A stretch of DNA of 45,466 bases from an uncultured Granulosicoccaceae bacterium (GTDB lineage: Bacteria; Pseudomonadota; Gammaproteobacteria; Granulosicoccales; Granulosicoccaceae), in contig CALJAA010000007.1 of NCBI GenBank assembly GCA_938028465.1, forward strand, positions 1-45,466, written 5' to 3'. Position numbers and translations under genes: made by a program. Position 1 is the first letter of the stretch. Each line of letters starts with the position of its first letter. Positions 1-45,466 of this stretch are shown here, piece by piece. The notes beneath the pieces are model-generated. The model saw only the letters and a program-made list of their open reading frames with translations, did not search any database and was not told the origin of the DNA.

Positions 1-74
1 AGTAAGCACACGCTCTATATCTCTACGCCGCTCCGGTTATCCCCGAAACTGCATAGTGTCATCGCCGCGTTTCT

Positions 75-175
75 GCCATCCCCGCGATTTCTTTGTCACC
101 CCTACGGTTTCTCTGTCATCCCCGCGTAGGCGGGGATGACAAAGAAATCGCGGGGACGACAGAGAAACGGTGGGG
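75..175. repeat. Cluster of interleaved inverted repeats
   Basis: A perfect palindrome with 11-base arms (115-125 and 130-140, loop GTAG) sits at the centre and extends imperfectly to about 105-150. Around it, 75-98 is the inverse of 137-160 (22 of 24 bases) and 99-117 is nearly the inverse of 158-175. The arms share the core CATCCCCGCG. The order of the outer arms (A, B, then A', B') is interleaved, not nested, so it looks like several copies of a REP-like unit inserted side by side. Unpaired fragments with the same GTCATCCCCA flavour occur near 9203-9230. It may be a dispersed genomic repeat; no transposase is nearby. Confidence 0.75.
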
Positions 176-273
176 ATAACTGGCGCAAGCATCCAAAAAA
201 ACGACATTTTGTTGACTAATTTAATCCCGAATTACTTGAATTGGTTGACTATTGTGCAGTTGGTAAAGATTTA

Positions 274-302
274 TTGACGACCTCCAAAGTACCTACTATT
301 AA
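274..302 (+). promoter_or_regulatory. Candidate sigma70 promoter for the first LysM gene
   Basis: TTGACG at 274-279 and TATTAA at 297-302 are separated by 17 bases, giving a plausible housekeeping promoter about 115 bases before the ATG at 418. The rest of the 417 bases before the first gene holds the inverted-repeat cluster at 75-175 and no convincing open reading frame. This is pattern matching only. Confidence 0.35.
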
Positions 303-417
303 ATTAAGTGTCATGTTCGGCAGTGGAATGACACGCGAGGCGCAGATCACGCGGTTTTCACTGTTCGACATTCCCTAATTGGTACGAAGCAAAACAGGCG
401 CCCGAGGTTATAACTTA

Positions 418-1977
418 ATGACTCCATATTCACGAAAATTATTACAAACTGGCGGTGCATTTATCGCTATCAGCATGCTCAGCGCATGCAGCACCACATC
501 TGGTCCAGCCGGCGGATTTATGGAAACGCTAGGTGATGTAGGCGCTAAAACCATGGAGTTAGGCGGAAGGGCGTTGGCTGGCACAGCAGATTTCCTGCAT
601 CTTCACGACGAAGCTGAAGCTCACGGTGGCGCTTCTCGATCAGACGTCGCTCAAGCAGGTATTGATTCAGACATCTTGCAAACGGAAGCCTTAGATGGCG
701 AGCTAGATATGGCTCTGATGGAAACAGAAACGACACTGCTAGACGGCGATGTCATCGTTGAAGCGGCAGAATCTAACATCATCGTTAGAGAGCCTCTTGA
801 TGAAACACTTCAAGGCACCCTGGAAGGTACTAATCTAGTCGACAATACAGAATTGGGTCTGGAATCAGAATCAACGCTAACAATGGCTACACCTGACCCA
901 CTAGCGATTGATCCACTGGCTAACCCTGATCCGCTAGCGCCAATCGAGCTTGCTGCAACTACGGCAACTCCAGTACCTGCATCTGCTAGCAGCGCACAGA
1001 GCGTTGCCACTTCAGATTTAATTCACGAAGTACAAGCTAAAGAGAACTTGTGGGACATCGCTAAAAGTACAACAGGTGATGCGAATAACTGGCACGTACT
1101 TGCAGACATCAACAATCTTGCACCAAACGCATCTGTGTTCCCTGGTCAGGAGCTCACTATTCCTGCTGACATGATCAAGCCCGGATACTTAAAAGGGACT
1201 AGCTTAAATACCGCAGCGGCTACAGCGGCGCAAGACACCGTAGTTACAGCAGCATCAACTGAAACTAAGCGCTTAGTTATTCCAGCAGAAGGTGTTCAAG
1301 CAGACGCAGACGCACCTATGGTCGACATCACTGCTGATGCACAACAGTTTAAGGTTGGCCCAGGCGAGTCTCTTTGGAACTTCGCTAAGCGTACAACTGG
1401 TGATGCGACTAACTGGAAAACAATTGCTGCACAAAATAACTTTACTGAGAAGCAGGCAACTAGCGTATACCCTGGTCAGTCAGTTTATGTACCAAGCAGC
1501 TTGGTCAAGAGCATCGATGGTGGCGACAATGCAGTAGTTGCAGCAGCTCCTGCTAAGCAAGTAGTTAAAACTGAAATTGCTGCAGCTCCTAAGGCCAACG
1601 ATACTGATACTGACGCCTTAGAGGCAGCCGCGGCTGTGCTGGCATCAAGCGCAAGCATTCTTGATGACAAAGCACCGATCAAAATCGTAGAAGCGAAATT
1701 TCAAGAGTCAGAAGTTGCGATTGCAACGCCCGAAGTTGAAACGGCTCAAATCGCTGTGGAAGCTAAGCAGCAAATTACCGACAATGCAGCTCAACAAATT
1801 ATGGTTAGCGGCACTTACTACCCTAAAGCGATCTACAACGAAGCTGATTTCTCTTCAAGCTTGTTGATGCGAGTGTCCCCTGGAACTCAGCTATCCGTAT
1901 CAAAGGCTGTTGGCCCTTGGTATCAAGTAATGACAGAAAAAGGTGTAGGTTACGTACACGCTAGAGACATTAGATAA
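418..1977 (+). CDS. LysM-domain lipoprotein with C-terminal SH3-like domain
   Basis: This 519-residue envelope protein probably binds peptidoglycan. The ATG at 418 is chosen because GAGG lies 10 bases upstream and the protein then begins with a lipoprotein signal ending in the lipobox LSAC; an in-frame TTG at 379 would put 13 extra residues before the signal. An acidic, Ala-rich linker follows. Two LysM domains lie at about residues 201-251 and 309-361, each with the TTGDANNW/TTGDATNW pattern and a closing PGQ. A bacterial SH3-like module (SGTYYPKAIYNE onwards) fills about 461-519. The next gene is a shorter paralogue with the same end module. A cell-wall sensor or scaffold role is inferred; no catalytic domain is visible. 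Confidence 0.85.
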   Translation: MTPYSRKLLQTGGAFIAISMLSACSTTSGPAGGFMETLGDVGAKTMELGGRALAGTADFLHLHDEAEAHGGASRSDVAQAGIDSDILQTEALDGELDMALMETETTLLDGDVIVEAAESNIIVREPLDETLQGTLEGTNLVDNTELGLESESTLTMATPDPLAIDPLANPDPLAPIELAATTATPVPASASSAQSVATSDLIHEVQAKENLWDIAKSTTGDANNWHVLADINNLAPNASVFPGQELTIPADMIKPGYLKGTSLNTAAATAAQDTVVTAASTETKRLVIPAEGVQADADAPMVDITADAQQFKVGPGESLWNFAKRTTGDATNWKTIAAQNNFTEKQATSVYPGQSVYVPSSLVKSIDGGDNAVVAAAPAKQVVKTEIAAAPKANDTDTDALEAAAAVLASSASILDDKAPIKIVEAKFQESEVAIATPEVETAQIAVEAKQQITDNAAQQIMVSGTYYPKAIYNEADFSSSLLMRVSPGTQLSVSKAVGPWYQVMTEKGVGYVHARDIR

Positions 1978-1994
1978 GTCTTTCTAATCTCTGG

Positions 1995-2034
1995 AAAAAC
2001 CCGGCGCTGAGCAATCAGCACCGGGTTTTTTTTT
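1995..2034 (+). terminator. Rho-independent terminator after the first LysM gene
   Basis: CCCGG and GCTGA pair with TCAGC and CCGGG across a GCAA loop with one C-A mismatch, followed by nine T residues. It ends the transcript of the upstream LysM lipoprotein gene, so the second LysM gene needs its own promoter. Confidence 0.9.
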
Positions 2035-2216
2035 GCCCATCAAAAAGCCCCTCGCCTCAAAACCATTGGTAATTGTTGCTTGCTCAGCGGCTCAACTCAG
2101 GTTAATTTGGCATTTGTACACGAAACTGCCGATTGGCTCACATTACAAACCTGTTCGCGAGTTCAGCATCGCATCACGCCGCTCGATAAATATAATAACT
2201 GCAACGGTGTAATTTA

Positions 2217-2879
2217 ATGAACATCAAACTTAGTACACGCATATTAATCGTGGCTGCATTGGCAGCGGCACTGTCCGCCTGTGGAAGCAAAGGGCGCACA
2301 ACATCCTCTGCGAGTAGCACGGCTCCTGTTGCGCCTTCGATGGAAGTGATCGTGCATACAGTCAGGAGCGGCGATCGACTAAGTGACATCGCTCAGCAAT
2401 ATACGGGTGTTGCTGAAAACTGGCGCAGTATTGCTGCGTTTAATGAAATCAGTAACCCCCGCAGATTACGCGTGGGCACGACGATCGAAATCCCAATGTC
2501 GATGGCACCGGGCTATGTGGACAATCGCGCCACTGCCAGCAGAAATTCTGTACCCAGCAAACCAACGCCCAGCGAGCCTGAGGCTGATATTGCAGCTGTT
2601 GTGGTAAAGCCGGTTAACGACAATCGAAACTTTGAGCTCAAGCCACTACCCACAGATCAGACACAACGCGCCAGCACAGCCAGCGCTTACATCAAAGTCG
2701 TCGGTTCTTACTACCCAAAAGGCGTCTACAGCCAACCTGCTCCTTACTCCACCCTATTGTTAAGAGTTGCCCCCGGCACATTGTTTGAATTTGACCGTAA
2801 GGTCAACGACTGGTACAAAGTCAACACAGACAAGGGCGCGGGCTACATACGCGCTGTAGATGGTTTAATTATCGAGTAA
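2217..2879 (+). CDS. Short LysM lipoprotein, paralogue of the preceding gene
   Basis: This 220-residue protein has a lipoprotein signal with lipobox LSAC near residue 21, one LysM domain at about residues 46-95 (HTVRSGDRLSDIAQQYTG, closing in IEIP) and an SH3-like module at about 158-220 (GSYYPKGVYSQP, then YKVNTDKGAGYI). The end module matches that of the upstream protein closely, so the two genes look like a tandem duplication with loss of one LysM domain here. No strong Shine-Dalgarno is visible, but the ATG directly precedes the signal peptide. Its stop lies 8 bases before sixA, suggesting co-transcription. The role at the cell wall is inferred from the domains. Confidence 0.85.
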   Translation: MNIKLSTRILIVAALAAALSACGSKGRTTSSASSTAPVAPSMEVIVHTVRSGDRLSDIAQQYTGVAENWRSIAAFNEISNPRRLRVGTTIEIPMSMAPGYVDNRATASRNSVPSKPTPSEPEADIAAVVVKPVNDNRNFELKPLPTDQTQRASTASAYIKVVGSYYPKGVYSQPAPYSTLLLRVAPGTLFEFDRKVNDWYKVNTDKGAGYIRAVDGLIIE

Positions 2880-2887
2880 CCCGAATC

Positions 2888-3382
2888 ATGAAACTGCTTA
2901 CTCTGGTTAGGCACGCGAAGTCGAGTTGGCAGGATCAAGATAGTAGCGATCACGATCGCTCTTTAAATAGTCGAGGCTTGAACGATTCGCCTGTCATGGC
3001 GCAACGATTACGGCAACAGGGTTCATTGCCAGATCGTATCCTTTGTAGCTCCTCTAAACGCACCCGCGAGACCTGTGATATTTTTCTAGCGGCTTGGAAT
3101 ATGCAGCGCGATGCAGTGGCATACGAAGAAGCGCTGTATTTAGCGGCTACCGGCACGCTTCAAAGCCAAATAGAAACTACAGCAGATGACGTCGATCACT
3201 TAATGCTGATTGCACATAATCCTGGCCTAGAGCAACTCGCTCAGATACTTCATCCAAATGCCCCCAAAACACTCCCCACTTGCGCCATGGTGCAATTCGA
3301 GCTTGATCAATCAGATTTTTCCTTGGGCAACGCCAGCGCTATAAATCTGACTTGGTACGACTTTCCTAAAAACTCTGCTTAA
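2888..3382 (+). CDS. sixA: SixA-type phosphohistidine phosphatase
   Basis: A 164-residue protein of the histidine phosphatase superfamily. The catalytic RHAKSSW motif is at residues 8-14, with His9 the expected nucleophile, and the second conserved histidine lies in LIAHNPGLEQL. The length fits the small cytoplasmic SixA class; in E. coli, SixA removes phosphate from histidine residues of phosphotransfer proteins, including the nitrogen phosphotransferase system. It starts 8 bases after the LysM lipoprotein gene. Its stop codon overlaps by 4 bases the stop of the small minus-strand gene that follows. The physiological substrate here is not shown by the sequence. Confidence 0.9.
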   Translation: MKLLTLVRHAKSSWQDQDSSDHDRSLNSRGLNDSPVMAQRLRQQGSLPDRILCSSSKRTRETCDIFLAAWNMQRDAVAYEEALYLAATGTLQSQIETTADDVDHLMLIAHNPGLEQLAQILHPNAPKTLPTCAMVQFELDQSDFSLGNASAINLTWYDFPKNSA

Positions 3383-3594
3383 CGCTCAATTTTGGTCAAG
3401 ACTATTGAAGGCGTATCGCCTTGGCGGTAGTAGATCGGGTGATTTTGAATATCAATAAGGGCTGCATCACGGGCGGAAGCCGAGTCATACCAACGCTCCC
3501 CTTGCCAATCATCACCTAATAAATGTGGCGCTGCCATCGGATCGTTTTCGGGCAATTGGATCGAAATACCGAATTTTTTGTTTGTGTCAGTCAT
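3379..3594 (-). CDS. Small protein of unknown function
   Basis: A 71-residue soluble protein (start MTDTNKKFGISIQLPEN) rich in acidic and aromatic residues, with no signal peptide and no family that I recognise. The ATG at 3594 is preferred because CGAG lies about 8 bases upstream; an in-frame ATG at 3657 has no ribosome-binding site and would add 21 residues. It converges on sixA with a 4-base overlap of stop codons. Its middle (LLGDDWQGERWYDSASARDAAL) looks like a compact folded domain. Function is unknown. Confidence 0.6.
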   Translation of the reverse strand: MTDTNKKFGISIQLPENDPMAAPHLLGDDWQGERWYDSASARDAALIDIQNHPIYYRQGDTPSIVLTKIER

Positions 3595-3705
3595 TAAAAT
3601 CTCGTTGGTAAAGAGCTTGTCACGCTCGATAATGGGTAGGAAGCGCCGTTCACCCATTTAAATAGATACACTATATACAGCCACTCATCTTTGGAATGAT
3701 CTGCC

Positions 3706-4035
3706 ATGAAACCCATTTTACTCATAGCCTGCGTGTTATTGCTGGCAAGCTGTACACAAGAATCCCAAAACAAAATCGGCCGAGCCGTACAAAACTGGAC
3801 CGGCACCAATGGTGTGCTCGAAGTCTACGCAGGCGACAAACTCGTTAAACGCTTTATGCAAATAGACAAACTATCAACCGCCAGTGGCACAAGCTCAGGT
3901 GTTGATCGCCCCTATCGGTTCGGTTACGGCATCATGGATACCAACCTAAACGGTATCTCAGATGACGGTGAAAAAAAGGTGTATTTCGAATTTAGTGATT
4001 ACTCAACTTCTTATGTGTTCTTCGAAAGCCCATAA
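3706..4035 (+). CDS. Small lipoprotein of unknown function
   Basis: A 109-residue protein with a lipoprotein signal and lipobox LASC (Cys16). The mature part has a beta-rich look and an acidic stretch MDTNLNGISDDGE that resembles a calcium-binding loop (DTNLNGISDDGE has Asp/Asn at alternating positions). It is divergent from the small minus-strand gene upstream, with about 111 bases between the starts. No family is recognised; an envelope location is inferred from the lipobox. Confidence 0.65.
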   Translation: MKPILLIACVLLLASCTQESQNKIGRAVQNWTGTNGVLEVYAGDKLVKRFMQIDKLSTASGTSSGVDRPYRFGYGIMDTNLNGISDDGEKKVYFEFSDYSTSYVFFESP

Positions 4036-4168
4036 CGCACAGATTATGCGCTAAGTCAGTCAATTTAATGCTATCTAATCAAACATTTATTGACTTCTGC
4101 TGAGTCACTACTAATCTTTTGTCACGTGCTCCGGTAATACTTGGTGTCACGTTCTCACCCCCAAATTC

Positions 4169-4198
4169 AGGGCTCGTCCTGCGAGCCCTATTTTTTTA
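4169..4198 (+). terminator. Rho-independent terminator before ibaG
   Basis: A perfect 8-bp stem, AGGGCTCG pairing with CGAGCCCT over a 5-base loop, is followed by ATTTTTTTAT. It lies 130 bases after the small lipoprotein gene and 70 bases before ibaG. It may end the lipoprotein transcript or a short independent RNA. Confidence 0.85.
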
Positions 4199-4270
4199 TC
4201 TCAAGCACACTTCCTAAAGTCTTTCCAAGCAACAAGATTGCCCTTAGGCGATATTGGGTATACTCAGCGT

Positions 4271-4537
4271 ATGAGTAATCAAAGCAATGTAGTACGTATG
4301 GATTATTTCAATGGCTTAGTCGAAAAAGCCATCGAAGGGTCTGAAGCGAATATCGTCGGTGACGGCAGCAAATTTGAAGCGCAAATCATTAGTGACAAAT
4401 TTGAAGGTCTTACGCCTGTGCAGCGTCACAAGCTGGTTTATGCGGTGCTCGACGATCACATTAAATCAGGCGCTATCCACGCACTAACCATAAAAGCATT
4501 CACTAAAAGTGAGTGGGCAGCCAAAAATCCTGGGTAA
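4271..4537 (+). CDS. ibaG: BolA/IbaG family protein
   Basis: An 88-residue BolA-family protein. The VGDGSKFE segment and the C-terminal HALTIKAFTKSEW match the IbaG (YrbA) branch. These proteins partner with monothiol glutaredoxins in iron-sulfur cluster handling and acid-stress responses. The ATG at 4271 is chosen because GGG lies about 12 bases upstream and the length fits IbaG; a TTG at 4238 would add 11 residues unlike the family, and an ATG at 4298 is a shorter alternative. In E. coli ibaG lies beside the mla lipid-transport genes, but no mla gene is seen here. Confidence 0.85.
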   Translation: MSNQSNVVRMDYFNGLVEKAIEGSEANIVGDGSKFEAQIISDKFEGLTPVQRHKLVYAVLDDHIKSGAIHALTIKAFTKSEWAAKNPG

Positions 4538-4706
4538 GTACACCTCGTATTTAATCCACTAACTCAGGCCATCTGCCCCCTCTTACGAAGTTAAGTGTGG
4601 GCTTCAGCGGTAAGTGCGCCCCACAACACACCGGATTTCCCCGTTTTTTTGGCAAGCAAACGTTTTTGTGCGACCATCGTTTACCGGCATTGACATAGGG
4701 ACAAAC

Positions 4707-6047
4707 ATGCGCGCGCTCATCACAGTACTTCTATCAGCAGCAGTCACGCTTCTGGCCAGCTGCAGCTCCGATAACAAAAAAGCCGATACACTCGCATTAG
4801 ATGACCCGTTAAATTGTAGCGTTGCATCGTTAAATGCTTGGGTTGATTTCAACATGCGAGATTATTATTACTTCGCAGACCAAGTGCCCGTCGTAAACCT
4901 TGCAGATTACGATTCACCCGAGAAGCTGATCAAAGATCTGCGCGTGTTGCCTAACGATCGCTTCAGTTACGTCACGACCATCCAAAGCAACAATGATTTT
5001 TTTGAGGCAGGGGTTACCTACGACTTAGGCTTTCGCTGGAAGCGAGGCAGCGAAAATGAACCACGCGTATCAATCATCTATCCTGGCGGCCCGTTCGATC
5101 TTGCTGGTATTAATCGCGGTGACATCATATTAACTTTCAATGGCAAAGCTTGGGACGATTTAGATAACCCCGAGTATTTTGAAGCTCTTGGCACAGAAGA
5201 CAACCCCGGTGTCACTACGTGGGTATTTCAAGATGCCATTACCAATCAAGAAAAAACCGTCAACTTACAAGAAGCCAGATACGATCTTAAAACCGTATTT
5301 CACCATCAAACGTTTAGCACACCCGCAATCGACGGCAACATCGGCTACATGTACTTATCAAGCTTTATAGAAAACACGGAAGCTGAACTCAATACCGTTT
5401 TTACTGAGTTTAAAGACAACAACGTTCAAGAACTCATTCTCGACCTTCGCTACAACGGTGGTGGCAGAACCCGCATTGCACGAATGCTGGCTAGCCTTAT
5501 TGCAGGCCCAGACACCGACGATGAGCTACTAATCGAATATCGATACAACGGCAAATACGATCCTAATTTTGTTAGGAGAAATTTCAGCAACGAACCAAAC
5601 GCGCTCAACCTTAAGCGAGTGATTGTTCTTACAACAGGAAGCACAGCATCGTCTTCGGAGATAGTTATCAATTCGCTGAAACCTTACGTGGATGTTGTCA
5701 CCATTGGTTCGCGTACCGTTGGCAAACCTTACATCTCGTTCTCAGAAGAAAAATGCGACCGTAGTATGAACGCCATTTACGCAGAAGGCTTTAATGCCAA
5801 TGGGGTAAGCGTATTAGGCGGCATCGAGGCGAGCTGTGGAGCCACCGACAATCCGGTTCAAGATTACCCGGTCAGTGACATCGTAAACAACACTGACGAG
5901 GTCGACTCAATGATCGGCGCAGCTATCGACTACCTCAACACAGGCGCTTGTGAAGTGCCGGTCACGATAGCAGCAAGCCTGCGTTCAACACCTGGCGGGC
6001 CAACCGCAGGTTTGGGCACCGGGCCAGCACTGGGCGACGGCTTCTAG
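4707..6047 (+). CDS. S41 (C-terminal processing) family protease lipoprotein
   Basis: A 446-residue serine protease with a lipoprotein signal (lipobox LLASC) and the ATG at 4707 preceded by AGGGA. A PDZ-like segment (GGPFDLAGINRGDIILTFNG) lies at about residues 126-150. The S41 core follows, with LILDLRYNGGG and the catalytic serine in GSTASSSE (Ser315). Lys340 in VGKP is 25 residues later, the spacing expected for the Ser/Lys dyad of Prc/CtpA proteases. It probably faces the periplasm and trims or degrades envelope proteins. It stands alone between ibaG and an unknown gene. The C-terminal Pro/Gly tail after the core is unusual. Confidence 0.85.
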   Translation: MRALITVLLSAAVTLLASCSSDNKKADTLALDDPLNCSVASLNAWVDFNMRDYYYFADQVPVVNLADYDSPEKLIKDLRVLPNDRFSYVTTIQSNNDFFEAGVTYDLGFRWKRGSENEPRVSIIYPGGPFDLAGINRGDIILTFNGKAWDDLDNPEYFEALGTEDNPGVTTWVFQDAITNQEKTVNLQEARYDLKTVFHHQTFSTPAIDGNIGYMYLSSFIENTEAELNTVFTEFKDNNVQELILDLRYNGGGRTRIARMLASLIAGPDTDDELLIEYRYNGKYDPNFVRRNFSNEPNALNLKRVIVLTTGSTASSSEIVINSLKPYVDVVTIGSRTVGKPYISFSEEKCDRSMNAIYAEGFNANGVSVLGGIEASCGATDNPVQDYPVSDIVNNTDEVDSMIGAAIDYLNTGACEVPVTIAASLRSTPGGPTAGLGTGPALGDGF

Positions 6048-6193
6048 CACACGCCTGTCAGCCGCCTATTAGCTATGTTGTCGCGTTGTAATCCGTCATG
6101 CGCGCGCCAACAATAGGCCAACGCGTCGGTATCAAGCCCTTGCGGCTGTAATGGCCCGAAAATCGCTTCCCTTGGATCAACTACCTGATCCTA

Positions 6194-7150
6194 ATGATGG
6201 GAACGACCGTGGAAGCTGCAGCAAAACCTGAAAACGATACGCTAGAAAAACCTTGGATCCAGGGTTTGAGCGCCGTATTGGATCTTACCGACCGACGTAA
6301 CAATCCTCGTTTGCGTACAACGATGTCGTGCAATTTTAAGCAAAATCGTATCGCGTTTTTCTTGCCACCAGAAATGGCATCCTTGCAGCCAGAAAACTTG
6401 CGCTACATGCACAGGATTGCAAAAAAACACAACTGCCGGTTGATTGAAGACCGCAGAAACGTAAACGTACAGCCCATCATCGAACAACGCAGCCTTGATA
6501 CGAATGCAATGACTCTAGGCATCAGCATGCTGCTAAAGCAGGCTGGCATGCCTGGCGCCGCCCCAGAGCCTTCAAAACCTCATCGTCTACATCCGGACAA
6601 TTTACACATCGACGTAGCTGAGTTGATTTCGATGGCATCGTTTGCAGCACCGACGTCTAAAAGAATCGTACTGCTACCGAATCAATTTATAGTTGATGTA
6701 CTCGATAACGAGACAAGCCCAATTGTGGGTTACGCCTGCAAGCTAGTAACAGCCGATGCCGTTACAACTTTAGCGTACTTTGATTCGGCGCATTTTCGAG
6801 CGGTGGGTTATCACGCTGGCAGCCAATTTGTTATGCATGTGTTTTTAGCCGGAGGCCCTCTGCATTCACCCCAGATTTGGTCTAGCCCAAATACCATCAG
6901 CAATGACAACTTCAGGTTTCAACTATTTAAGAGCACACACCTAGGCCATGACTTTGGCTTAATGTACAAAACACTGTATCTAGATTTAGACAACGTAGCT
7001 GAAAGTGCTACGAAGCTTAGATCTAAGCCGAAAGAAAAAGCAAAATCGACCACTAAATCAAAGGCCAAAGACAAGGCTAAACCAAAGAAAAATAAACACA
7101 AAGCCGCGAAAGCCAAGAAAAAAGCTCGAGGCAAGAATAAGGGCAAGTAG
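6194..7150 (+). CDS. Unknown protein with a Lys/Ala-rich C-terminal tail
   Basis: A 318-residue soluble protein with no signal peptide. Residues 1-270 look globular but match no family that I recognise. Residues from about 275 to the end are almost entirely Lys, Ala, Arg, Ser and Thr, as in histone-H1-like or RNA-binding tails. Two adjacent ATG codons (6194 and 6197) are possible starts and neither has a clear ribosome-binding site. The gene lies 138 bases before uup on the same strand. Nucleic-acid binding by the tail is inferred from composition only. Confidence 0.65.
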   Translation: MMGTTVEAAAKPENDTLEKPWIQGLSAVLDLTDRRNNPRLRTTMSCNFKQNRIAFFLPPEMASLQPENLRYMHRIAKKHNCRLIEDRRNVNVQPIIEQRSLDTNAMTLGISMLLKQAGMPGAAPEPSKPHRLHPDNLHIDVAELISMASFAAPTSKRIVLLPNQFIVDVLDNETSPIVGYACKLVTADAVTTLAYFDSAHFRAVGYHAGSQFVMHVFLAGGPLHSPQIWSSPNTISNDNFRFQLFKSTHLGHDFGLMYKTLYLDLDNVAESATKLRSKPKEKAKSTTKSKAKDKAKPKKNKHKAAKAKKKARGKNKGK

Positions 7151-7288
7151 GCTCCTCAGCGTTAGCATACAACCATGCACTAGCAAAGCCATGCATACCT
7201 AGCACACGCACAGGCTTTTGCTCCGATTGTCGGCCCAAAGGGGCTAGACGGGTTACACTTGCGCTCTTCCAATTAGCGCAACTATCAC

Positions 7289-9199
7289 ATGGCACTCATC
7301 AGAGGGCACGGGCTAACACTGGCATTCGGTGCCAGACCAGTGCTTGAACAAGCCGATATCACCATTCAAGCTGGGCAACGCATCGCGTTACTCGGGCGCA
7401 ATGGCGAGGGCAAATCAACACTATTGAAATTACTAGCCAACCAAATGCAGGCGGATAGTGGCGAGATTGTGCGCCGCACCGGATTAAACACGGCCTACTT
7501 ACCGCAGTCAGTGCCTACTGATCTAGAAGGCTCGGTTTATACCATCGTTGCATCGGGGCTGGGCCACATTGGCCAGATGCTAGCTCAGTATCACGAACTC
7601 TCTCTTAACTTTGATACCAGTGATGCCTATGCAAACAAGCTTGCGCGCTTACAAGATGAGATCGATACCAACAACGCTTGGGATCTCCCACAGCGGGTTG
7701 AACAGATCATCACCAAGATGTCGCTAAATGGTGACACCCTAATTGAAACACTATCAGGCGGTATGAAGCGCCGTGTCTTGTTAGCCAAAGCGTTGGTTAC
7801 TAAACCTGATTTGCTATTGCTGGACGAGCCCACTAACCACTTAGATATCGGCGCTATTGATTGGTTAGAAGGTTTATTAGCAGGGCTTGAATGCAGCTTA
7901 GTGTTTGTTAGTCACGACCGTTCATTTTTGAATGCCGTTGCGAATCACATCATCGAATTGGACAGAGGCAAGCTGCAATACTACCCCGGCAATTTTGCAA
8001 ACTACCTAGTTAAAAAACAAGAACACCTTGAAATTGAAGCCACACAAAACGCTTTGTTTGATAAAAAGCTAGCCCAAGAAGAAACGTGGATAAGACAAGG
8101 CATTAAAGCACGCCGCACCAGAAACGAAGGCCGCGTTCGAGCGCTAAAAGCATTACGTGAAGAATATCGCCAACGCCGTAACCGCAGTGGCTCTGCCAAT
8201 ATGACGGTTAACCAAGCCGAACGTTCAGGTAAAATGGTGTTTGAGGCCGAGAACGTCTCATTTGGCTATGACGACAACATGATCATTAATGATCTAAGCA
8301 TTACGGTGTTGCGTCAGGACCGTCTAGGCATTATCGGCCCAAATGGCTGTGGTAAATCCACACTGGTTAATTTACTAACTGAAAAGTTGCAACCGACCTC
8401 AGGCAGCCTACGCACCGGCACTCAACTAGAGATCGCCTACTTTGATCAGCTACGCGCAAACCTTGATCAAACCATGACGGCAGCCGAAAACGTAAGTGGC
8501 GGTAGTGACAACCTCCTGATCAATGGCCAACCTCGCCATATCATGAGCTACATGCAAGATTTCTTGTTTACCCCGGATCGCGCTCGCGCACCCATCACTG
8601 CACTGTCAGGTGGTGAAACTAGCCGCTTGATGTTAGCCAAGTTATTCTTACAACCATCAAACTTATTGATACTCGATGAGCCGAGTAACGATCTTGATAT
8701 CGAAACACTTGAGTTACTTGAACAACTCATACAGGACTACGCCGGCTCGGTAATCTTAATTAGCCACGATAGAGAGTTGCTCGATAATGTCGTAACACGT
8801 AGTTTGGTTTACCAACACTCGGGTAAATTCGTAGAAGTGATTGGTGGCTATGGTGATTTTTTACGCGAGATGAGCCAAAACTCATCGCTTGTTTCGGTAT
8901 TTGATAATAATGATGCCAACAACGCGAAAGCGCCAGTTGAAACCTCAACACCTAAAAAAGAAAAACCAAAAGCCAAACTGAGCTACAAGGTACAACGAGA
9001 ACTAGACGCCTTGCCTGAGCAAATCAGCAAGCTCGAATCCAAATTAGAAACCCTGCACGCGGCAATGGCTGCTTCAGATTTTTACGACGACAAAACCAAG
9101 GCAGAAAAAACCATCGCAGATAGCGATGAACTGCAAAAGGAACTTGATGCGGCGTATGCGCGTTGGGCTGAGATTGAGGAGATGATTGACGCTGGTTAG
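7289..9199 (+). CDS. uup: ABC-F ATPase Uup
   Basis: A 636-residue ABC-F protein with two ATPase domains and no membrane segments. Domain 1 has Walker A GRNGEGKST at 36-44, signature LSGGMKRR and Walker B LLLLDEPTNHLD. Domain 2 has Walker A GPNGCGKST near 350, signature LSGGETSR and Walker B LLILDEPSNDLD. The inter-domain linker has the KARRTRNEGRVRAL pattern typical of Uup. A charged helical end from about residue 580 matches the Uup C-terminal coiled coil that binds branched DNA. ABC-F proteins act on ribosomes, and Uup is also linked to transposon excision and replication-intermediate processing. Confidence 0.93.
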   Translation: MALIRGHGLTLAFGARPVLEQADITIQAGQRIALLGRNGEGKSTLLKLLANQMQADSGEIVRRTGLNTAYLPQSVPTDLEGSVYTIVASGLGHIGQMLAQYHELSLNFDTSDAYANKLARLQDEIDTNNAWDLPQRVEQIITKMSLNGDTLIETLSGGMKRRVLLAKALVTKPDLLLLDEPTNHLDIGAIDWLEGLLAGLECSLVFVSHDRSFLNAVANHIIELDRGKLQYYPGNFANYLVKKQEHLEIEATQNALFDKKLAQEETWIRQGIKARRTRNEGRVRALKALREEYRQRRNRSGSANMTVNQAERSGKMVFEAENVSFGYDDNMIINDLSITVLRQDRLGIIGPNGCGKSTLVNLLTEKLQPTSGSLRTGTQLEIAYFDQLRANLDQTMTAAENVSGGSDNLLINGQPRHIMSYMQDFLFTPDRARAPITALSGGETSRLMLAKLFLQPSNLLILDEPSNDLDIETLELLEQLIQDYAGSVILISHDRELLDNVVTRSLVYQHSGKFVEVIGGYGDFLREMSQNSSLVSVFDNNDANNAKAPVETSTPKKEKPKAKLSYKVQRELDALPEQISKLESKLETLHAAMAASDFYDDKTKAEKTIADSDELQKELDAAYARWAEIEEMIDAG

Positions 9200-9541
9200 C
9201 CGTCATCCCCACAAGTATTGTCATCCCCATGCTTTGCACAATAAACACCCAATATGGTCGTTTTTTGTGTGACACATTCGATGTTTATGTCAGCAAAGTT
9301 ACAATTCAAAATCTAAGTCATTGTTTTATATGATTATTAGTTCTTGATCGCGACACCCAATTCGTATACATTATGTATACAGGTTGGCTGCGACGGGTAA
9401 ATGCAATTACCAGCGCCATAAGCTGTTCTCAGAACGGCCTACCTGCGGTAATCAAATATCTGTTCTGTACAATGATTACACCAGTGACAATGGGGCATAA
9501 GGCCCTGCACTGCATCATAACTAAACACCCACGAGGATTGA
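9200..9541 (+). other. Intergenic region upstream of the betaine transporter
   Basis: This 342-base gap holds half-copies of the GTCATCCCCA repeat seen at 75-175 (around 9203-9230), a perfect 17-base palindrome at 9364-9380 and the leader of the osmolyte binding-protein gene. A possible -35 TTGATC at 9344-9349 pairs over 17 bases with TACATT at 9367-9372, placing the palindrome on the -10 element. No convincing gene is seen in it. Confidence 0.5.
9364..9380. promoter_or_regulatory. Candidate operator palindrome GTATACATTATGTATAC
   Basis: Two perfect 8-base arms, GTATACAT and ATGTATAC, flank a single T. It lies about 160 bases before the binding-protein start and overlaps the only plausible -10 element, the position expected for a repressor. 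GTATAC-type arms resemble sites of some GntR-family regulators, but no such regulator gene is adjacent, so the bound protein is unknown. Confidence 0.5.
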
Positions 9542-10549
9542 ATGAACAAATTTAAACAAGCCACTCTAGGCCTTGCTGCCTTAATGGGCTCTGGTTTTGC
9601 CGCCGCTGAATGCGGTGACATCCAGATCGCAGAATGGAACTGGGCATCAGGTGAACTGATGGCGAACGTTGACAAGATCATTCTTGAAGCCGGTTACGGC
9701 TGCAACGTTGAGCTGATTCCAGGCGCAACAACGACTACTTTTGCATCTATGAACGAAAAGGGTCAGCCGGATATCGCTGGTGAGCTCTGGATTAACGCAG
9801 TAATGGAGCCTCTAACAAAGGCAATGGACGAAGGTACATTGCACTCTGCCAACAGCGGACCGATTACTGAACTTGGTGAAGGCTGGTGGATTCCGCCTGC
9901 AACACTTGCAGCAAACCCAGATCTAAAAACCGTTCTTGATGTACTAGAACGCCCTGACCTATTCCCTGATGTTGAAGATCCAAGCAAAGGCGCTTTTATT
10001 GGTTGCCCGGCAGGTTGGGGTTGTCAGCTAGCTAACGCTAACCTATTCCGTGCATTTGATATGGAAGCCAAGGGTTGGAAACTGGTTGATCCAGGTTCAG
10101 CAGCAGGCCTTGACGGTTCAATGACTAAAGCAGTTGAGCGTGGCGAAAACTGGTTTGGTTACTACTGGTCACCTACTGCGATGATTGGCAAGCACAAGAT
10201 GGTTAAGCTTGACTGGGGTGTTGAATTCGCTGGTCGTGAAAACTGGGATGGCTGTATTGCTAAAGCTGAGCAAGATTGCGCAGATCCAAAGCAATCTGCT
10301 TGGACAGATTCTGAAGTCCACACTGTTGTTACTGACGATTTCAAAACTAAAGCTGGTGACGAAGTAATGGGTTACCTAAGCAGCCGCGTATTCCCGGGTG
10401 TTGTTATGAATGGCATGTTGGTATACATGGCTGATAACCAAGCCGGTGGTGAAGACGCAGCAATTGAATTCCTACTGACTCAAGGTGATGTTTGGGAAAG
10501 CTGGGTTGGTGCTGACGTAGCAGGCAAAGTTAAAGCAGCTCTTAACTAA
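9542..10549 (+). CDS. Glycine-betaine/choline-type ABC binding protein
   Basis: A 335-residue periplasmic binding protein of the OpuAC/ProX family with a Sec signal peptide ending near GFAAAE. GAGGATTG gives a good ribosome-binding site directly before the ATG. The mature protein starts with a Trp-rich strand (IAEWNWASGE) and has many Trp residues (GWWIPP, WFGYYWSP) suited to an aromatic cage for quaternary-amine ligands, plus four Cys that could form disulfides. It is the first gene of a three-gene importer. A strong terminator hairpin follows it, so it is probably made in excess over the membrane parts. The exact ligand (choline, glycine betaine, proline betaine or another) cannot be read from sequence. 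Confidence 0.88.
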   Translation: MNKFKQATLGLAALMGSGFAAAECGDIQIAEWNWASGELMANVDKIILEAGYGCNVELIPGATTTTFASMNEKGQPDIAGELWINAVMEPLTKAMDEGTLHSANSGPITELGEGWWIPPATLAANPDLKTVLDVLERPDLFPDVEDPSKGAFIGCPAGWGCQLANANLFRAFDMEAKGWKLVDPGSAAGLDGSMTKAVERGENWFGYYWSPTAMIGKHKMVKLDWGVEFAGRENWDGCIAKAEQDCADPKQSAWTDSEVHTVVTDDFKTKAGDEVMGYLSSRVFPGVVMNGMLVYMADNQAGGEDAAIEFLLTQGDVWESWVGADVAGKVKAALN

Positions 10550-10583
10550 ACCGTACACTGCACTAATTAGTAACGTTTAAACT

Positions 10584-10615
10584 AAAGCCCACCCATGAAC
10601 ATGGGTGGGCTTTTT
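10584..10615 (+). terminator. Intra-operon terminator after the binding-protein gene
   Basis: A perfect 13-bp stem (10584-10596 with 10601-10613, loop GAAC) is followed by T residues. It lies between the binding-protein stop and the permease start. Partial read-through would give much binding protein and little permease and ATPase. Confidence 0.9.
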
Positions 10616-10636
10616 CATTTTTATTAGAGGAATTTC

Positions 10637-11530
10637 ATGGATTTCTGGACCAATAAGTTTCCCGAGATGGGAAGAACCGATCTGCGCGATCTCAAAAAAG
10701 GCATTGACGCCGCGTTTCGCGATTTTTCCCGAGCTTACGGCGAAAACATGGAAGACTTTTTCCACCCCTTGCTCCAGTTTCTTGTGTGGTTAGAAAAGCT
10801 ATTGTTAGCCGCACCATGGCCAGTAATCATCATTATCGCAGCAGCCTTAGCGTGGTTAGGTGCGCGAAGCATATCGATCGTGATTGGCACCATACTTTCA
10901 TTTTTAGCCATTGGCTATTTCGGCATGTGGGAAGACACTATGTCGACACTTGCCATCATCTCCGTATCAACACTTGTGTGTATTGCTTTAGGCATACCGC
11001 TGGGTATCTTGATGGCGCGCTCTGAAAGAGTGCAATCAATCATCACCCCAGTGTTAGACGTCATGCAAACGATACCCGCCTTCGTCTACCTTATCCCCGT
11101 AGTTATGCTGCTCGGAATTGGCAAGGTGCCAGGCTTGATAGCTGTTTGTATTTACGCAATGCCACCCGTTGTTCGTCTCACCAATCTGGGCATACGATTG
11201 GTAGAAAAAGAAGCATTAGAAGCTGCTGACGCATTTGGCGCTAGCTACAAACAACGACTATTCGGTGTACAAATACCATTGGCACTACCCAACATATTCG
11301 CCGGCGTTAACCAAACCATCATGATGGCTCTCGCCATGGTTGTTATCGCATCCATGATCGGTGTAGCAGGCCTAGGTGTTCCTGTACTGCGCGCTATCTC
11401 CAATCAGTACTTAGCACTAGGCATGATGAACGGCTTGGCAATTGTTGCCCTGGCAATTATCTTTGATCGAGTCTCACAAAGCTTCGGTAACCGCCTGCAG
11501 CGTCACCGCCAAGGAGCACAGCATGACTGA
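10637..11530 (+). CDS. ProW-type betaine ABC permease
   Basis: A 297-residue inner-membrane permease. After an amphipathic N-terminal segment of about 55 residues come multiple hydrophobic helices. The ATPase-docking EAA loop is visible as EALEAADAFGASYKQRLFGVQIPLALP (split here: EALEAADAFGAS, then IPLALPNIFAG). AGAGGAA precedes the ATG at a good distance. The stop overlaps the start of the ATPase gene (ATG at 11523), so the two are translationally coupled. It would form the channel for the binding protein encoded upstream. Confidence 0.88.
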   Translation: MDFWTNKFPEMGRTDLRDLKKGIDAAFRDFSRAYGENMEDFFHPLLQFLVWLEKLLLAAPWPVIIIIAAALAWLGARSISIVIGTILSFLAIGYFGMWEDTMSTLAIISVSTLVCIALGIPLGILMARSERVQSIITPVLDVMQTIPAFVYLIPVVMLLGIGKVPGLIAVCIYAMPPVVRLTNLGIRLVEKEALEAADAFGASYKQRLFGVQIPLALPNIFAGVNQTIMMALAMVVIASMIGVAGLGVPVLRAISNQYLALGMMNGLAIVALAIIFDRVSQSFGNRLQRHRQGAQHD

Positions 11531-12569
11531 TACTAAAATTGCGATAAGCAACCTGTACAAAATATTTGGCCGAGATCCAGCAAATGCGCTAGAGCTAGTT
11601 AAAAACGGTGTCGGTAAACAAGAGCTTCTAGAAAAACATGATCATGTTTTAGGTTTATCAGATATCAACCTAGAAATACCTGCCAAAGGTATTTCTGTGA
11701 TCATGGGTTTGTCAGGTTCAGGCAAATCAACATTGATTCGACACATCAACCGTTTAATTGAACCAACTGCAGGATCGATGATGGTTGATGGCGATGACGT
11801 ACTCGCGATGAACAAAGAACAACTCATCGATTTCCGCCGTCACAAAGCTTCCATGGTATTTCAGAAGTTCGGTCTACACGTGCATCGCACGGTGGCAGAA
11901 AATGTAGCGTACGGTTTAATCGTTCAAGGCCAAGGTAAGAAAGAAGCTAAGGCAAAAAGCCACAAGTGGTTAGAGCGTGTTGGCCTAGCAGGCTTCGAGG
12001 AACATTTTCCTAGCCAGCTATCTGGCGGTATGCAGCAACGCGTTGGCTTAGCCCGCGCATTAGCAACCGATGCCGAAATCCTATTAATGGACGAAGCTTT
12101 CTCTGCACTCGATCCACTAATCAGAACCGACATGCAAGATGTCTTGTTAGATCTACAAAAAGATCTGCACAAAACCATCGTGTTTATTACACATGATTTG
12201 GATGAAGCACTACGGATAGGTGACAGGATTGCGATCCTACGCGACGGTCAGATGATCCAACAAGGTGACCCTCAGCACATCATCATTCACCCCGCAGATG
12301 ATTATATTTTTGACTTTGTTAAAGATATCAATCGAGGCCGTGTACTGCAGGTTGGTACGATTATGACAAAGGACCAGAGTCGCTCTACCGTGACAATCCC
12401 TAGCGATATGGTACTAGAAGAAGCACTCCAAACCGTTGCGACCATTGACGGGCAAAGTGCTAATATCGTTAATGCTAGCGATCAGGTGGTCGGCAGTATA
12501 TCGCTTGATCAAATCGTAAAAGGCCTAGCGCGGCCAGAAGTAGAAGCACAGGCTGGTCAATACCGATAA
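11523..12569 (+). CDS. ProV-type betaine ABC ATPase with C-terminal CBS region
   Basis: A 348-residue ATPase. The ATG at 11523 overlaps the permease stop; an in-frame ATG at 11442 would run 81 bases into the permease and is rejected. The protein has the family N-terminal stretch before the core ([13 protein letters not shown]), Walker [10 protein letters not shown], signature LSGGMQQR, Walker [14 protein letters not shown] and H-loop FITHDLDEA. About 90 C-terminal residues resemble the CBS regulatory region that senses ionic strength in OpuA/ProV transporters. Its Walker B has DEAF where its counterpart at 15821-16879 has DEPF. Confidence 0.9.
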
Positions 12570-12602
12570 TTTTATTAAAAGGTATTCATATTAACGAAAT
12601 CA

Positions 12603-12630
12603 AAAGCCCTCGTCTCGAGGGCTTTTTTTT
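12603..12630 (+). terminator. Terminator of the plus-strand betaine transporter operon
   Basis: A perfect 10-bp stem (AAAGCCCTCG with CGAGGGCTTT, loop TCT) runs into eight T residues in all. It lies 33 bases after the ATPase stop. Confidence 0.92.
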
Positions 12631-12749
12631 GCTCCAATCATTACACTGGTGGCCATCCGTCATTCAGGGGTTCACGCACAACATCACCAGCCACAACTAC
12701 CGATTCGTATTGGCATAGGCGCTTTCATCAAACAATCCGCTTTCAACAA

Positions 12750-13667
12750 CTAAACAGATACAGTTGAAGCGGCAATCTTTGATTCAGCACGTAAATTAAC
12801 GACGTTGGCAATAAAAATAATAAACGCGCCAACAAACACCGATAATAATAGTGGCTCGTCGTAAAGCATGTAGCCAATAACCGCGATCAAGGGCAAGCGT
12901 AAAAATTCAAGCGGTGTAACAACCGTTGCCGGTGCTATCTGCAACGCATTAGTAATACAAAAATGCGCAACCAAGCCACAAACACCCACCAAAGCAGCCC
13001 AGTACCATGTTTGGCTATTCAACATAGTGATCTCACCATCGTAGCCTGCGCACACCAATCCAAATAGACCTTGCAAGCACACCAACCAAAATAAGATACA
13101 AGTAACTGTTTCAGTGCGTGCGAGTATTTTTGTGCTTAGCACGGTACCCGCAAAACCCACAGCGCATAGCGCGGCCGCTACTGTTGCTCTATTCAATACG
13201 GCAATATCAGGGCGCGCAACAATAAGCACACCAATAAAACCAATAACTACAACCATCACACGAGTTACCGTCCACTTCTCTTGCAATACAAATGGTGCTA
13301 ACAAGGCAACCCAAAGTGGCGTTGAAAATTCAAATGCAAACAGTTGAGACAGGGGAATCAGTGCAACAGCAAACAACCACAAATTTTGCCCGGTAAAGTG
13401 GCAGACATTACGTACGATATGCAGCTTGGCTTTACTCGCATTAATTTGACCTAAGGTGCCGACTTTCCAAGCAACAGCCGTAACGATAGCAATGCCAAGG
13501 ATCGAGCGATACAACATGATCTCAAAGGTATCGAGGTGCCCTGCCAATGAACGCCCAGCAATAGCCATCAGCGTAAAGCTGATCATGGCTCCGACCATCC
13601 AGAATGCGGCTTTGATTGGATTGGAGTTAATAACGGTACTAGACTCTGTATATAGGCCAAGGCCCAC
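12750..13667 (-). CDS. EamA/DMT family transporter
   Basis: A 305-residue membrane protein with about ten hydrophobic helices in two similar halves, the layout of EamA drug/metabolite transporters. The second half shows the usual PLEFLRLPLIAVIGYMLYDEP segment and the end is short and polar. The longest frame starts at a GTG (13667) without a clear ribosome-binding site, so the true start may be a few codons further in. Substrate unknown. It sits between the two osmolyte importers and is divergent from the glycosylase-like gene, with only 67 bases between starts. Confidence 0.82.
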   Translation of the reverse strand: MGLGLYTESSTVINSNPIKAAFWMVGAMISFTLMAIAGRSLAGHLDTFEIMLYRSILGIAIVTAVAWKVGTLGQINASKAKLHIVRNVCHFTGQNLWLFAVALIPLSQLFAFEFSTPLWVALLAPFVLQEKWTVTRVMVVVIGFIGVLIVARPDIAVLNRATVAAALCAVGFAGTVLSTKILARTETVTCILFWLVCLQGLFGLVCAGYDGEITMLNSQTWYWAALVGVCGLVAHFCITNALQIAPATVVTPLEFLRLPLIAVIGYMLYDEPLLLSVFVGAFIIFIANVVNLRAESKIAASTVSV

Positions 13668-13734
13668 GGCGGCATACCCGCCTAGTTAAATAGCTATCAG
13701 GCTATAACGGGACTAAGAGTAATACACTAGTCAA

Positions 13735-14322
13735 ATGTCGAAATCGAGTCTAACAACTTTACTGCGTAACGTCAGAGCCTGTGACGTTTGTACGAAAGAC
13801 CTGCCACTTGGTCCAAGACCGGTACTGCAGCTTAGCAAACAGTCAAGAATACTAATTGCTGGACAAGCACCGGGTAGTAAGGTACATAAAACAGGTATTC
13901 CCTTCGACGATCCAAGCGGCAAGCGATTGCGAGAATGGCTAGACGTTACCAACAAGCAGTTCTACGATCCAAAGCAGTTTGCCATTTTACCCATGGGCTT
14001 TTGTTTTCCTGGCACCGGTAAATCAGGTGACTTCCCACCCCGGCCAGAGTGCGCCGTTAAATGGCGAAAGCCTTTGCTAGACGCGATGGATAATCTGCAA
14101 ATCACTTTGGTGATTGGCCAGTACGCTCAACGCTATCATCTGCCAGACAATAAAGGATCGGTTACGGAAATAGTGGCAGCTTATAAAGATATCGGCCCAT
14201 CAATTATTCCGCTCCCACACCCTAGCCCGCGCAATAATCGATGGCTTAAGAATAATCCGTGGTTTGAAGCTGAACTCCTGCCCTATCTCCAGGAAAGAGT
14301 TAGGCAGGCGTTGGCTGCATAA
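13735..14322 (+). CDS. Uracil-DNA-glycosylase superfamily protein
   Basis: A 195-residue protein of the uracil-DNA-glycosylase fold. It has the motif GQAPGSKVHKTGIPFDDPSG near residues 43-62, where the family water-activating region lies, and the LPHPSPRN motif near 162-169 with the conserved histidine. Two Cys (CDVC, 16-19) near the N-terminus recall the metal-binding residues of family 4/5 enzymes, although a full iron-sulfur set is not obvious. It probably removes uracil or a related lesion from DNA. It converges on the betaine permease gene, with 8 bases between the stops. Confidence 0.78.
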   Translation: MSKSSLTTLLRNVRACDVCTKDLPLGPRPVLQLSKQSRILIAGQAPGSKVHKTGIPFDDPSGKRLREWLDVTNKQFYDPKQFAILPMGFCFPGTGKSGDFPPRPECAVKWRKPLLDAMDNLQITLVIGQYAQRYHLPDNKGSVTEIVAAYKDIGPSIIPLPHPSPRNNRWLKNNPWFEAELLPYLQERVRQALAA

Positions 14323-14330
14323 ACTGACAA

Positions 14331-15824
14331 CTACTCGCGCCTACCCTGAACAATCCTATCCAAAATCATCGCGCAAAAGAGGATCGCAAAACCTGCCAGT
14401 ATCCCTTGCCCAACAGATGCATACTGCAACGCTTCAAGGACATCTTCGCCTAAGCCTTTCGCACCAATCAACGACGCTACAACAACCATTGCCAAACTCA
14501 GCATTATAGTTTGATTGATACCAGCCAAAATGGAAGGAGCTGCAAGAGGCAAATCTACCTTAGTTAGTAGATACCACTTAGACGCACCATAAGCGATTGC
14601 AGCCTCTCGTATTGAATCAGGCACACCGCGCAAACCCAACACCGTTAAACGCACAACTGGCGTACCACCAAAAATCATTGTGGTAACAACAGCAGCAGGC
14701 TTACCCGTACCGAAAAATGCAATGACCGGAATCATAAACACAAACGCTGGCATGGTTTGCATGAAATCCATAATAGGACGAATGAACGAATACAGTCGCG
14801 GCCTACGTGCGCAAAACAAACCAACCGGGATACCAATCGCAATTGATATACAGGCTGCTGTACCGAGCAATGCAAGCGTAGTCATGGCCTTTGTCCAAAA
14901 TCCAAGGAAACCCATGTAAGCAAGAAAGCCAGTAGCGGCAATGGCTGGACGGCTGCCGGCAGACAACCAAGTTAGTAGAATAATAGAGCTTGCGATAACT
15001 GGCCAAGGTGTATTGACAAACACCACCTCAAGTGCATCGAGTACCGAGCGGATGCCATAGGTAATCAGATCAAAAAACCACTCACCCGACTCAATGATAA
15101 AATTGAAAAACTTCTCTACGGCCGCTATCGCACCTAAGCGAATATCAGGGCTAGTCGGAAAGTCCGCCATCCAATTGTATGCACCTGGAAAACTATAATG
15201 AACAACGCAAAGCGCAATAACCAAAAACGCGAAGGCTGCACTAACAGCGGTACGGAACGGTGAAAGCCCAGATCTAATGGTTTTGTCCGAAAGCCATGCC
15301 GAAAAACGCTTCTCCAACACGGTGTTGGCCATAATGCCTTCGATTAGCTTGATTACCAGCAACGCCCCAGCACCGAACATAGCTACATCAATAGCACCTG
15401 CCTCTGCAATCGTAACTTCAGCACGGATGCCGCCAATCGCCTCTTCTAGTGATGCAATGGTGCGTTCAAATACCGCAACGTTATCAGCTTGCTTTTCAAC
15501 CGCGGCTGCTAACTGCTCTTTACGAAATGCAAGCGTACCTTCAATCTGTGCGATACGGTCGCGTGCTTCAGCACCTAAATCACCAAACAAACCTCTGCCC
15601 AGTTGAATAAAGGCGAATGTTTCGAGTAATAAAAACGGCAAGCCCCAATTCCATAAACCGCGCATGCCATACCAAACTGGGCCAAGCAGTGCCGCAACCC
15701 AATTAAACGTCCAGGTGAATTTTGCACTCGATCCAATCTTGTCGAAGTTTCGCTGATAATAATCAGGGTTGGTTTCAACAAACTCGTTCAGCTGCACTCG
15801 CTTTTCTGTTTCAACACTGCTCAC
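14331..15824 (-). CDS. Betaine-type ABC permease with a long N-terminal extension
   Basis: A 497-residue protein, much longer than the 297-residue permease at 10637-11530. Residues 1-70 (YYQRNFDKIG, then GPVWYGMRGLWNWG) resemble the small DUF2628-type membrane domain. A coiled-coil-like stretch at about 82-140 and further membrane helices follow. The permease core occupies about 285-495, with the EAA loop near IREAAIAYGASKWYLL and DLPLAAPSILAG. It overlaps the ATPase gene by 4 bases (ATGA), so the two are coupled. It forms the channel of the minus-strand importer. The extension could sense or localise; that is inference. Confidence 0.85.
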   Translation of the reverse strand: MSSVETEKRVQLNEFVETNPDYYQRNFDKIGSSAKFTWTFNWVAALLGPVWYGMRGLWNWGLPFLLLETFAFIQLGRGLFGDLGAEARDRIAQIEGTLAFRKEQLAAAVEKQADNVAVFERTIASLEEAIGGIRAEVTIAEAGAIDVAMFGAGALLVIKLIEGIMANTVLEKRFSAWLSDKTIRSGLSPFRTAVSAAFAFLVIALCVVHYSFPGAYNWMADFPTSPDIRLGAIAAVEKFFNFIIESGEWFFDLITYGIRSVLDALEVVFVNTPWPVIASSIILLTWLSAGSRPAIAATGFLAYMGFLGFWTKAMTTLALLGTAACISIAIGIPVGLFCARRPRLYSFIRPIMDFMQTMPAFVFMIPVIAFFGTGKPAAVVTTMIFGGTPVVRLTVLGLRGVPDSIREAAIAYGASKWYLLTKVDLPLAAPSILAGINQTIMLSLAMVVVASLIGAKGLGEDVLEALQYASVGQGILAGFAILFCAMILDRIVQGRRE

Positions 15825-16879
15825 GAGGTTTCTGTCCCTTCTATAACGGTGCGTAGTAGGTCGGAGCGTGTTACCGCACCTATACGGTCACCAGCATCAT
15901 TAATAATGGCTGCAGCTTCTTCTGTCGATATCGCTGCACTGATCAAATCACCTAGGTGCGCGTTCTCCGGAAACTCTAAGGCATCCGATGAGAGCTGTCC
16001 GTTTTGCGATTCAAATTCACGTAGTGGCTGCATGATCGCATGTGCACGCACCACCTTAAGTCGCGAGATACCAGCCACAAAGTCGGCAACGTATTCATCA
16101 GCGGGATGCATGACGATTTCTTCGGGCGTGCCCGTCTGTACAACAATGCCATCACGCATAATGGCGATACGGTCACCAATACGTACCGCTTCATCTAAGT
16201 CGTGCGTGATGAACACCGTGGTTTTGTTCATGTTGGCCGCAAGCGCCATAAATTCAGTTTGTAGTTGGCGTCTGATTAACGGGTCCAGCGCTGAAAAGGG
16301 CTCGTCCATTAAGAGTATTTCAGGGTCAGCGGCTAAGGCTCGTGCTAACCCAACGCGTTGTTGCATACCGCCAGAGAGCTCATGTGCGTACTTATTACCC
16401 CAACCATTTAGCTCGACTAGTTCGAGTGTGCGTTCGGCTACATCCATGCGTTTGTTTTTACTAACGCCTCTGATCTCTAGTGGCAGGGCGACATTATCCA
16501 ATACTGAGCGATGAGGCATCAATGCAAAGTTCTGAAACACCATCGCAATATGTTCATTTCTGAAGGTACGTAGTGCAGGAGGCGCCATCGACATGATGTC
16601 CTCCCCATTTACGATCACACTACCTTCGGTGGGTTCTAATAGTCGATTAATATGGCGAACCAGAGTTGATTTGCCCGAACCTGATAAACCCATAACGCAA
16701 AATATTTCGCCAGGTTTAATTTGCATATTGGCATCAGCAACACCAACAACGCAGTCGTATTTTTCGTGTACTGCTTTTTTCGATAAATTGTTTTCGCGGA
16801 TATCAGCAACGGCTTGCTTAGCCTTGTCGCCAAACACCTTCCAAACACCAGCTATCTCTATTGCGTATTCCTGACTCAC
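15821..16879 (-). CDS. ProV-type betaine ABC ATPase
   Basis: A 352-residue ATPase with Walker [10 protein letters not shown], signature LSGGMQQR, Walker B ILLMDEPFSALDP, H-loop FITHDLDEA and a C-terminal CBS-like region. The start is placed at GTG 16879 because AGAGG lies 5 bases upstream and the protein then begins MSQEYAIEIAGVWKVFG; the longer frame from a TTG at 16912 begins inside a stem-loop. It is the middle gene of binding protein, ATPase, permease on the minus strand, a different gene order from the plus-strand system. Confidence 0.9.
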   Translation of the reverse strand: MSQEYAIEIAGVWKVFGDKAKQAVADIRENNLSKKAVHEKYDCVVGVADANMQIKPGEIFCVMGLSGSGKSTLVRHINRLLEPTEGSVIVNGEDIMSMAPPALRTFRNEHIAMVFQNFALMPHRSVLDNVALPLEIRGVSKNKRMDVAERTLELVELNGWGNKYAHELSGGMQQRVGLARALAADPEILLMDEPFSALDPLIRRQLQTEFMALAANMNKTTVFITHDLDEAVRIGDRIAIMRDGIVVQTGTPEEIVMHPADEYVADFVAGISRLKVVRAHAIMQPLREFESQNGQLSSDALEFPENAHLGDLISAAISTEEAAAIINDAGDRIGAVTRSDLLRTVIEGTETS

Positions 16880-16896
16880 CGGTGCCTCTGTAGTTT

Positions 16897-16924
16897 GATG
16901 GGTATCACACAAGTGATACCCATC
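16897..16924 (-). promoter_or_regulatory. Stem-loop between binding-protein and ATPase genes
   Basis: A perfect 12-bp stem (16897-16908 with 16913-16924) with a 4-base loop. On the transcribed minus strand no T-run follows, so it is unlikely to be a classical terminator. It more likely shields the 3' end of the binding-protein message or hinders read-through, the same outcome as the terminator at 10584-10615. Confidence 0.7.
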
Positions 16925-16976
16925 CTTTTCATCTTTTAAACAAGTTTGTTCTTGTTAGCGATTAAAAAAAGCGTTG

Positions 16977-17939
16977 TTACAGGCCTAACCAGCTATCAAC
17001 TCGATCAGAGTTAGCTGCAACCCATTCCTTAGCAACCGTTGCTGCATCTTTTCCACCTTCAATTTGGAAAGCAAAATCAGATACAGTTTCACCATCAAGT
17101 GCGATGTTAGCTAGAAGTTCTGCAATGATTGGTGAACGATCAGCCAACGAGTTTGAGTAAGCAATCTGTACTTGCTTAAGCGCATCTTCGGTCATAACCT
17201 TAGAATTTTTAAACCAATCCGGGTCATCGGACGGTTGAATGGCAATATACTTTTCAGCATCAAACGCTGGCTCTTCTAAACGAACAATGTCGTGTTGAAA
17301 CCAAATCGCATGAGGCGAATAGCAGTAAAACGCATAGCCTGAATCTTTACGGATGGTATCACCAACCGTTGCTGTCATAACCGCTTGGTCAGCACGGATA
17401 GGCTCCATAAACGGCATGAGGCCATAGTCACGAACCTTCACTTCGTTTACGTTAGCTGATGCCCAACCTGGCGCACCGATCCAAATCTCGCCTTTACCGT
17501 TACCATCGTTATCCATCAATTTAGCCACTTCTGGACGAGCCAAATCAAAGATAGACGTTACATTGTTAGCTTCTGAAAATTTACGAGATACGCAAAAGCT
17601 TTGCTTACCTTCGTAAGAATTTTCAGACAGCGTTACAGAACCTGCACCGTCTACATACTTTTTAGTGAAACTCTCTTGGTTTGGCAGCCATACATCGGGA
17701 TGCACATCAATGTCGCCTTTACCTTGGTCCATCGCTTGGAAAATACTAGCGTTGTTACCAGGCACAAGGTTAGCTTCGCCACCAATACGCGTAGTGACGA
17801 CTTCGGCAATCAAATGTGCAATTGCTTGCGCACCAGTCCAAGCAGGAGCACCAATGTTAACTTTCTCAGCGGCACTCGCTACGCCCACTGACAATGTCAG
17901 CGACGCAACAGCTGCGGTTTTTAAAATCGTACGTTTCAT
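16977..17939 (-). CDS. Glycine-betaine-type ABC binding protein
   Basis: A 320-residue OpuAC-family periplasmic binding protein with a Sec signal peptide cut near GVASAAE. GGAGAAAG gives a strong ribosome-binding site. Family features include the early GAPAWTGAQAIAHL segment, DVHPDVWLPNQ, and GAPGWASANVNE, with tryptophans placed for cation-pi binding of a quaternary amine. It is only distantly similar to the binding protein at 9542-10549. First gene of the minus-strand importer. The hydrolase gene upstream ends 72 bases before it on the same strand and may be co-transcribed. Confidence 0.88.
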   Translation of the reverse strand: MKRTILKTAAVASLTLSVGVASAAEKVNIGAPAWTGAQAIAHLIAEVVTTRIGGEANLVPGNNASIFQAMDQGKGDIDVHPDVWLPNQESFTKKYVDGAGSVTLSENSYEGKQSFCVSRKFSEANNVTSIFDLARPEVAKLMDNDGNGKGEIWIGAPGWASANVNEVKVRDYGLMPFMEPIRADQAVMTATVGDTIRKDSGYAFYCYSPHAIWFQHDIVRLEEPAFDAEKYIAIQPSDDPDWFKNSKVMTEDALKQVQIAYSNSLADRSPIIAELLANIALDGETVSDFAFQIEGGKDAATVAKEWVAANSDRVDSWLGL

Positions 17940-18011
17940 TCTTCTTTCTCCGTTATTTTTTCGCGCTGCCGAATCACGCGAAAGCTGTTGTCGCCCTTAA
18001 GGCTCCTCCGG

Positions 18012-18806
18012 TCATACTGGTTTCGGCAAAAAATTCTCTAAAATAGCATTAAATATTTCTGGTTTTTCCATGTGAGCGTTATGCCCAGAATTTGGCATTA
18101 CTGCAAGGCTACTATTTTCAATGCCATGCCATAATGCAGCAGGTTGATCCCAACCATAAGAGCGATCACGATCTCCCCACAACACTAACGTGGGCTGCTT
18201 AATGGCGGCTAAAGCGCTCCTACCATCCCATGTTTCCATCGCCGTTAACCCACTTAACGCAGTAGCCTCGGATACGCCAGCGCCCAGCTCACAACATAAG
18301 TCATAGCCTTCGGCTTGATCACCGGCGGTAAACCATTTACTAGCGATCTCTTTTGCGGTCGGTGCCACGCCTTGTGCTAAAAACCGCTTGCGTGATTCAT
18401 CAATTGTCTCAAACCGATCAGGCAGCACGCCTTGCGGCCCAGTGCCAAAACAGATAAGGCTTTTAACCCTATCAGGCGCGTTCGCAGTCATTTGCTGAAC
18501 AATCATGCCACCCATCGAATGCCCAAGCAGATGGAACTGCTCAACACCGATATCACTTAATAGCGTGAGTAGTTCATTGGCAAAACCATTAACTGATGTC
18601 TCTGAACTCAGGCTGCTATTACTGCCGTAGCCACACAGCTCAGGCGCGATAACATCAAAGTGTTTACTTAAGGTATCAATTTGTGAGGCCCACATAGGCG
18701 CGCCGCCCAAAAAGCCATGCACCAACACCAATGGCTCACCCGAGCCCTGCCGGAGATAGTACTGCGTGGCGGGTTTTTGCTCCGCGGTGTTAGTTGCCTT
18801 ACTCAT
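18012..18806 (-). CDS. Alpha/beta hydrolase
   Basis: A 264-residue alpha/beta-hydrolase-fold protein. The nucleophile elbow GHSMGG (near residue 95) carries the catalytic Ser, the acid is in LWGDRDRS, and the histidine in NSGHNAHMEKP. The oxyanion-side motif HGFLGGAP is near the N-terminus. The soluble cytoplasmic form resembles esterases or enol-lactone hydrolases (PcaD-like). A LysR gene is divergent from it with 113 bases between starts and may control it. Substrate unknown. Confidence 0.85.
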   Translation of the reverse strand: MSKATNTAEQKPATQYYLRQGSGEPLVLVHGFLGGAPMWASQIDTLSKHFDVIAPELCGYGSNSSLSSETSVNGFANELLTLLSDIGVEQFHLLGHSMGGMIVQQMTANAPDRVKSLICFGTGPQGVLPDRFETIDESRKRFLAQGVAPTAKEIASKWFTAGDQAEGYDLCCELGAGVSEATALSGLTAMETWDGRSALAAIKQPTLVLWGDRDRSYGWDQPAALWHGIENSSLAVMPNSGHNAHMEKPEIFNAILENFLPKPV

Positions 18807-18919
18807 CTACACAGCATATGCGCCTCAGTGGATGTCATGCAATTCAAACCTGACATGAAGTTATTCCGATTTTGCATAACTTGGCCAAACCGTGTAGATT
18901 ATCCACTGGGAGGCCATAA

Positions 18920-19807
18920 ATGGACCTAAATTGGTTACGTGATTTTATCTGCCTCGGGCGCACGCTCAGTTTCACGCGAGCAGCAGAAGAGCGCAACATT
19001 ACACAATCCGCATTCAGTAGGCGGATAAAGTCGCTGGAGAGTTGGACAGGTGTAGCGTTGATCGATCGTGCGAGCTTTCCCGTGAAGCTAACGCCTGAAG
19101 GTGAGCAGTTTTTACCAGTAGCCAAAGATGCGGTGGTGCAGTTACTCGGAGCGCGCCAAGCCATTCGTGATCAAGATATAGGTGATCATCCCTTCTTGCG
19201 TTTCGCCGTGCTACACACCATTTCGGTCAACTTTCTGGCCGCAAAAATTGAGGAGCTGGAACACAGCATCGCTAACCTTCGTACTCGAGTAATATCCGAT
19301 AGCTTAAGTACGTGTTGCCAATTGCTTTCTGATGGGGCTTGTGACTTTTTACTGTGCTATCGACACCCTGGCAGCGCCCTCGTATTAGATGAGAGCCAAT
19401 TTTCTCGTAAAGACATCGCCATAGATAAACTCATGCCCGTTGCTCAAACCAACAAGACAAAAATAGAAAAATGGGCGCTACCCGGTACTGCTCAATCTCA
19501 CCTGCCCTACCTTGCTTATGATCGCGCGTCTTTTTTAGGCAGTGTTGTAGAACACATCACTAGCAATCGTTCCACTCACTTTGATATTCGTTACGTTGAT
19601 AGCTTGGTTGAAGCAATCAAACGTCGCACATTATCCGGCGGTGGAATCGCATGGCTTCCACACTCATCTGTAAAATCTGAACTAGCCAGTGGCGAACTCA
19701 CCATCATTGGCGATGACAGCTGGGAGACTACGATGGACTTATCTCTTTTTTGCTCACCCGATAGGCTTGATTCAATAGGCATGCAGTTGTGGGATAGCTT
19801 CGATTAA
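18920..19807 (+). CDS. LysR-family transcriptional regulator
   Basis: A 295-residue LysR regulator with an N-terminal winged helix-turn-helix at about residues 1-60 (LSFTRAAEERNITQSAFSRR) and a C-terminal ligand-binding domain. GGAGG lies 7 bases before the ATG. It is divergent from the hydrolase at 18012-18806, the usual LysR arrangement, so that gene and possibly the importer genes after it are likely targets. The inducer is unknown. Confidence 0.92.
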   Translation: MDLNWLRDFICLGRTLSFTRAAEERNITQSAFSRRIKSLESWTGVALIDRASFPVKLTPEGEQFLPVAKDAVVQLLGARQAIRDQDIGDHPFLRFAVLHTISVNFLAAKIEELEHSIANLRTRVISDSLSTCCQLLSDGACDFLLCYRHPGSALVLDESQFSRKDIAIDKLMPVAQTNKTKIEKWALPGTAQSHLPYLAYDRASFLGSVVEHITSNRSTHFDIRYVDSLVEAIKRRTLSGGGIAWLPHSSVKSELASGELTIIGDDSWETTMDLSLFCSPDRLDSIGMQLWDSFD

Positions 19808-19814
19808 CCTTCGC

Positions 19815-20600
19815 CTAAACCAACCCATCCTCATAACGACAAAACTGCACGTATTGCATCGTTACATCCATATTAGCAATGGTTAGCGCGCCAATTGATG
19901 GCGCTTCTTCGCTTGGTTTAAACGTCTTCCAATCCCACGCTGGTTGCGGCGCAGGCGCTTGGAACAGCACCGAACGCATCGTGGCAAACGGGATACCTTT
20001 AATCGTACCTACAATCGGCCTGTGTACATGGCCTATAAAAAGATGTCTCACATTTGAATGATCTGATAGCAACTCAAGTAGCGCATCACTCTCCACTAGA
20101 TTTTCAGTATCTTGGATCGGTAACCCCAACTTCATTGGCGGGTGATGCATAAACAGATAAGCAGGCGTTTCTCCCAGCGCATCAAGCCGCTCAGTCAACC
20201 AACCCAAACGCTTACTACAAAATTCTCCTTCATCCGAACCTGCCTTTAGGGTATCGAGACAAATTATCTCGCCTTCAGATGTGCTAATCGAATATTGAAC
20301 AAAGTCTTGCATGCAGTTGTTAGGCAACGTAAACGCATCTTTAAAAAGTACTCGATCATCGTGATTGCCCACCATAGGAAAAAACGGCATTGCTAATTGG
20401 GATAAGCTTTCCGATACGGCTGCGTAGTCTTCTACTGTCCCTCTGTTAACCATATCGCCGGATATAATACAAAGCTCGCTATCCTTATAAAAACGATTGA
20501 CGTGCTCAATAGCAGAGCCCAGCCCAGCTTTAGGGTCATGCCCTAACACATCGCCATTAGCGGCGTAGTGTAAATCAGACATCCAGATTGCTTTTAACAT
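19815..20600 (-). CDS. Metallophosphoesterase, CpdA-like
   Basis: A 261-residue calcineurin-type phosphoesterase with the full metal-binding set: DLH (9-11), GDMVNRG, GNHDD, HHPP and GHVHRP. The pattern fits class III cyclic-nucleotide phosphodiesterases such as CpdA, which cleave cAMP; other phosphodiesters are possible. A cAMP role would be notable given the cNMP-binding proteins at 40.7-45.5 kb, but that link is inference over 20 kb. It converges on the LysR gene, with 7 bases between stops. Confidence 0.82.
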   Translation of the reverse strand: MLKAIWMSDLHYAANGDVLGHDPKAGLGSAIEHVNRFYKDSELCIISGDMVNRGTVEDYAAVSESLSQLAMPFFPMVGNHDDRVLFKDAFTLPNNCMQDFVQYSISTSEGEIICLDTLKAGSDEGEFCSKRLGWLTERLDALGETPAYLFMHHPPMKLGLPIQDTENLVESDALLELLSDHSNVRHLFIGHVHRPIVGTIKGIPFATMRSVLFQAPAPQPAWDWKTFKPSEEAPSIGALTIANMDVTMQYVQFCRYEDGLV

Positions 20601-20650
20601 TGCGCGATACTCTTAATAAAATGACTTTACTTAGCGCGGCATAGTTTGGT

Positions 20651-21049
20651 TCAACCTGGCTTGTTGCCTTTGTGCTGAGTGTAACTATCCGTAATGGAAT
20701 ACCAGGATGCTTTTGAATCAGTAAAGATATGAAACTGCTTATCACAGGTGAATGGGGTGGTAACCGTGCCTAAACGCAGTCGCTTTATATTGGGTAATTC
20801 AGTTTTCGCACTGTACAGTGCGCTACCACAATGCTCACAAAATGCGCGCACCTTGGTTTCACTACTTTGAAACGTTTTAATATGCTCAGCGCCGGAAAAG
20901 CTTAAGCGTCCATCATCAACGGGGCTAACAGCTGCAAATGCGCTGCCTTGCGCCAACCGACATTGCTCACAATGACACATCGATATCTCTGTTATCTCAC
21001 CGTCGTACTGGTAACGAACCTTACCGCAAGCACATCTGCCTTCAATCAT
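20651..21049 (-). CDS. GFA family zinc-binding protein
   Basis: A 132-residue protein of the glutathione-dependent formaldehyde-activating (GFA) family. Zinc-binding cysteines are seen in CACGK, CHCEQC and FCEHCGS, in the family order. GGAGC precedes the ATG. These proteins are mostly uncharacterised; the founding member forms S-hydroxymethylglutathione. It starts 50 bases upstream of the metallophosphoesterase gene on the same strand. Confidence 0.88.
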   Translation of the reverse strand: MIEGRCACGKVRYQYDGEITEISMCHCEQCRLAQGSAFAAVSPVDDGRLSFSGAEHIKTFQSSETKVRAFCEHCGSALYSAKTELPNIKRLRLGTVTTPFTCDKQFHIFTDSKASWYSITDSYTQHKGNKPG

Positions 21050-21211
21050 TGTTGTTGCTCCGACCTAAATGGCTTCTATACGAGATCATCCGTTGAGCCT
21101 GTTGGAATGTTAGGCTGGTGTAACATGAACCATCCGGCCCTGTTCTAAACCGCCCTCATGGTGAGTTACTACTATACAAGGTCTACAAATAAGATTAAAT
21201 AAGGAATCACC

Positions 21212-21568
21212 ATGCCTAAGTACCTATGCATCCAACGCAGTCAAAAGCGGACAAGCGATACTCCACCGCCGGAAAAGCCTACGCCTGAAAAAATGAAGCA
21301 GATGATGCTGAACTTTAAAACATGGCAAGACAAATATCAAAACCAGATAGTCGATATGGGCGGCCCACTTGCGGGTGGTTCTAAGGTAGTCACATCCGAT
21401 AGCGTAAGCGAAGGCCCTTTTGAAGGTGGCGACGAGATCGCAGGTGGGTTTATGATAGTCGAGGCTGAGAGCATCGATGAAGCAGCACAGCTTGCGCAAG
21501 AAAGCCCAGGCGTTATTGCAGCAGGTTCCAGCGTTGAAGTAAGAGAAATAAGGTCCATGGGCGGATAG
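21212..21568 (+). CDS. YCII-related (DGPF) domain protein
   Basis: A 118-residue protein with the YCII/DGPF dimeric alpha-beta fold, seen in the MPKYLCIQR start, the GGPLAGGSKVV strand and the GGFMIVEAESIDEAAQLA segment that ends the domain. AAGGA lies 7 bases before the ATG. It is followed after 4 bases by a PNPOx-like gene, so the two form an operon. Function of this branch is unknown. Confidence 0.85.
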   Translation: MPKYLCIQRSQKRTSDTPPPEKPTPEKMKQMMLNFKTWQDKYQNQIVDMGGPLAGGSKVVTSDSVSEGPFEGGDEIAGGFMIVEAESIDEAAQLAQESPGVIAAGSSVEVREIRSMGG

Positions 21569-21572
21569 AAGC

Positions 21573-22190
21573 ATGGAGAACTACGCCGACATCCTATTCA
21601 TTAACGAAGTTCGCGCACTGCAAGAGCTGGACGGCACAGCAGAAAAGTACCAACAGTTTTACCCAGAGCGTACAAAAGAATCATTAGATGATGCGGATAA
21701 ACACTTTATAGAAAGCAGAGAGAGTTTTTACATTGCGTCTGTTTCTTCAACGGGTTGGCCATACGTGCAACACCGAGGAGGACCAAAAGGATTTTTAAAA
21801 CTCATTGCCAACAACAAGCTTGGCTTTATCGATTACCCCGGTAACAGGCAGTTCATCACCATGGGGCACTCGGAGAGTGATGACAGAGTCGCATTGTTTC
21901 TGATGGATTACGAAAGACGTGCTCGAATGAAGTTACTTGGTAAATTAACCATGCAGCACGCAAAAGATGCGGACGCTGAACTGCGCGATCAACTAATGAC
22001 GCCAGGCCAGCCGCGTGTCGATAGAGTGGCTACAATTGATATCGTAGCCATCGACTGGAACTGCCCTAAGTACATTCCAACACTGTATTCAGAAGACGCC
22101 ATCAAGAAAGTAGTTGATGCGACAGTCAAACCCTTGATCGAGGAAAACGAATTACTTAAAGCAGAGCTTGCAAAGCACAAAAACGCTTGA
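21573..22190 (+). CDS. PNPOx-like flavin-binding family protein
   Basis: A 205-residue protein of the pyridoxamine-phosphate-oxidase-like split-barrel fold: FYIASVSSTGWPYVQHRGGP and NRQFITMGHSESDDRVALF are the typical FMN-contact strands. The C-terminal 30 residues are a charged helix. The gene starts 4 bases after the YCII gene, with GGA in the gap as ribosome-binding site. It resembles general-stress or unassigned flavin proteins, not PdxH itself. Confidence 0.82.
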   Translation: MENYADILFINEVRALQELDGTAEKYQQFYPERTKESLDDADKHFIESRESFYIASVSSTGWPYVQHRGGPKGFLKLIANNKLGFIDYPGNRQFITMGHSESDDRVALFLMDYERRARMKLLGKLTMQHAKDADAELRDQLMTPGQPRVDRVATIDIVAIDWNCPKYIPTLYSEDAIKKVVDATVKPLIEENELLKAELAKHKNA

Positions 22191-22214
22191 CTCACGTTAG
22201 GCTAATGCACAGAG

Positions 22215-22508
22215 CTAGCCGTCAAAGCCTTCCACAATTAGCACATCCGAGTCAGCATTTGCATTACGCAATGCTTTTGCTTTTTGATACTCAGGACTAT
22301 TGTAAGCAGCCAGTGCCGTTTCATAATCTTTAAATTCAACTATCACATTGCGCATACGGTTTAGCCCTTCCATATCTTCGCAACGCCCACCCCGTACCAC
22401 AAATTTAGCACCATATTTTTCATACACCGGTGCGCCTGCTTTAAGATAATCCGGGTAGCTTTCTTCGTTTGTGACTGTAACTCGCGCAACCCAATAGCCC
22501 TTCGCCAT
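22215..22508 (-). CDS. DUF1330 family protein
   Basis: A 97-residue protein with the DUF1330 ferredoxin-like fold: KGYWVARVTVTNEESYPDYL at the start, RNVIVEFKDYETALAAYNSPEYQKA in two halves (VIVEFKDYETA, then YNSPEYQKA) and a closing LIVEGFDG. AAGGAAG precedes the ATG. These small proteins are uncharacterised; the fold is shared with antibiotic-biosynthesis monooxygenase-like dimers. Confidence 0.88.
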   Translation of the reverse strand: MAKGYWVARVTVTNEESYPDYLKAGAPVYEKYGAKFVVRGGRCEDMEGLNRMRNVIVEFKDYETALAAYNSPEYQKAKALRNANADSDVLIVEGFDG

Positions 22509-22696
22509 GCTTTTCTTCCTTTATAATTAATAGATAACAGAAATCGTTATTCGGATTATCATGCAGTTAGTGTCGTCTTGCAATTGCTGTTGTCGCCCAA
22601 TGCGATGCAAATCGTGCATTAACTTATCACGCCGGTTGACAAGACAATCCCAAACCACTAGATTTAAACCATGACTTGCTCTACTCACGCGCTTAT

Positions 22697-22722
22697 AAAA
22701 AAACCCGTTGCATCTAAACGGG
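22697..22722 (-). terminator. Minus-strand terminator with no obvious gene
   Basis: CCCGTT at 22704-22709 pairs with AACGGG at 22717-22722. On the minus strand the hairpin is followed by seven T residues, a good terminator shape. No minus-strand gene lies upstream of it, so the transcript it would end is unknown. Confidence 0.6.
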
Positions 22723-22785
22723 CGTTATTTGCGCCTAAACAGGTCGCTCGCATGTAGGCAGCAGGTCAAATACGCAACACCCATA

Positions 22786-22822
22786 AACCTCGATAGCCTA
22801 TAGCGGCTTCCGAGGTTTTTTG
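22786..22822 (+). terminator. Terminator-like hairpin in the dapA leader
   Basis: AACCTCG at 22786-22792 pairs with CGAGGTT at 22811-22817, with a possible inner AGCC/GGCT pairing, followed by a T-run. It lies 43 bases before the dapA-like start on the coding strand, so it could attenuate that gene or end a short leader RNA. Confidence 0.7.
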
Positions 22823-22865
22823 CATTCTGGAGCTCTATTTGGTTGTCACTCATCAGGAGACAACT

Positions 22866-23750
22866 ATGCACAGCAGTATGTTTAAAGGTTCTTTCGTCGC
22901 CCTCGTCACCCCGTTTAATAACGATGGCGTGGATGAAAAAGCGCTAGCAAAGCTCGTTCGGTTTCATCTAGACAACGGCACTCATGGCATCGTGCCTATG
23001 GGCACCACAGGTGAATCACCTACGGTATCTCAACGAGAACACGAACGGGTGATTGCAATAGTGACTGCTGAAGTAGGCAAACAAGTACCGATCATCGCAG
23101 GAGCTGGATCTAACAACCCAATCGAAGCAATTACCTACACAAAATACGCAGCCTCAGTTGGTGCCGATGCCGCACTGCATGTTATGGGCTATTACAACCG
23201 GCCGAATCAAGAAGGGATCTACCAGCACTTCAAAGCACTAGACGCCAACACCACACTGCCAATCTTTGCGTATAACGTAGCGGCGCGCGCAGTAATCGAT
23301 ATCTTGCCTGCGACAATGGCACGCCTAGCAACCTTACCTAGCGTTATCGGTGTAAAGGATGCAAGTTGCGATATCTCAAGGCCTGTAAAAGAGCGCTTAT
23401 TAATTGATAAGGATTTTTGTTTCTTATCAGGTGAGGACCCCACTACAGTTGCCTATAACGCTCAAGGCGGACAAGGTTGCATTTCAGTTACAGCCAACAT
23501 TGCGCCTAAACACTGCGCGCAGATGCAAGAGGCTTGCTTGAATCAAAATTTCCAGGAAGCACTCAGCATTCAACTAAAGCTCATGCCATTGCATGAAGCC
23601 TTATTCGCAGAACCTAGCCCAGCAGGTGCGAAATACGCTTGCTCACTATTAGGGTTATGCGAACCCACATGCAGGCTACCCATTGTTGAATTATCGGATA
23701 CTACAAAAGCCACCATCAAAAATGAAATGAAAAAGCTGGGATTAATCTAA
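22866..23750 (+). CDS. dapA: 4-hydroxy-tetrahydrodipicolinate synthase (DapA-like)
   Basis: A 294-residue class I aldolase-type lyase. The ATG at 22866 has CAGGAG upstream; a TTG at 22839 would add nine residues. Residues equivalent to the DapA active site are present: Thr47-Thr48 in GTTGES, Tyr110 in GYYNRP, Tyr136 in AYNVAAR with Arg141 in the substrate carboxylate position, and the Schiff-base Lys164 in GVKDAS. It would condense pyruvate with aspartate semialdehyde in lysine and peptidoglycan-precursor synthesis. Other lyases of the family remain possible, but Arg141 argues for DapA. The hairpin at 22786-22822 suggests control by attenuation. Confidence 0.88.
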   Translation: MHSSMFKGSFVALVTPFNNDGVDEKALAKLVRFHLDNGTHGIVPMGTTGESPTVSQREHERVIAIVTAEVGKQVPIIAGAGSNNPIEAITYTKYAASVGADAALHVMGYYNRPNQEGIYQHFKALDANTTLPIFAYNVAARAVIDILPATMARLATLPSVIGVKDASCDISRPVKERLLIDKDFCFLSGEDPTTVAYNAQGGQGCISVTANIAPKHCAQMQEACLNQNFQEALSIQLKLMPLHEALFAEPSPAGAKYACSLLGLCEPTCRLPIVELSDTTKATIKNEMKKLGLI

Positions 23751-23765
23751 ACTACCAATGGCTTT

Positions 23766-23797
23766 GCCAACAGCCACGCATTAGCGTTGCTGTTGGC
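23766..23797. other. Stem-loop after the dapA-like gene
   Basis: GCCAACAGC pairs perfectly with GCTGTTGGC, and inside them ACGC pairs with GCGT over ATTA, giving 13 pairs with one mismatch. No T-run follows on either strand, so it is a weak terminator at best or an mRNA 3'-end structure. Confidence 0.6.
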
Positions 23798-23901
23798 TTA
23801 GCAGGCCGCGTTAGAAATCCTTAGCGTCGTGACATTTTCACACTGTTATACTCAATACATCAGTTTGCTAGACACTCCAACGCGAAGCCAGTATCGACAC
23901 A

Positions 23902-24684
23902 ATGAAATCTATACTCATACTTGAAGGTAATTCAAAAAGCCTAGCTGAGGAAGCTCGGAACCGGGTTGGTGTGACACCAGCAGAAAACTACGGGCGCGCA
24001 TTACAATCTCAGGACACGAGCGTTAGTTATAAAATAATCGCTCCTTATGAAACTCCATTACAAGAAGATGATTTAGACAATGTAGATGGCGTTGTGTTAA
24101 CTGGCTCTGGTGTTCCTTGGTCAGTCGACGCACCCGAGGCAGCCCCACTACGATCAGCCGTTACAAGTGTGTTTGATAGAGGCTTGCCGGTACTCGGGTC
24201 ATGCAACGGTATGCAACTAGCGGCTGTGATATTAGGTGGCAAAATTGGCGCATCACCAAATGGTATGGAGATTGGCCTCGCTCTAGAAATCAACCGTACA
24301 AACGAAGGTAGGCAACATCCTTTGCTTAAGAGTCGAGCAGATATCTATGCCGTGCCATGCGTACATCGCGATGAAGTTCAGAAGCTGCCAGAAAAAGCAA
24401 TCTTGCTTGCAGAAAACGCACACTCCCCGATACAGGCTTTTGCTTATGAGAGCGAAGGTGTTGATTTTTGGGGTATGCAATACCACCCAGAATTTACCGC
24501 AGCGTGGGTTGCAGACCTTATGCGAGCACCAGGAACGATCTGGCAGAACTCAGAGAAAGCCGATGCGCTTGATATTGCAGATACAGATCAAACAGCGGCA
24601 AGTGCTTTAGGAGTACGCGGTGATGACTTAACACCCGATGTTCGGATGACAGAACTGCGCAATTGGCTTGCGCATCTTAATTAA
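23902..24684 (+). CDS. Class I glutamine amidotransferase-like protein
   Basis: A 260-residue stand-alone GATase domain. The nucleophile elbow GSCNGMQ (Cys near residue 100) and the His-Glu pair in QYHPEF are intact, so glutaminase activity is plausible. It resembles the GMP-synthase-like amidotransferases of unassigned function and related gamma-glutamyl hydrolases. About 150 bases separate it from the dapA-like gene. The partner that would take the ammonia is not visible nearby. Confidence 0.82.
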   Translation: MKSILILEGNSKSLAEEARNRVGVTPAENYGRALQSQDTSVSYKIIAPYETPLQEDDLDNVDGVVLTGSGVPWSVDAPEAAPLRSAVTSVFDRGLPVLGSCNGMQLAAVILGGKIGASPNGMEIGLALEINRTNEGRQHPLLKSRADIYAVPCVHRDEVQKLPEKAILLAENAHSPIQAFAYESEGVDFWGMQYHPEFTAAWVADLMRAPGTIWQNSEKADALDIADTDQTAASALGVRGDDLTPDVRMTELRNWLAHLN

Positions 24685-24719
24685 GCCACTTAATTAAGCT
24701 ACTAAGCCAATCGCTGGGA

Positions 24720-25559
24720 TTAAATCTGCCTAACAGCACCCGATACGCGGATAGACGAACCAACTTCATCATCAATCTCAGCCCGTATTAATGAGCGTGA
24801 GCCCATGTCCTCACCCTGCACAATATCGATGGTACCTTTATGTGGCCACTTAATATCTCGTAAGTAACCCGCAAATGCGGCTGTAGCTGCACCTGTTGCT
24901 GGATCCTCCATAACGCCTCCAGATGCAAACGGGTTTCGGGTGTGGAACAACTGCTCACTTTCAGAAAACACGAACATCACAGTAACAAGCTTGGCCTTAT
25001 TCATAAATACACGGCCTTCATCTAGCGAGTACTTCATATTAGACAAGGCGCTTCGGGAATTTAAACCAATAATCAAGTGATTTGCGCCTCCATTAGCAAA
25101 CGCTGGTGGTATCGAGTTGTCGAGGTCGTCTTTTGAGTAACCAAACAGTTGGAGAGCATCAATCACCATCGCAGGATCGGCCGCTTGGGAATGAGTTGGC
25201 GGCGATTGCAAAGCTGCTGAGTACTCCCCTGACTGCATAAACCCCTCAACCGTTATTACCGCTTCATTCAATTGCAAGGTATAGACTCCGGTACCGTTAT
25301 TCATTGCAAGAGCCGCCCCGAGTGCAATAGTTGCATGGCCACAAAATGGCACCTCAGATTCAGGCGAGAAATAACGGACACGCCAGTTGTCACCCTTACT
25401 ATCACTCACGGGTTCAGCAAACGCAGTTTCTGAGTATCCAACATCAGCAGCAATGGATTGCATTGAAGCCACATCAGGGTGCTTGTCAGAAATATAAACG
25501 CCAGCTGGATTACCACCCATGTCGCCATCTGAAAATGAGGCAAGTCTAATTAAATCCAA
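24720..25559 (-). CDS. PhzF family isomerase/epimerase-like protein
   Basis: A 279-residue PhzF-family protein with the two-domain diaminopimelate-epimerase-like fold. Seen are the N-terminal GGNPAGV motif, the SETAF segment with the family catalytic Glu position, VPFCGHATIA and the C-terminal EDPATGAA (here MEDPATGAAT). The frame opens with a TTG at 25559, with AGGA upstream and no better start. Substrate unknown. A second PhzF gene lies at 33701-34501. Confidence 0.88.
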   Translation of the reverse strand: MDLIRLASFSDGDMGGNPAGVYISDKHPDVASMQSIAADVGYSETAFAEPVSDSKGDNWRVRYFSPESEVPFCGHATIALGAALAMNNGTGVYTLQLNEAVITVEGFMQSGEYSAALQSPPTHSQAADPAMVIDALQLFGYSKDDLDNSIPPAFANGGANHLIIGLNSRSALSNMKYSLDEGRVFMNKAKLVTVMFVFSESEQLFHTRNPFASGGVMEDPATGAATAAFAGYLRDIKWPHKGTIDIVQGEDMGSRSLIRAEIDDEVGSSIRVSGAVRQI

Positions 25560-25577
25560 TTTGATGGTAATCCTGTA

Positions 25578-26564
25578 TTAATGAATGAATAAGTCAGCAA
25601 AGATGGGAGCGTGATCTGAGCCGCCGGCATCGATTGATCGGTACAAACCCATAGGCCGTACTGGGCCAGCGTACCAGATGTAATCGATATGATCGATATT
25701 GTGCTCATATTTGGCACCTGCCGGCATTTGATCAGCTAAGCTCCATCCCAATGTAACCGCCGAATCAGTTAATACTTCTTCAAGTAGCAATCGTGAGCTA
25801 GAAGTACGTTGTACATTGCAATCACAAGCCAATACAACGGGTATATCGCTGGTTGATTTAATTAAATCAACTAACAGCTTAATCTGTGATTGTTGATCTT
25901 TAATATATTGCCCGATGGCTTTAGGCATCTCAGAAACAGGGCGATCATGATAAGAATAATAACTCGGATATAAGTGCGCGCCTATCACCGTTACCGCCTT
26001 ATCTCCGATAATAATATCCACAGCAATAGCGGGGCGGTCAATTTTAAAATCAACTTCGATTACATTGGTAAAATCATGCTTAGAGAATATGGCTGTTGTA
26101 CCACCATAGACTTCAGGGCTTACATGATAGTACGGATACGAAATCGCCATGTTTTCTACAAATTCTTCCTGAATATCAACCATCAGCTCCTGCACTGCAA
26201 CGACATCAGGCGCAGCGGTATTGATTACTTTTAATATCGAATCAATATCTTTGTTTTGATTCCAGATGTTGTAAGTCATTACCCGAAGGCTTGGGGCATT
26301 CTTTTCAATCGCATTGTTAGGGATAAGAAATGGTGCGTAAAAATAGGCAAATACTAAAACAGGCAGCAGGGCTAAACCCACTGTGCTTTTTTTCCAGCTC
26401 AACAATGCAACAATAAAAACCGGAATTGCTACTACCAAAAAGAAATACGCTAGCTTGTTGAGCAAAATCAACGGCCACCACTGATCAGGCACAATTAAAT
26501 AGGCTGCAAACCACAGCACGACAAACAAGCTGTATGTAGCAATTAAAGCTCTTAGATATTTCAT
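25578..26564 (-). CDS. Membrane-anchored endonuclease/exonuclease/phosphatase family protein
   Basis: A 328-residue protein. About 95 N-terminal residues hold three hydrophobic helices, followed by an EEP-fold domain. Family motifs seen are MTYNIWNQN, the Glu-containing VVAVQELM, GAHLYPS, LACDCN (Asp and Asn) and the C-terminal SDHAPIF. The ATG at 26564 is preferred; a TTG at 26633 would overlap the upstream gene and put 23 polar residues before the first helix. The domain probably lies outside the inner membrane and cleaves a phosphodiester; the substrate (nucleic acid, lipid or other) is open. Confidence 0.82.
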   Translation of the reverse strand: MKYLRALIATYSLFVVLWFAAYLIVPDQWWPLILLNKLAYFFLVVAIPVFIVALLSWKKSTVGLALLPVLVFAYFYAPFLIPNNAIEKNAPSLRVMTYNIWNQNKDIDSILKVINTAAPDVVAVQELMVDIQEEFVENMAISYPYYHVSPEVYGGTTAIFSKHDFTNVIEVDFKIDRPAIAVDIIIGDKAVTVIGAHLYPSYYSYHDRPVSEMPKAIGQYIKDQQSQIKLLVDLIKSTSDIPVVLACDCNVQRTSSSRLLLEEVLTDSAVTLGWSLADQMPAGAKYEHNIDHIDYIWYAGPVRPMGLYRSIDAGGSDHAPIFADLFIH

Positions 26565-26590
26565 AATGATTGGAATACTTACAGCCCGTT

Positions 26591-27016
26591 TTATGTACCC
26601 AACAAACTGGCCATAGCAAACAGAAAAGCGCAAAATGTCAGAAAAAGGGAGGCCAATGTAAACGTCACCACTACAAGCGCCGTTCCACGCCTAATAGTGA
26701 AAGGCATATAGATCAAATAGACAAGTTGAGCTATAAACAAGCCGTATATTGTGATTACTATGGGTTTTTGTACGACGCTAAGCAACTTAAAAAATTCTTC
26801 TGCGTCTTTTGCAGTAGTAGGTACGTCCACTTTGTAAAACGGGCCAAATTGCCCGTAGAAAATCAATAGCAATACAATCAAAAAACTAAGAACAATACGC
26901 TTTGTTGGAAGAGATGGCGGGTTTTTCATTCTAGTCCAGCGAAAAACTGCCAATGCAGGAATAACCATTACCGCAACTAGATATAAAAATAAAACAAAAA
27001 AATTCACTACAGCCAA
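26591..27016 (-). CDS. Small four-helix membrane protein, unknown
   Basis: A 141-residue very hydrophobic protein with about four membrane helices and one polar loop of about 40 residues (FGPFYKVDVPTTAKDAEEFF). The frame opens with a TTG at 27016, with a GTG at 27007 as an alternative; GGATGG upstream could serve either. It directly precedes the membrane-anchored EEP gene on the same strand, with 26 bases to the ATG, and probably shares its transcript. No family is recognised. Confidence 0.6.
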   Translation of the reverse strand: MAVVNFFVLFLYLVAVMVIPALAVFRWTRMKNPPSLPTKRIVLSFLIVLLLIFYGQFGPFYKVDVPTTAKDAEEFFKLLSVVQKPIVITIYGLFIAQLVYLIYMPFTIRRGTALVVVTFTLASLFLTFCAFLFAMASLLGT

Positions 27017-27040
27017 CCATCCATATCACCACTGCTCAAA

Positions 27041-28216
27041 CTACGTCAAATCATCCGACTTAGGAAAACAAAGCCGAATAGCCACTATCGACACAAAACT
27101 AAGCAACATAGCAACCACCAGTGCCACTGTGTAAGAGCGACTCTGATCAAACAACCATCCACTTAACCAAGGTCCCAACAAACCAGCAAGGCCCCATGCG
27201 GTAAAGATTTGGCCATAAATACGTGGTGCAGCAATAGCACCAAACACATCAGCTACCGCAACGGGATAAACAGCGATGAGTGCGCCATAGCAATACCCAA
27301 CTAATCCAAGGCCAATATAGACAAGCAAATATTGATTCTCTATCGGTAGTAACAATAAAACCAATCCAACAGCTGTAAAAAGTGGCAACCAACACAACAA
27401 CGACCTACTCGATATTCGATCAGCAAAATACCCAGCACTAAAGCCACCCAACATATTGCCAAACACAACAAGGGTTGTGGCCCAAGCAGCCGCCGTTGTG
27501 TCAAGGCTCATCCAGGTTGCGATACCATAGGCGTGGCCAATCACCATCAGCCCAGCTGCAACTGCACCACCATACCCAAGCCACATAAGAAACCGCGAAC
27601 GCCTCAGGCTTGACGAGAGTGTTCGGTTCGCCATTACGGGCTCACTTTGATAACTCGCCTTCGCCCAATAAATCAATCCCGCAGCGAGCAAAGAAATTAG
27701 CAAAACGATCGCACTCATCACTTGAAGTGCTAACGCATTACCGCCGCGCTCAATCAAAAAGGTGAACAATAACGGCGCGACCGTTGCACCCACTGCATAA
27801 AAAGCCGTAACCAACCCCATCGCTAGCCCACGATGATTAGGGGCAGCCTGACCAGACAACTGCAAAGCATAACCATACCCCACACCATTAGCGCCCCCGA
27901 ATATCAAACCATATGTGATATACAAAGAGATAAGAGAGGCTGCGTAAGCTGAAAGCAATAGGCCGATTGCCGCCACTGCACCAGCAATCAATACAATAAA
28001 AAATGGAGAAAACCGCTGATACAAACGGTACCCAAACAACACCGCAATTGTTAAACAAACCAATGCAGCCGAGTAAATCAAACTCACGCTGGCTCGATCT
28101 GCACCCGGCAAACCTTCCCACTGAGGAATAAACACTGAGAAGGCGTGAATAGTACCTAGCACTGCGCTAAGTACACAGCAGGCAGTGATGGTTAAGTTGC
28201 GATGCAAGTGGTTCAT
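27041..28216 (-). CDS. MFS transporter, OFA-type
   Basis: A 391-residue twelve-helix major facilitator protein. The start (a short polar tail, then ITACCVLSAVLGTIHAFSVF) and the loop FGGANGVGYGYALQLSGQ followed by NHRGLAMGLV resemble the oxalate/formate-antiporter (OFA) family, which carries monocarboxylates or dicarboxylates. The ATG at 28216 is preferred over the GTG two codons earlier. Substrate not determinable. Confidence 0.85.
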   Translation of the reverse strand: MNHLHRNLTITACCVLSAVLGTIHAFSVFIPQWEGLPGADRASVSLIYSAALVCLTIAVLFGYRLYQRFSPFFIVLIAGAVAAIGLLLSAYAASLISLYITYGLIFGGANGVGYGYALQLSGQAAPNHRGLAMGLVTAFYAVGATVAPLLFTFLIERGGNALALQVMSAIVLLISLLAAGLIYWAKASYQSEPVMANRTLSSSLRRSRFLMWLGYGGAVAAGLMVIGHAYGIATWMSLDTTAAAWATTLVVFGNMLGGFSAGYFADRISSRSLLCWLPLFTAVGLVLLLLPIENQYLLVYIGLGLVGYCYGALIAVYPVAVADVFGAIAAPRIYGQIFTAWGLAGLLGPWLSGWLFDQSRSYTVALVVAMLLSFVSIVAIRLCFPKSDDLT

Positions 28217-28274
28217 TCCCACTGAGTTTGCATCGCTATTCGTTTTAGGTCAATTCCGTATCCATAAGCTGTTA

Positions 28275-28949
28275 TCAAAAACGATACCCAACACCCAAGC
28301 CCAATGTTACCGGCTGATAATCGATCCCATTCACCGAGCCATCACCACCCTCTTCGCTTAGATCCAATCCGGTCTGATTGGAATAACGAAATTCGCCAGT
28401 TAAATAGAATCGGCTTGAGAGTTCATAATCAACACCAACCATCGCTTGATATCCGACTGAACCAGAATCAGAAAAAGAACGCTCTCCAGCGGCATCCTCA
28501 CTATCCAAATCCACCTCTTGAAGCCACGTAACGCCACCGCCAACCCAGGTTGACAAGCGACTGCCGCTACTTAGTACGTAGCGACCATTGATATAGAATG
28601 TATTGCTCGCATAGTTTCCACTGGGTAACAACAATCCACCAGCAGTGGTGGCCCTCGAATCATTTGAGCGATATTCCCAACCAAATTCTGATATCCAAGG
28701 TGAGTCCGCGTAGTCATACCTCACACTTAAACCTGCTGTGAACCCCTGATCTACCGCAATACTCGATTTGCCATCATCGATACCATCCGCTCCAACAACA
28801 TCAGCAGATTGATCGCCTAGAACACTAAGGCCAAAATGAGGTACAAGAGACCAGTGATCTCCTGCAGCAATAGCCAATGGGCTTAACAACATGACTGTGC
28901 CGCTGAACGCGAGGGCGGCAAGAAATCGAATTGATTGCCAGTATTTCAT
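28275..28949 (-). CDS. Outer-membrane beta-barrel protein
   Basis: A 224-residue protein with a Sec signal peptide (cut near AIAAGD), alternating beta strands rich in Gly, Tyr and Ser, and a C-terminal strand ending in VGYRF, the signature read by the BAM machinery. AGGAG precedes the ATG. It resembles OmpW/OmpA-barrel-type small porin-like proteins. It is divergent from the LytTR regulator gene at 29194 and may be its target. Confidence 0.85.
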   Translation of the reverse strand: MKYWQSIRFLAALAFSGTVMLLSPLAIAAGDHWSLVPHFGLSVLGDQSADVVGADGIDDGKSSIAVDQGFTAGLSVRYDYADSPWISEFGWEYRSNDSRATTAGGLLLPSGNYASNTFYINGRYVLSSGSRLSTWVGGGVTWLQEVDLDSEDAAGERSFSDSGSVGYQAMVGVDYELSSRFYLTGEFRYSNQTGLDLSEEGGDGSVNGIDYQPVTLGLGVGYRF

Positions 28950-29193
28950 TTTTCTTCTCCTGAGTTATCAAATTGGGTATGTGGATGCTCTTACGCACTA
29001 TTGCAGCCGCTGGCCCACTACCGCCAGTCCGGATACCATCAATGGAGTCGTTACTGCACCAACGGCATTAATTGAAAGCTAGAAGGCAATCCAACCGTTC
29101 GTGTTATTTCTCGACCACTAGTGCTGAAAGGGTTTCTAACACTTGGCTCAGGGTCGTATCATGGGGTCTCAATCATTTCTAAAAGGATGCTCC

Positions 29194-30099
29194 ATGATCG
29201 ATAGCTCCGGAAGAAAAGGGATCCGCGCCAACGGGACTATTCTGGATCTATTACCCGTCAGCCAAGTAATTGGCGTGATCGGAATGCTACTGGTTGCTCT
29301 TTTCACTCTCATCAAGCCAGAGGCCAGTAACGGACTAGCTTTCAAAGCTCGGGCGCTATTTTGGGGGTTGCATGTTGGTTTAGGTTTAACAGCACTCTGG
29401 GTTGCGAGTCGCTGGCTGGCAAGCGGCAAGAGACTACCCAATAGCACACTAGCTGCGATTATCGTGACTGGATGCGCTGGCGCGCTACTAGCCACTCCAG
29501 GCTACCTTGCACTTGATGCTTTATACGCACCGCACATTGTAGATCTTGATCCCGACCCGCCCACTGGTTGGCTACTACTAAGGCTACTAGAAGAAGCAAT
29601 AGAACTAATCCCGTGGTTTCTTGCTACATGGGTACTCATCAATTTGCCAGTACTGCTACCACCTCCCGATTCTTCAATACGCATGGATGATACGGTTAAC
29701 GACCCACCTCCTGACAACAAACCCTTAGCTGTAGAAACCAAGCAAACAGAACACACTTTTTTGCTGTGCCTACCCGGCATTATTGGCACCGATGTAATTG
29801 CAGTAGCAAGCGACCTGCACTACTTAAACGTATGGACGGTAGCAGGCCGAACAACTCTATTAGGCAATTTACGCGATGTTGTTGAAGAACTCGACGAGCT
29901 GGGTATGCAAGTACATCGCTCTCATTGGATTGCCAACTCTCATGTGCGACGTGTTGTGGGTAACGCTAGCAATGCCGCATGCATCATGTCGAACGAATTG
30001 CGAGTGCCTGTCAGCCGCAGACGTTGGAAAGCGGTTAGGGATCAATTTGGACGTGGTGTAATACATGGCGTTGACTCTGAGAGTGAACAGCAAACCTAA
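29194..30099 (+). CDS. Membrane-anchored LytTR transcriptional regulator
   Basis: A 301-residue protein. About four hydrophobic helices fill residues 15-160, a Pro-rich linker follows, and a LytTR DNA-binding domain occupies about 190-290 (VIAVASDLHYLNVWT, LRDVVEEL, VHRSHWIAN). ATG 29194 is chosen because AAAGGA lies 7 bases upstream; starts at 29161 and 29143 lack this. There is no kinase or receiver domain, so signal input is probably through the membrane part. It is divergent from the barrel protein gene at 28275-28949. Confidence 0.82.
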   Translation: MIDSSGRKGIRANGTILDLLPVSQVIGVIGMLLVALFTLIKPEASNGLAFKARALFWGLHVGLGLTALWVASRWLASGKRLPNSTLAAIIVTGCAGALLATPGYLALDALYAPHIVDLDPDPPTGWLLLRLLEEAIELIPWFLATWVLINLPVLLPPPDSSIRMDDTVNDPPPDNKPLAVETKQTEHTFLLCLPGIIGTDVIAVASDLHYLNVWTVAGRTTLLGNLRDVVEELDELGMQVHRSHWIANSHVRRVVGNASNAACIMSNELRVPVSRRRWKAVRDQFGRGVIHGVDSESEQQT

Positions 30100-30283
30100 A
30101 AGAATGAAGCCGCTAGGTATTTCGTGGATACAAAGCGCCGCGCTAAGCACCCCGGAATCCTTCTGAATGATTATTAATATGCATTACATGGGCAAGGGCA
30201 CATTGATGGCTGAAGCTGGATAGGGCTGAACGCAGTTCTCAGTGTTACTGCAAACAGTGTTGCCTTAATGCAATGAACAAACG

Positions 30284-30946
30284 TTAATGAGTGTAAGCGC
30301 CATAAATACCTAGTCCACCTACAATCACTAAGCTTAAGGCCCAAACGATATCAAGATTAAACCAAGTTTTAGATAAGAATTTGAGCCCAAGCCAGAAGTA
30401 GATGATCGTAGCCAGCACACCACCGGCAACCGTCATGGCTGCGGTGTGCGCCAGTGCAACGATAACTGCATTCGACAACCTGCCGGCCATAAGTGATTGC
30501 ACAGCCTGATGGCCAGTATCGTTTGCATCGATTCCGCAAATGCCAAGATAGATAGGCACCAGCATTAACCCAGCGCCATGTGCCATGGCAGCTAAAAAAG
30601 ACCAAAGCCCCAGTTTAGCGGGATGCACTCGTGCTAGAAACTTTGGATGGCGCCGATTGATTAACAGGTAAATGCCCATCAATACAACGATAACTCCCGC
30701 ACCTATTCGTAACTCCTTCTCCCAAATAAACAGTGCGCTCATCAAAGAGAAAGGTAACAGGATGGCCAGCATGGCAATGAGGTGTCCTAGCGCCAACAGC
30801 CCTAGCGCCACTAACAGGCTGGAACGCTTGCCATTCATCAAGCCAGCAGAAACAGCTAATGGCCACCCCATGCCGGGGTTAATGCCGTGATAGACGCCAG
30901 AAAAAATGACGGCCCACCAAAGGGCCGCCTCTGTTGTTAACTCCAT
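30284..30946 (-). CDS. Six-helix membrane protein, unknown
   Basis: A 220-residue inner-membrane protein with about six helices and the conserved-looking motif GVYHGINPGMGW near residue 17 and AHGAGLMLVP in the middle, each with a His inside a helix. This pattern recalls the UreH/NicO-type metal-transporter fold, but the match is loose. It lies 33 bases after the selenium-binding-protein gene on the same strand and is probably co-transcribed, which may hint at metal or sulfur handling. Confidence 0.65.
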   Translation of the reverse strand: MELTTEAALWWAVIFSGVYHGINPGMGWPLAVSAGLMNGKRSSLLVALGLLALGHLIAMLAILLPFSLMSALFIWEKELRIGAGVIVVLMGIYLLINRRHPKFLARVHPAKLGLWSFLAAMAHGAGLMLVPIYLGICGIDANDTGHQAVQSLMAGRLSNAVIVALAHTAAMTVAGGVLATIIYFWLGLKFLSKTWFNLDIVWALSLVIVGGLGIYGAYTH

Positions 30947-30979
30947 ATGCGATGACGAATCGTTACCGTTATTCCAACT

Positions 30980-32380
30980 TTAAACGCTTGGGTAACAGAA
31001 ACTATCAGTTGAACAATCACCACCTTCAAGGCGAATTTGATGACTGCGATAGCCTTTTGGAAAATCGACGTAGAAGTCCTTATCGAGCTCGAACCCGCCA
31101 TTCTCTCCAACACGTGCCATCACCATTTGGCCGCCTTCGTCGTTAGGATAAAATTGATCATCCCACGTTGAGTAGAGTGAGTTAGTCCAATAAACGCGTG
31201 AACCATCTCGACTAATCTCAACCATCTGCGGGCCAAACGCAAAGTCTTTACCATTAGGGTGCTTGGTATCGCTAACAATACCGCCTAACTCGACTTTCCC
31301 TGCGAGCACGGGGTTCATCGGATCAGTAACATCATATTGATGCATTTCACCAATACCCCAACACGCTACGTATAGGTATTTGTCATCAAGACTTAAATCA
31401 ATATCGGTAACCAGTGGAGGAACTGCCTCAAACCCTTTTAATAAATCGGGCAGATCATCAGCACTTGCCGGTTGCGGATCGATCGTGATGGTTTTTTTCG
31501 CTTGCCAAACGCCATCGTCATCACGCCACCATGTGAAGATAGCGCCTTGAAGATTAGTGGTATCAACTACCACACCACAAAAACCGTAAGATTTTTTGGG
31601 ATCGTGCGCCGGCCGTATCTCCAATGCCATCTGATGATTTTCACCTAGATCAATCGTTTGGATATTTTTACGCTTACGTAAATCCCAGAAGTGAATCGAG
31701 TGGCCGTACTTATTACTGAGTAGATCCTCTGCCACGACACCATTCTCAAATTGCGGCGGCAATCCCCACTCAGAGCTCACCATGTAATCTTGCGGCAGGT
31801 TCCACCAAAAATCATAATGCTTGTCTTGCTTGCCTCGATCCATTTCGTATTGACCAATGATCTCAAAGGTTTCGCAATCCATAATAAATATACCTGGCGG
31901 GCCATCGGTGCCGTCTTTACCACCACCACCAAGAGTTGATACGTAAATACCCTCAGGGCCGCAGTGGATAGTATGCGGCCGCGAGTAACCCGTTTTTTCA
32001 AATATTTCTTCTGGTTCAAGAATTTTATGAACCTTCAAATCTAACGGGTCTTTAACATCGATAACGAAAATGCGCGACGAGCGTATGCCCGGAACAATTA
32101 GATAGCGTCGCTCAAGAAACGCATGCCCACTTAAGGGCGACAAAGATGATGAACAAGCATTCCAACCAAAGTGGTGAAACTCGTCGCCTTTGCTATCGAC
32201 GATTAGTTGATGAACAATTTGCCCAAAGGTTTTAGATGAAGAATCGAGATCGACTACAGCGATACCATCCGGTTGAGAACCATCGGGGCTTAACATCACT
32301 GTAAAACCGTAATTTTCTACTGGCGCTTGCATGGCCAGCTTAGCTGTTGCGTGGAACGTTGGATCAGGTCTTAAACTCAT
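30980..32380 (-). CDS. Selenium-binding protein / methanethiol oxidase family
   Basis: A 466-residue SBP56-family seven-bladed propeller protein. Family landmarks are HHFGWNACSS, RPHTIHC, YDFWWNLPQDYMVSSEWG, GHSIHFWDL and QMVEISRDGSRVY. ATG 32380 has GGAGG 5 bases upstream, which decides the start over one ten codons earlier. Bacterial members (MtoX) oxidise methanethiol to formaldehyde, sulfide and hydrogen peroxide and use copper; several His here could bind metal. No signal peptide is seen and the sco and mauG partners known beside some mtoX genes are absent, so activity is inferred from family. Confidence 0.88.
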   Translation of the reverse strand: MSLRPDPTFHATAKLAMQAPVENYGFTVMLSPDGSQPDGIAVVDLDSSSKTFGQIVHQLIVDSKGDEFHHFGWNACSSSLSPLSGHAFLERRYLIVPGIRSSRIFVIDVKDPLDLKVHKILEPEEIFEKTGYSRPHTIHCGPEGIYVSTLGGGGKDGTDGPPGIFIMDCETFEIIGQYEMDRGKQDKHYDFWWNLPQDYMVSSEWGLPPQFENGVVAEDLLSNKYGHSIHFWDLRKRKNIQTIDLGENHQMALEIRPAHDPKKSYGFCGVVVDTTNLQGAIFTWWRDDDGVWQAKKTITIDPQPASADDLPDLLKGFEAVPPLVTDIDLSLDDKYLYVACWGIGEMHQYDVTDPMNPVLAGKVELGGIVSDTKHPNGKDFAFGPQMVEISRDGSRVYWTNSLYSTWDDQFYPNDEGGQMVMARVGENGGFELDKDFYVDFPKGYRSHQIRLEGGDCSTDSFCYPSV

Positions 32381-32555
32381 GCTGCCTCCCAAAAATATGC
32401 TAATTGCCACTCGATACTATCGGATCTATTTCCGATTAGCCAGAGTTCATATCATGGAGTGCGGTTTGCAGCTGTTATCGGTATCGTATAGAGGCCAATG
32501 GAGGGCAGATGAAAAGGAAACTTCCCATCAGGCAAAGGCAGACTATTCCAGAGGT

Positions 32556-32993
32556 TTAGTCTTCAGCGTTACCCGAAAGGCCCAGCAAAATTGCCAAGGC
32601 ATCCTCAGCTCTATCTGCTGGCACAAATAGATGATCATGAAAAAACCCTGAAACGGGATTGACCCCCATACCTTCCTTAGCCAATACCGGGATGATCGCC
32701 GCTAAAAAACCCACTGCATCCAATGCAGAATGAACTTCAAGCGTTATACGGCGACACGGAAAAACGTGCTCGAGCCCGGAAGCGTTTGCATCCGTCTCGG
32801 TTAGGATTAACGTCACCCCTTCCGATTCTCTAAACACCATTAACGCTTTATCAACCTGTTCAGATAACTGCTCGGCGCTAACAGTAGCAAACACATAGGT
32901 GCGCGTATCGAGCTTCGGGCTCATCTTCGCCATTAACGACGCTAAGTCAGTTTCACCCGTACTAAGCGCATTGTTTTTGGAGTTATCAGTCAT
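32556..32993 (-). CDS. ACT-domain-like protein (DUF2241 type)
   Basis: A 145-residue protein with the pattern of DUF2241/ACT-type proteins: RTYVFATV, ITLEVHSALDAVGFLAAI and GFFHDHLFVPADRAEDAL. ATG 32993 is preferred, as the start nine codons earlier would overlap the LysE-type gene. ACT folds often bind amino acids; here it lies just after an amino-acid-exporter-type gene, which would suit a sensor of the same ligand. That link is inference. Confidence 0.8.
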   Translation of the reverse strand: MTDNSKNNALSTGETDLASLMAKMSPKLDTRTYVFATVSAEQLSEQVDKALMVFRESEGVTLILTETDANASGLEHVFPCRRITLEVHSALDAVGFLAAIIPVLAKEGMGVNPVSGFFHDHLFVPADRAEDALAILLGLSGNAED

Positions 32994-33009
32994 AGTGAAA
33001 ATGGTGTGG

Positions 33010-33630
33010 TTAACGAGCAAATGCTGATCGAATTAACCCAAGGCCTGCCAGAGTAAACAACGCAGCAGCTACTCCATCTATACGGCGACGAAATCGGCGA
33101 TAAGCACGCATCATCCCACCGATTGAAAAAATGTAAGAATATAAGGCATTGTTTAAAAAGCCCACCGCGGCACATACCAGCGTAGTGGCTACGACTACTT
33201 GCAAGCCATCATTAGAGTCTATGCCGACAGAAAGCGCTGCCATCCAGGCAATGACCGATTTTGGATTAGATACATTTAATACCAACCCTCGTAAAAACCA
33301 TCTCTTCTCAGTAGGTACAGTTAAAACCTCAGGATTAGCCTGACTAGCAGAACGCGCGGTTTGCAAGGCCAACCAAAGCAAATAAAGGCCGCCCACTATT
33401 TTTAATGCCATTAATAAGTAAACAGAACCTTGGAGTACGGCACCCATGCCGCTGGCTGCAATCAAACCCCAAAACACCAAGCCGAATGACAAACCAAAGC
33501 TATAGATCAAACTGGTTTTACGGCCATGGCTCATGGCGATGGTAGCGTTAGATAGATTAGCAGGGCCAGGCGTGACAGCTACCGCAAAAAAAGCCACTGC
33601 GGACACAGAAAGTGAGATTACGTCAATCAT
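33010..33630 (-). CDS. LysE/RhtB family exporter
   Basis: A 206-residue protein with six hydrophobic helices and the family motif TPGPANLS near residue 20, plus NVSNPKSVIAWMA in the middle. LysE/RhtB proteins export amino acids or their analogues. It is one of three such genes within 3.7 kb. It lies 17 bases before the ACT-type gene and may share its transcript. Confidence 0.9.
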   Translation of the reverse strand: MIDVISLSVSAVAFFAVAVTPGPANLSNATIAMSHGRKTSLIYSFGLSFGLVFWGLIAASGMGAVLQGSVYLLMALKIVGGLYLLWLALQTARSASQANPEVLTVPTEKRWFLRGLVLNVSNPKSVIAWMAALSVGIDSNDGLQVVVATTLVCAAVGFLNNALYSYIFSIGGMMRAYRRFRRRIDGVAAALFTLAGLGLIRSAFAR

Positions 33631-33700
33631 TAGCTATTAATTTACCGGCCAGCTGTAAGGGCGAAGGATTTCGCTTACCTACTTTTATACACTACTGAAT

Positions 33701-34501
33701 TTAGAGCGACAAGCTACCCTTCATATAATCTATAGCTCGCCCAGTTAGCTCGACCCTATCCCCTAACAAACGACAACCCAAGGTACCGGACCTTGCCGAT
33801 ATTTGCCGCGCACGCAGTTCTGTTTTATTCAGCTGGCCTGACCAATAGGGAGTAAGCAAACAATGGGCTGAACCAGTTACTGGATCCTCCGGTATGCCAA
33901 AAGCTGGCGCAAAATAGCGAGAAACAAAATCGAAGTCTTTAGCAGCAGCTGTAGCGATAACCCCTCGACTACCTAGGGCACCAAACTGAGATTCGTTTGG
34001 CGTAAGTGCTGCAACTTCCTCGGCACTATCAAACACAGCCACGATGTCGAATTGATCGGGCGAGTAATCCCCCACCCAAATTGATTTAGGAGTGCTTCCA
34101 AGAGCTGCTGCAACCTCACTTAACTTATCGTGCTTACGAATAGCGATTGCTGGAAACTCCATCGCTAAACTACCGTCATTTTTACGCTCTACAATTAATT
34201 CACCAGAAAGCCTCGTTACAAACGTAATGGACTCACCCTGATAGCCCAAATGTTTGTACAAAACATGCGCCGCAGCTAACGTTGCATGACCACACAACGC
34301 AACTTCAAATGATGGAGTGAACCAGCGAAGCTCCCACTTGGCGCCGTTAGCCACCAAATACGCCGTCTCAGCCAAATTGTTTTCAGTAGCAATAGATTGC
34401 AGGAGCGAATCATCCGGCCAATTATCAAACTGCACAACGGCTGCAGGGTTACCTTCGAATAATTTATCCGCGAACGCGTCTACTTGATAGAGATCTGTCA
34501 T
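33701..34501 (-). CDS. PhzF family isomerase/epimerase-like protein
   Basis: A 266-residue PhzF-family protein with GNPAAVV, AETAY (catalytic Glu region), VALCGHATLA and PEDPVTGSAH. ATG 34501 gives the usual start MTDLYQVDAF; an upstream TTG at 34525 is rejected although AAAAGG lies between them. It is distinct in sequence from the PhzF at 24720-25559. It lies between two LysE-type exporter genes on the same strand. Substrate unknown. Confidence 0.9.
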   Translation of the reverse strand: MTDLYQVDAFADKLFEGNPAAVVQFDNWPDDSLLQSIATENNLAETAYLVANGAKWELRWFTPSFEVALCGHATLAAAHVLYKHLGYQGESITFVTRLSGELIVERKNDGSLAMEFPAIAIRKHDKLSEVAAALGSTPKSIWVGDYSPDQFDIVAVFDSAEEVAALTPNESQFGALGSRGVIATAAAKDFDFVSRYFAPAFGIPEDPVTGSAHCLLTPYWSGQLNKTELRARQISARSGTLGCRLLGDRVELTGRAIDYMKGSLSL

Positions 34502-34638
34502 AGCCAAGAACGCCTTTTCATGCAACCAGAGTTAAATTCTAATTAATCATAAAAACGCGCTACTACTTAAGCGCCATAGACCGTGGCTAGTTAGAGCCAC
34601 GAAGATTTACGGTAATTCCATAGAAACTGTCGTCTTCA

Positions 34639-35250
34639 TCACCTATCAGCCAGCGCAAGCCTCAGCCCAAGCGCTCCGAATGCGGTTGCAAAAACGCGCT
34701 TCATCCAAACCATTACACGAGGGGATTCAACAATGTACTTACGCGTAGCCGATGCAAATGCACCATAGACAACGAACACGATGAATGTCATCACCATAAA
34801 AACAACCGCAAGATAAACCAAATTTGCAAGCGAGCTTTCTACTCCTGCTGGTACAAACTGAGGAAGGAACGCTAAGAAGAACAGAGATAGTTTTGGATTA
34901 AATACGTTCAACAATGTACCGTTAACTGCGATTCGCAAGTAAGATTGCTCAGTTTTCTCTTCGTTTATATTCAATAGGCTCTTGTCACCCAACATAGACC
35001 AAGCCATGTAGAGCAGGTAAGCAACACCTAAATACTTAACAACGATAAAGGCAAGCGCACTGGTGTGAAAAATCGCCGCTAAGCCAACGATACTGGCAAC
35101 AGCCGCCGGCACAATACCAAAGGTACAACCCAATGCTGCTGCAACGCTAGGCCAGAAACCTCGCCCAAGCCCTACAGCTAACGTGTAAAGCACTCCCGTT
35201 CCAGGCAGCAAAACCACGACAAGCGATGTTAGTAAAAACTCGATAGACAT
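34639..35250 (-). CDS. LysE/RhtB family exporter
   Basis: A 203-residue six-helix protein of the LysE/RhtB family with LPGTGVLYTLAVGLGRG near the N-terminus, a variant of the usual PGP motif, and NVFNPKLSLFFLAFLPQF in the middle. It probably exports an amino acid or homoserine-lactone-like compound. No clear ribosome-binding site precedes the ATG. Confidence 0.9.
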   Translation of the reverse strand: MSIEFLLTSLVVVLLPGTGVLYTLAVGLGRGFWPSVAAALGCTFGIVPAAVASIVGLAAIFHTSALAFIVVKYLGVAYLLYMAWSMLGDKSLLNINEEKTEQSYLRIAVNGTLLNVFNPKLSLFFLAFLPQFVPAGVESSLANLVYLAVVFMVMTFIVFVVYGAFASATRKYIVESPRVMVWMKRVFATAFGALGLRLALADR

Positions 35251-35405
35251 ATTTTTGATAACTCAACTTAATACACTCAAACTAGGCTATCAGCAACGTC
35301 GTCGATGTGCACGTGATCTGTTGGACATTTATATGTATCAATACAGCCAAAGGTAGGTGCATCATTGGCGCTTGGCCAGCGCAGTAGCCTTACAAATCAT
35401 CCCAG

Positions 35406-35903
35406 CTAGCGCCAGAACTCCCACCATCGCTTTGATTTTCTGCCAAAGTCTTCAGCGTCAAAACCGTAAAAAGTGCTCATGATTTCGGATTCTGAAATAT
35501 CAGCGCCTTCGCTTAACGCTTTATTAGCTGCGACAACCTCCGCGCTCTTAGCAACCACTGCCTCAAACACCGATACCGTAATTTCTTCGGTATAGCCCTT
35601 TTGTAGCAAACTAATACCCAGGGCAAGTGCGGTGGTAAACAATTGCTGGCCTGCCACCGGCACATGAAAAGTCGACCCGTCATTTGCGCGAATCTGAAAA
35701 TCAACCCCAAACTTTTCAACACCCATATTTTTAAGTACCGCCCAAGAGAAAGCGGATTGAACAAATAGGTACAACTTTCGCGAATCGGCCGGTGACAGCC
35801 CATACGCCACTAAGTCGGCGATAATGTCCGCTTCGTTTGAATTATTTTCTTCAAACAGCTGAGCCGTTCTGGTGACGAGTGCTAGTGCTTCTTCTTGGTT
35901 CAT
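35406..35903 (-). CDS. Unknown soluble protein
   Basis: A 165-residue acidic, largely helical protein (start MNQEEALALVTRTAQLF) with no signal peptide and an unusual basic, Trp-rich end (KRWWEFWR). The longer frame to 35969 adds 22 basic residues and has no better ribosome-binding site; the ATG at 35903 is favoured by composition. No family is recognised. It lies between two LysE-type exporters on the same strand. Confidence 0.6.
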   Translation of the reverse strand: MNQEEALALVTRTAQLFEENNSNEADIIADLVAYGLSPADSRKLYLFVQSAFSWAVLKNMGVEKFGVDFQIRANDGSTFHVPVAGQQLFTTALALGISLLQKGYTEEITVSVFEAVVAKSAEVVAANKALSEGADISESEIMSTFYGFDAEDFGRKSKRWWEFWR

Positions 35904-36055
35904 GTTTGTTTTTGGTTTCAATTTCAAAAAAAGTGCTTGGTAACTAATCCCTTCAATTAATCGCAACACTTACGGGCTAACATTACCGAATTTTGCTAGC
36001 ACTGCACTAATCTAAATAAACAGCTAATGATTACAGCAAAGCGGTTCAGCAATAT

Positions 36056-36691
36056 CTACGATCGATCCGTCAGCAGCTTAATACCCATCGCGCAAAAGAA
36101 TGCACCCAATGCTGCTTCTACGTAACGCCGAGCTCGCGTGTACAACGCAACCATTGGCTTCGTCGAGAATGCGAGTGCATACATAATATGACCGCCCACT
36201 GATAGCAAGGTTGCGCCAAGGACGATACTACCGCCTACCCACATTGGCGCACCAGCATGAACACCGATAGACACAATCGCCAACGTTGCCAGCGCTGCTT
36301 TGGGGTTGGTCATTTGCACGGTAAGGCCTCTTCTAAAATAGGCTGCATCACTTTGCAAGCTAACCACTGTTGTATTGACATCTTTAGCAGAGGCCGCCGA
36401 GCGTAACGCTTTATAGCCAAGCCACAATAAGTAAAAGCCGCCCAGTACTTTAAGCGTAAACATTACAATCGCGTATTTGGATATCACGGCGGTGAACCCT
36501 AAAACGGCAAGCGACACCCAAAGGCAAGTACCGAAGCCAACACCCAGCGCCAACGCAATACCTTGCTTACGCCCCACCCCCATGGATGTGCCAATTACGG
36601 CCATTATGTTGGGGCCCGGGCTCATCAATGCCAGCATCACTGCTGAGAGTGAAAGAAGCACACCAGGGAGAAACTGTTGGATTTCTGACAC
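36056..36691 (-). CDS. LysE/RhtB family exporter
   Basis: A 211-residue six-helix LysE/RhtB protein with SPGPNIMAVIG near residue 24 and QMTNPKAALATLA in the middle. The start is placed at GTG 36691 because AGGA lies about 8 bases upstream; the frame is open to 36748 but the extra 19 residues are polar and unlike the family. The largest of the three exporters in this stretch. Confidence 0.85.
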   Translation of the reverse strand: MSEIQQFLPGVLLSLSAVMLALMSPGPNIMAVIGTSMGVGRKQGIALALGVGFGTCLWVSLAVLGFTAVISKYAIVMFTLKVLGGFYLLWLGYKALRSAASAKDVNTTVVSLQSDAAYFRRGLTVQMTNPKAALATLAIVSIGVHAGAPMWVGGSIVLGATLLSVGGHIMYALAFSTKPMVALYTRARRYVEAALGAFFCAMGIKLLTDRS

Positions 36692-37029
36692 GAGAATCGT
36701 TCCTAAGGGCTGGTTGCCACTATAGCTATAAATAGGCTGTAGAGCCAATCGCTCAGGCTACACGTTACATTAACGGGAGTGAGCGACCCTACTCTTCAGT
36801 AGATATCGCCTACTTTATGCGCAATAAACTCAGCAGCAATCATGACAGGCTAAATCAGAAGCGAAAGAAGTCGGCTTATTGGATGCAACCTACTGGGATG
36901 TAAAATCGCTGTTTTGGCTGATGATCAGGCACAGCGAACCCAAATAGGTTCAAGACAGGGTGCCTGTGCTGTTAAAAGAATTAAACAAAGAAATGTCGAC
37001 AGCAAAATGATGTCTCGCAAACCCGCTAT
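36692..37029. other. Intergenic region with no recognised feature
   Basis: This 338-base gap lies between two minus-strand genes. I looked for an integron attC site here, since the gene at 37030-37536 is next to an integron integrase, and found no RYYYAAC/GTTRRRY pair; the best single match, GTTAAAA at 36971, misses one base. No terminator or small gene is evident. Confidence 0.4.
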
Positions 37030-37536
37030 TCAATCGCGAGCGTGCAGATAGATTAATACTTTTCCTCGGACATTACTTTCAACTTCTCGATCCAGAGTGG
37101 CACCTAGCTTTTCAGCAAGCCGGATCGATGGGTCGTTATCAACCGAAATACAACTATAAACACTAGTCCATCCTAAGGTTTCATACGCATAACTTCTAGC
37201 ACGAACAGCGGCTTCGGCTGCAATACCAAGGCCCTGCTTTTGCTCAACAATGCCCCAGGTGATTTCTCGTTCCGGCCACCCTTCTGGAAACCATAAACCC
37301 ACTATTCCACAAAAATCACCAGTGGATTTTTCCTCTACCGCCCAAGCACCATAACCTCTTATCACCCAATGGCCCATCATGGCTGCAGCTGCTCTCCAAG
37401 CCGAAGAGCGATCAAGAGGACCTCCGTAGTATCTTGTTAAGTCCGAGCCATAAAATTGCGCATAGGGCTCGAAGTCTGTTTCCTCCCTAAATTCACGCAT
37501 AATTAATCGTTCAGTTTCAATTACGGGAATTTGCAA
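37030..37536 (-). CDS. GNAT acetyltransferase, RimJ/RimL type
   Basis: A 168-residue N-acetyltransferase with the RimJ/RimL pattern: IETERLIMREF at the start, CGIVGLWFPEGWPEREITWGI (seen as CGIVGLWFPEG and EREITWGI), the acetyl-CoA loop QGLGIAAEA and the end motif NDPSIRLAEKLGA. The start is set at TTG 37536 because AAAGGAGAG at 37542-37550 sits at ideal distance and the family begins just there; a GTG at 37575 would add 13 basic residues. It is divergent from the integron integrase, in the position and direction of a first cassette, but no attC follows it. Confidence 0.85.
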   Translation of the reverse strand: MQIPVIETERLIMREFREETDFEPYAQFYGSDLTRYYGGPLDRSSAWRAAAAMMGHWVIRGYGAWAVEEKSTGDFCGIVGLWFPEGWPEREITWGIVEQKQGLGIAAEAAVRARSYAYETLGWTSVYSCISVDNDPSIRLAEKLGATLDREVESNVRGKVLIYLHARD

Positions 37537-37878
37537 AACCCCTCTCCTTTTAGCAACTGGAATGCGATAACTCACATTTGTGTAAATATAATTTTATAAC
37601 TGTACAGGAGCCAGCTGCACGCCCTACCATTTTTATCCGCCCCTTTCACAGAAATTTAGTAAATAATTTTTTATAAACGGCAAAAAAGAATTTAATAGTC
37701 GAAAAAGTTGTGAACACTGCGTAATTTTTTTATTTGCCCAATAATATCTTCTATACTTTCCTGACCAAGCAATATCGATTGCTTGCCACTCGTACCAATC
37801 ACCCATGATCAACATGTCACATTGATCAACTTGCAAACTGTATAAATATACAGTACTCTAAATTCATTAACTCAATGG
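37537..37878. other. AT-rich divergent region upstream of the integron integrase
   Basis: This 342-base gap is clearly richer in A and T than the flanking genes. It contains the LexA box at 37838-37853 and would be where attI normally lies. No GTTRRRY core was found on either strand in it. A short CTGTACAG palindrome is at 37600-37607. No other gene is seen. Confidence 0.5.
37838..37853 (+). promoter_or_regulatory. LexA (SOS) box upstream of intI
   Basis: CTGTATAAATATACAG is a perfect 7-2-7 palindrome and matches the CTGT-N8-ACAG consensus for LexA in gammaproteobacteria. It ends 25 bases before the integrase ATG, so LexA would cover the promoter. SOS control of integron integrases is established in other bacteria. 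Confidence 0.88.
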
Positions 37879-38883
37879 ATGAAGAGAATGGGACACTACC
37901 CCCGTTTATTTGACCAAGTCAGAAGCGCAACGCGTGAGCACCGCCTAAGCTATCGTGCTGAACAGGCTTATGTGATGTGGGTGCAACAGTTCATTCACTT
38001 TCATGATTGCGCTCACCCGCAAGATCTCGGGCCGCTCGATGTCGAAGCATTTCTAAGCCATTTAGCATTAGATCGCAACGTTGCGCCAAGCACCCAAAGC
38101 CAAGCGCTTAGTGCCATCGTGTTTTTGTATACCTACGTACAGTTATCGCCCTTGGGTAACCTAGATGACCTGACAAAAGTAAAAGCAACTTCCACAACAA
38201 ATAAGCAACGCAATCCAGTCACGTTCTCAGCAGACGATGCAACAACAGTTTTGTCTCTACTTAAAAATCCGTATCGGTTAATCGCGTCATTAATGTACAG
38301 CTCTGGCTTACGGTTAGTGGAGGCTTTACGTTTACGAGTGAAAGATATCGACTTTCATAAAGGCACTATCACTATCAGAGATGGCAAGTGCGGTAAGGAT
38401 CGAGTAGTCCCTCTATCAGACAGCGCACTTCTGCCATTAAAAAAACAAATTGGCCTTGCCCGTTGCATACACGATGAGGATCTAGCCGATGGCTATGGCC
38501 GCACTGTGCTACCAAACTCCCTAGCACGAAAATATGGTTTAGCGAGCAGTGAATTCGGTTGGCAACTGGTATTCCCAAGTGGCAGCCGCAGCTTAGAGGC
38601 TCGCTCCGGTGTCGTTAGCCGCTATCACCTACCAGAGCAGTCAGTACAGAGGGCAGTGCGCTCAGCCATTATAGAAGTCTGTAATCAAAGCGACTATCGG
38701 GGCAACATTGATAAGCAGGCTAGCTGCCATACCTTCCGCCATACGTTTGCTATTCAATCTCTACAACGCGGTGTAGATATCCATACCGTTAAAGAGCAGC
38801 TTGGCCATAGCGACATTAGTGCAATGCATGCCTATACCCACTCAACTCCAAATAACGATACCCATCCGCTTAAAACAGCTTAA
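37879..38883 (+). CDS. intI: Integron integrase IntI (tyrosine recombinase)
   Basis: A 334-residue tyrosine recombinase with an intact catalytic set: Arg145 in SGLRLVEAL, Lys173 in GKDRV, His284 and Arg287 in HTFRH, His310 in GHSD and nucleophile Tyr319 in AYTHS. The segment LARKYGLASSEFGWQLVFPS (about 213-233), between the lysine and the HxxR box, corresponds to the extra patch that separates IntI from XerC/XerD, and RSGVVSRYHLPEQSVQRAV also follows IntI. The size is usual for IntI. It has a LexA box upstream. It appears intact, yet no attI or attC site could be recognised near it, so it may be a cassette-less integron or have degenerate sites. Confidence 0.92.
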   Translation: MKRMGHYPRLFDQVRSATREHRLSYRAEQAYVMWVQQFIHFHDCAHPQDLGPLDVEAFLSHLALDRNVAPSTQSQALSAIVFLYTYVQLSPLGNLDDLTKVKATSTTNKQRNPVTFSADDATTVLSLLKNPYRLIASLMYSSGLRLVEALRLRVKDIDFHKGTITIRDGKCGKDRVVPLSDSALLPLKKQIGLARCIHDEDLADGYGRTVLPNSLARKYGLASSEFGWQLVFPSGSRSLEARSGVVSRYHLPEQSVQRAVRSAIIEVCNQSDYRGNIDKQASCHTFRHTFAIQSLQRGVDIHTVKEQLGHSDISAMHAYTHSTPNNDTHPLKTA

Positions 38884-38912
38884 GCGGACAAAGCGTTGGT
38901 AACATTGCTTAC

Positions 38913-40457
38913 CTAACAGCGGCTACCAAAGCTATTCCTCGTACGGAAAAAAGTAACGGTTTCATAATCAAGGATCGTATTATCATCTGAAACCGCACCA
39001 ACACTAACAAAGTTGCACCCACCATTGCTAAATGTGCTGCTCGTATAAGACAAAGCGCGAGTAGTCGCCACAGGCTCGTTGTTTACTCTTATTTCATATC
39101 CTTGCAGCCCGTTTGATCCTGTCTCTGACCCTTCCCACGAAATAATAATTTCAGTAGCTAAGCTGGCCACTCTTACATTGCTAACGGTGTGCACACCCTC
39201 GGTCAAGCTACCAGCAACGATCAAGTTATCATCAGTCGAAACACCAGTATCTAAGTCTATTATCACCGTGTTCGAAAATTGCCCTACATTGCCGTTGGTA
39301 TCCACCAATCGGATTTTGTAGGCCACCGGCGATTCTGGCTTTACGCTGGTATCAAAATAACTAAAATTTGCATCGGTTGTTTCAATCAGTACATCATCAA
39401 GATAAATCTCTACCAAACTATTTGGAATTTGTCGGATAGGTGGCCAGAATAATTCAACCGCATTACGATCATACGCTCTAGCCGTTAGTGCTAACTTACT
39501 TGATGTAATCGCCTCATTACCAACCGCCTCTGCGTTTCCGCCAGGCACCACGGGAAGTGATTCGGCCGCTATACATTCAATCGCCCCATCTACAGTTACA
39601 CCACAAAAATTTGAGTTACTCAGATAAAAAAGCTTGCCCGACTCTAGCGATGTAAATCGTGTATCCGACATATAACGACTCTCATCCACTGAACCGTCAA
39701 AACGAAATGAACAATCGAGTTGTTGATCTTGATTTAAACCACATATGGCGGCGTTACTCACCACTAGATCGGTATAAGGCCCGTTAGTGGGCGGCGCCAT
39801 AGTCTCTGTCGGTAAATACCCAACTCTCCAGCATTGAATATCGCCCGTGTCCTGTAAACCACAACCGGTCAGGCCGGATACATCTAAATCAATAAAATTG
39901 CCAGCCAAACTACTGGTGTCGCTAATTCTAGAATCAGTCGACCAGCAATTAAGGTTGCCGCTAAGTTGTATGCCGCATGTTGCATTGCCATTCGCTGACA
40001 AGGTTAAGAACCCCGTGCCGTCATCACCCAACCCATTATTGGGCACTTGGGTTTGTTCATTAGTATCTAGCCCCCAACACCAAGCTCGATTATTGACATC
40101 AATCGCGCAGGTGTGACTAGTACCCGCAAAGATATCAACTAGCGGCTGGTCAATTTGCGGAATAGTTTGTTCTTGATAAAAATTAAGACCACCCCAACAC
40201 ACAGCCGCGCCATCGAGGGTGATACCGCAAGTATGCTGATGCCCAGCAGAGATGGCTTTAAGCGCAGGTAAATCATCAGGAGAGTCGTAACGCCTTGAGT
40301 GCGTCTGCGTTCTACAATCAACGCTACCGTCAATGCTAAGGCCACATAAATGAGAGAGGCCAACGGCCACTTCGGTAAATGGCTGCGCAAGCGAGGGTGC
40401 ACTAAATGCGGCAAAAAGGCCGAAGTAAAACAAAGAGATAGTATGTCGAATTTTCAT
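38913..40457 (-). CDS. Secreted RCC1-like repeat protein with fibronectin-III-like domains
   Basis: A 514-residue exported protein with a signal peptide cut near PSLAQ. ATG 40457 has AAGGAC upstream. Seven RCC1/BNR-like repeats span about residues 30-290, each with a Cys pair in the pattern CG-x8-C or C(A/G)I-x6-CW (for example HTCGITLDGAAVCWG). Two fibronectin-III-like domains follow (about 310-400 and 425-510). The paired cysteines suggest disulfides outside the cytoplasm. It probably works as a surface or secreted binding protein; no enzyme motif is seen. It converges on intI, with 29 bases between the stops. Confidence 0.78.
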   Translation of the reverse strand: MKIRHTISLFYFGLFAAFSAPSLAQPFTEVAVGLSHLCGLSIDGSVDCRTQTHSRRYDSPDDLPALKAISAGHQHTCGITLDGAAVCWGGLNFYQEQTIPQIDQPLVDIFAGTSHTCAIDVNNRAWCWGLDTNEQTQVPNNGLGDDGTGFLTLSANGNATCGIQLSGNLNCWSTDSRISDTSSLAGNFIDLDVSGLTGCGLQDTGDIQCWRVGYLPTETMAPPTNGPYTDLVVSNAAICGLNQDQQLDCSFRFDGSVDESRYMSDTRFTSLESGKLFYLSNSNFCGVTVDGAIECIAAESLPVVPGGNAEAVGNEAITSSKLALTARAYDRNAVELFWPPIRQIPNSLVEIYLDDVLIETTDANFSYFDTSVKPESPVAYKIRLVDTNGNVGQFSNTVIIDLDTGVSTDDNLIVAGSLTEGVHTVSNVRVASLATEIIISWEGSETGSNGLQGYEIRVNNEPVATTRALSYTSSTFSNGGCNFVSVGAVSDDNTILDYETVTFFRTRNSFGSRC

Positions 40458-40729
40458 AATTGTCCTTATCATGGCTGACAGCGTAATTAGAGCATAAGTC
40501 GCATAATTGATGCCATGTTCGTATTACCAGTATTATGATTAATCGCAAACGGCCTGATGCAACCCGCTTGAATGCTTTGGGATAAAAGTCTAACCCGCTG
40601 TTCCTGCGACATGAGATACTTATTAACCAGTGTGAAGGCAAGGGCCTGCAATATTCCATGTACGCCTTAGCGCACTGACTGCCTCCGTAGCACGTGAGGT
40701 AATCGCTTTAACTAATCAGGATATTCCAG

Positions 40730-43700
40730 ATGGTAAACGGCTTATTTGCCTACATTCTGAAGTACAGCAAGCGTCAGCAAATTGTGCTGACCTTGATGAC
40801 AATCGGGTCGTTTCCGTTTTACTACCTTAGCTTAGACCTACCCAAAACAATTATTAATGATGCGATCAGCGGCACTAAATTTCCGGTTGATGCATCCATT
40901 GATTTATTAGGCTACAGCTTTAGTGTCGGCACATTTGCACAAATTCCATATCTACTACTTCTGTGCTTTGCCTTCTTGCTGTTGGTACTCATCAATAGCG
41001 GCTTTAAATTGGTTATCAATATCTATCGTGGTGTGCTTGGCGAACGCATGCTCAGGCGCATGCGCTTACAGCTCATCGATTGCATCATGATGTTTCCATT
41101 GGCACGGTTTCGCAACACTAGCCAAGGCGAATTGGTGTCTATGGTTAATCAGGAAACAGAACCCTTGGGCGGCTTCATTGGCGAAGCGATTTCTTTACCT
41201 CTGTACCAAGGTGGCTTGCTCTTAACAATTTTGACGTTTATGTTTGTTCAGGATTGGAAATTAGGTCTTGCCGCAATTGCGCTTTATCCGGTTCAAGCGT
41301 GGTTGATCCCTAAATTACAGCGACAGGTGAATTTGCTTAATCAGCAAAGAACCATTCGGATGCGTAAATTAGCCGAAAACCTTGGCGAGGTAGTCGCTGG
41401 TATTAATGAAGTCCATATCAACGACAACAGAAACTTCTTTAAAGATCATTTTTCAAAATTGCTAGGTGCAATTTTTAACATCCGGGTACAGATATACAAA
41501 AAGAAGTTTCTTATAAAGTTTTTGAATAATTCTTTTGCACAACTAACACCGTTTCTCTTTTTTCTTATTGGTGGTTTGTTAGTCATCCGTGGGGAGCTAA
41601 CGATAGGCGCCTTAGTCGCGGCAGTGGCGGCATACAAAGATCTTTCACCCCCATGGAAGGAGCTACTGGGCTGGTATCAAAGCCAAGCGGACGCTAGATT
41701 AAAATATTCCATTTTGACCGAACAGTTTCAGCTTGATCAAAGCCAATCGCAAATACAAGACTCACTCTCACCTAAGTGGCTTGATGAACAACAAACGCTG
41801 CCGATAGTAGCTAAGAACATTAGCCTGAAACGCTCCGATGGCATTAATGAAGTTGATAATGTTTCCTTCACTATTGATCGCGGTGATTGGGTTAGCCTAG
41901 TAGGCACCGGCAATAGTGGCAAAAACGGTTTAGCCCAAATTATTGCAGGCTTAGTTAACCCAACTAATGGAAAGGTACTCATTGCACAACATGACGCAAT
42001 GCAAATACCCAAAACAACCATCGGCCGTGCAATCGGCTATGTAGGCCATGACTCCTACCTTTTCGCCGCATCGATACGCGACAATCTGCTACTGAGCCTA
42101 AAATACCAACCGCAGGAAAACATTCTCGACAATGCCTCTGACGACGAAGCCATACACTTTGATAATTGGTTACAAGAGGCACGCTTGTCCGGTAACAGCG
42201 AAGTGGATCCGAAAGCAAATTGGGTAGACCACCAAAACGCAGGTGCAGCCAATGCTGAGCAGTTAACACAATGCATCGGGTCAATCTTACGGACTGTTGG
42301 TGCTGAGGATGATTTAGTTCACTACGCACTTGCACGGTCGATTAATACTGAAGACTATCCTCAGCTAACCAGTAGAATTATCAAGGCTCGAGAATTATTT
42401 AAAGAAGAAGTCAAACTTCAAGGTCTCGACCCAATTGTCGAGTTTCTTGATCCATCTCAATACAATGAAAACACTTCCCTAGCAGAAAATATCCTGTTTG
42501 GTTCATCAAGCCTAATAGGCCTTTCTGCCGAGAGGTTAACGGAACACCCAACATTACGGCCGCTTCTACGCGAGTATGATCTCGCTGACTCCTTAGATGA
42601 AACCGCCATCAGTACGGCGACCACCATGGTTGAGCTTTTCTCTGATCTGCCACAAGGTCATGAATTTTTTGAACGGTACAGCTTTCTAAATGCTGACGAC
42701 TTAATACAACTTAAACGCATCTTAGGTTTACTCCAAAAGGCAACCAAAATTGATGAGTTGGAAACCAACGATAAACTGTTGCTACGCTCAATCCCCTATC
42801 GCTTAATCAGTGGCCGTCATCGTGTGGGTTCGCTTGGAGATAGTGAAAAACAAAACATAGTAAAACTACGCAAGTCTTTTGCTGAAAGCCTAGACAGTGA
42901 AACCCGTGACCAAATTAAGTTCTTTTCACCTGACAGTTACAACGCGTTTATGTCTGTTGGTGAAAATATTATATTTGGTCGAATCGTTTACGGGCGCCTG
43001 GGCGCAGAAGAAAAAGTCTACGGTGTCATTCTCGATGTGCTAAAGCGCTTAGATTTACTCTCACCAATATTAGAAATTGGCCTTTCAGCTCCCGCAGGCT
43101 TGGCAGGCAGCCTCCTTCCAGTTTCACAACAGCAAAAACTCGTACTTGCCCGCAGCTTAATTAAACAACCAAAGATGCTCGTTATAAACGAAGGGCTTAG
43201 CGCATTAGATAACGACGAAACGACAACTATTTTGACAAATTTAAAACGGGACTACCCGCAATTAAGTTTACTGTGGGTTGATAACCAAGCAAGGATTTCA
43301 ACTTTATTTGATCGCTACGCTTACTTGCAAGCAGGCAAACTGAGCAAAATAGAAACGACTACATTACAAAGCGAGCACCTCGAAGTAGGCTCTAAACCTA
43401 ACGAAAAAACCGTAAGGCTTGCAAATTCAATCGGCGAGGATGAGAAACTCACCCTACTGAATAGCATCCCGATGTTCCGGCTACTCGACAAGCCACAACT
43501 TATCTTATTAGCCAGTAATTGCGAGGCTGTGAACGTATCGAAAGGAGAACGCTTATTCCATCAGGGCGATCCTGGAGATGCTTTGTTTATTATTGTTGAA
43601 GGCACGGCTGGCATTATGATTTCAAACGGTGTAGTTGAGCAAAAAGTACGAGAATGCGGCGCTAACGAGGTTATAGGCGAACTCGCCTTACTATCAGATA

Positions 43701-43876
43701 AGCCACGATCAGCTTCTGTTGATGCCATAACTGATTTAGTGATCTTATATCTAAGCCGTGATGTATTTATTGAGATGCTGAGATCAGATGGGGAAATCGG
43801 ATATCAAATACTTCAGGTGGTTGTAAACCGATTTGTTGATTCCAATTTAAAATTGGCGAAACTAATAGAGTCATAA
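40730..43876 (+). CDS. ABC-exporter-like protein with degenerate ATPase and C-terminal cNMP-binding domain
   Basis: A 1048-residue fusion. Residues 15-330 form an exporter-type membrane domain with about six helices. The ATPase domain starts near 355 but its motifs are altered: Walker A GTGNSGKN (392-399) has Asn for Ser/Thr, the Q-loop has His440, the signature is LPVSQ (796-800), Walker B is VINE with Asn820 for Asp, and the H-loop position reads VDN (Asn852). The acidic Glu821 and D-loop SALD remain. About 340 extra residues lie between Q-loop and signature, with a repeated ENI-FG motif (448-456, 583-591, 742-750). A cyclic-nucleotide-binding domain fills about 906-1040, with GELALLSDKPRSA at 983-995 intact. 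ATP hydrolysis looks doubtful; a cNMP-gated or regulatory membrane protein is inferred. Confidence 0.8.
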   Translation: MVNGLFAYILKYSKRQQIVLTLMTIGSFPFYYLSLDLPKTIINDAISGTKFPVDASIDLLGYSFSVGTFAQIPYLLLLCFAFLLLVLINSGFKLVINIYRGVLGERMLRRMRLQLIDCIMMFPLARFRNTSQGELVSMVNQETEPLGGFIGEAISLPLYQGGLLLTILTFMFVQDWKLGLAAIALYPVQAWLIPKLQRQVNLLNQQRTIRMRKLAENLGEVVAGINEVHINDNRNFFKDHFSKLLGAIFNIRVQIYKKKFLIKFLNNSFAQLTPFLFFLIGGLLVIRGELTIGALVAAVAAYKDLSPPWKELLGWYQSQADARLKYSILTEQFQLDQSQSQIQDSLSPKWLDEQQTLPIVAKNISLKRSDGINEVDNVSFTIDRGDWVSLVGTGNSGKNGLAQIIAGLVNPTNGKVLIAQHDAMQIPKTTIGRAIGYVGHDSYLFAASIRDNLLLSLKYQPQENILDNASDDEAIHFDNWLQEARLSGNSEVDPKANWVDHQNAGAANAEQLTQCIGSILRTVGAEDDLVHYALARSINTEDYPQLTSRIIKARELFKEEVKLQGLDPIVEFLDPSQYNENTSLAENILFGSSSLIGLSAERLTEHPTLRPLLREYDLADSLDETAISTATTMVELFSDLPQGHEFFERYSFLNADDLIQLKRILGLLQKATKIDELETNDKLLLRSIPYRLISGRHRVGSLGDSEKQNIVKLRKSFAESLDSETRDQIKFFSPDSYNAFMSVGENIIFGRIVYGRLGAEEKVYGVILDVLKRLDLLSPILEIGLSAPAGLAGSLLPVSQQQKLVLARSLIKQPKMLVINEGLSALDNDETTTILTNLKRDYPQLSLLWVDNQARISTLFDRYAYLQAGKLSKIETTTLQSEHLEVGSKPNEKTVRLANSIGEDEKLTLLNSIPMFRLLDKPQLILLASNCEAVNVSKGERLFHQGDPGDALFIIVEGTAGIMISNGVVEQKVRECGANEVIGELALLSDKPRSASVDAITDLVILYLSRDVFIEMLRSDGEIGYQILQVVVNRFVDSNLKLAKLIES

Positions 43877-43920
43877 CGCTATTTTACACGCCAGTCATTG
43901 TTTAAACGCAGAGTGCATAC

Positions 43921-44379
43921 ATGTCCATTGAAGATGAATTTGAACTTCTTAGTCGGCTCGAACTATTTGAGAATCTCGACCCGATACAGCTAAAGAGATT
44001 GATATTCGTTAGCCAGCGCTATCAACTGCAAGCTGGCGAATATTTATTTCGGCAAGGCGATGCTATGGGAAGCGTGTTTGGCATCGTTAAAGGTGAATTT
44101 TCAGTTATTTTGGAATCATCACAAGGTGATATCGTCGCCGCACATCAAAAACCAGGCGATTTAGTGGGGGAAATGGCAGCCATTAGCGGTGCACCACGTA
44201 ATGCATCCATTCGGGCAGACACTGATTGCGAAGTAATCGGTTTTGAAAAAGATTTATTCATCAGCACTGTGGTCAATCACCCACCCACCGCTTTAAAAAT
44301 GATGAGGCTTTTAGCTGAGCGATTAGAAATTCAAAATAAACAACTGGCACTGATTTCCCAATCTCAGCATCTTGATTAA
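43921..44379 (+). CDS. Stand-alone cyclic-nucleotide-binding domain protein
   Basis: A 152-residue Crp-type sensor domain with no DNA-binding helix-turn-helix. The phosphate-binding cassette VGEMAAISGAPRNASI, with the Glu and Arg that contact a cyclic nucleotide, is intact. The beta roll starts with LSRLELFENLDPIQLKRL, similar to the end domain of the preceding ABC-like protein, from which it may have split. It begins 44 bases after that gene on the same strand, so they probably form an operon and may interact. The ligand (cAMP, cGMP or other) is not shown. Confidence 0.85.
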   Translation: MSIEDEFELLSRLELFENLDPIQLKRLIFVSQRYQLQAGEYLFRQGDAMGSVFGIVKGEFSVILESSQGDIVAAHQKPGDLVGEMAAISGAPRNASIRADTDCEVIGFEKDLFISTVVNHPPTALKMMRLLAERLEIQNKQLALISQSQHLD

Positions 44380-44400
44380 TTTAGCTGGTAATAGTCGTAT

Positions 44401-45090
44401 TCATGCATGTTCTCCTTTTACCGTTTTTGTTGACGATTCAGGATGCGCGGAATTAGCACGGCCTTCTTCAAATCTGCGGATGGTTGATGCTGTTACGCGA
44501 TTACCGAAGCCACCAGAAAAACGTACAAGGAAACGAGGCACACCGATATGCTTAGACAACAAATTAATTTTCATTCGCTTCAAAAAGCTGACAGTCCCCC
44601 ATTCGCATAACCCAGCATTAATCGCGTCCTCGATTGTGCTTAGTTGATACCAGGGCGCTGATTGCACAGCTTTATTCATCGATTCACGATCGCCATAATA
44701 ATCAAGTAAGGCGGTTGCTCGAGCATGGGCCGCACGAGTATCAGCAATTGCACCATCTGCATCTTGTGCCAGGCTATGAAAAGGCTTGAATTTTTCGCTC
44801 AGGACGAGGTAACCAAATTGATCTTTATCATCAACACCCGGGATGAGGATTAGCTCATCTGAATAGAAGGCATATCCAGGCAAAAGCGCCATAGTGACGT
44901 AACCAATTTCCGTCACAATGATATTGCGTGATTGATTAACAATATATTTATCATCAATCTTGCTTCTCACAGCGCTCGCCCTCGCCTCTTTAAGCACCTT
45001 GTTAACCGTATCGGTAGAGCTGTAGCGAGTTAGAATATTGCAGGCGTTGTCTGTCGCGGCTTCAGCACGTAGTTTGAGTAGTAAATTCAT
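44401..45090 (-). CDS. Unknown protein between cNMP-binding genes
   Basis: A 229-residue soluble protein, no signal peptide, no recognised family. ATG 45090 has AAAGGATG at good distance; a frame opening at 45141 lacks one. The N-terminal half is helical and charged; the middle has hydrophobic strands (YVTMALLPGYAFYSDELILIPG split as YVTMALLPGYAF and DELILIPGV). The end is basic with Ser/Thr. It converges on the stand-alone cNMP-binding gene, with 21 bases between stops, and is divergent from the next cNMP-binding gene. Confidence 0.65.
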   Translation of the reverse strand: MNLLLKLRAEAATDNACNILTRYSSTDTVNKVLKEARASAVRSKIDDKYIVNQSRNIIVTEIGYVTMALLPGYAFYSDELILIPGVDDKDQFGYLVLSEKFKPFHSLAQDADGAIADTRAAHARATALLDYYGDRESMNKAVQSAPWYQLSTIEDAINAGLCEWGTVSFLKRMKINLLSKHIGVPRFLVRFSGGFGNRVTASTIRRFEEGRANSAHPESSTKTVKGEHA

Positions 45091-45152
45091 AGATACATCC
45101 TTTATGGTTACCGCAGTAATCGCGTAGTTAGGATTCTGCAAGGGTGAGCAAA

Positions 45153-45263
45153 ATGAATTTGGTGGATACGGCAGAACGGACTGGTAAAAATACCCATTTC
45201 TTCAAATTAAGCAAAAATAGGCCGGCCTACGTCTCTGTCTGTACTTTTGACGAATTTGGCTAG
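45153..45263 (+). CDS. Possible 36-residue small protein
   Basis: A short open frame beginning MNLVDTAERTGKNTHFFKLS, with AGGGTGAG 5 bases before the ATG, a better ribosome-binding site than several larger genes here. It ends with TAG 45 bases before the next cNMP-binding gene on the same strand, so it could be its operon leader or a leader peptide. No homology is recognised; chance occurrence cannot be excluded. Confidence 0.3.
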   Translation: MNLVDTAERTGKNTHFFKLSKNRPAYVSVCTFDEFG

Positions 45264-45308
45264 ATAATGATTTTCGATATGGCCGGATTGGCGTTAATGG
45301 AGAGCTGC

Positions 45309-45466
45309 ATGAAAAACACCGAATCTATCCTTAGGAATATCGATTTATTTGCAGGTTTGGATGATCAATCTCTATCACTGTTAGGTGAACAATCCCGCAC
45401 CCTCAAATTTCGTAAAAACACCATACTGATGTCTGAGGGAGAAACGGGCGAAAGTCTTTACATTAT
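45309..45466 (+). CDS. Cyclic-nucleotide-binding (Crp-type) protein, cut by window end
   Basis: The first 52 residues of a Crp-type domain: ILRNIDLFAGLDDQSLSLL is the typical entry helix and LMSEGETGESLYI the first beta-roll strands with the Gly-Glu turn. GGAGAG precedes the ATG. The window ends before the phosphate-binding cassette and before any helix-turn-helix, so whether it is a transcription factor or another stand-alone sensor cannot be told. It is the third domain of this type within 4.6 kb. Confidence 0.8.
   Translation, partial: MKNTESILRNIDLFAGLDDQSLSLLGEQSRTLKFRKNTILMSEGETGESLYI

Follow-up and report, generated by a model that had tools for sequence, protein, structure and literature searches.

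The window analysed here, a 45,466-nucleotide stretch of DNA from an uncultured Granulosicoccaceae bacterium, encodes a 1048-residue protein in which most motifs of an ABC exporter's ATP site are replaced and to which a cNMP-binding domain is fused. It represents a family of pseudo-ABC exporters that is widespread and actively maintained and that appears to be undescribed. Searches of the open PMC literature found no recognisable description of the family, and annotated records name its gene merely as an ABC transporter permease, ATP-binding protein or transmembrane-domain protein.

Architecture of the window protein

The features of the window protein are collected in Table 1. Pfam identified an ABC_membrane domain (1e-22, residues 75-298) and a cNMP_binding domain (3.4e-19, residues 934-1020), in agreement with the first-pass annotation, which had described the frame, the membrane domain and the cNMP phosphate cassette as intact. 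The ABC_tran match (1.5e-14) covers just the first part of that Pfam family (residues 376-482), and the one other Pfam match is sub-threshold. At the level of the predicted fold the protein is an ABC exporter, since the model retains a complete ABC NBD fold in addition to ABC_membrane, and its structural matches include TM287/288, TmrAB and TAP. The best NCBIfam model, NHLM_micro_ABC1, scored 146 bits against a cut-off of 853. No peptidase family was found among the Pfam matches at E up to 1, and no ion-channel family appears among the Pfam matches either, which leaves an earlier suggestion, that the protein is a cyclic-nucleotide-gated channel, without support.

Five substitutions had been reported at the ATP site, and all are present: N399 for the Walker A Ser/Thr, H440 for the Q-loop Gln (in YVGHD), LPVSQ for LSGGQ, N820 for the Walker B Asp, and N852 for the H-loop His. 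The wider statement that nearly every ATPase motif is substituted holds for these five, but it passes over Lys398 (GTGNSGK-N) and Glu821 (LVIN-E), which are retained, and a large insert of ~300 residues in the NBD had gone unreported. This conserved insert of ~297 residues splits the NBD between the Q-loop and the signature. Alignment with hhalign shows that the Q-loop/helical module recurs twice within it, and the helix of module 2 resembles the signature helix; no Pfam family was found for the window's copy of the insert.

Table 1. Coordinates in the window of the pseudo-ABC exporter gene, its domains and altered motifs, and the adjacent cNMP gene.
Feature	Position	Strand	Basis or remark
Pseudo-ABC exporter with C-terminal cNMP domain, 1048 aa	40730..43876	+	ATG start, uninterrupted frame
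Type IV ABC-exporter transmembrane domain, residues ~1-345	40730..41764	+	
Walker A remnant GTGNSGKNG (392-400), N399 for S/T, Lys retained	41903..41929	+	sequence, alignment
His440 at Q-loop Gln position	42047..42049	+	His in 12/12 branch members
NBD insert, modelled residues 461-760, mostly helical, internally duplicated	42110..43009	+	
Second Q-loop-like segment, residues 569-591, IVEFLDPSQYNENTSLAENILFG	42434..42502	+	hhalign
Third Q-loop-like segment, residues 729-750, IKFFSPDSYNAFMSVGENIIFG	42914..42979	+	hhalign
Signature remnant LPVSQ (796-800) instead of LSGGQ	43115..43129	+	alignment
Walker B remnant MLVINE (816-821), N820 for Asp, Glu821 retained	43175..43192	+	alignment
Asn852 at H-loop His position (WVDN)	43283..43285	+	alignment
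cNMP-binding domain 934-1020, intact phosphate cassette GELALLSDKPRSAS	43529..43789	+	PF00027 3.4e-19
Separate 152-aa cNMP-binding protein, directly downstream, conserved neighbour	43921..44379	+	PF00027 2.2e-19

Judged by its motifs, the window protein is placed outside the class of functional ATPases. The Walker A Ser/Thr, the Q-loop Gln and the Walker B Asp are positions known to coordinate Mg2+. With these, the signature and the H-loop all changed, and with two extra modules interposed, a composite ATP site could probably not be built in the normal way. Given the roles of the lost positions in an ATP site, hydrolysis is probably gone.

Motif loss and selection across the family

Within a set of 57 genomes (the window's own included), 11 orthologues were found at 59-83% identity, all from the same genus, along with further homologues at 30-38% identity, two of which lie in the window's own genome, a 4.1 Mb draft of ~89% completeness. 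In a subfamily B paralogue in this genome (L021, 3708-6803 on contig C28), the cNMP cassette pattern has gone along with the ATP-site motifs; the paralogue adjoins a gene that by eye is MscS-like, and two GT28-like genes lie a few kb away. Going by record titles, the best 80 of at least 389 loci confirmed in a scan of genome contigs are mostly from Alphaproteobacteria, with some from Gamma- and Betaproteobacteria. A profile of the insert matched 31 of 398 phylum-sample genomes at 1e-10, and the full profile matched 4 of 274 class-sample genomes at 1e-60 (own genome included in both), while 278 records matched in a plasmid collection, mainly from Rhizobium (144) and Sinorhizobium (80).

BLAST yielded 125 ORFs from the loci; removal of four identical sequences left 121 for the family alignment, in which the placing of residues in columns is approximate for the most distant members. 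Seven key residues were scored: the Walker A Lys and Ser/Thr, the Q-loop Gln, the first signature Gly, the Walker B Asp and Glu, and the H-loop His. Not one of the 121 members keeps all seven; five are kept in one member, four in nine, three in 24, two in 35, one in 15 and none in 37, and the first signature Gly is present in just four. Distant relatives thus keep up to five of the seven residues, and the loss is graded. At one end, subfamilies B (n = 16) and C (n = 7) keep none of them, while the other 86 members outside the window's branch are intermediate (Lys 48, Ser/Thr 19, Gln 16, Gly 4, Asp 15, Glu 49, His 22). A second set of 29 phylum-sample members, selected for the insert regardless of motifs, though partly from the same or near species as the first (e.g. 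L155 and L044), included 15 with none of the seven residues and a maximum of four. For comparison, 20 ordinary exporters were chosen by hand from the weaker matches of the 57-genome search. GK[ST], DE and the H-loop His are present in all 20, with LSGGQ in 19 and VSGGQ in one, and a crude Q-loop pattern matched 18.

The window's branch (n = 12, window included) formed one clade with SH-aLRT support of 100 in a quick ML tree computed, without the NBD and cNMP columns, from 91 rows that remained of 118 after thinning. None of its members has the canonical residue at the Q-loop Gln, the first signature Gly, the Walker B Asp or the H-loop His. The branch thus does not show the canonical motifs that would have marked the window copy as a decaying allele. 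The loss of the Walker A Ser is less uniform, Ser/Thr being gone in 10 of the 12 but GKS present in two, among them the closest orthologue (L002). Several replacements are themselves conserved: His440 in 12/12, Val798 in 11/12, Asn820 in 10/12 and Asn852 in 8/12.

The residues that survive bear on the idea of an exporter that still uses ATP, in which Lys398 and Glu821 suffice or an extra helical module supplies a substitute signature. The branch keeps the Lys in 12/12 members, the Glu in 11/12 and the D-loop Asp in 10/12, and the similarity of the module-2 helix to the signature helix fits this proposal. It is nevertheless unlikely, given the joint loss of Ser/Thr (10/12) and of the Gln, Walker B Asp, signature Gly and H-loop His (12/12 each) in the same proteins. 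Furthermore, the Lys is absent from subfamilies B and C (0/23), so ATP use is no requirement of the family. Nucleotide binding or a weak ATPase activity may persist, given the retained Lys398 and Glu821, GKS in L002 and L006/L041, and GKS together with DE in Thalassospira relatives. The Thalassospira proteins (L063, L057 and L091) are fused relatives that lack the Q-loop Gln, the signature and the H-loop His, and they are useful intermediates for working out the order of motif loss.

Selection was assessed from dN/dS (Nei-Gojobori), region by region, for pairs within the window's branch. Values of 0.034-0.155 were obtained in all regions of three pairs (L005/L007, L005/L008 and L042/L012) and in four regions of two others. 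Synonymous sites were saturated in three of six regions of L001/L002, the whole gene being one of the three, in five of six regions of L004/L041 and in all of L001/L003; for L001/L002, pN was 0.05-0.12 against a pS of 0.68-0.84. In the three measurable pairs the membrane domain had the lowest dN/dS (0.034, 0.039 and 0.045), which suggests a working translocation path. Because motif loss is family-wide and dN/dS is low, the family is best regarded as maintained pseudo-ATPases and not as genes in decay. The first-pass annotation had argued likewise, from a coordinated loss, for a new role, and its argument gains from the loss being common to the orthologues and the wider family under purifying selection. 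A decaying allele or sequencing error would account for changed motifs, but is scarcely credible for a gene with an intact frame, low dN/dS and 11 orthologues, at 59-83% identity, that carry mostly the same changes.

Cyclic nucleotides and glycosyltransferases at family loci

A cNMP-binding protein is fused to, or follows, the family gene in 97 of the 121 members. The gene is unfused in 57, with a same-strand cNMP-type gene at most 600 bp downstream; a further 29 have the fused domain alone, and 11, all in the window's branch, are fused and also have the downstream gene. The twelfth branch member (L009) was scored as fused only, and its locus (L192) has an overlapping cNMP ORF. Neither form was seen in 24 members, of which just L058, L034 and L111 are plainly short of downstream room. 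The fused and unfused states require at least three changes on the 91-row tree. The small downstream gene is present in the window and in 10/10 orthologue loci (10 of the 11 were fetched). The pattern of the cNMP phosphate-binding cassette, GE[LIMVF]..R.A[ST], is kept in 12/12 fused domains of the branch and 11/13 other fused domains, and in 0/15 of subfamily B; 26 of 37 separate cNMP proteins match it strictly and 11 do not.

Neighbouring genes were counted with HMMs built from these same neighbourhoods; the count took in the 88 loci that reach 9 kb and dropped the 33 that do not. Pfam searches of cluster representatives identified GT4-type glycosyltransferases (two clusters), the GT28 C-terminal domain (two), a histidine phosphatase, SAM methyltransferases, an oligopeptide-type importer, a class III cyclase, DUF3095, a metallo-beta-lactamase-fold protein, GNAT and others. 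At least one of the four glycosyltransferase families is present in 60/88 loci and none in 28/88. The HMM of one GT28 family matches 50/88 loci, which may be set roughly against the two places that a query from this family has in the window's whole 4.1 Mb genome. A cNMP match occurs in 79/88 loci (fused domains included), a cyclase-cluster or DUF3095 match in 20/88, and the importer, by one of its HMMs, in 15/88. On Rhizobium leguminosarum pRLN2 a cyclase (PF00211, 28.2 bits against a cut-off of 21.9), a peptide importer, three glycosyltransferases, the family gene and a cNMP gene are co-directional, and a Sinorhizobium plasmid locus has a nearly identical arrangement with one glycosyltransferase annotated.

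As to the orthologues, a Pfam-confirmed class III cyclase lies ~2.5 kb or less from the small cNMP gene in six of ten loci, and three of these six, one cut by the contig end, also contain GNAT, deacetylase-like and glycosyltransferase genes. A confirmed cyclase or glycosyltransferase is absent from the other four (L186, the window's closest, and L188, L189 and L191), L188 having one weak match to the cyclase model. Beside the window ORF itself, no glycosyltransferase or cyclase gene was found before the contig end. At two orthologue loci a DUF3095-type protein is encoded directly beside the class III cyclase (L190, 4427-5635, assigned via HMM; L193, 12765-13973, via Pfam), and the N-terminus of a relative looks cyclase-like by eye. 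The deacetylase identity of clusters 7 and 14 was likewise given by eye (WWRDDDA...QHGyaHxNHAp); Pfam searches of two members returned nothing or a sub-threshold DUF2334 match (0.034), and the PDB one chance match. Clusters 20, 21, 24 and 37 resemble antisense ORFs of GC-rich genes and were set aside.

Other genes of the window include an integron integrase at 37879-38883 (+), with a TIGR02249 score of 325 bits against a cut-off of 265, to the left of which is a run of minus-strand genes (GNAT, LysE, PhzF-like and ACT). A strict scan left of the integrase found no attC-like sites, and 27000-38000 contains no direct repeats of at least 30 bases; the integrase possibly lacks cassettes. An RCC1-repeat protein (PF13540) is encoded at 38913-40472 (-), where its gene separates the integrase from the pseudo-ABC gene. 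A 246-residue ORF at 44401-45141 (-) is convergent with the small cNMP gene and has no NCBIfam family and a sub-threshold Pfam match only. An Rfam search of the window gave no match.

The surrounding genes point to a glycan pathway that is controlled by cyclic nucleotides. Our leading reading, with slightly less than even confidence, is a membrane protein that does not hydrolyse ATP, responds to cyclic nucleotides and belongs to a glycan or glycolipid pathway, probably as its gate or flippase. A class III cyclase would make the cyclic nucleotide, which would bind the protein's own cNMP domain, the adjacent small cNMP protein, or both, and would switch the protein between conformations in place of the ATP cycle. 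The protein would then gate or flip a lipid-linked glycan made by the GT4 and GT28 enzymes encoded at many loci; glycan or glycolipid as the substrate is our guess from the neighbouring genes. Several observations count against this reading: the loci that lack a glycosyltransferase or a confirmed cyclase, those of the window copy and its closest orthologue among them, the 24 members with no fused or adjacent cNMP module, the loss of the cassette pattern in subfamily B and in 11 of 37 separate cNMP proteins, and the retained Lys398 and Glu821. More speculative still is a full replacement of the motor, in which the helical subdomain was triplicated, the ATP chemistry discarded, and the passage or gating of a lipid-linked glycan came to be driven by the cyclic nucleotide of a dedicated cyclase.

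A possible, though less probable, alternative is a cNMP-switched membrane scaffold that transports nothing and recruits or activates glycosyltransferases of the cytosol, which would dock on the extra helical modules. Loss of the motifs alongside an enlarged, conserved helical surface would suit such a role, as would neighbours that are, by family, mostly soluble enzymes. The strong constraint on the membrane domain, seen in the three measurable pairs, suggests instead a translocation path, and we favour the gate or flippase because the family protein is, by family names, the recurrent multi-pass inner-membrane protein of the loci. The regulatory half of a heteromeric exporter, also raised in the first pass, would need a canonical partner encoded elsewhere. 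There are well-known heteromers in which one site is degenerate, and the structural matches include TM287/288, TmrAB and TAP, but the neighbourhoods lend this no support: no second TMD-bearing exporter ORF was found in the 121 family loci, whose flanks vary and are often short. A canonical mate's Walker site would, moreover, still face no signature, because that of the window chain is lost, and we consider this arrangement very improbable.

Comparison with known systems

The window protein shares its membrane domain, NBD fold and domain order with type IV (ABCB/MsbA-like) ABC exporters, and differs from them in the absence of the ATP-site motifs, the NBD insert and the fused cNMP domain. The nearest system in design is HetC of Nostoc PCC 7120, likewise an ABC exporter with a cNMP-type domain. 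In HetC the domain is N-terminal and required for function, a C39 peptidase is present, and an ATPase residue is required as well (PMC10986499). The same source describes ppGpp binding and thermal protection of the domain, and no significant thermal protection by cAMP (PMC10986499). In contrast to HetC, the cNMP domain of the window protein is C-terminal and there is no peptidase family among its Pfam matches. HetC shows that a cNMP-type domain can prefer a ligand other than cAMP.

In fold, and in the glycosyltransferase genes that lie near the family gene at many loci, the family resembles MsbA and PglK, and for a split member (L104) the best NCBIfam model was that of MsbA (189 bits against a cut-off of 602). 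MsbA and PglK are glycolipid flippases and active ATPases, whereas the cNMP modules and the insert belong to the window family and not to those flippases. The window family also suggests a system of cyclase, cNMP receptor and glycosyltransferase in Rhizobium, Sinorhizobium, other alphaproteobacteria and marine bacteria.

Heterodimeric exporters such as TM287/288, TAP and TmrAB are nearest in degeneracy, since they too have degenerate ATP-site motifs in an exporter NBD. One of their sites stays catalytic, and known degenerate ABC proteins mostly retain one working ATP site, whereas the window chain alone has lost Walker, signature and H-loop motifs and has no adjacent partner in the loci searched. 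A large family in which most ATP-site motifs are lost within one half-transporter chain, while its membrane domain is under strong selection, allows the ABC exporter fold without its motor to be tested directly.
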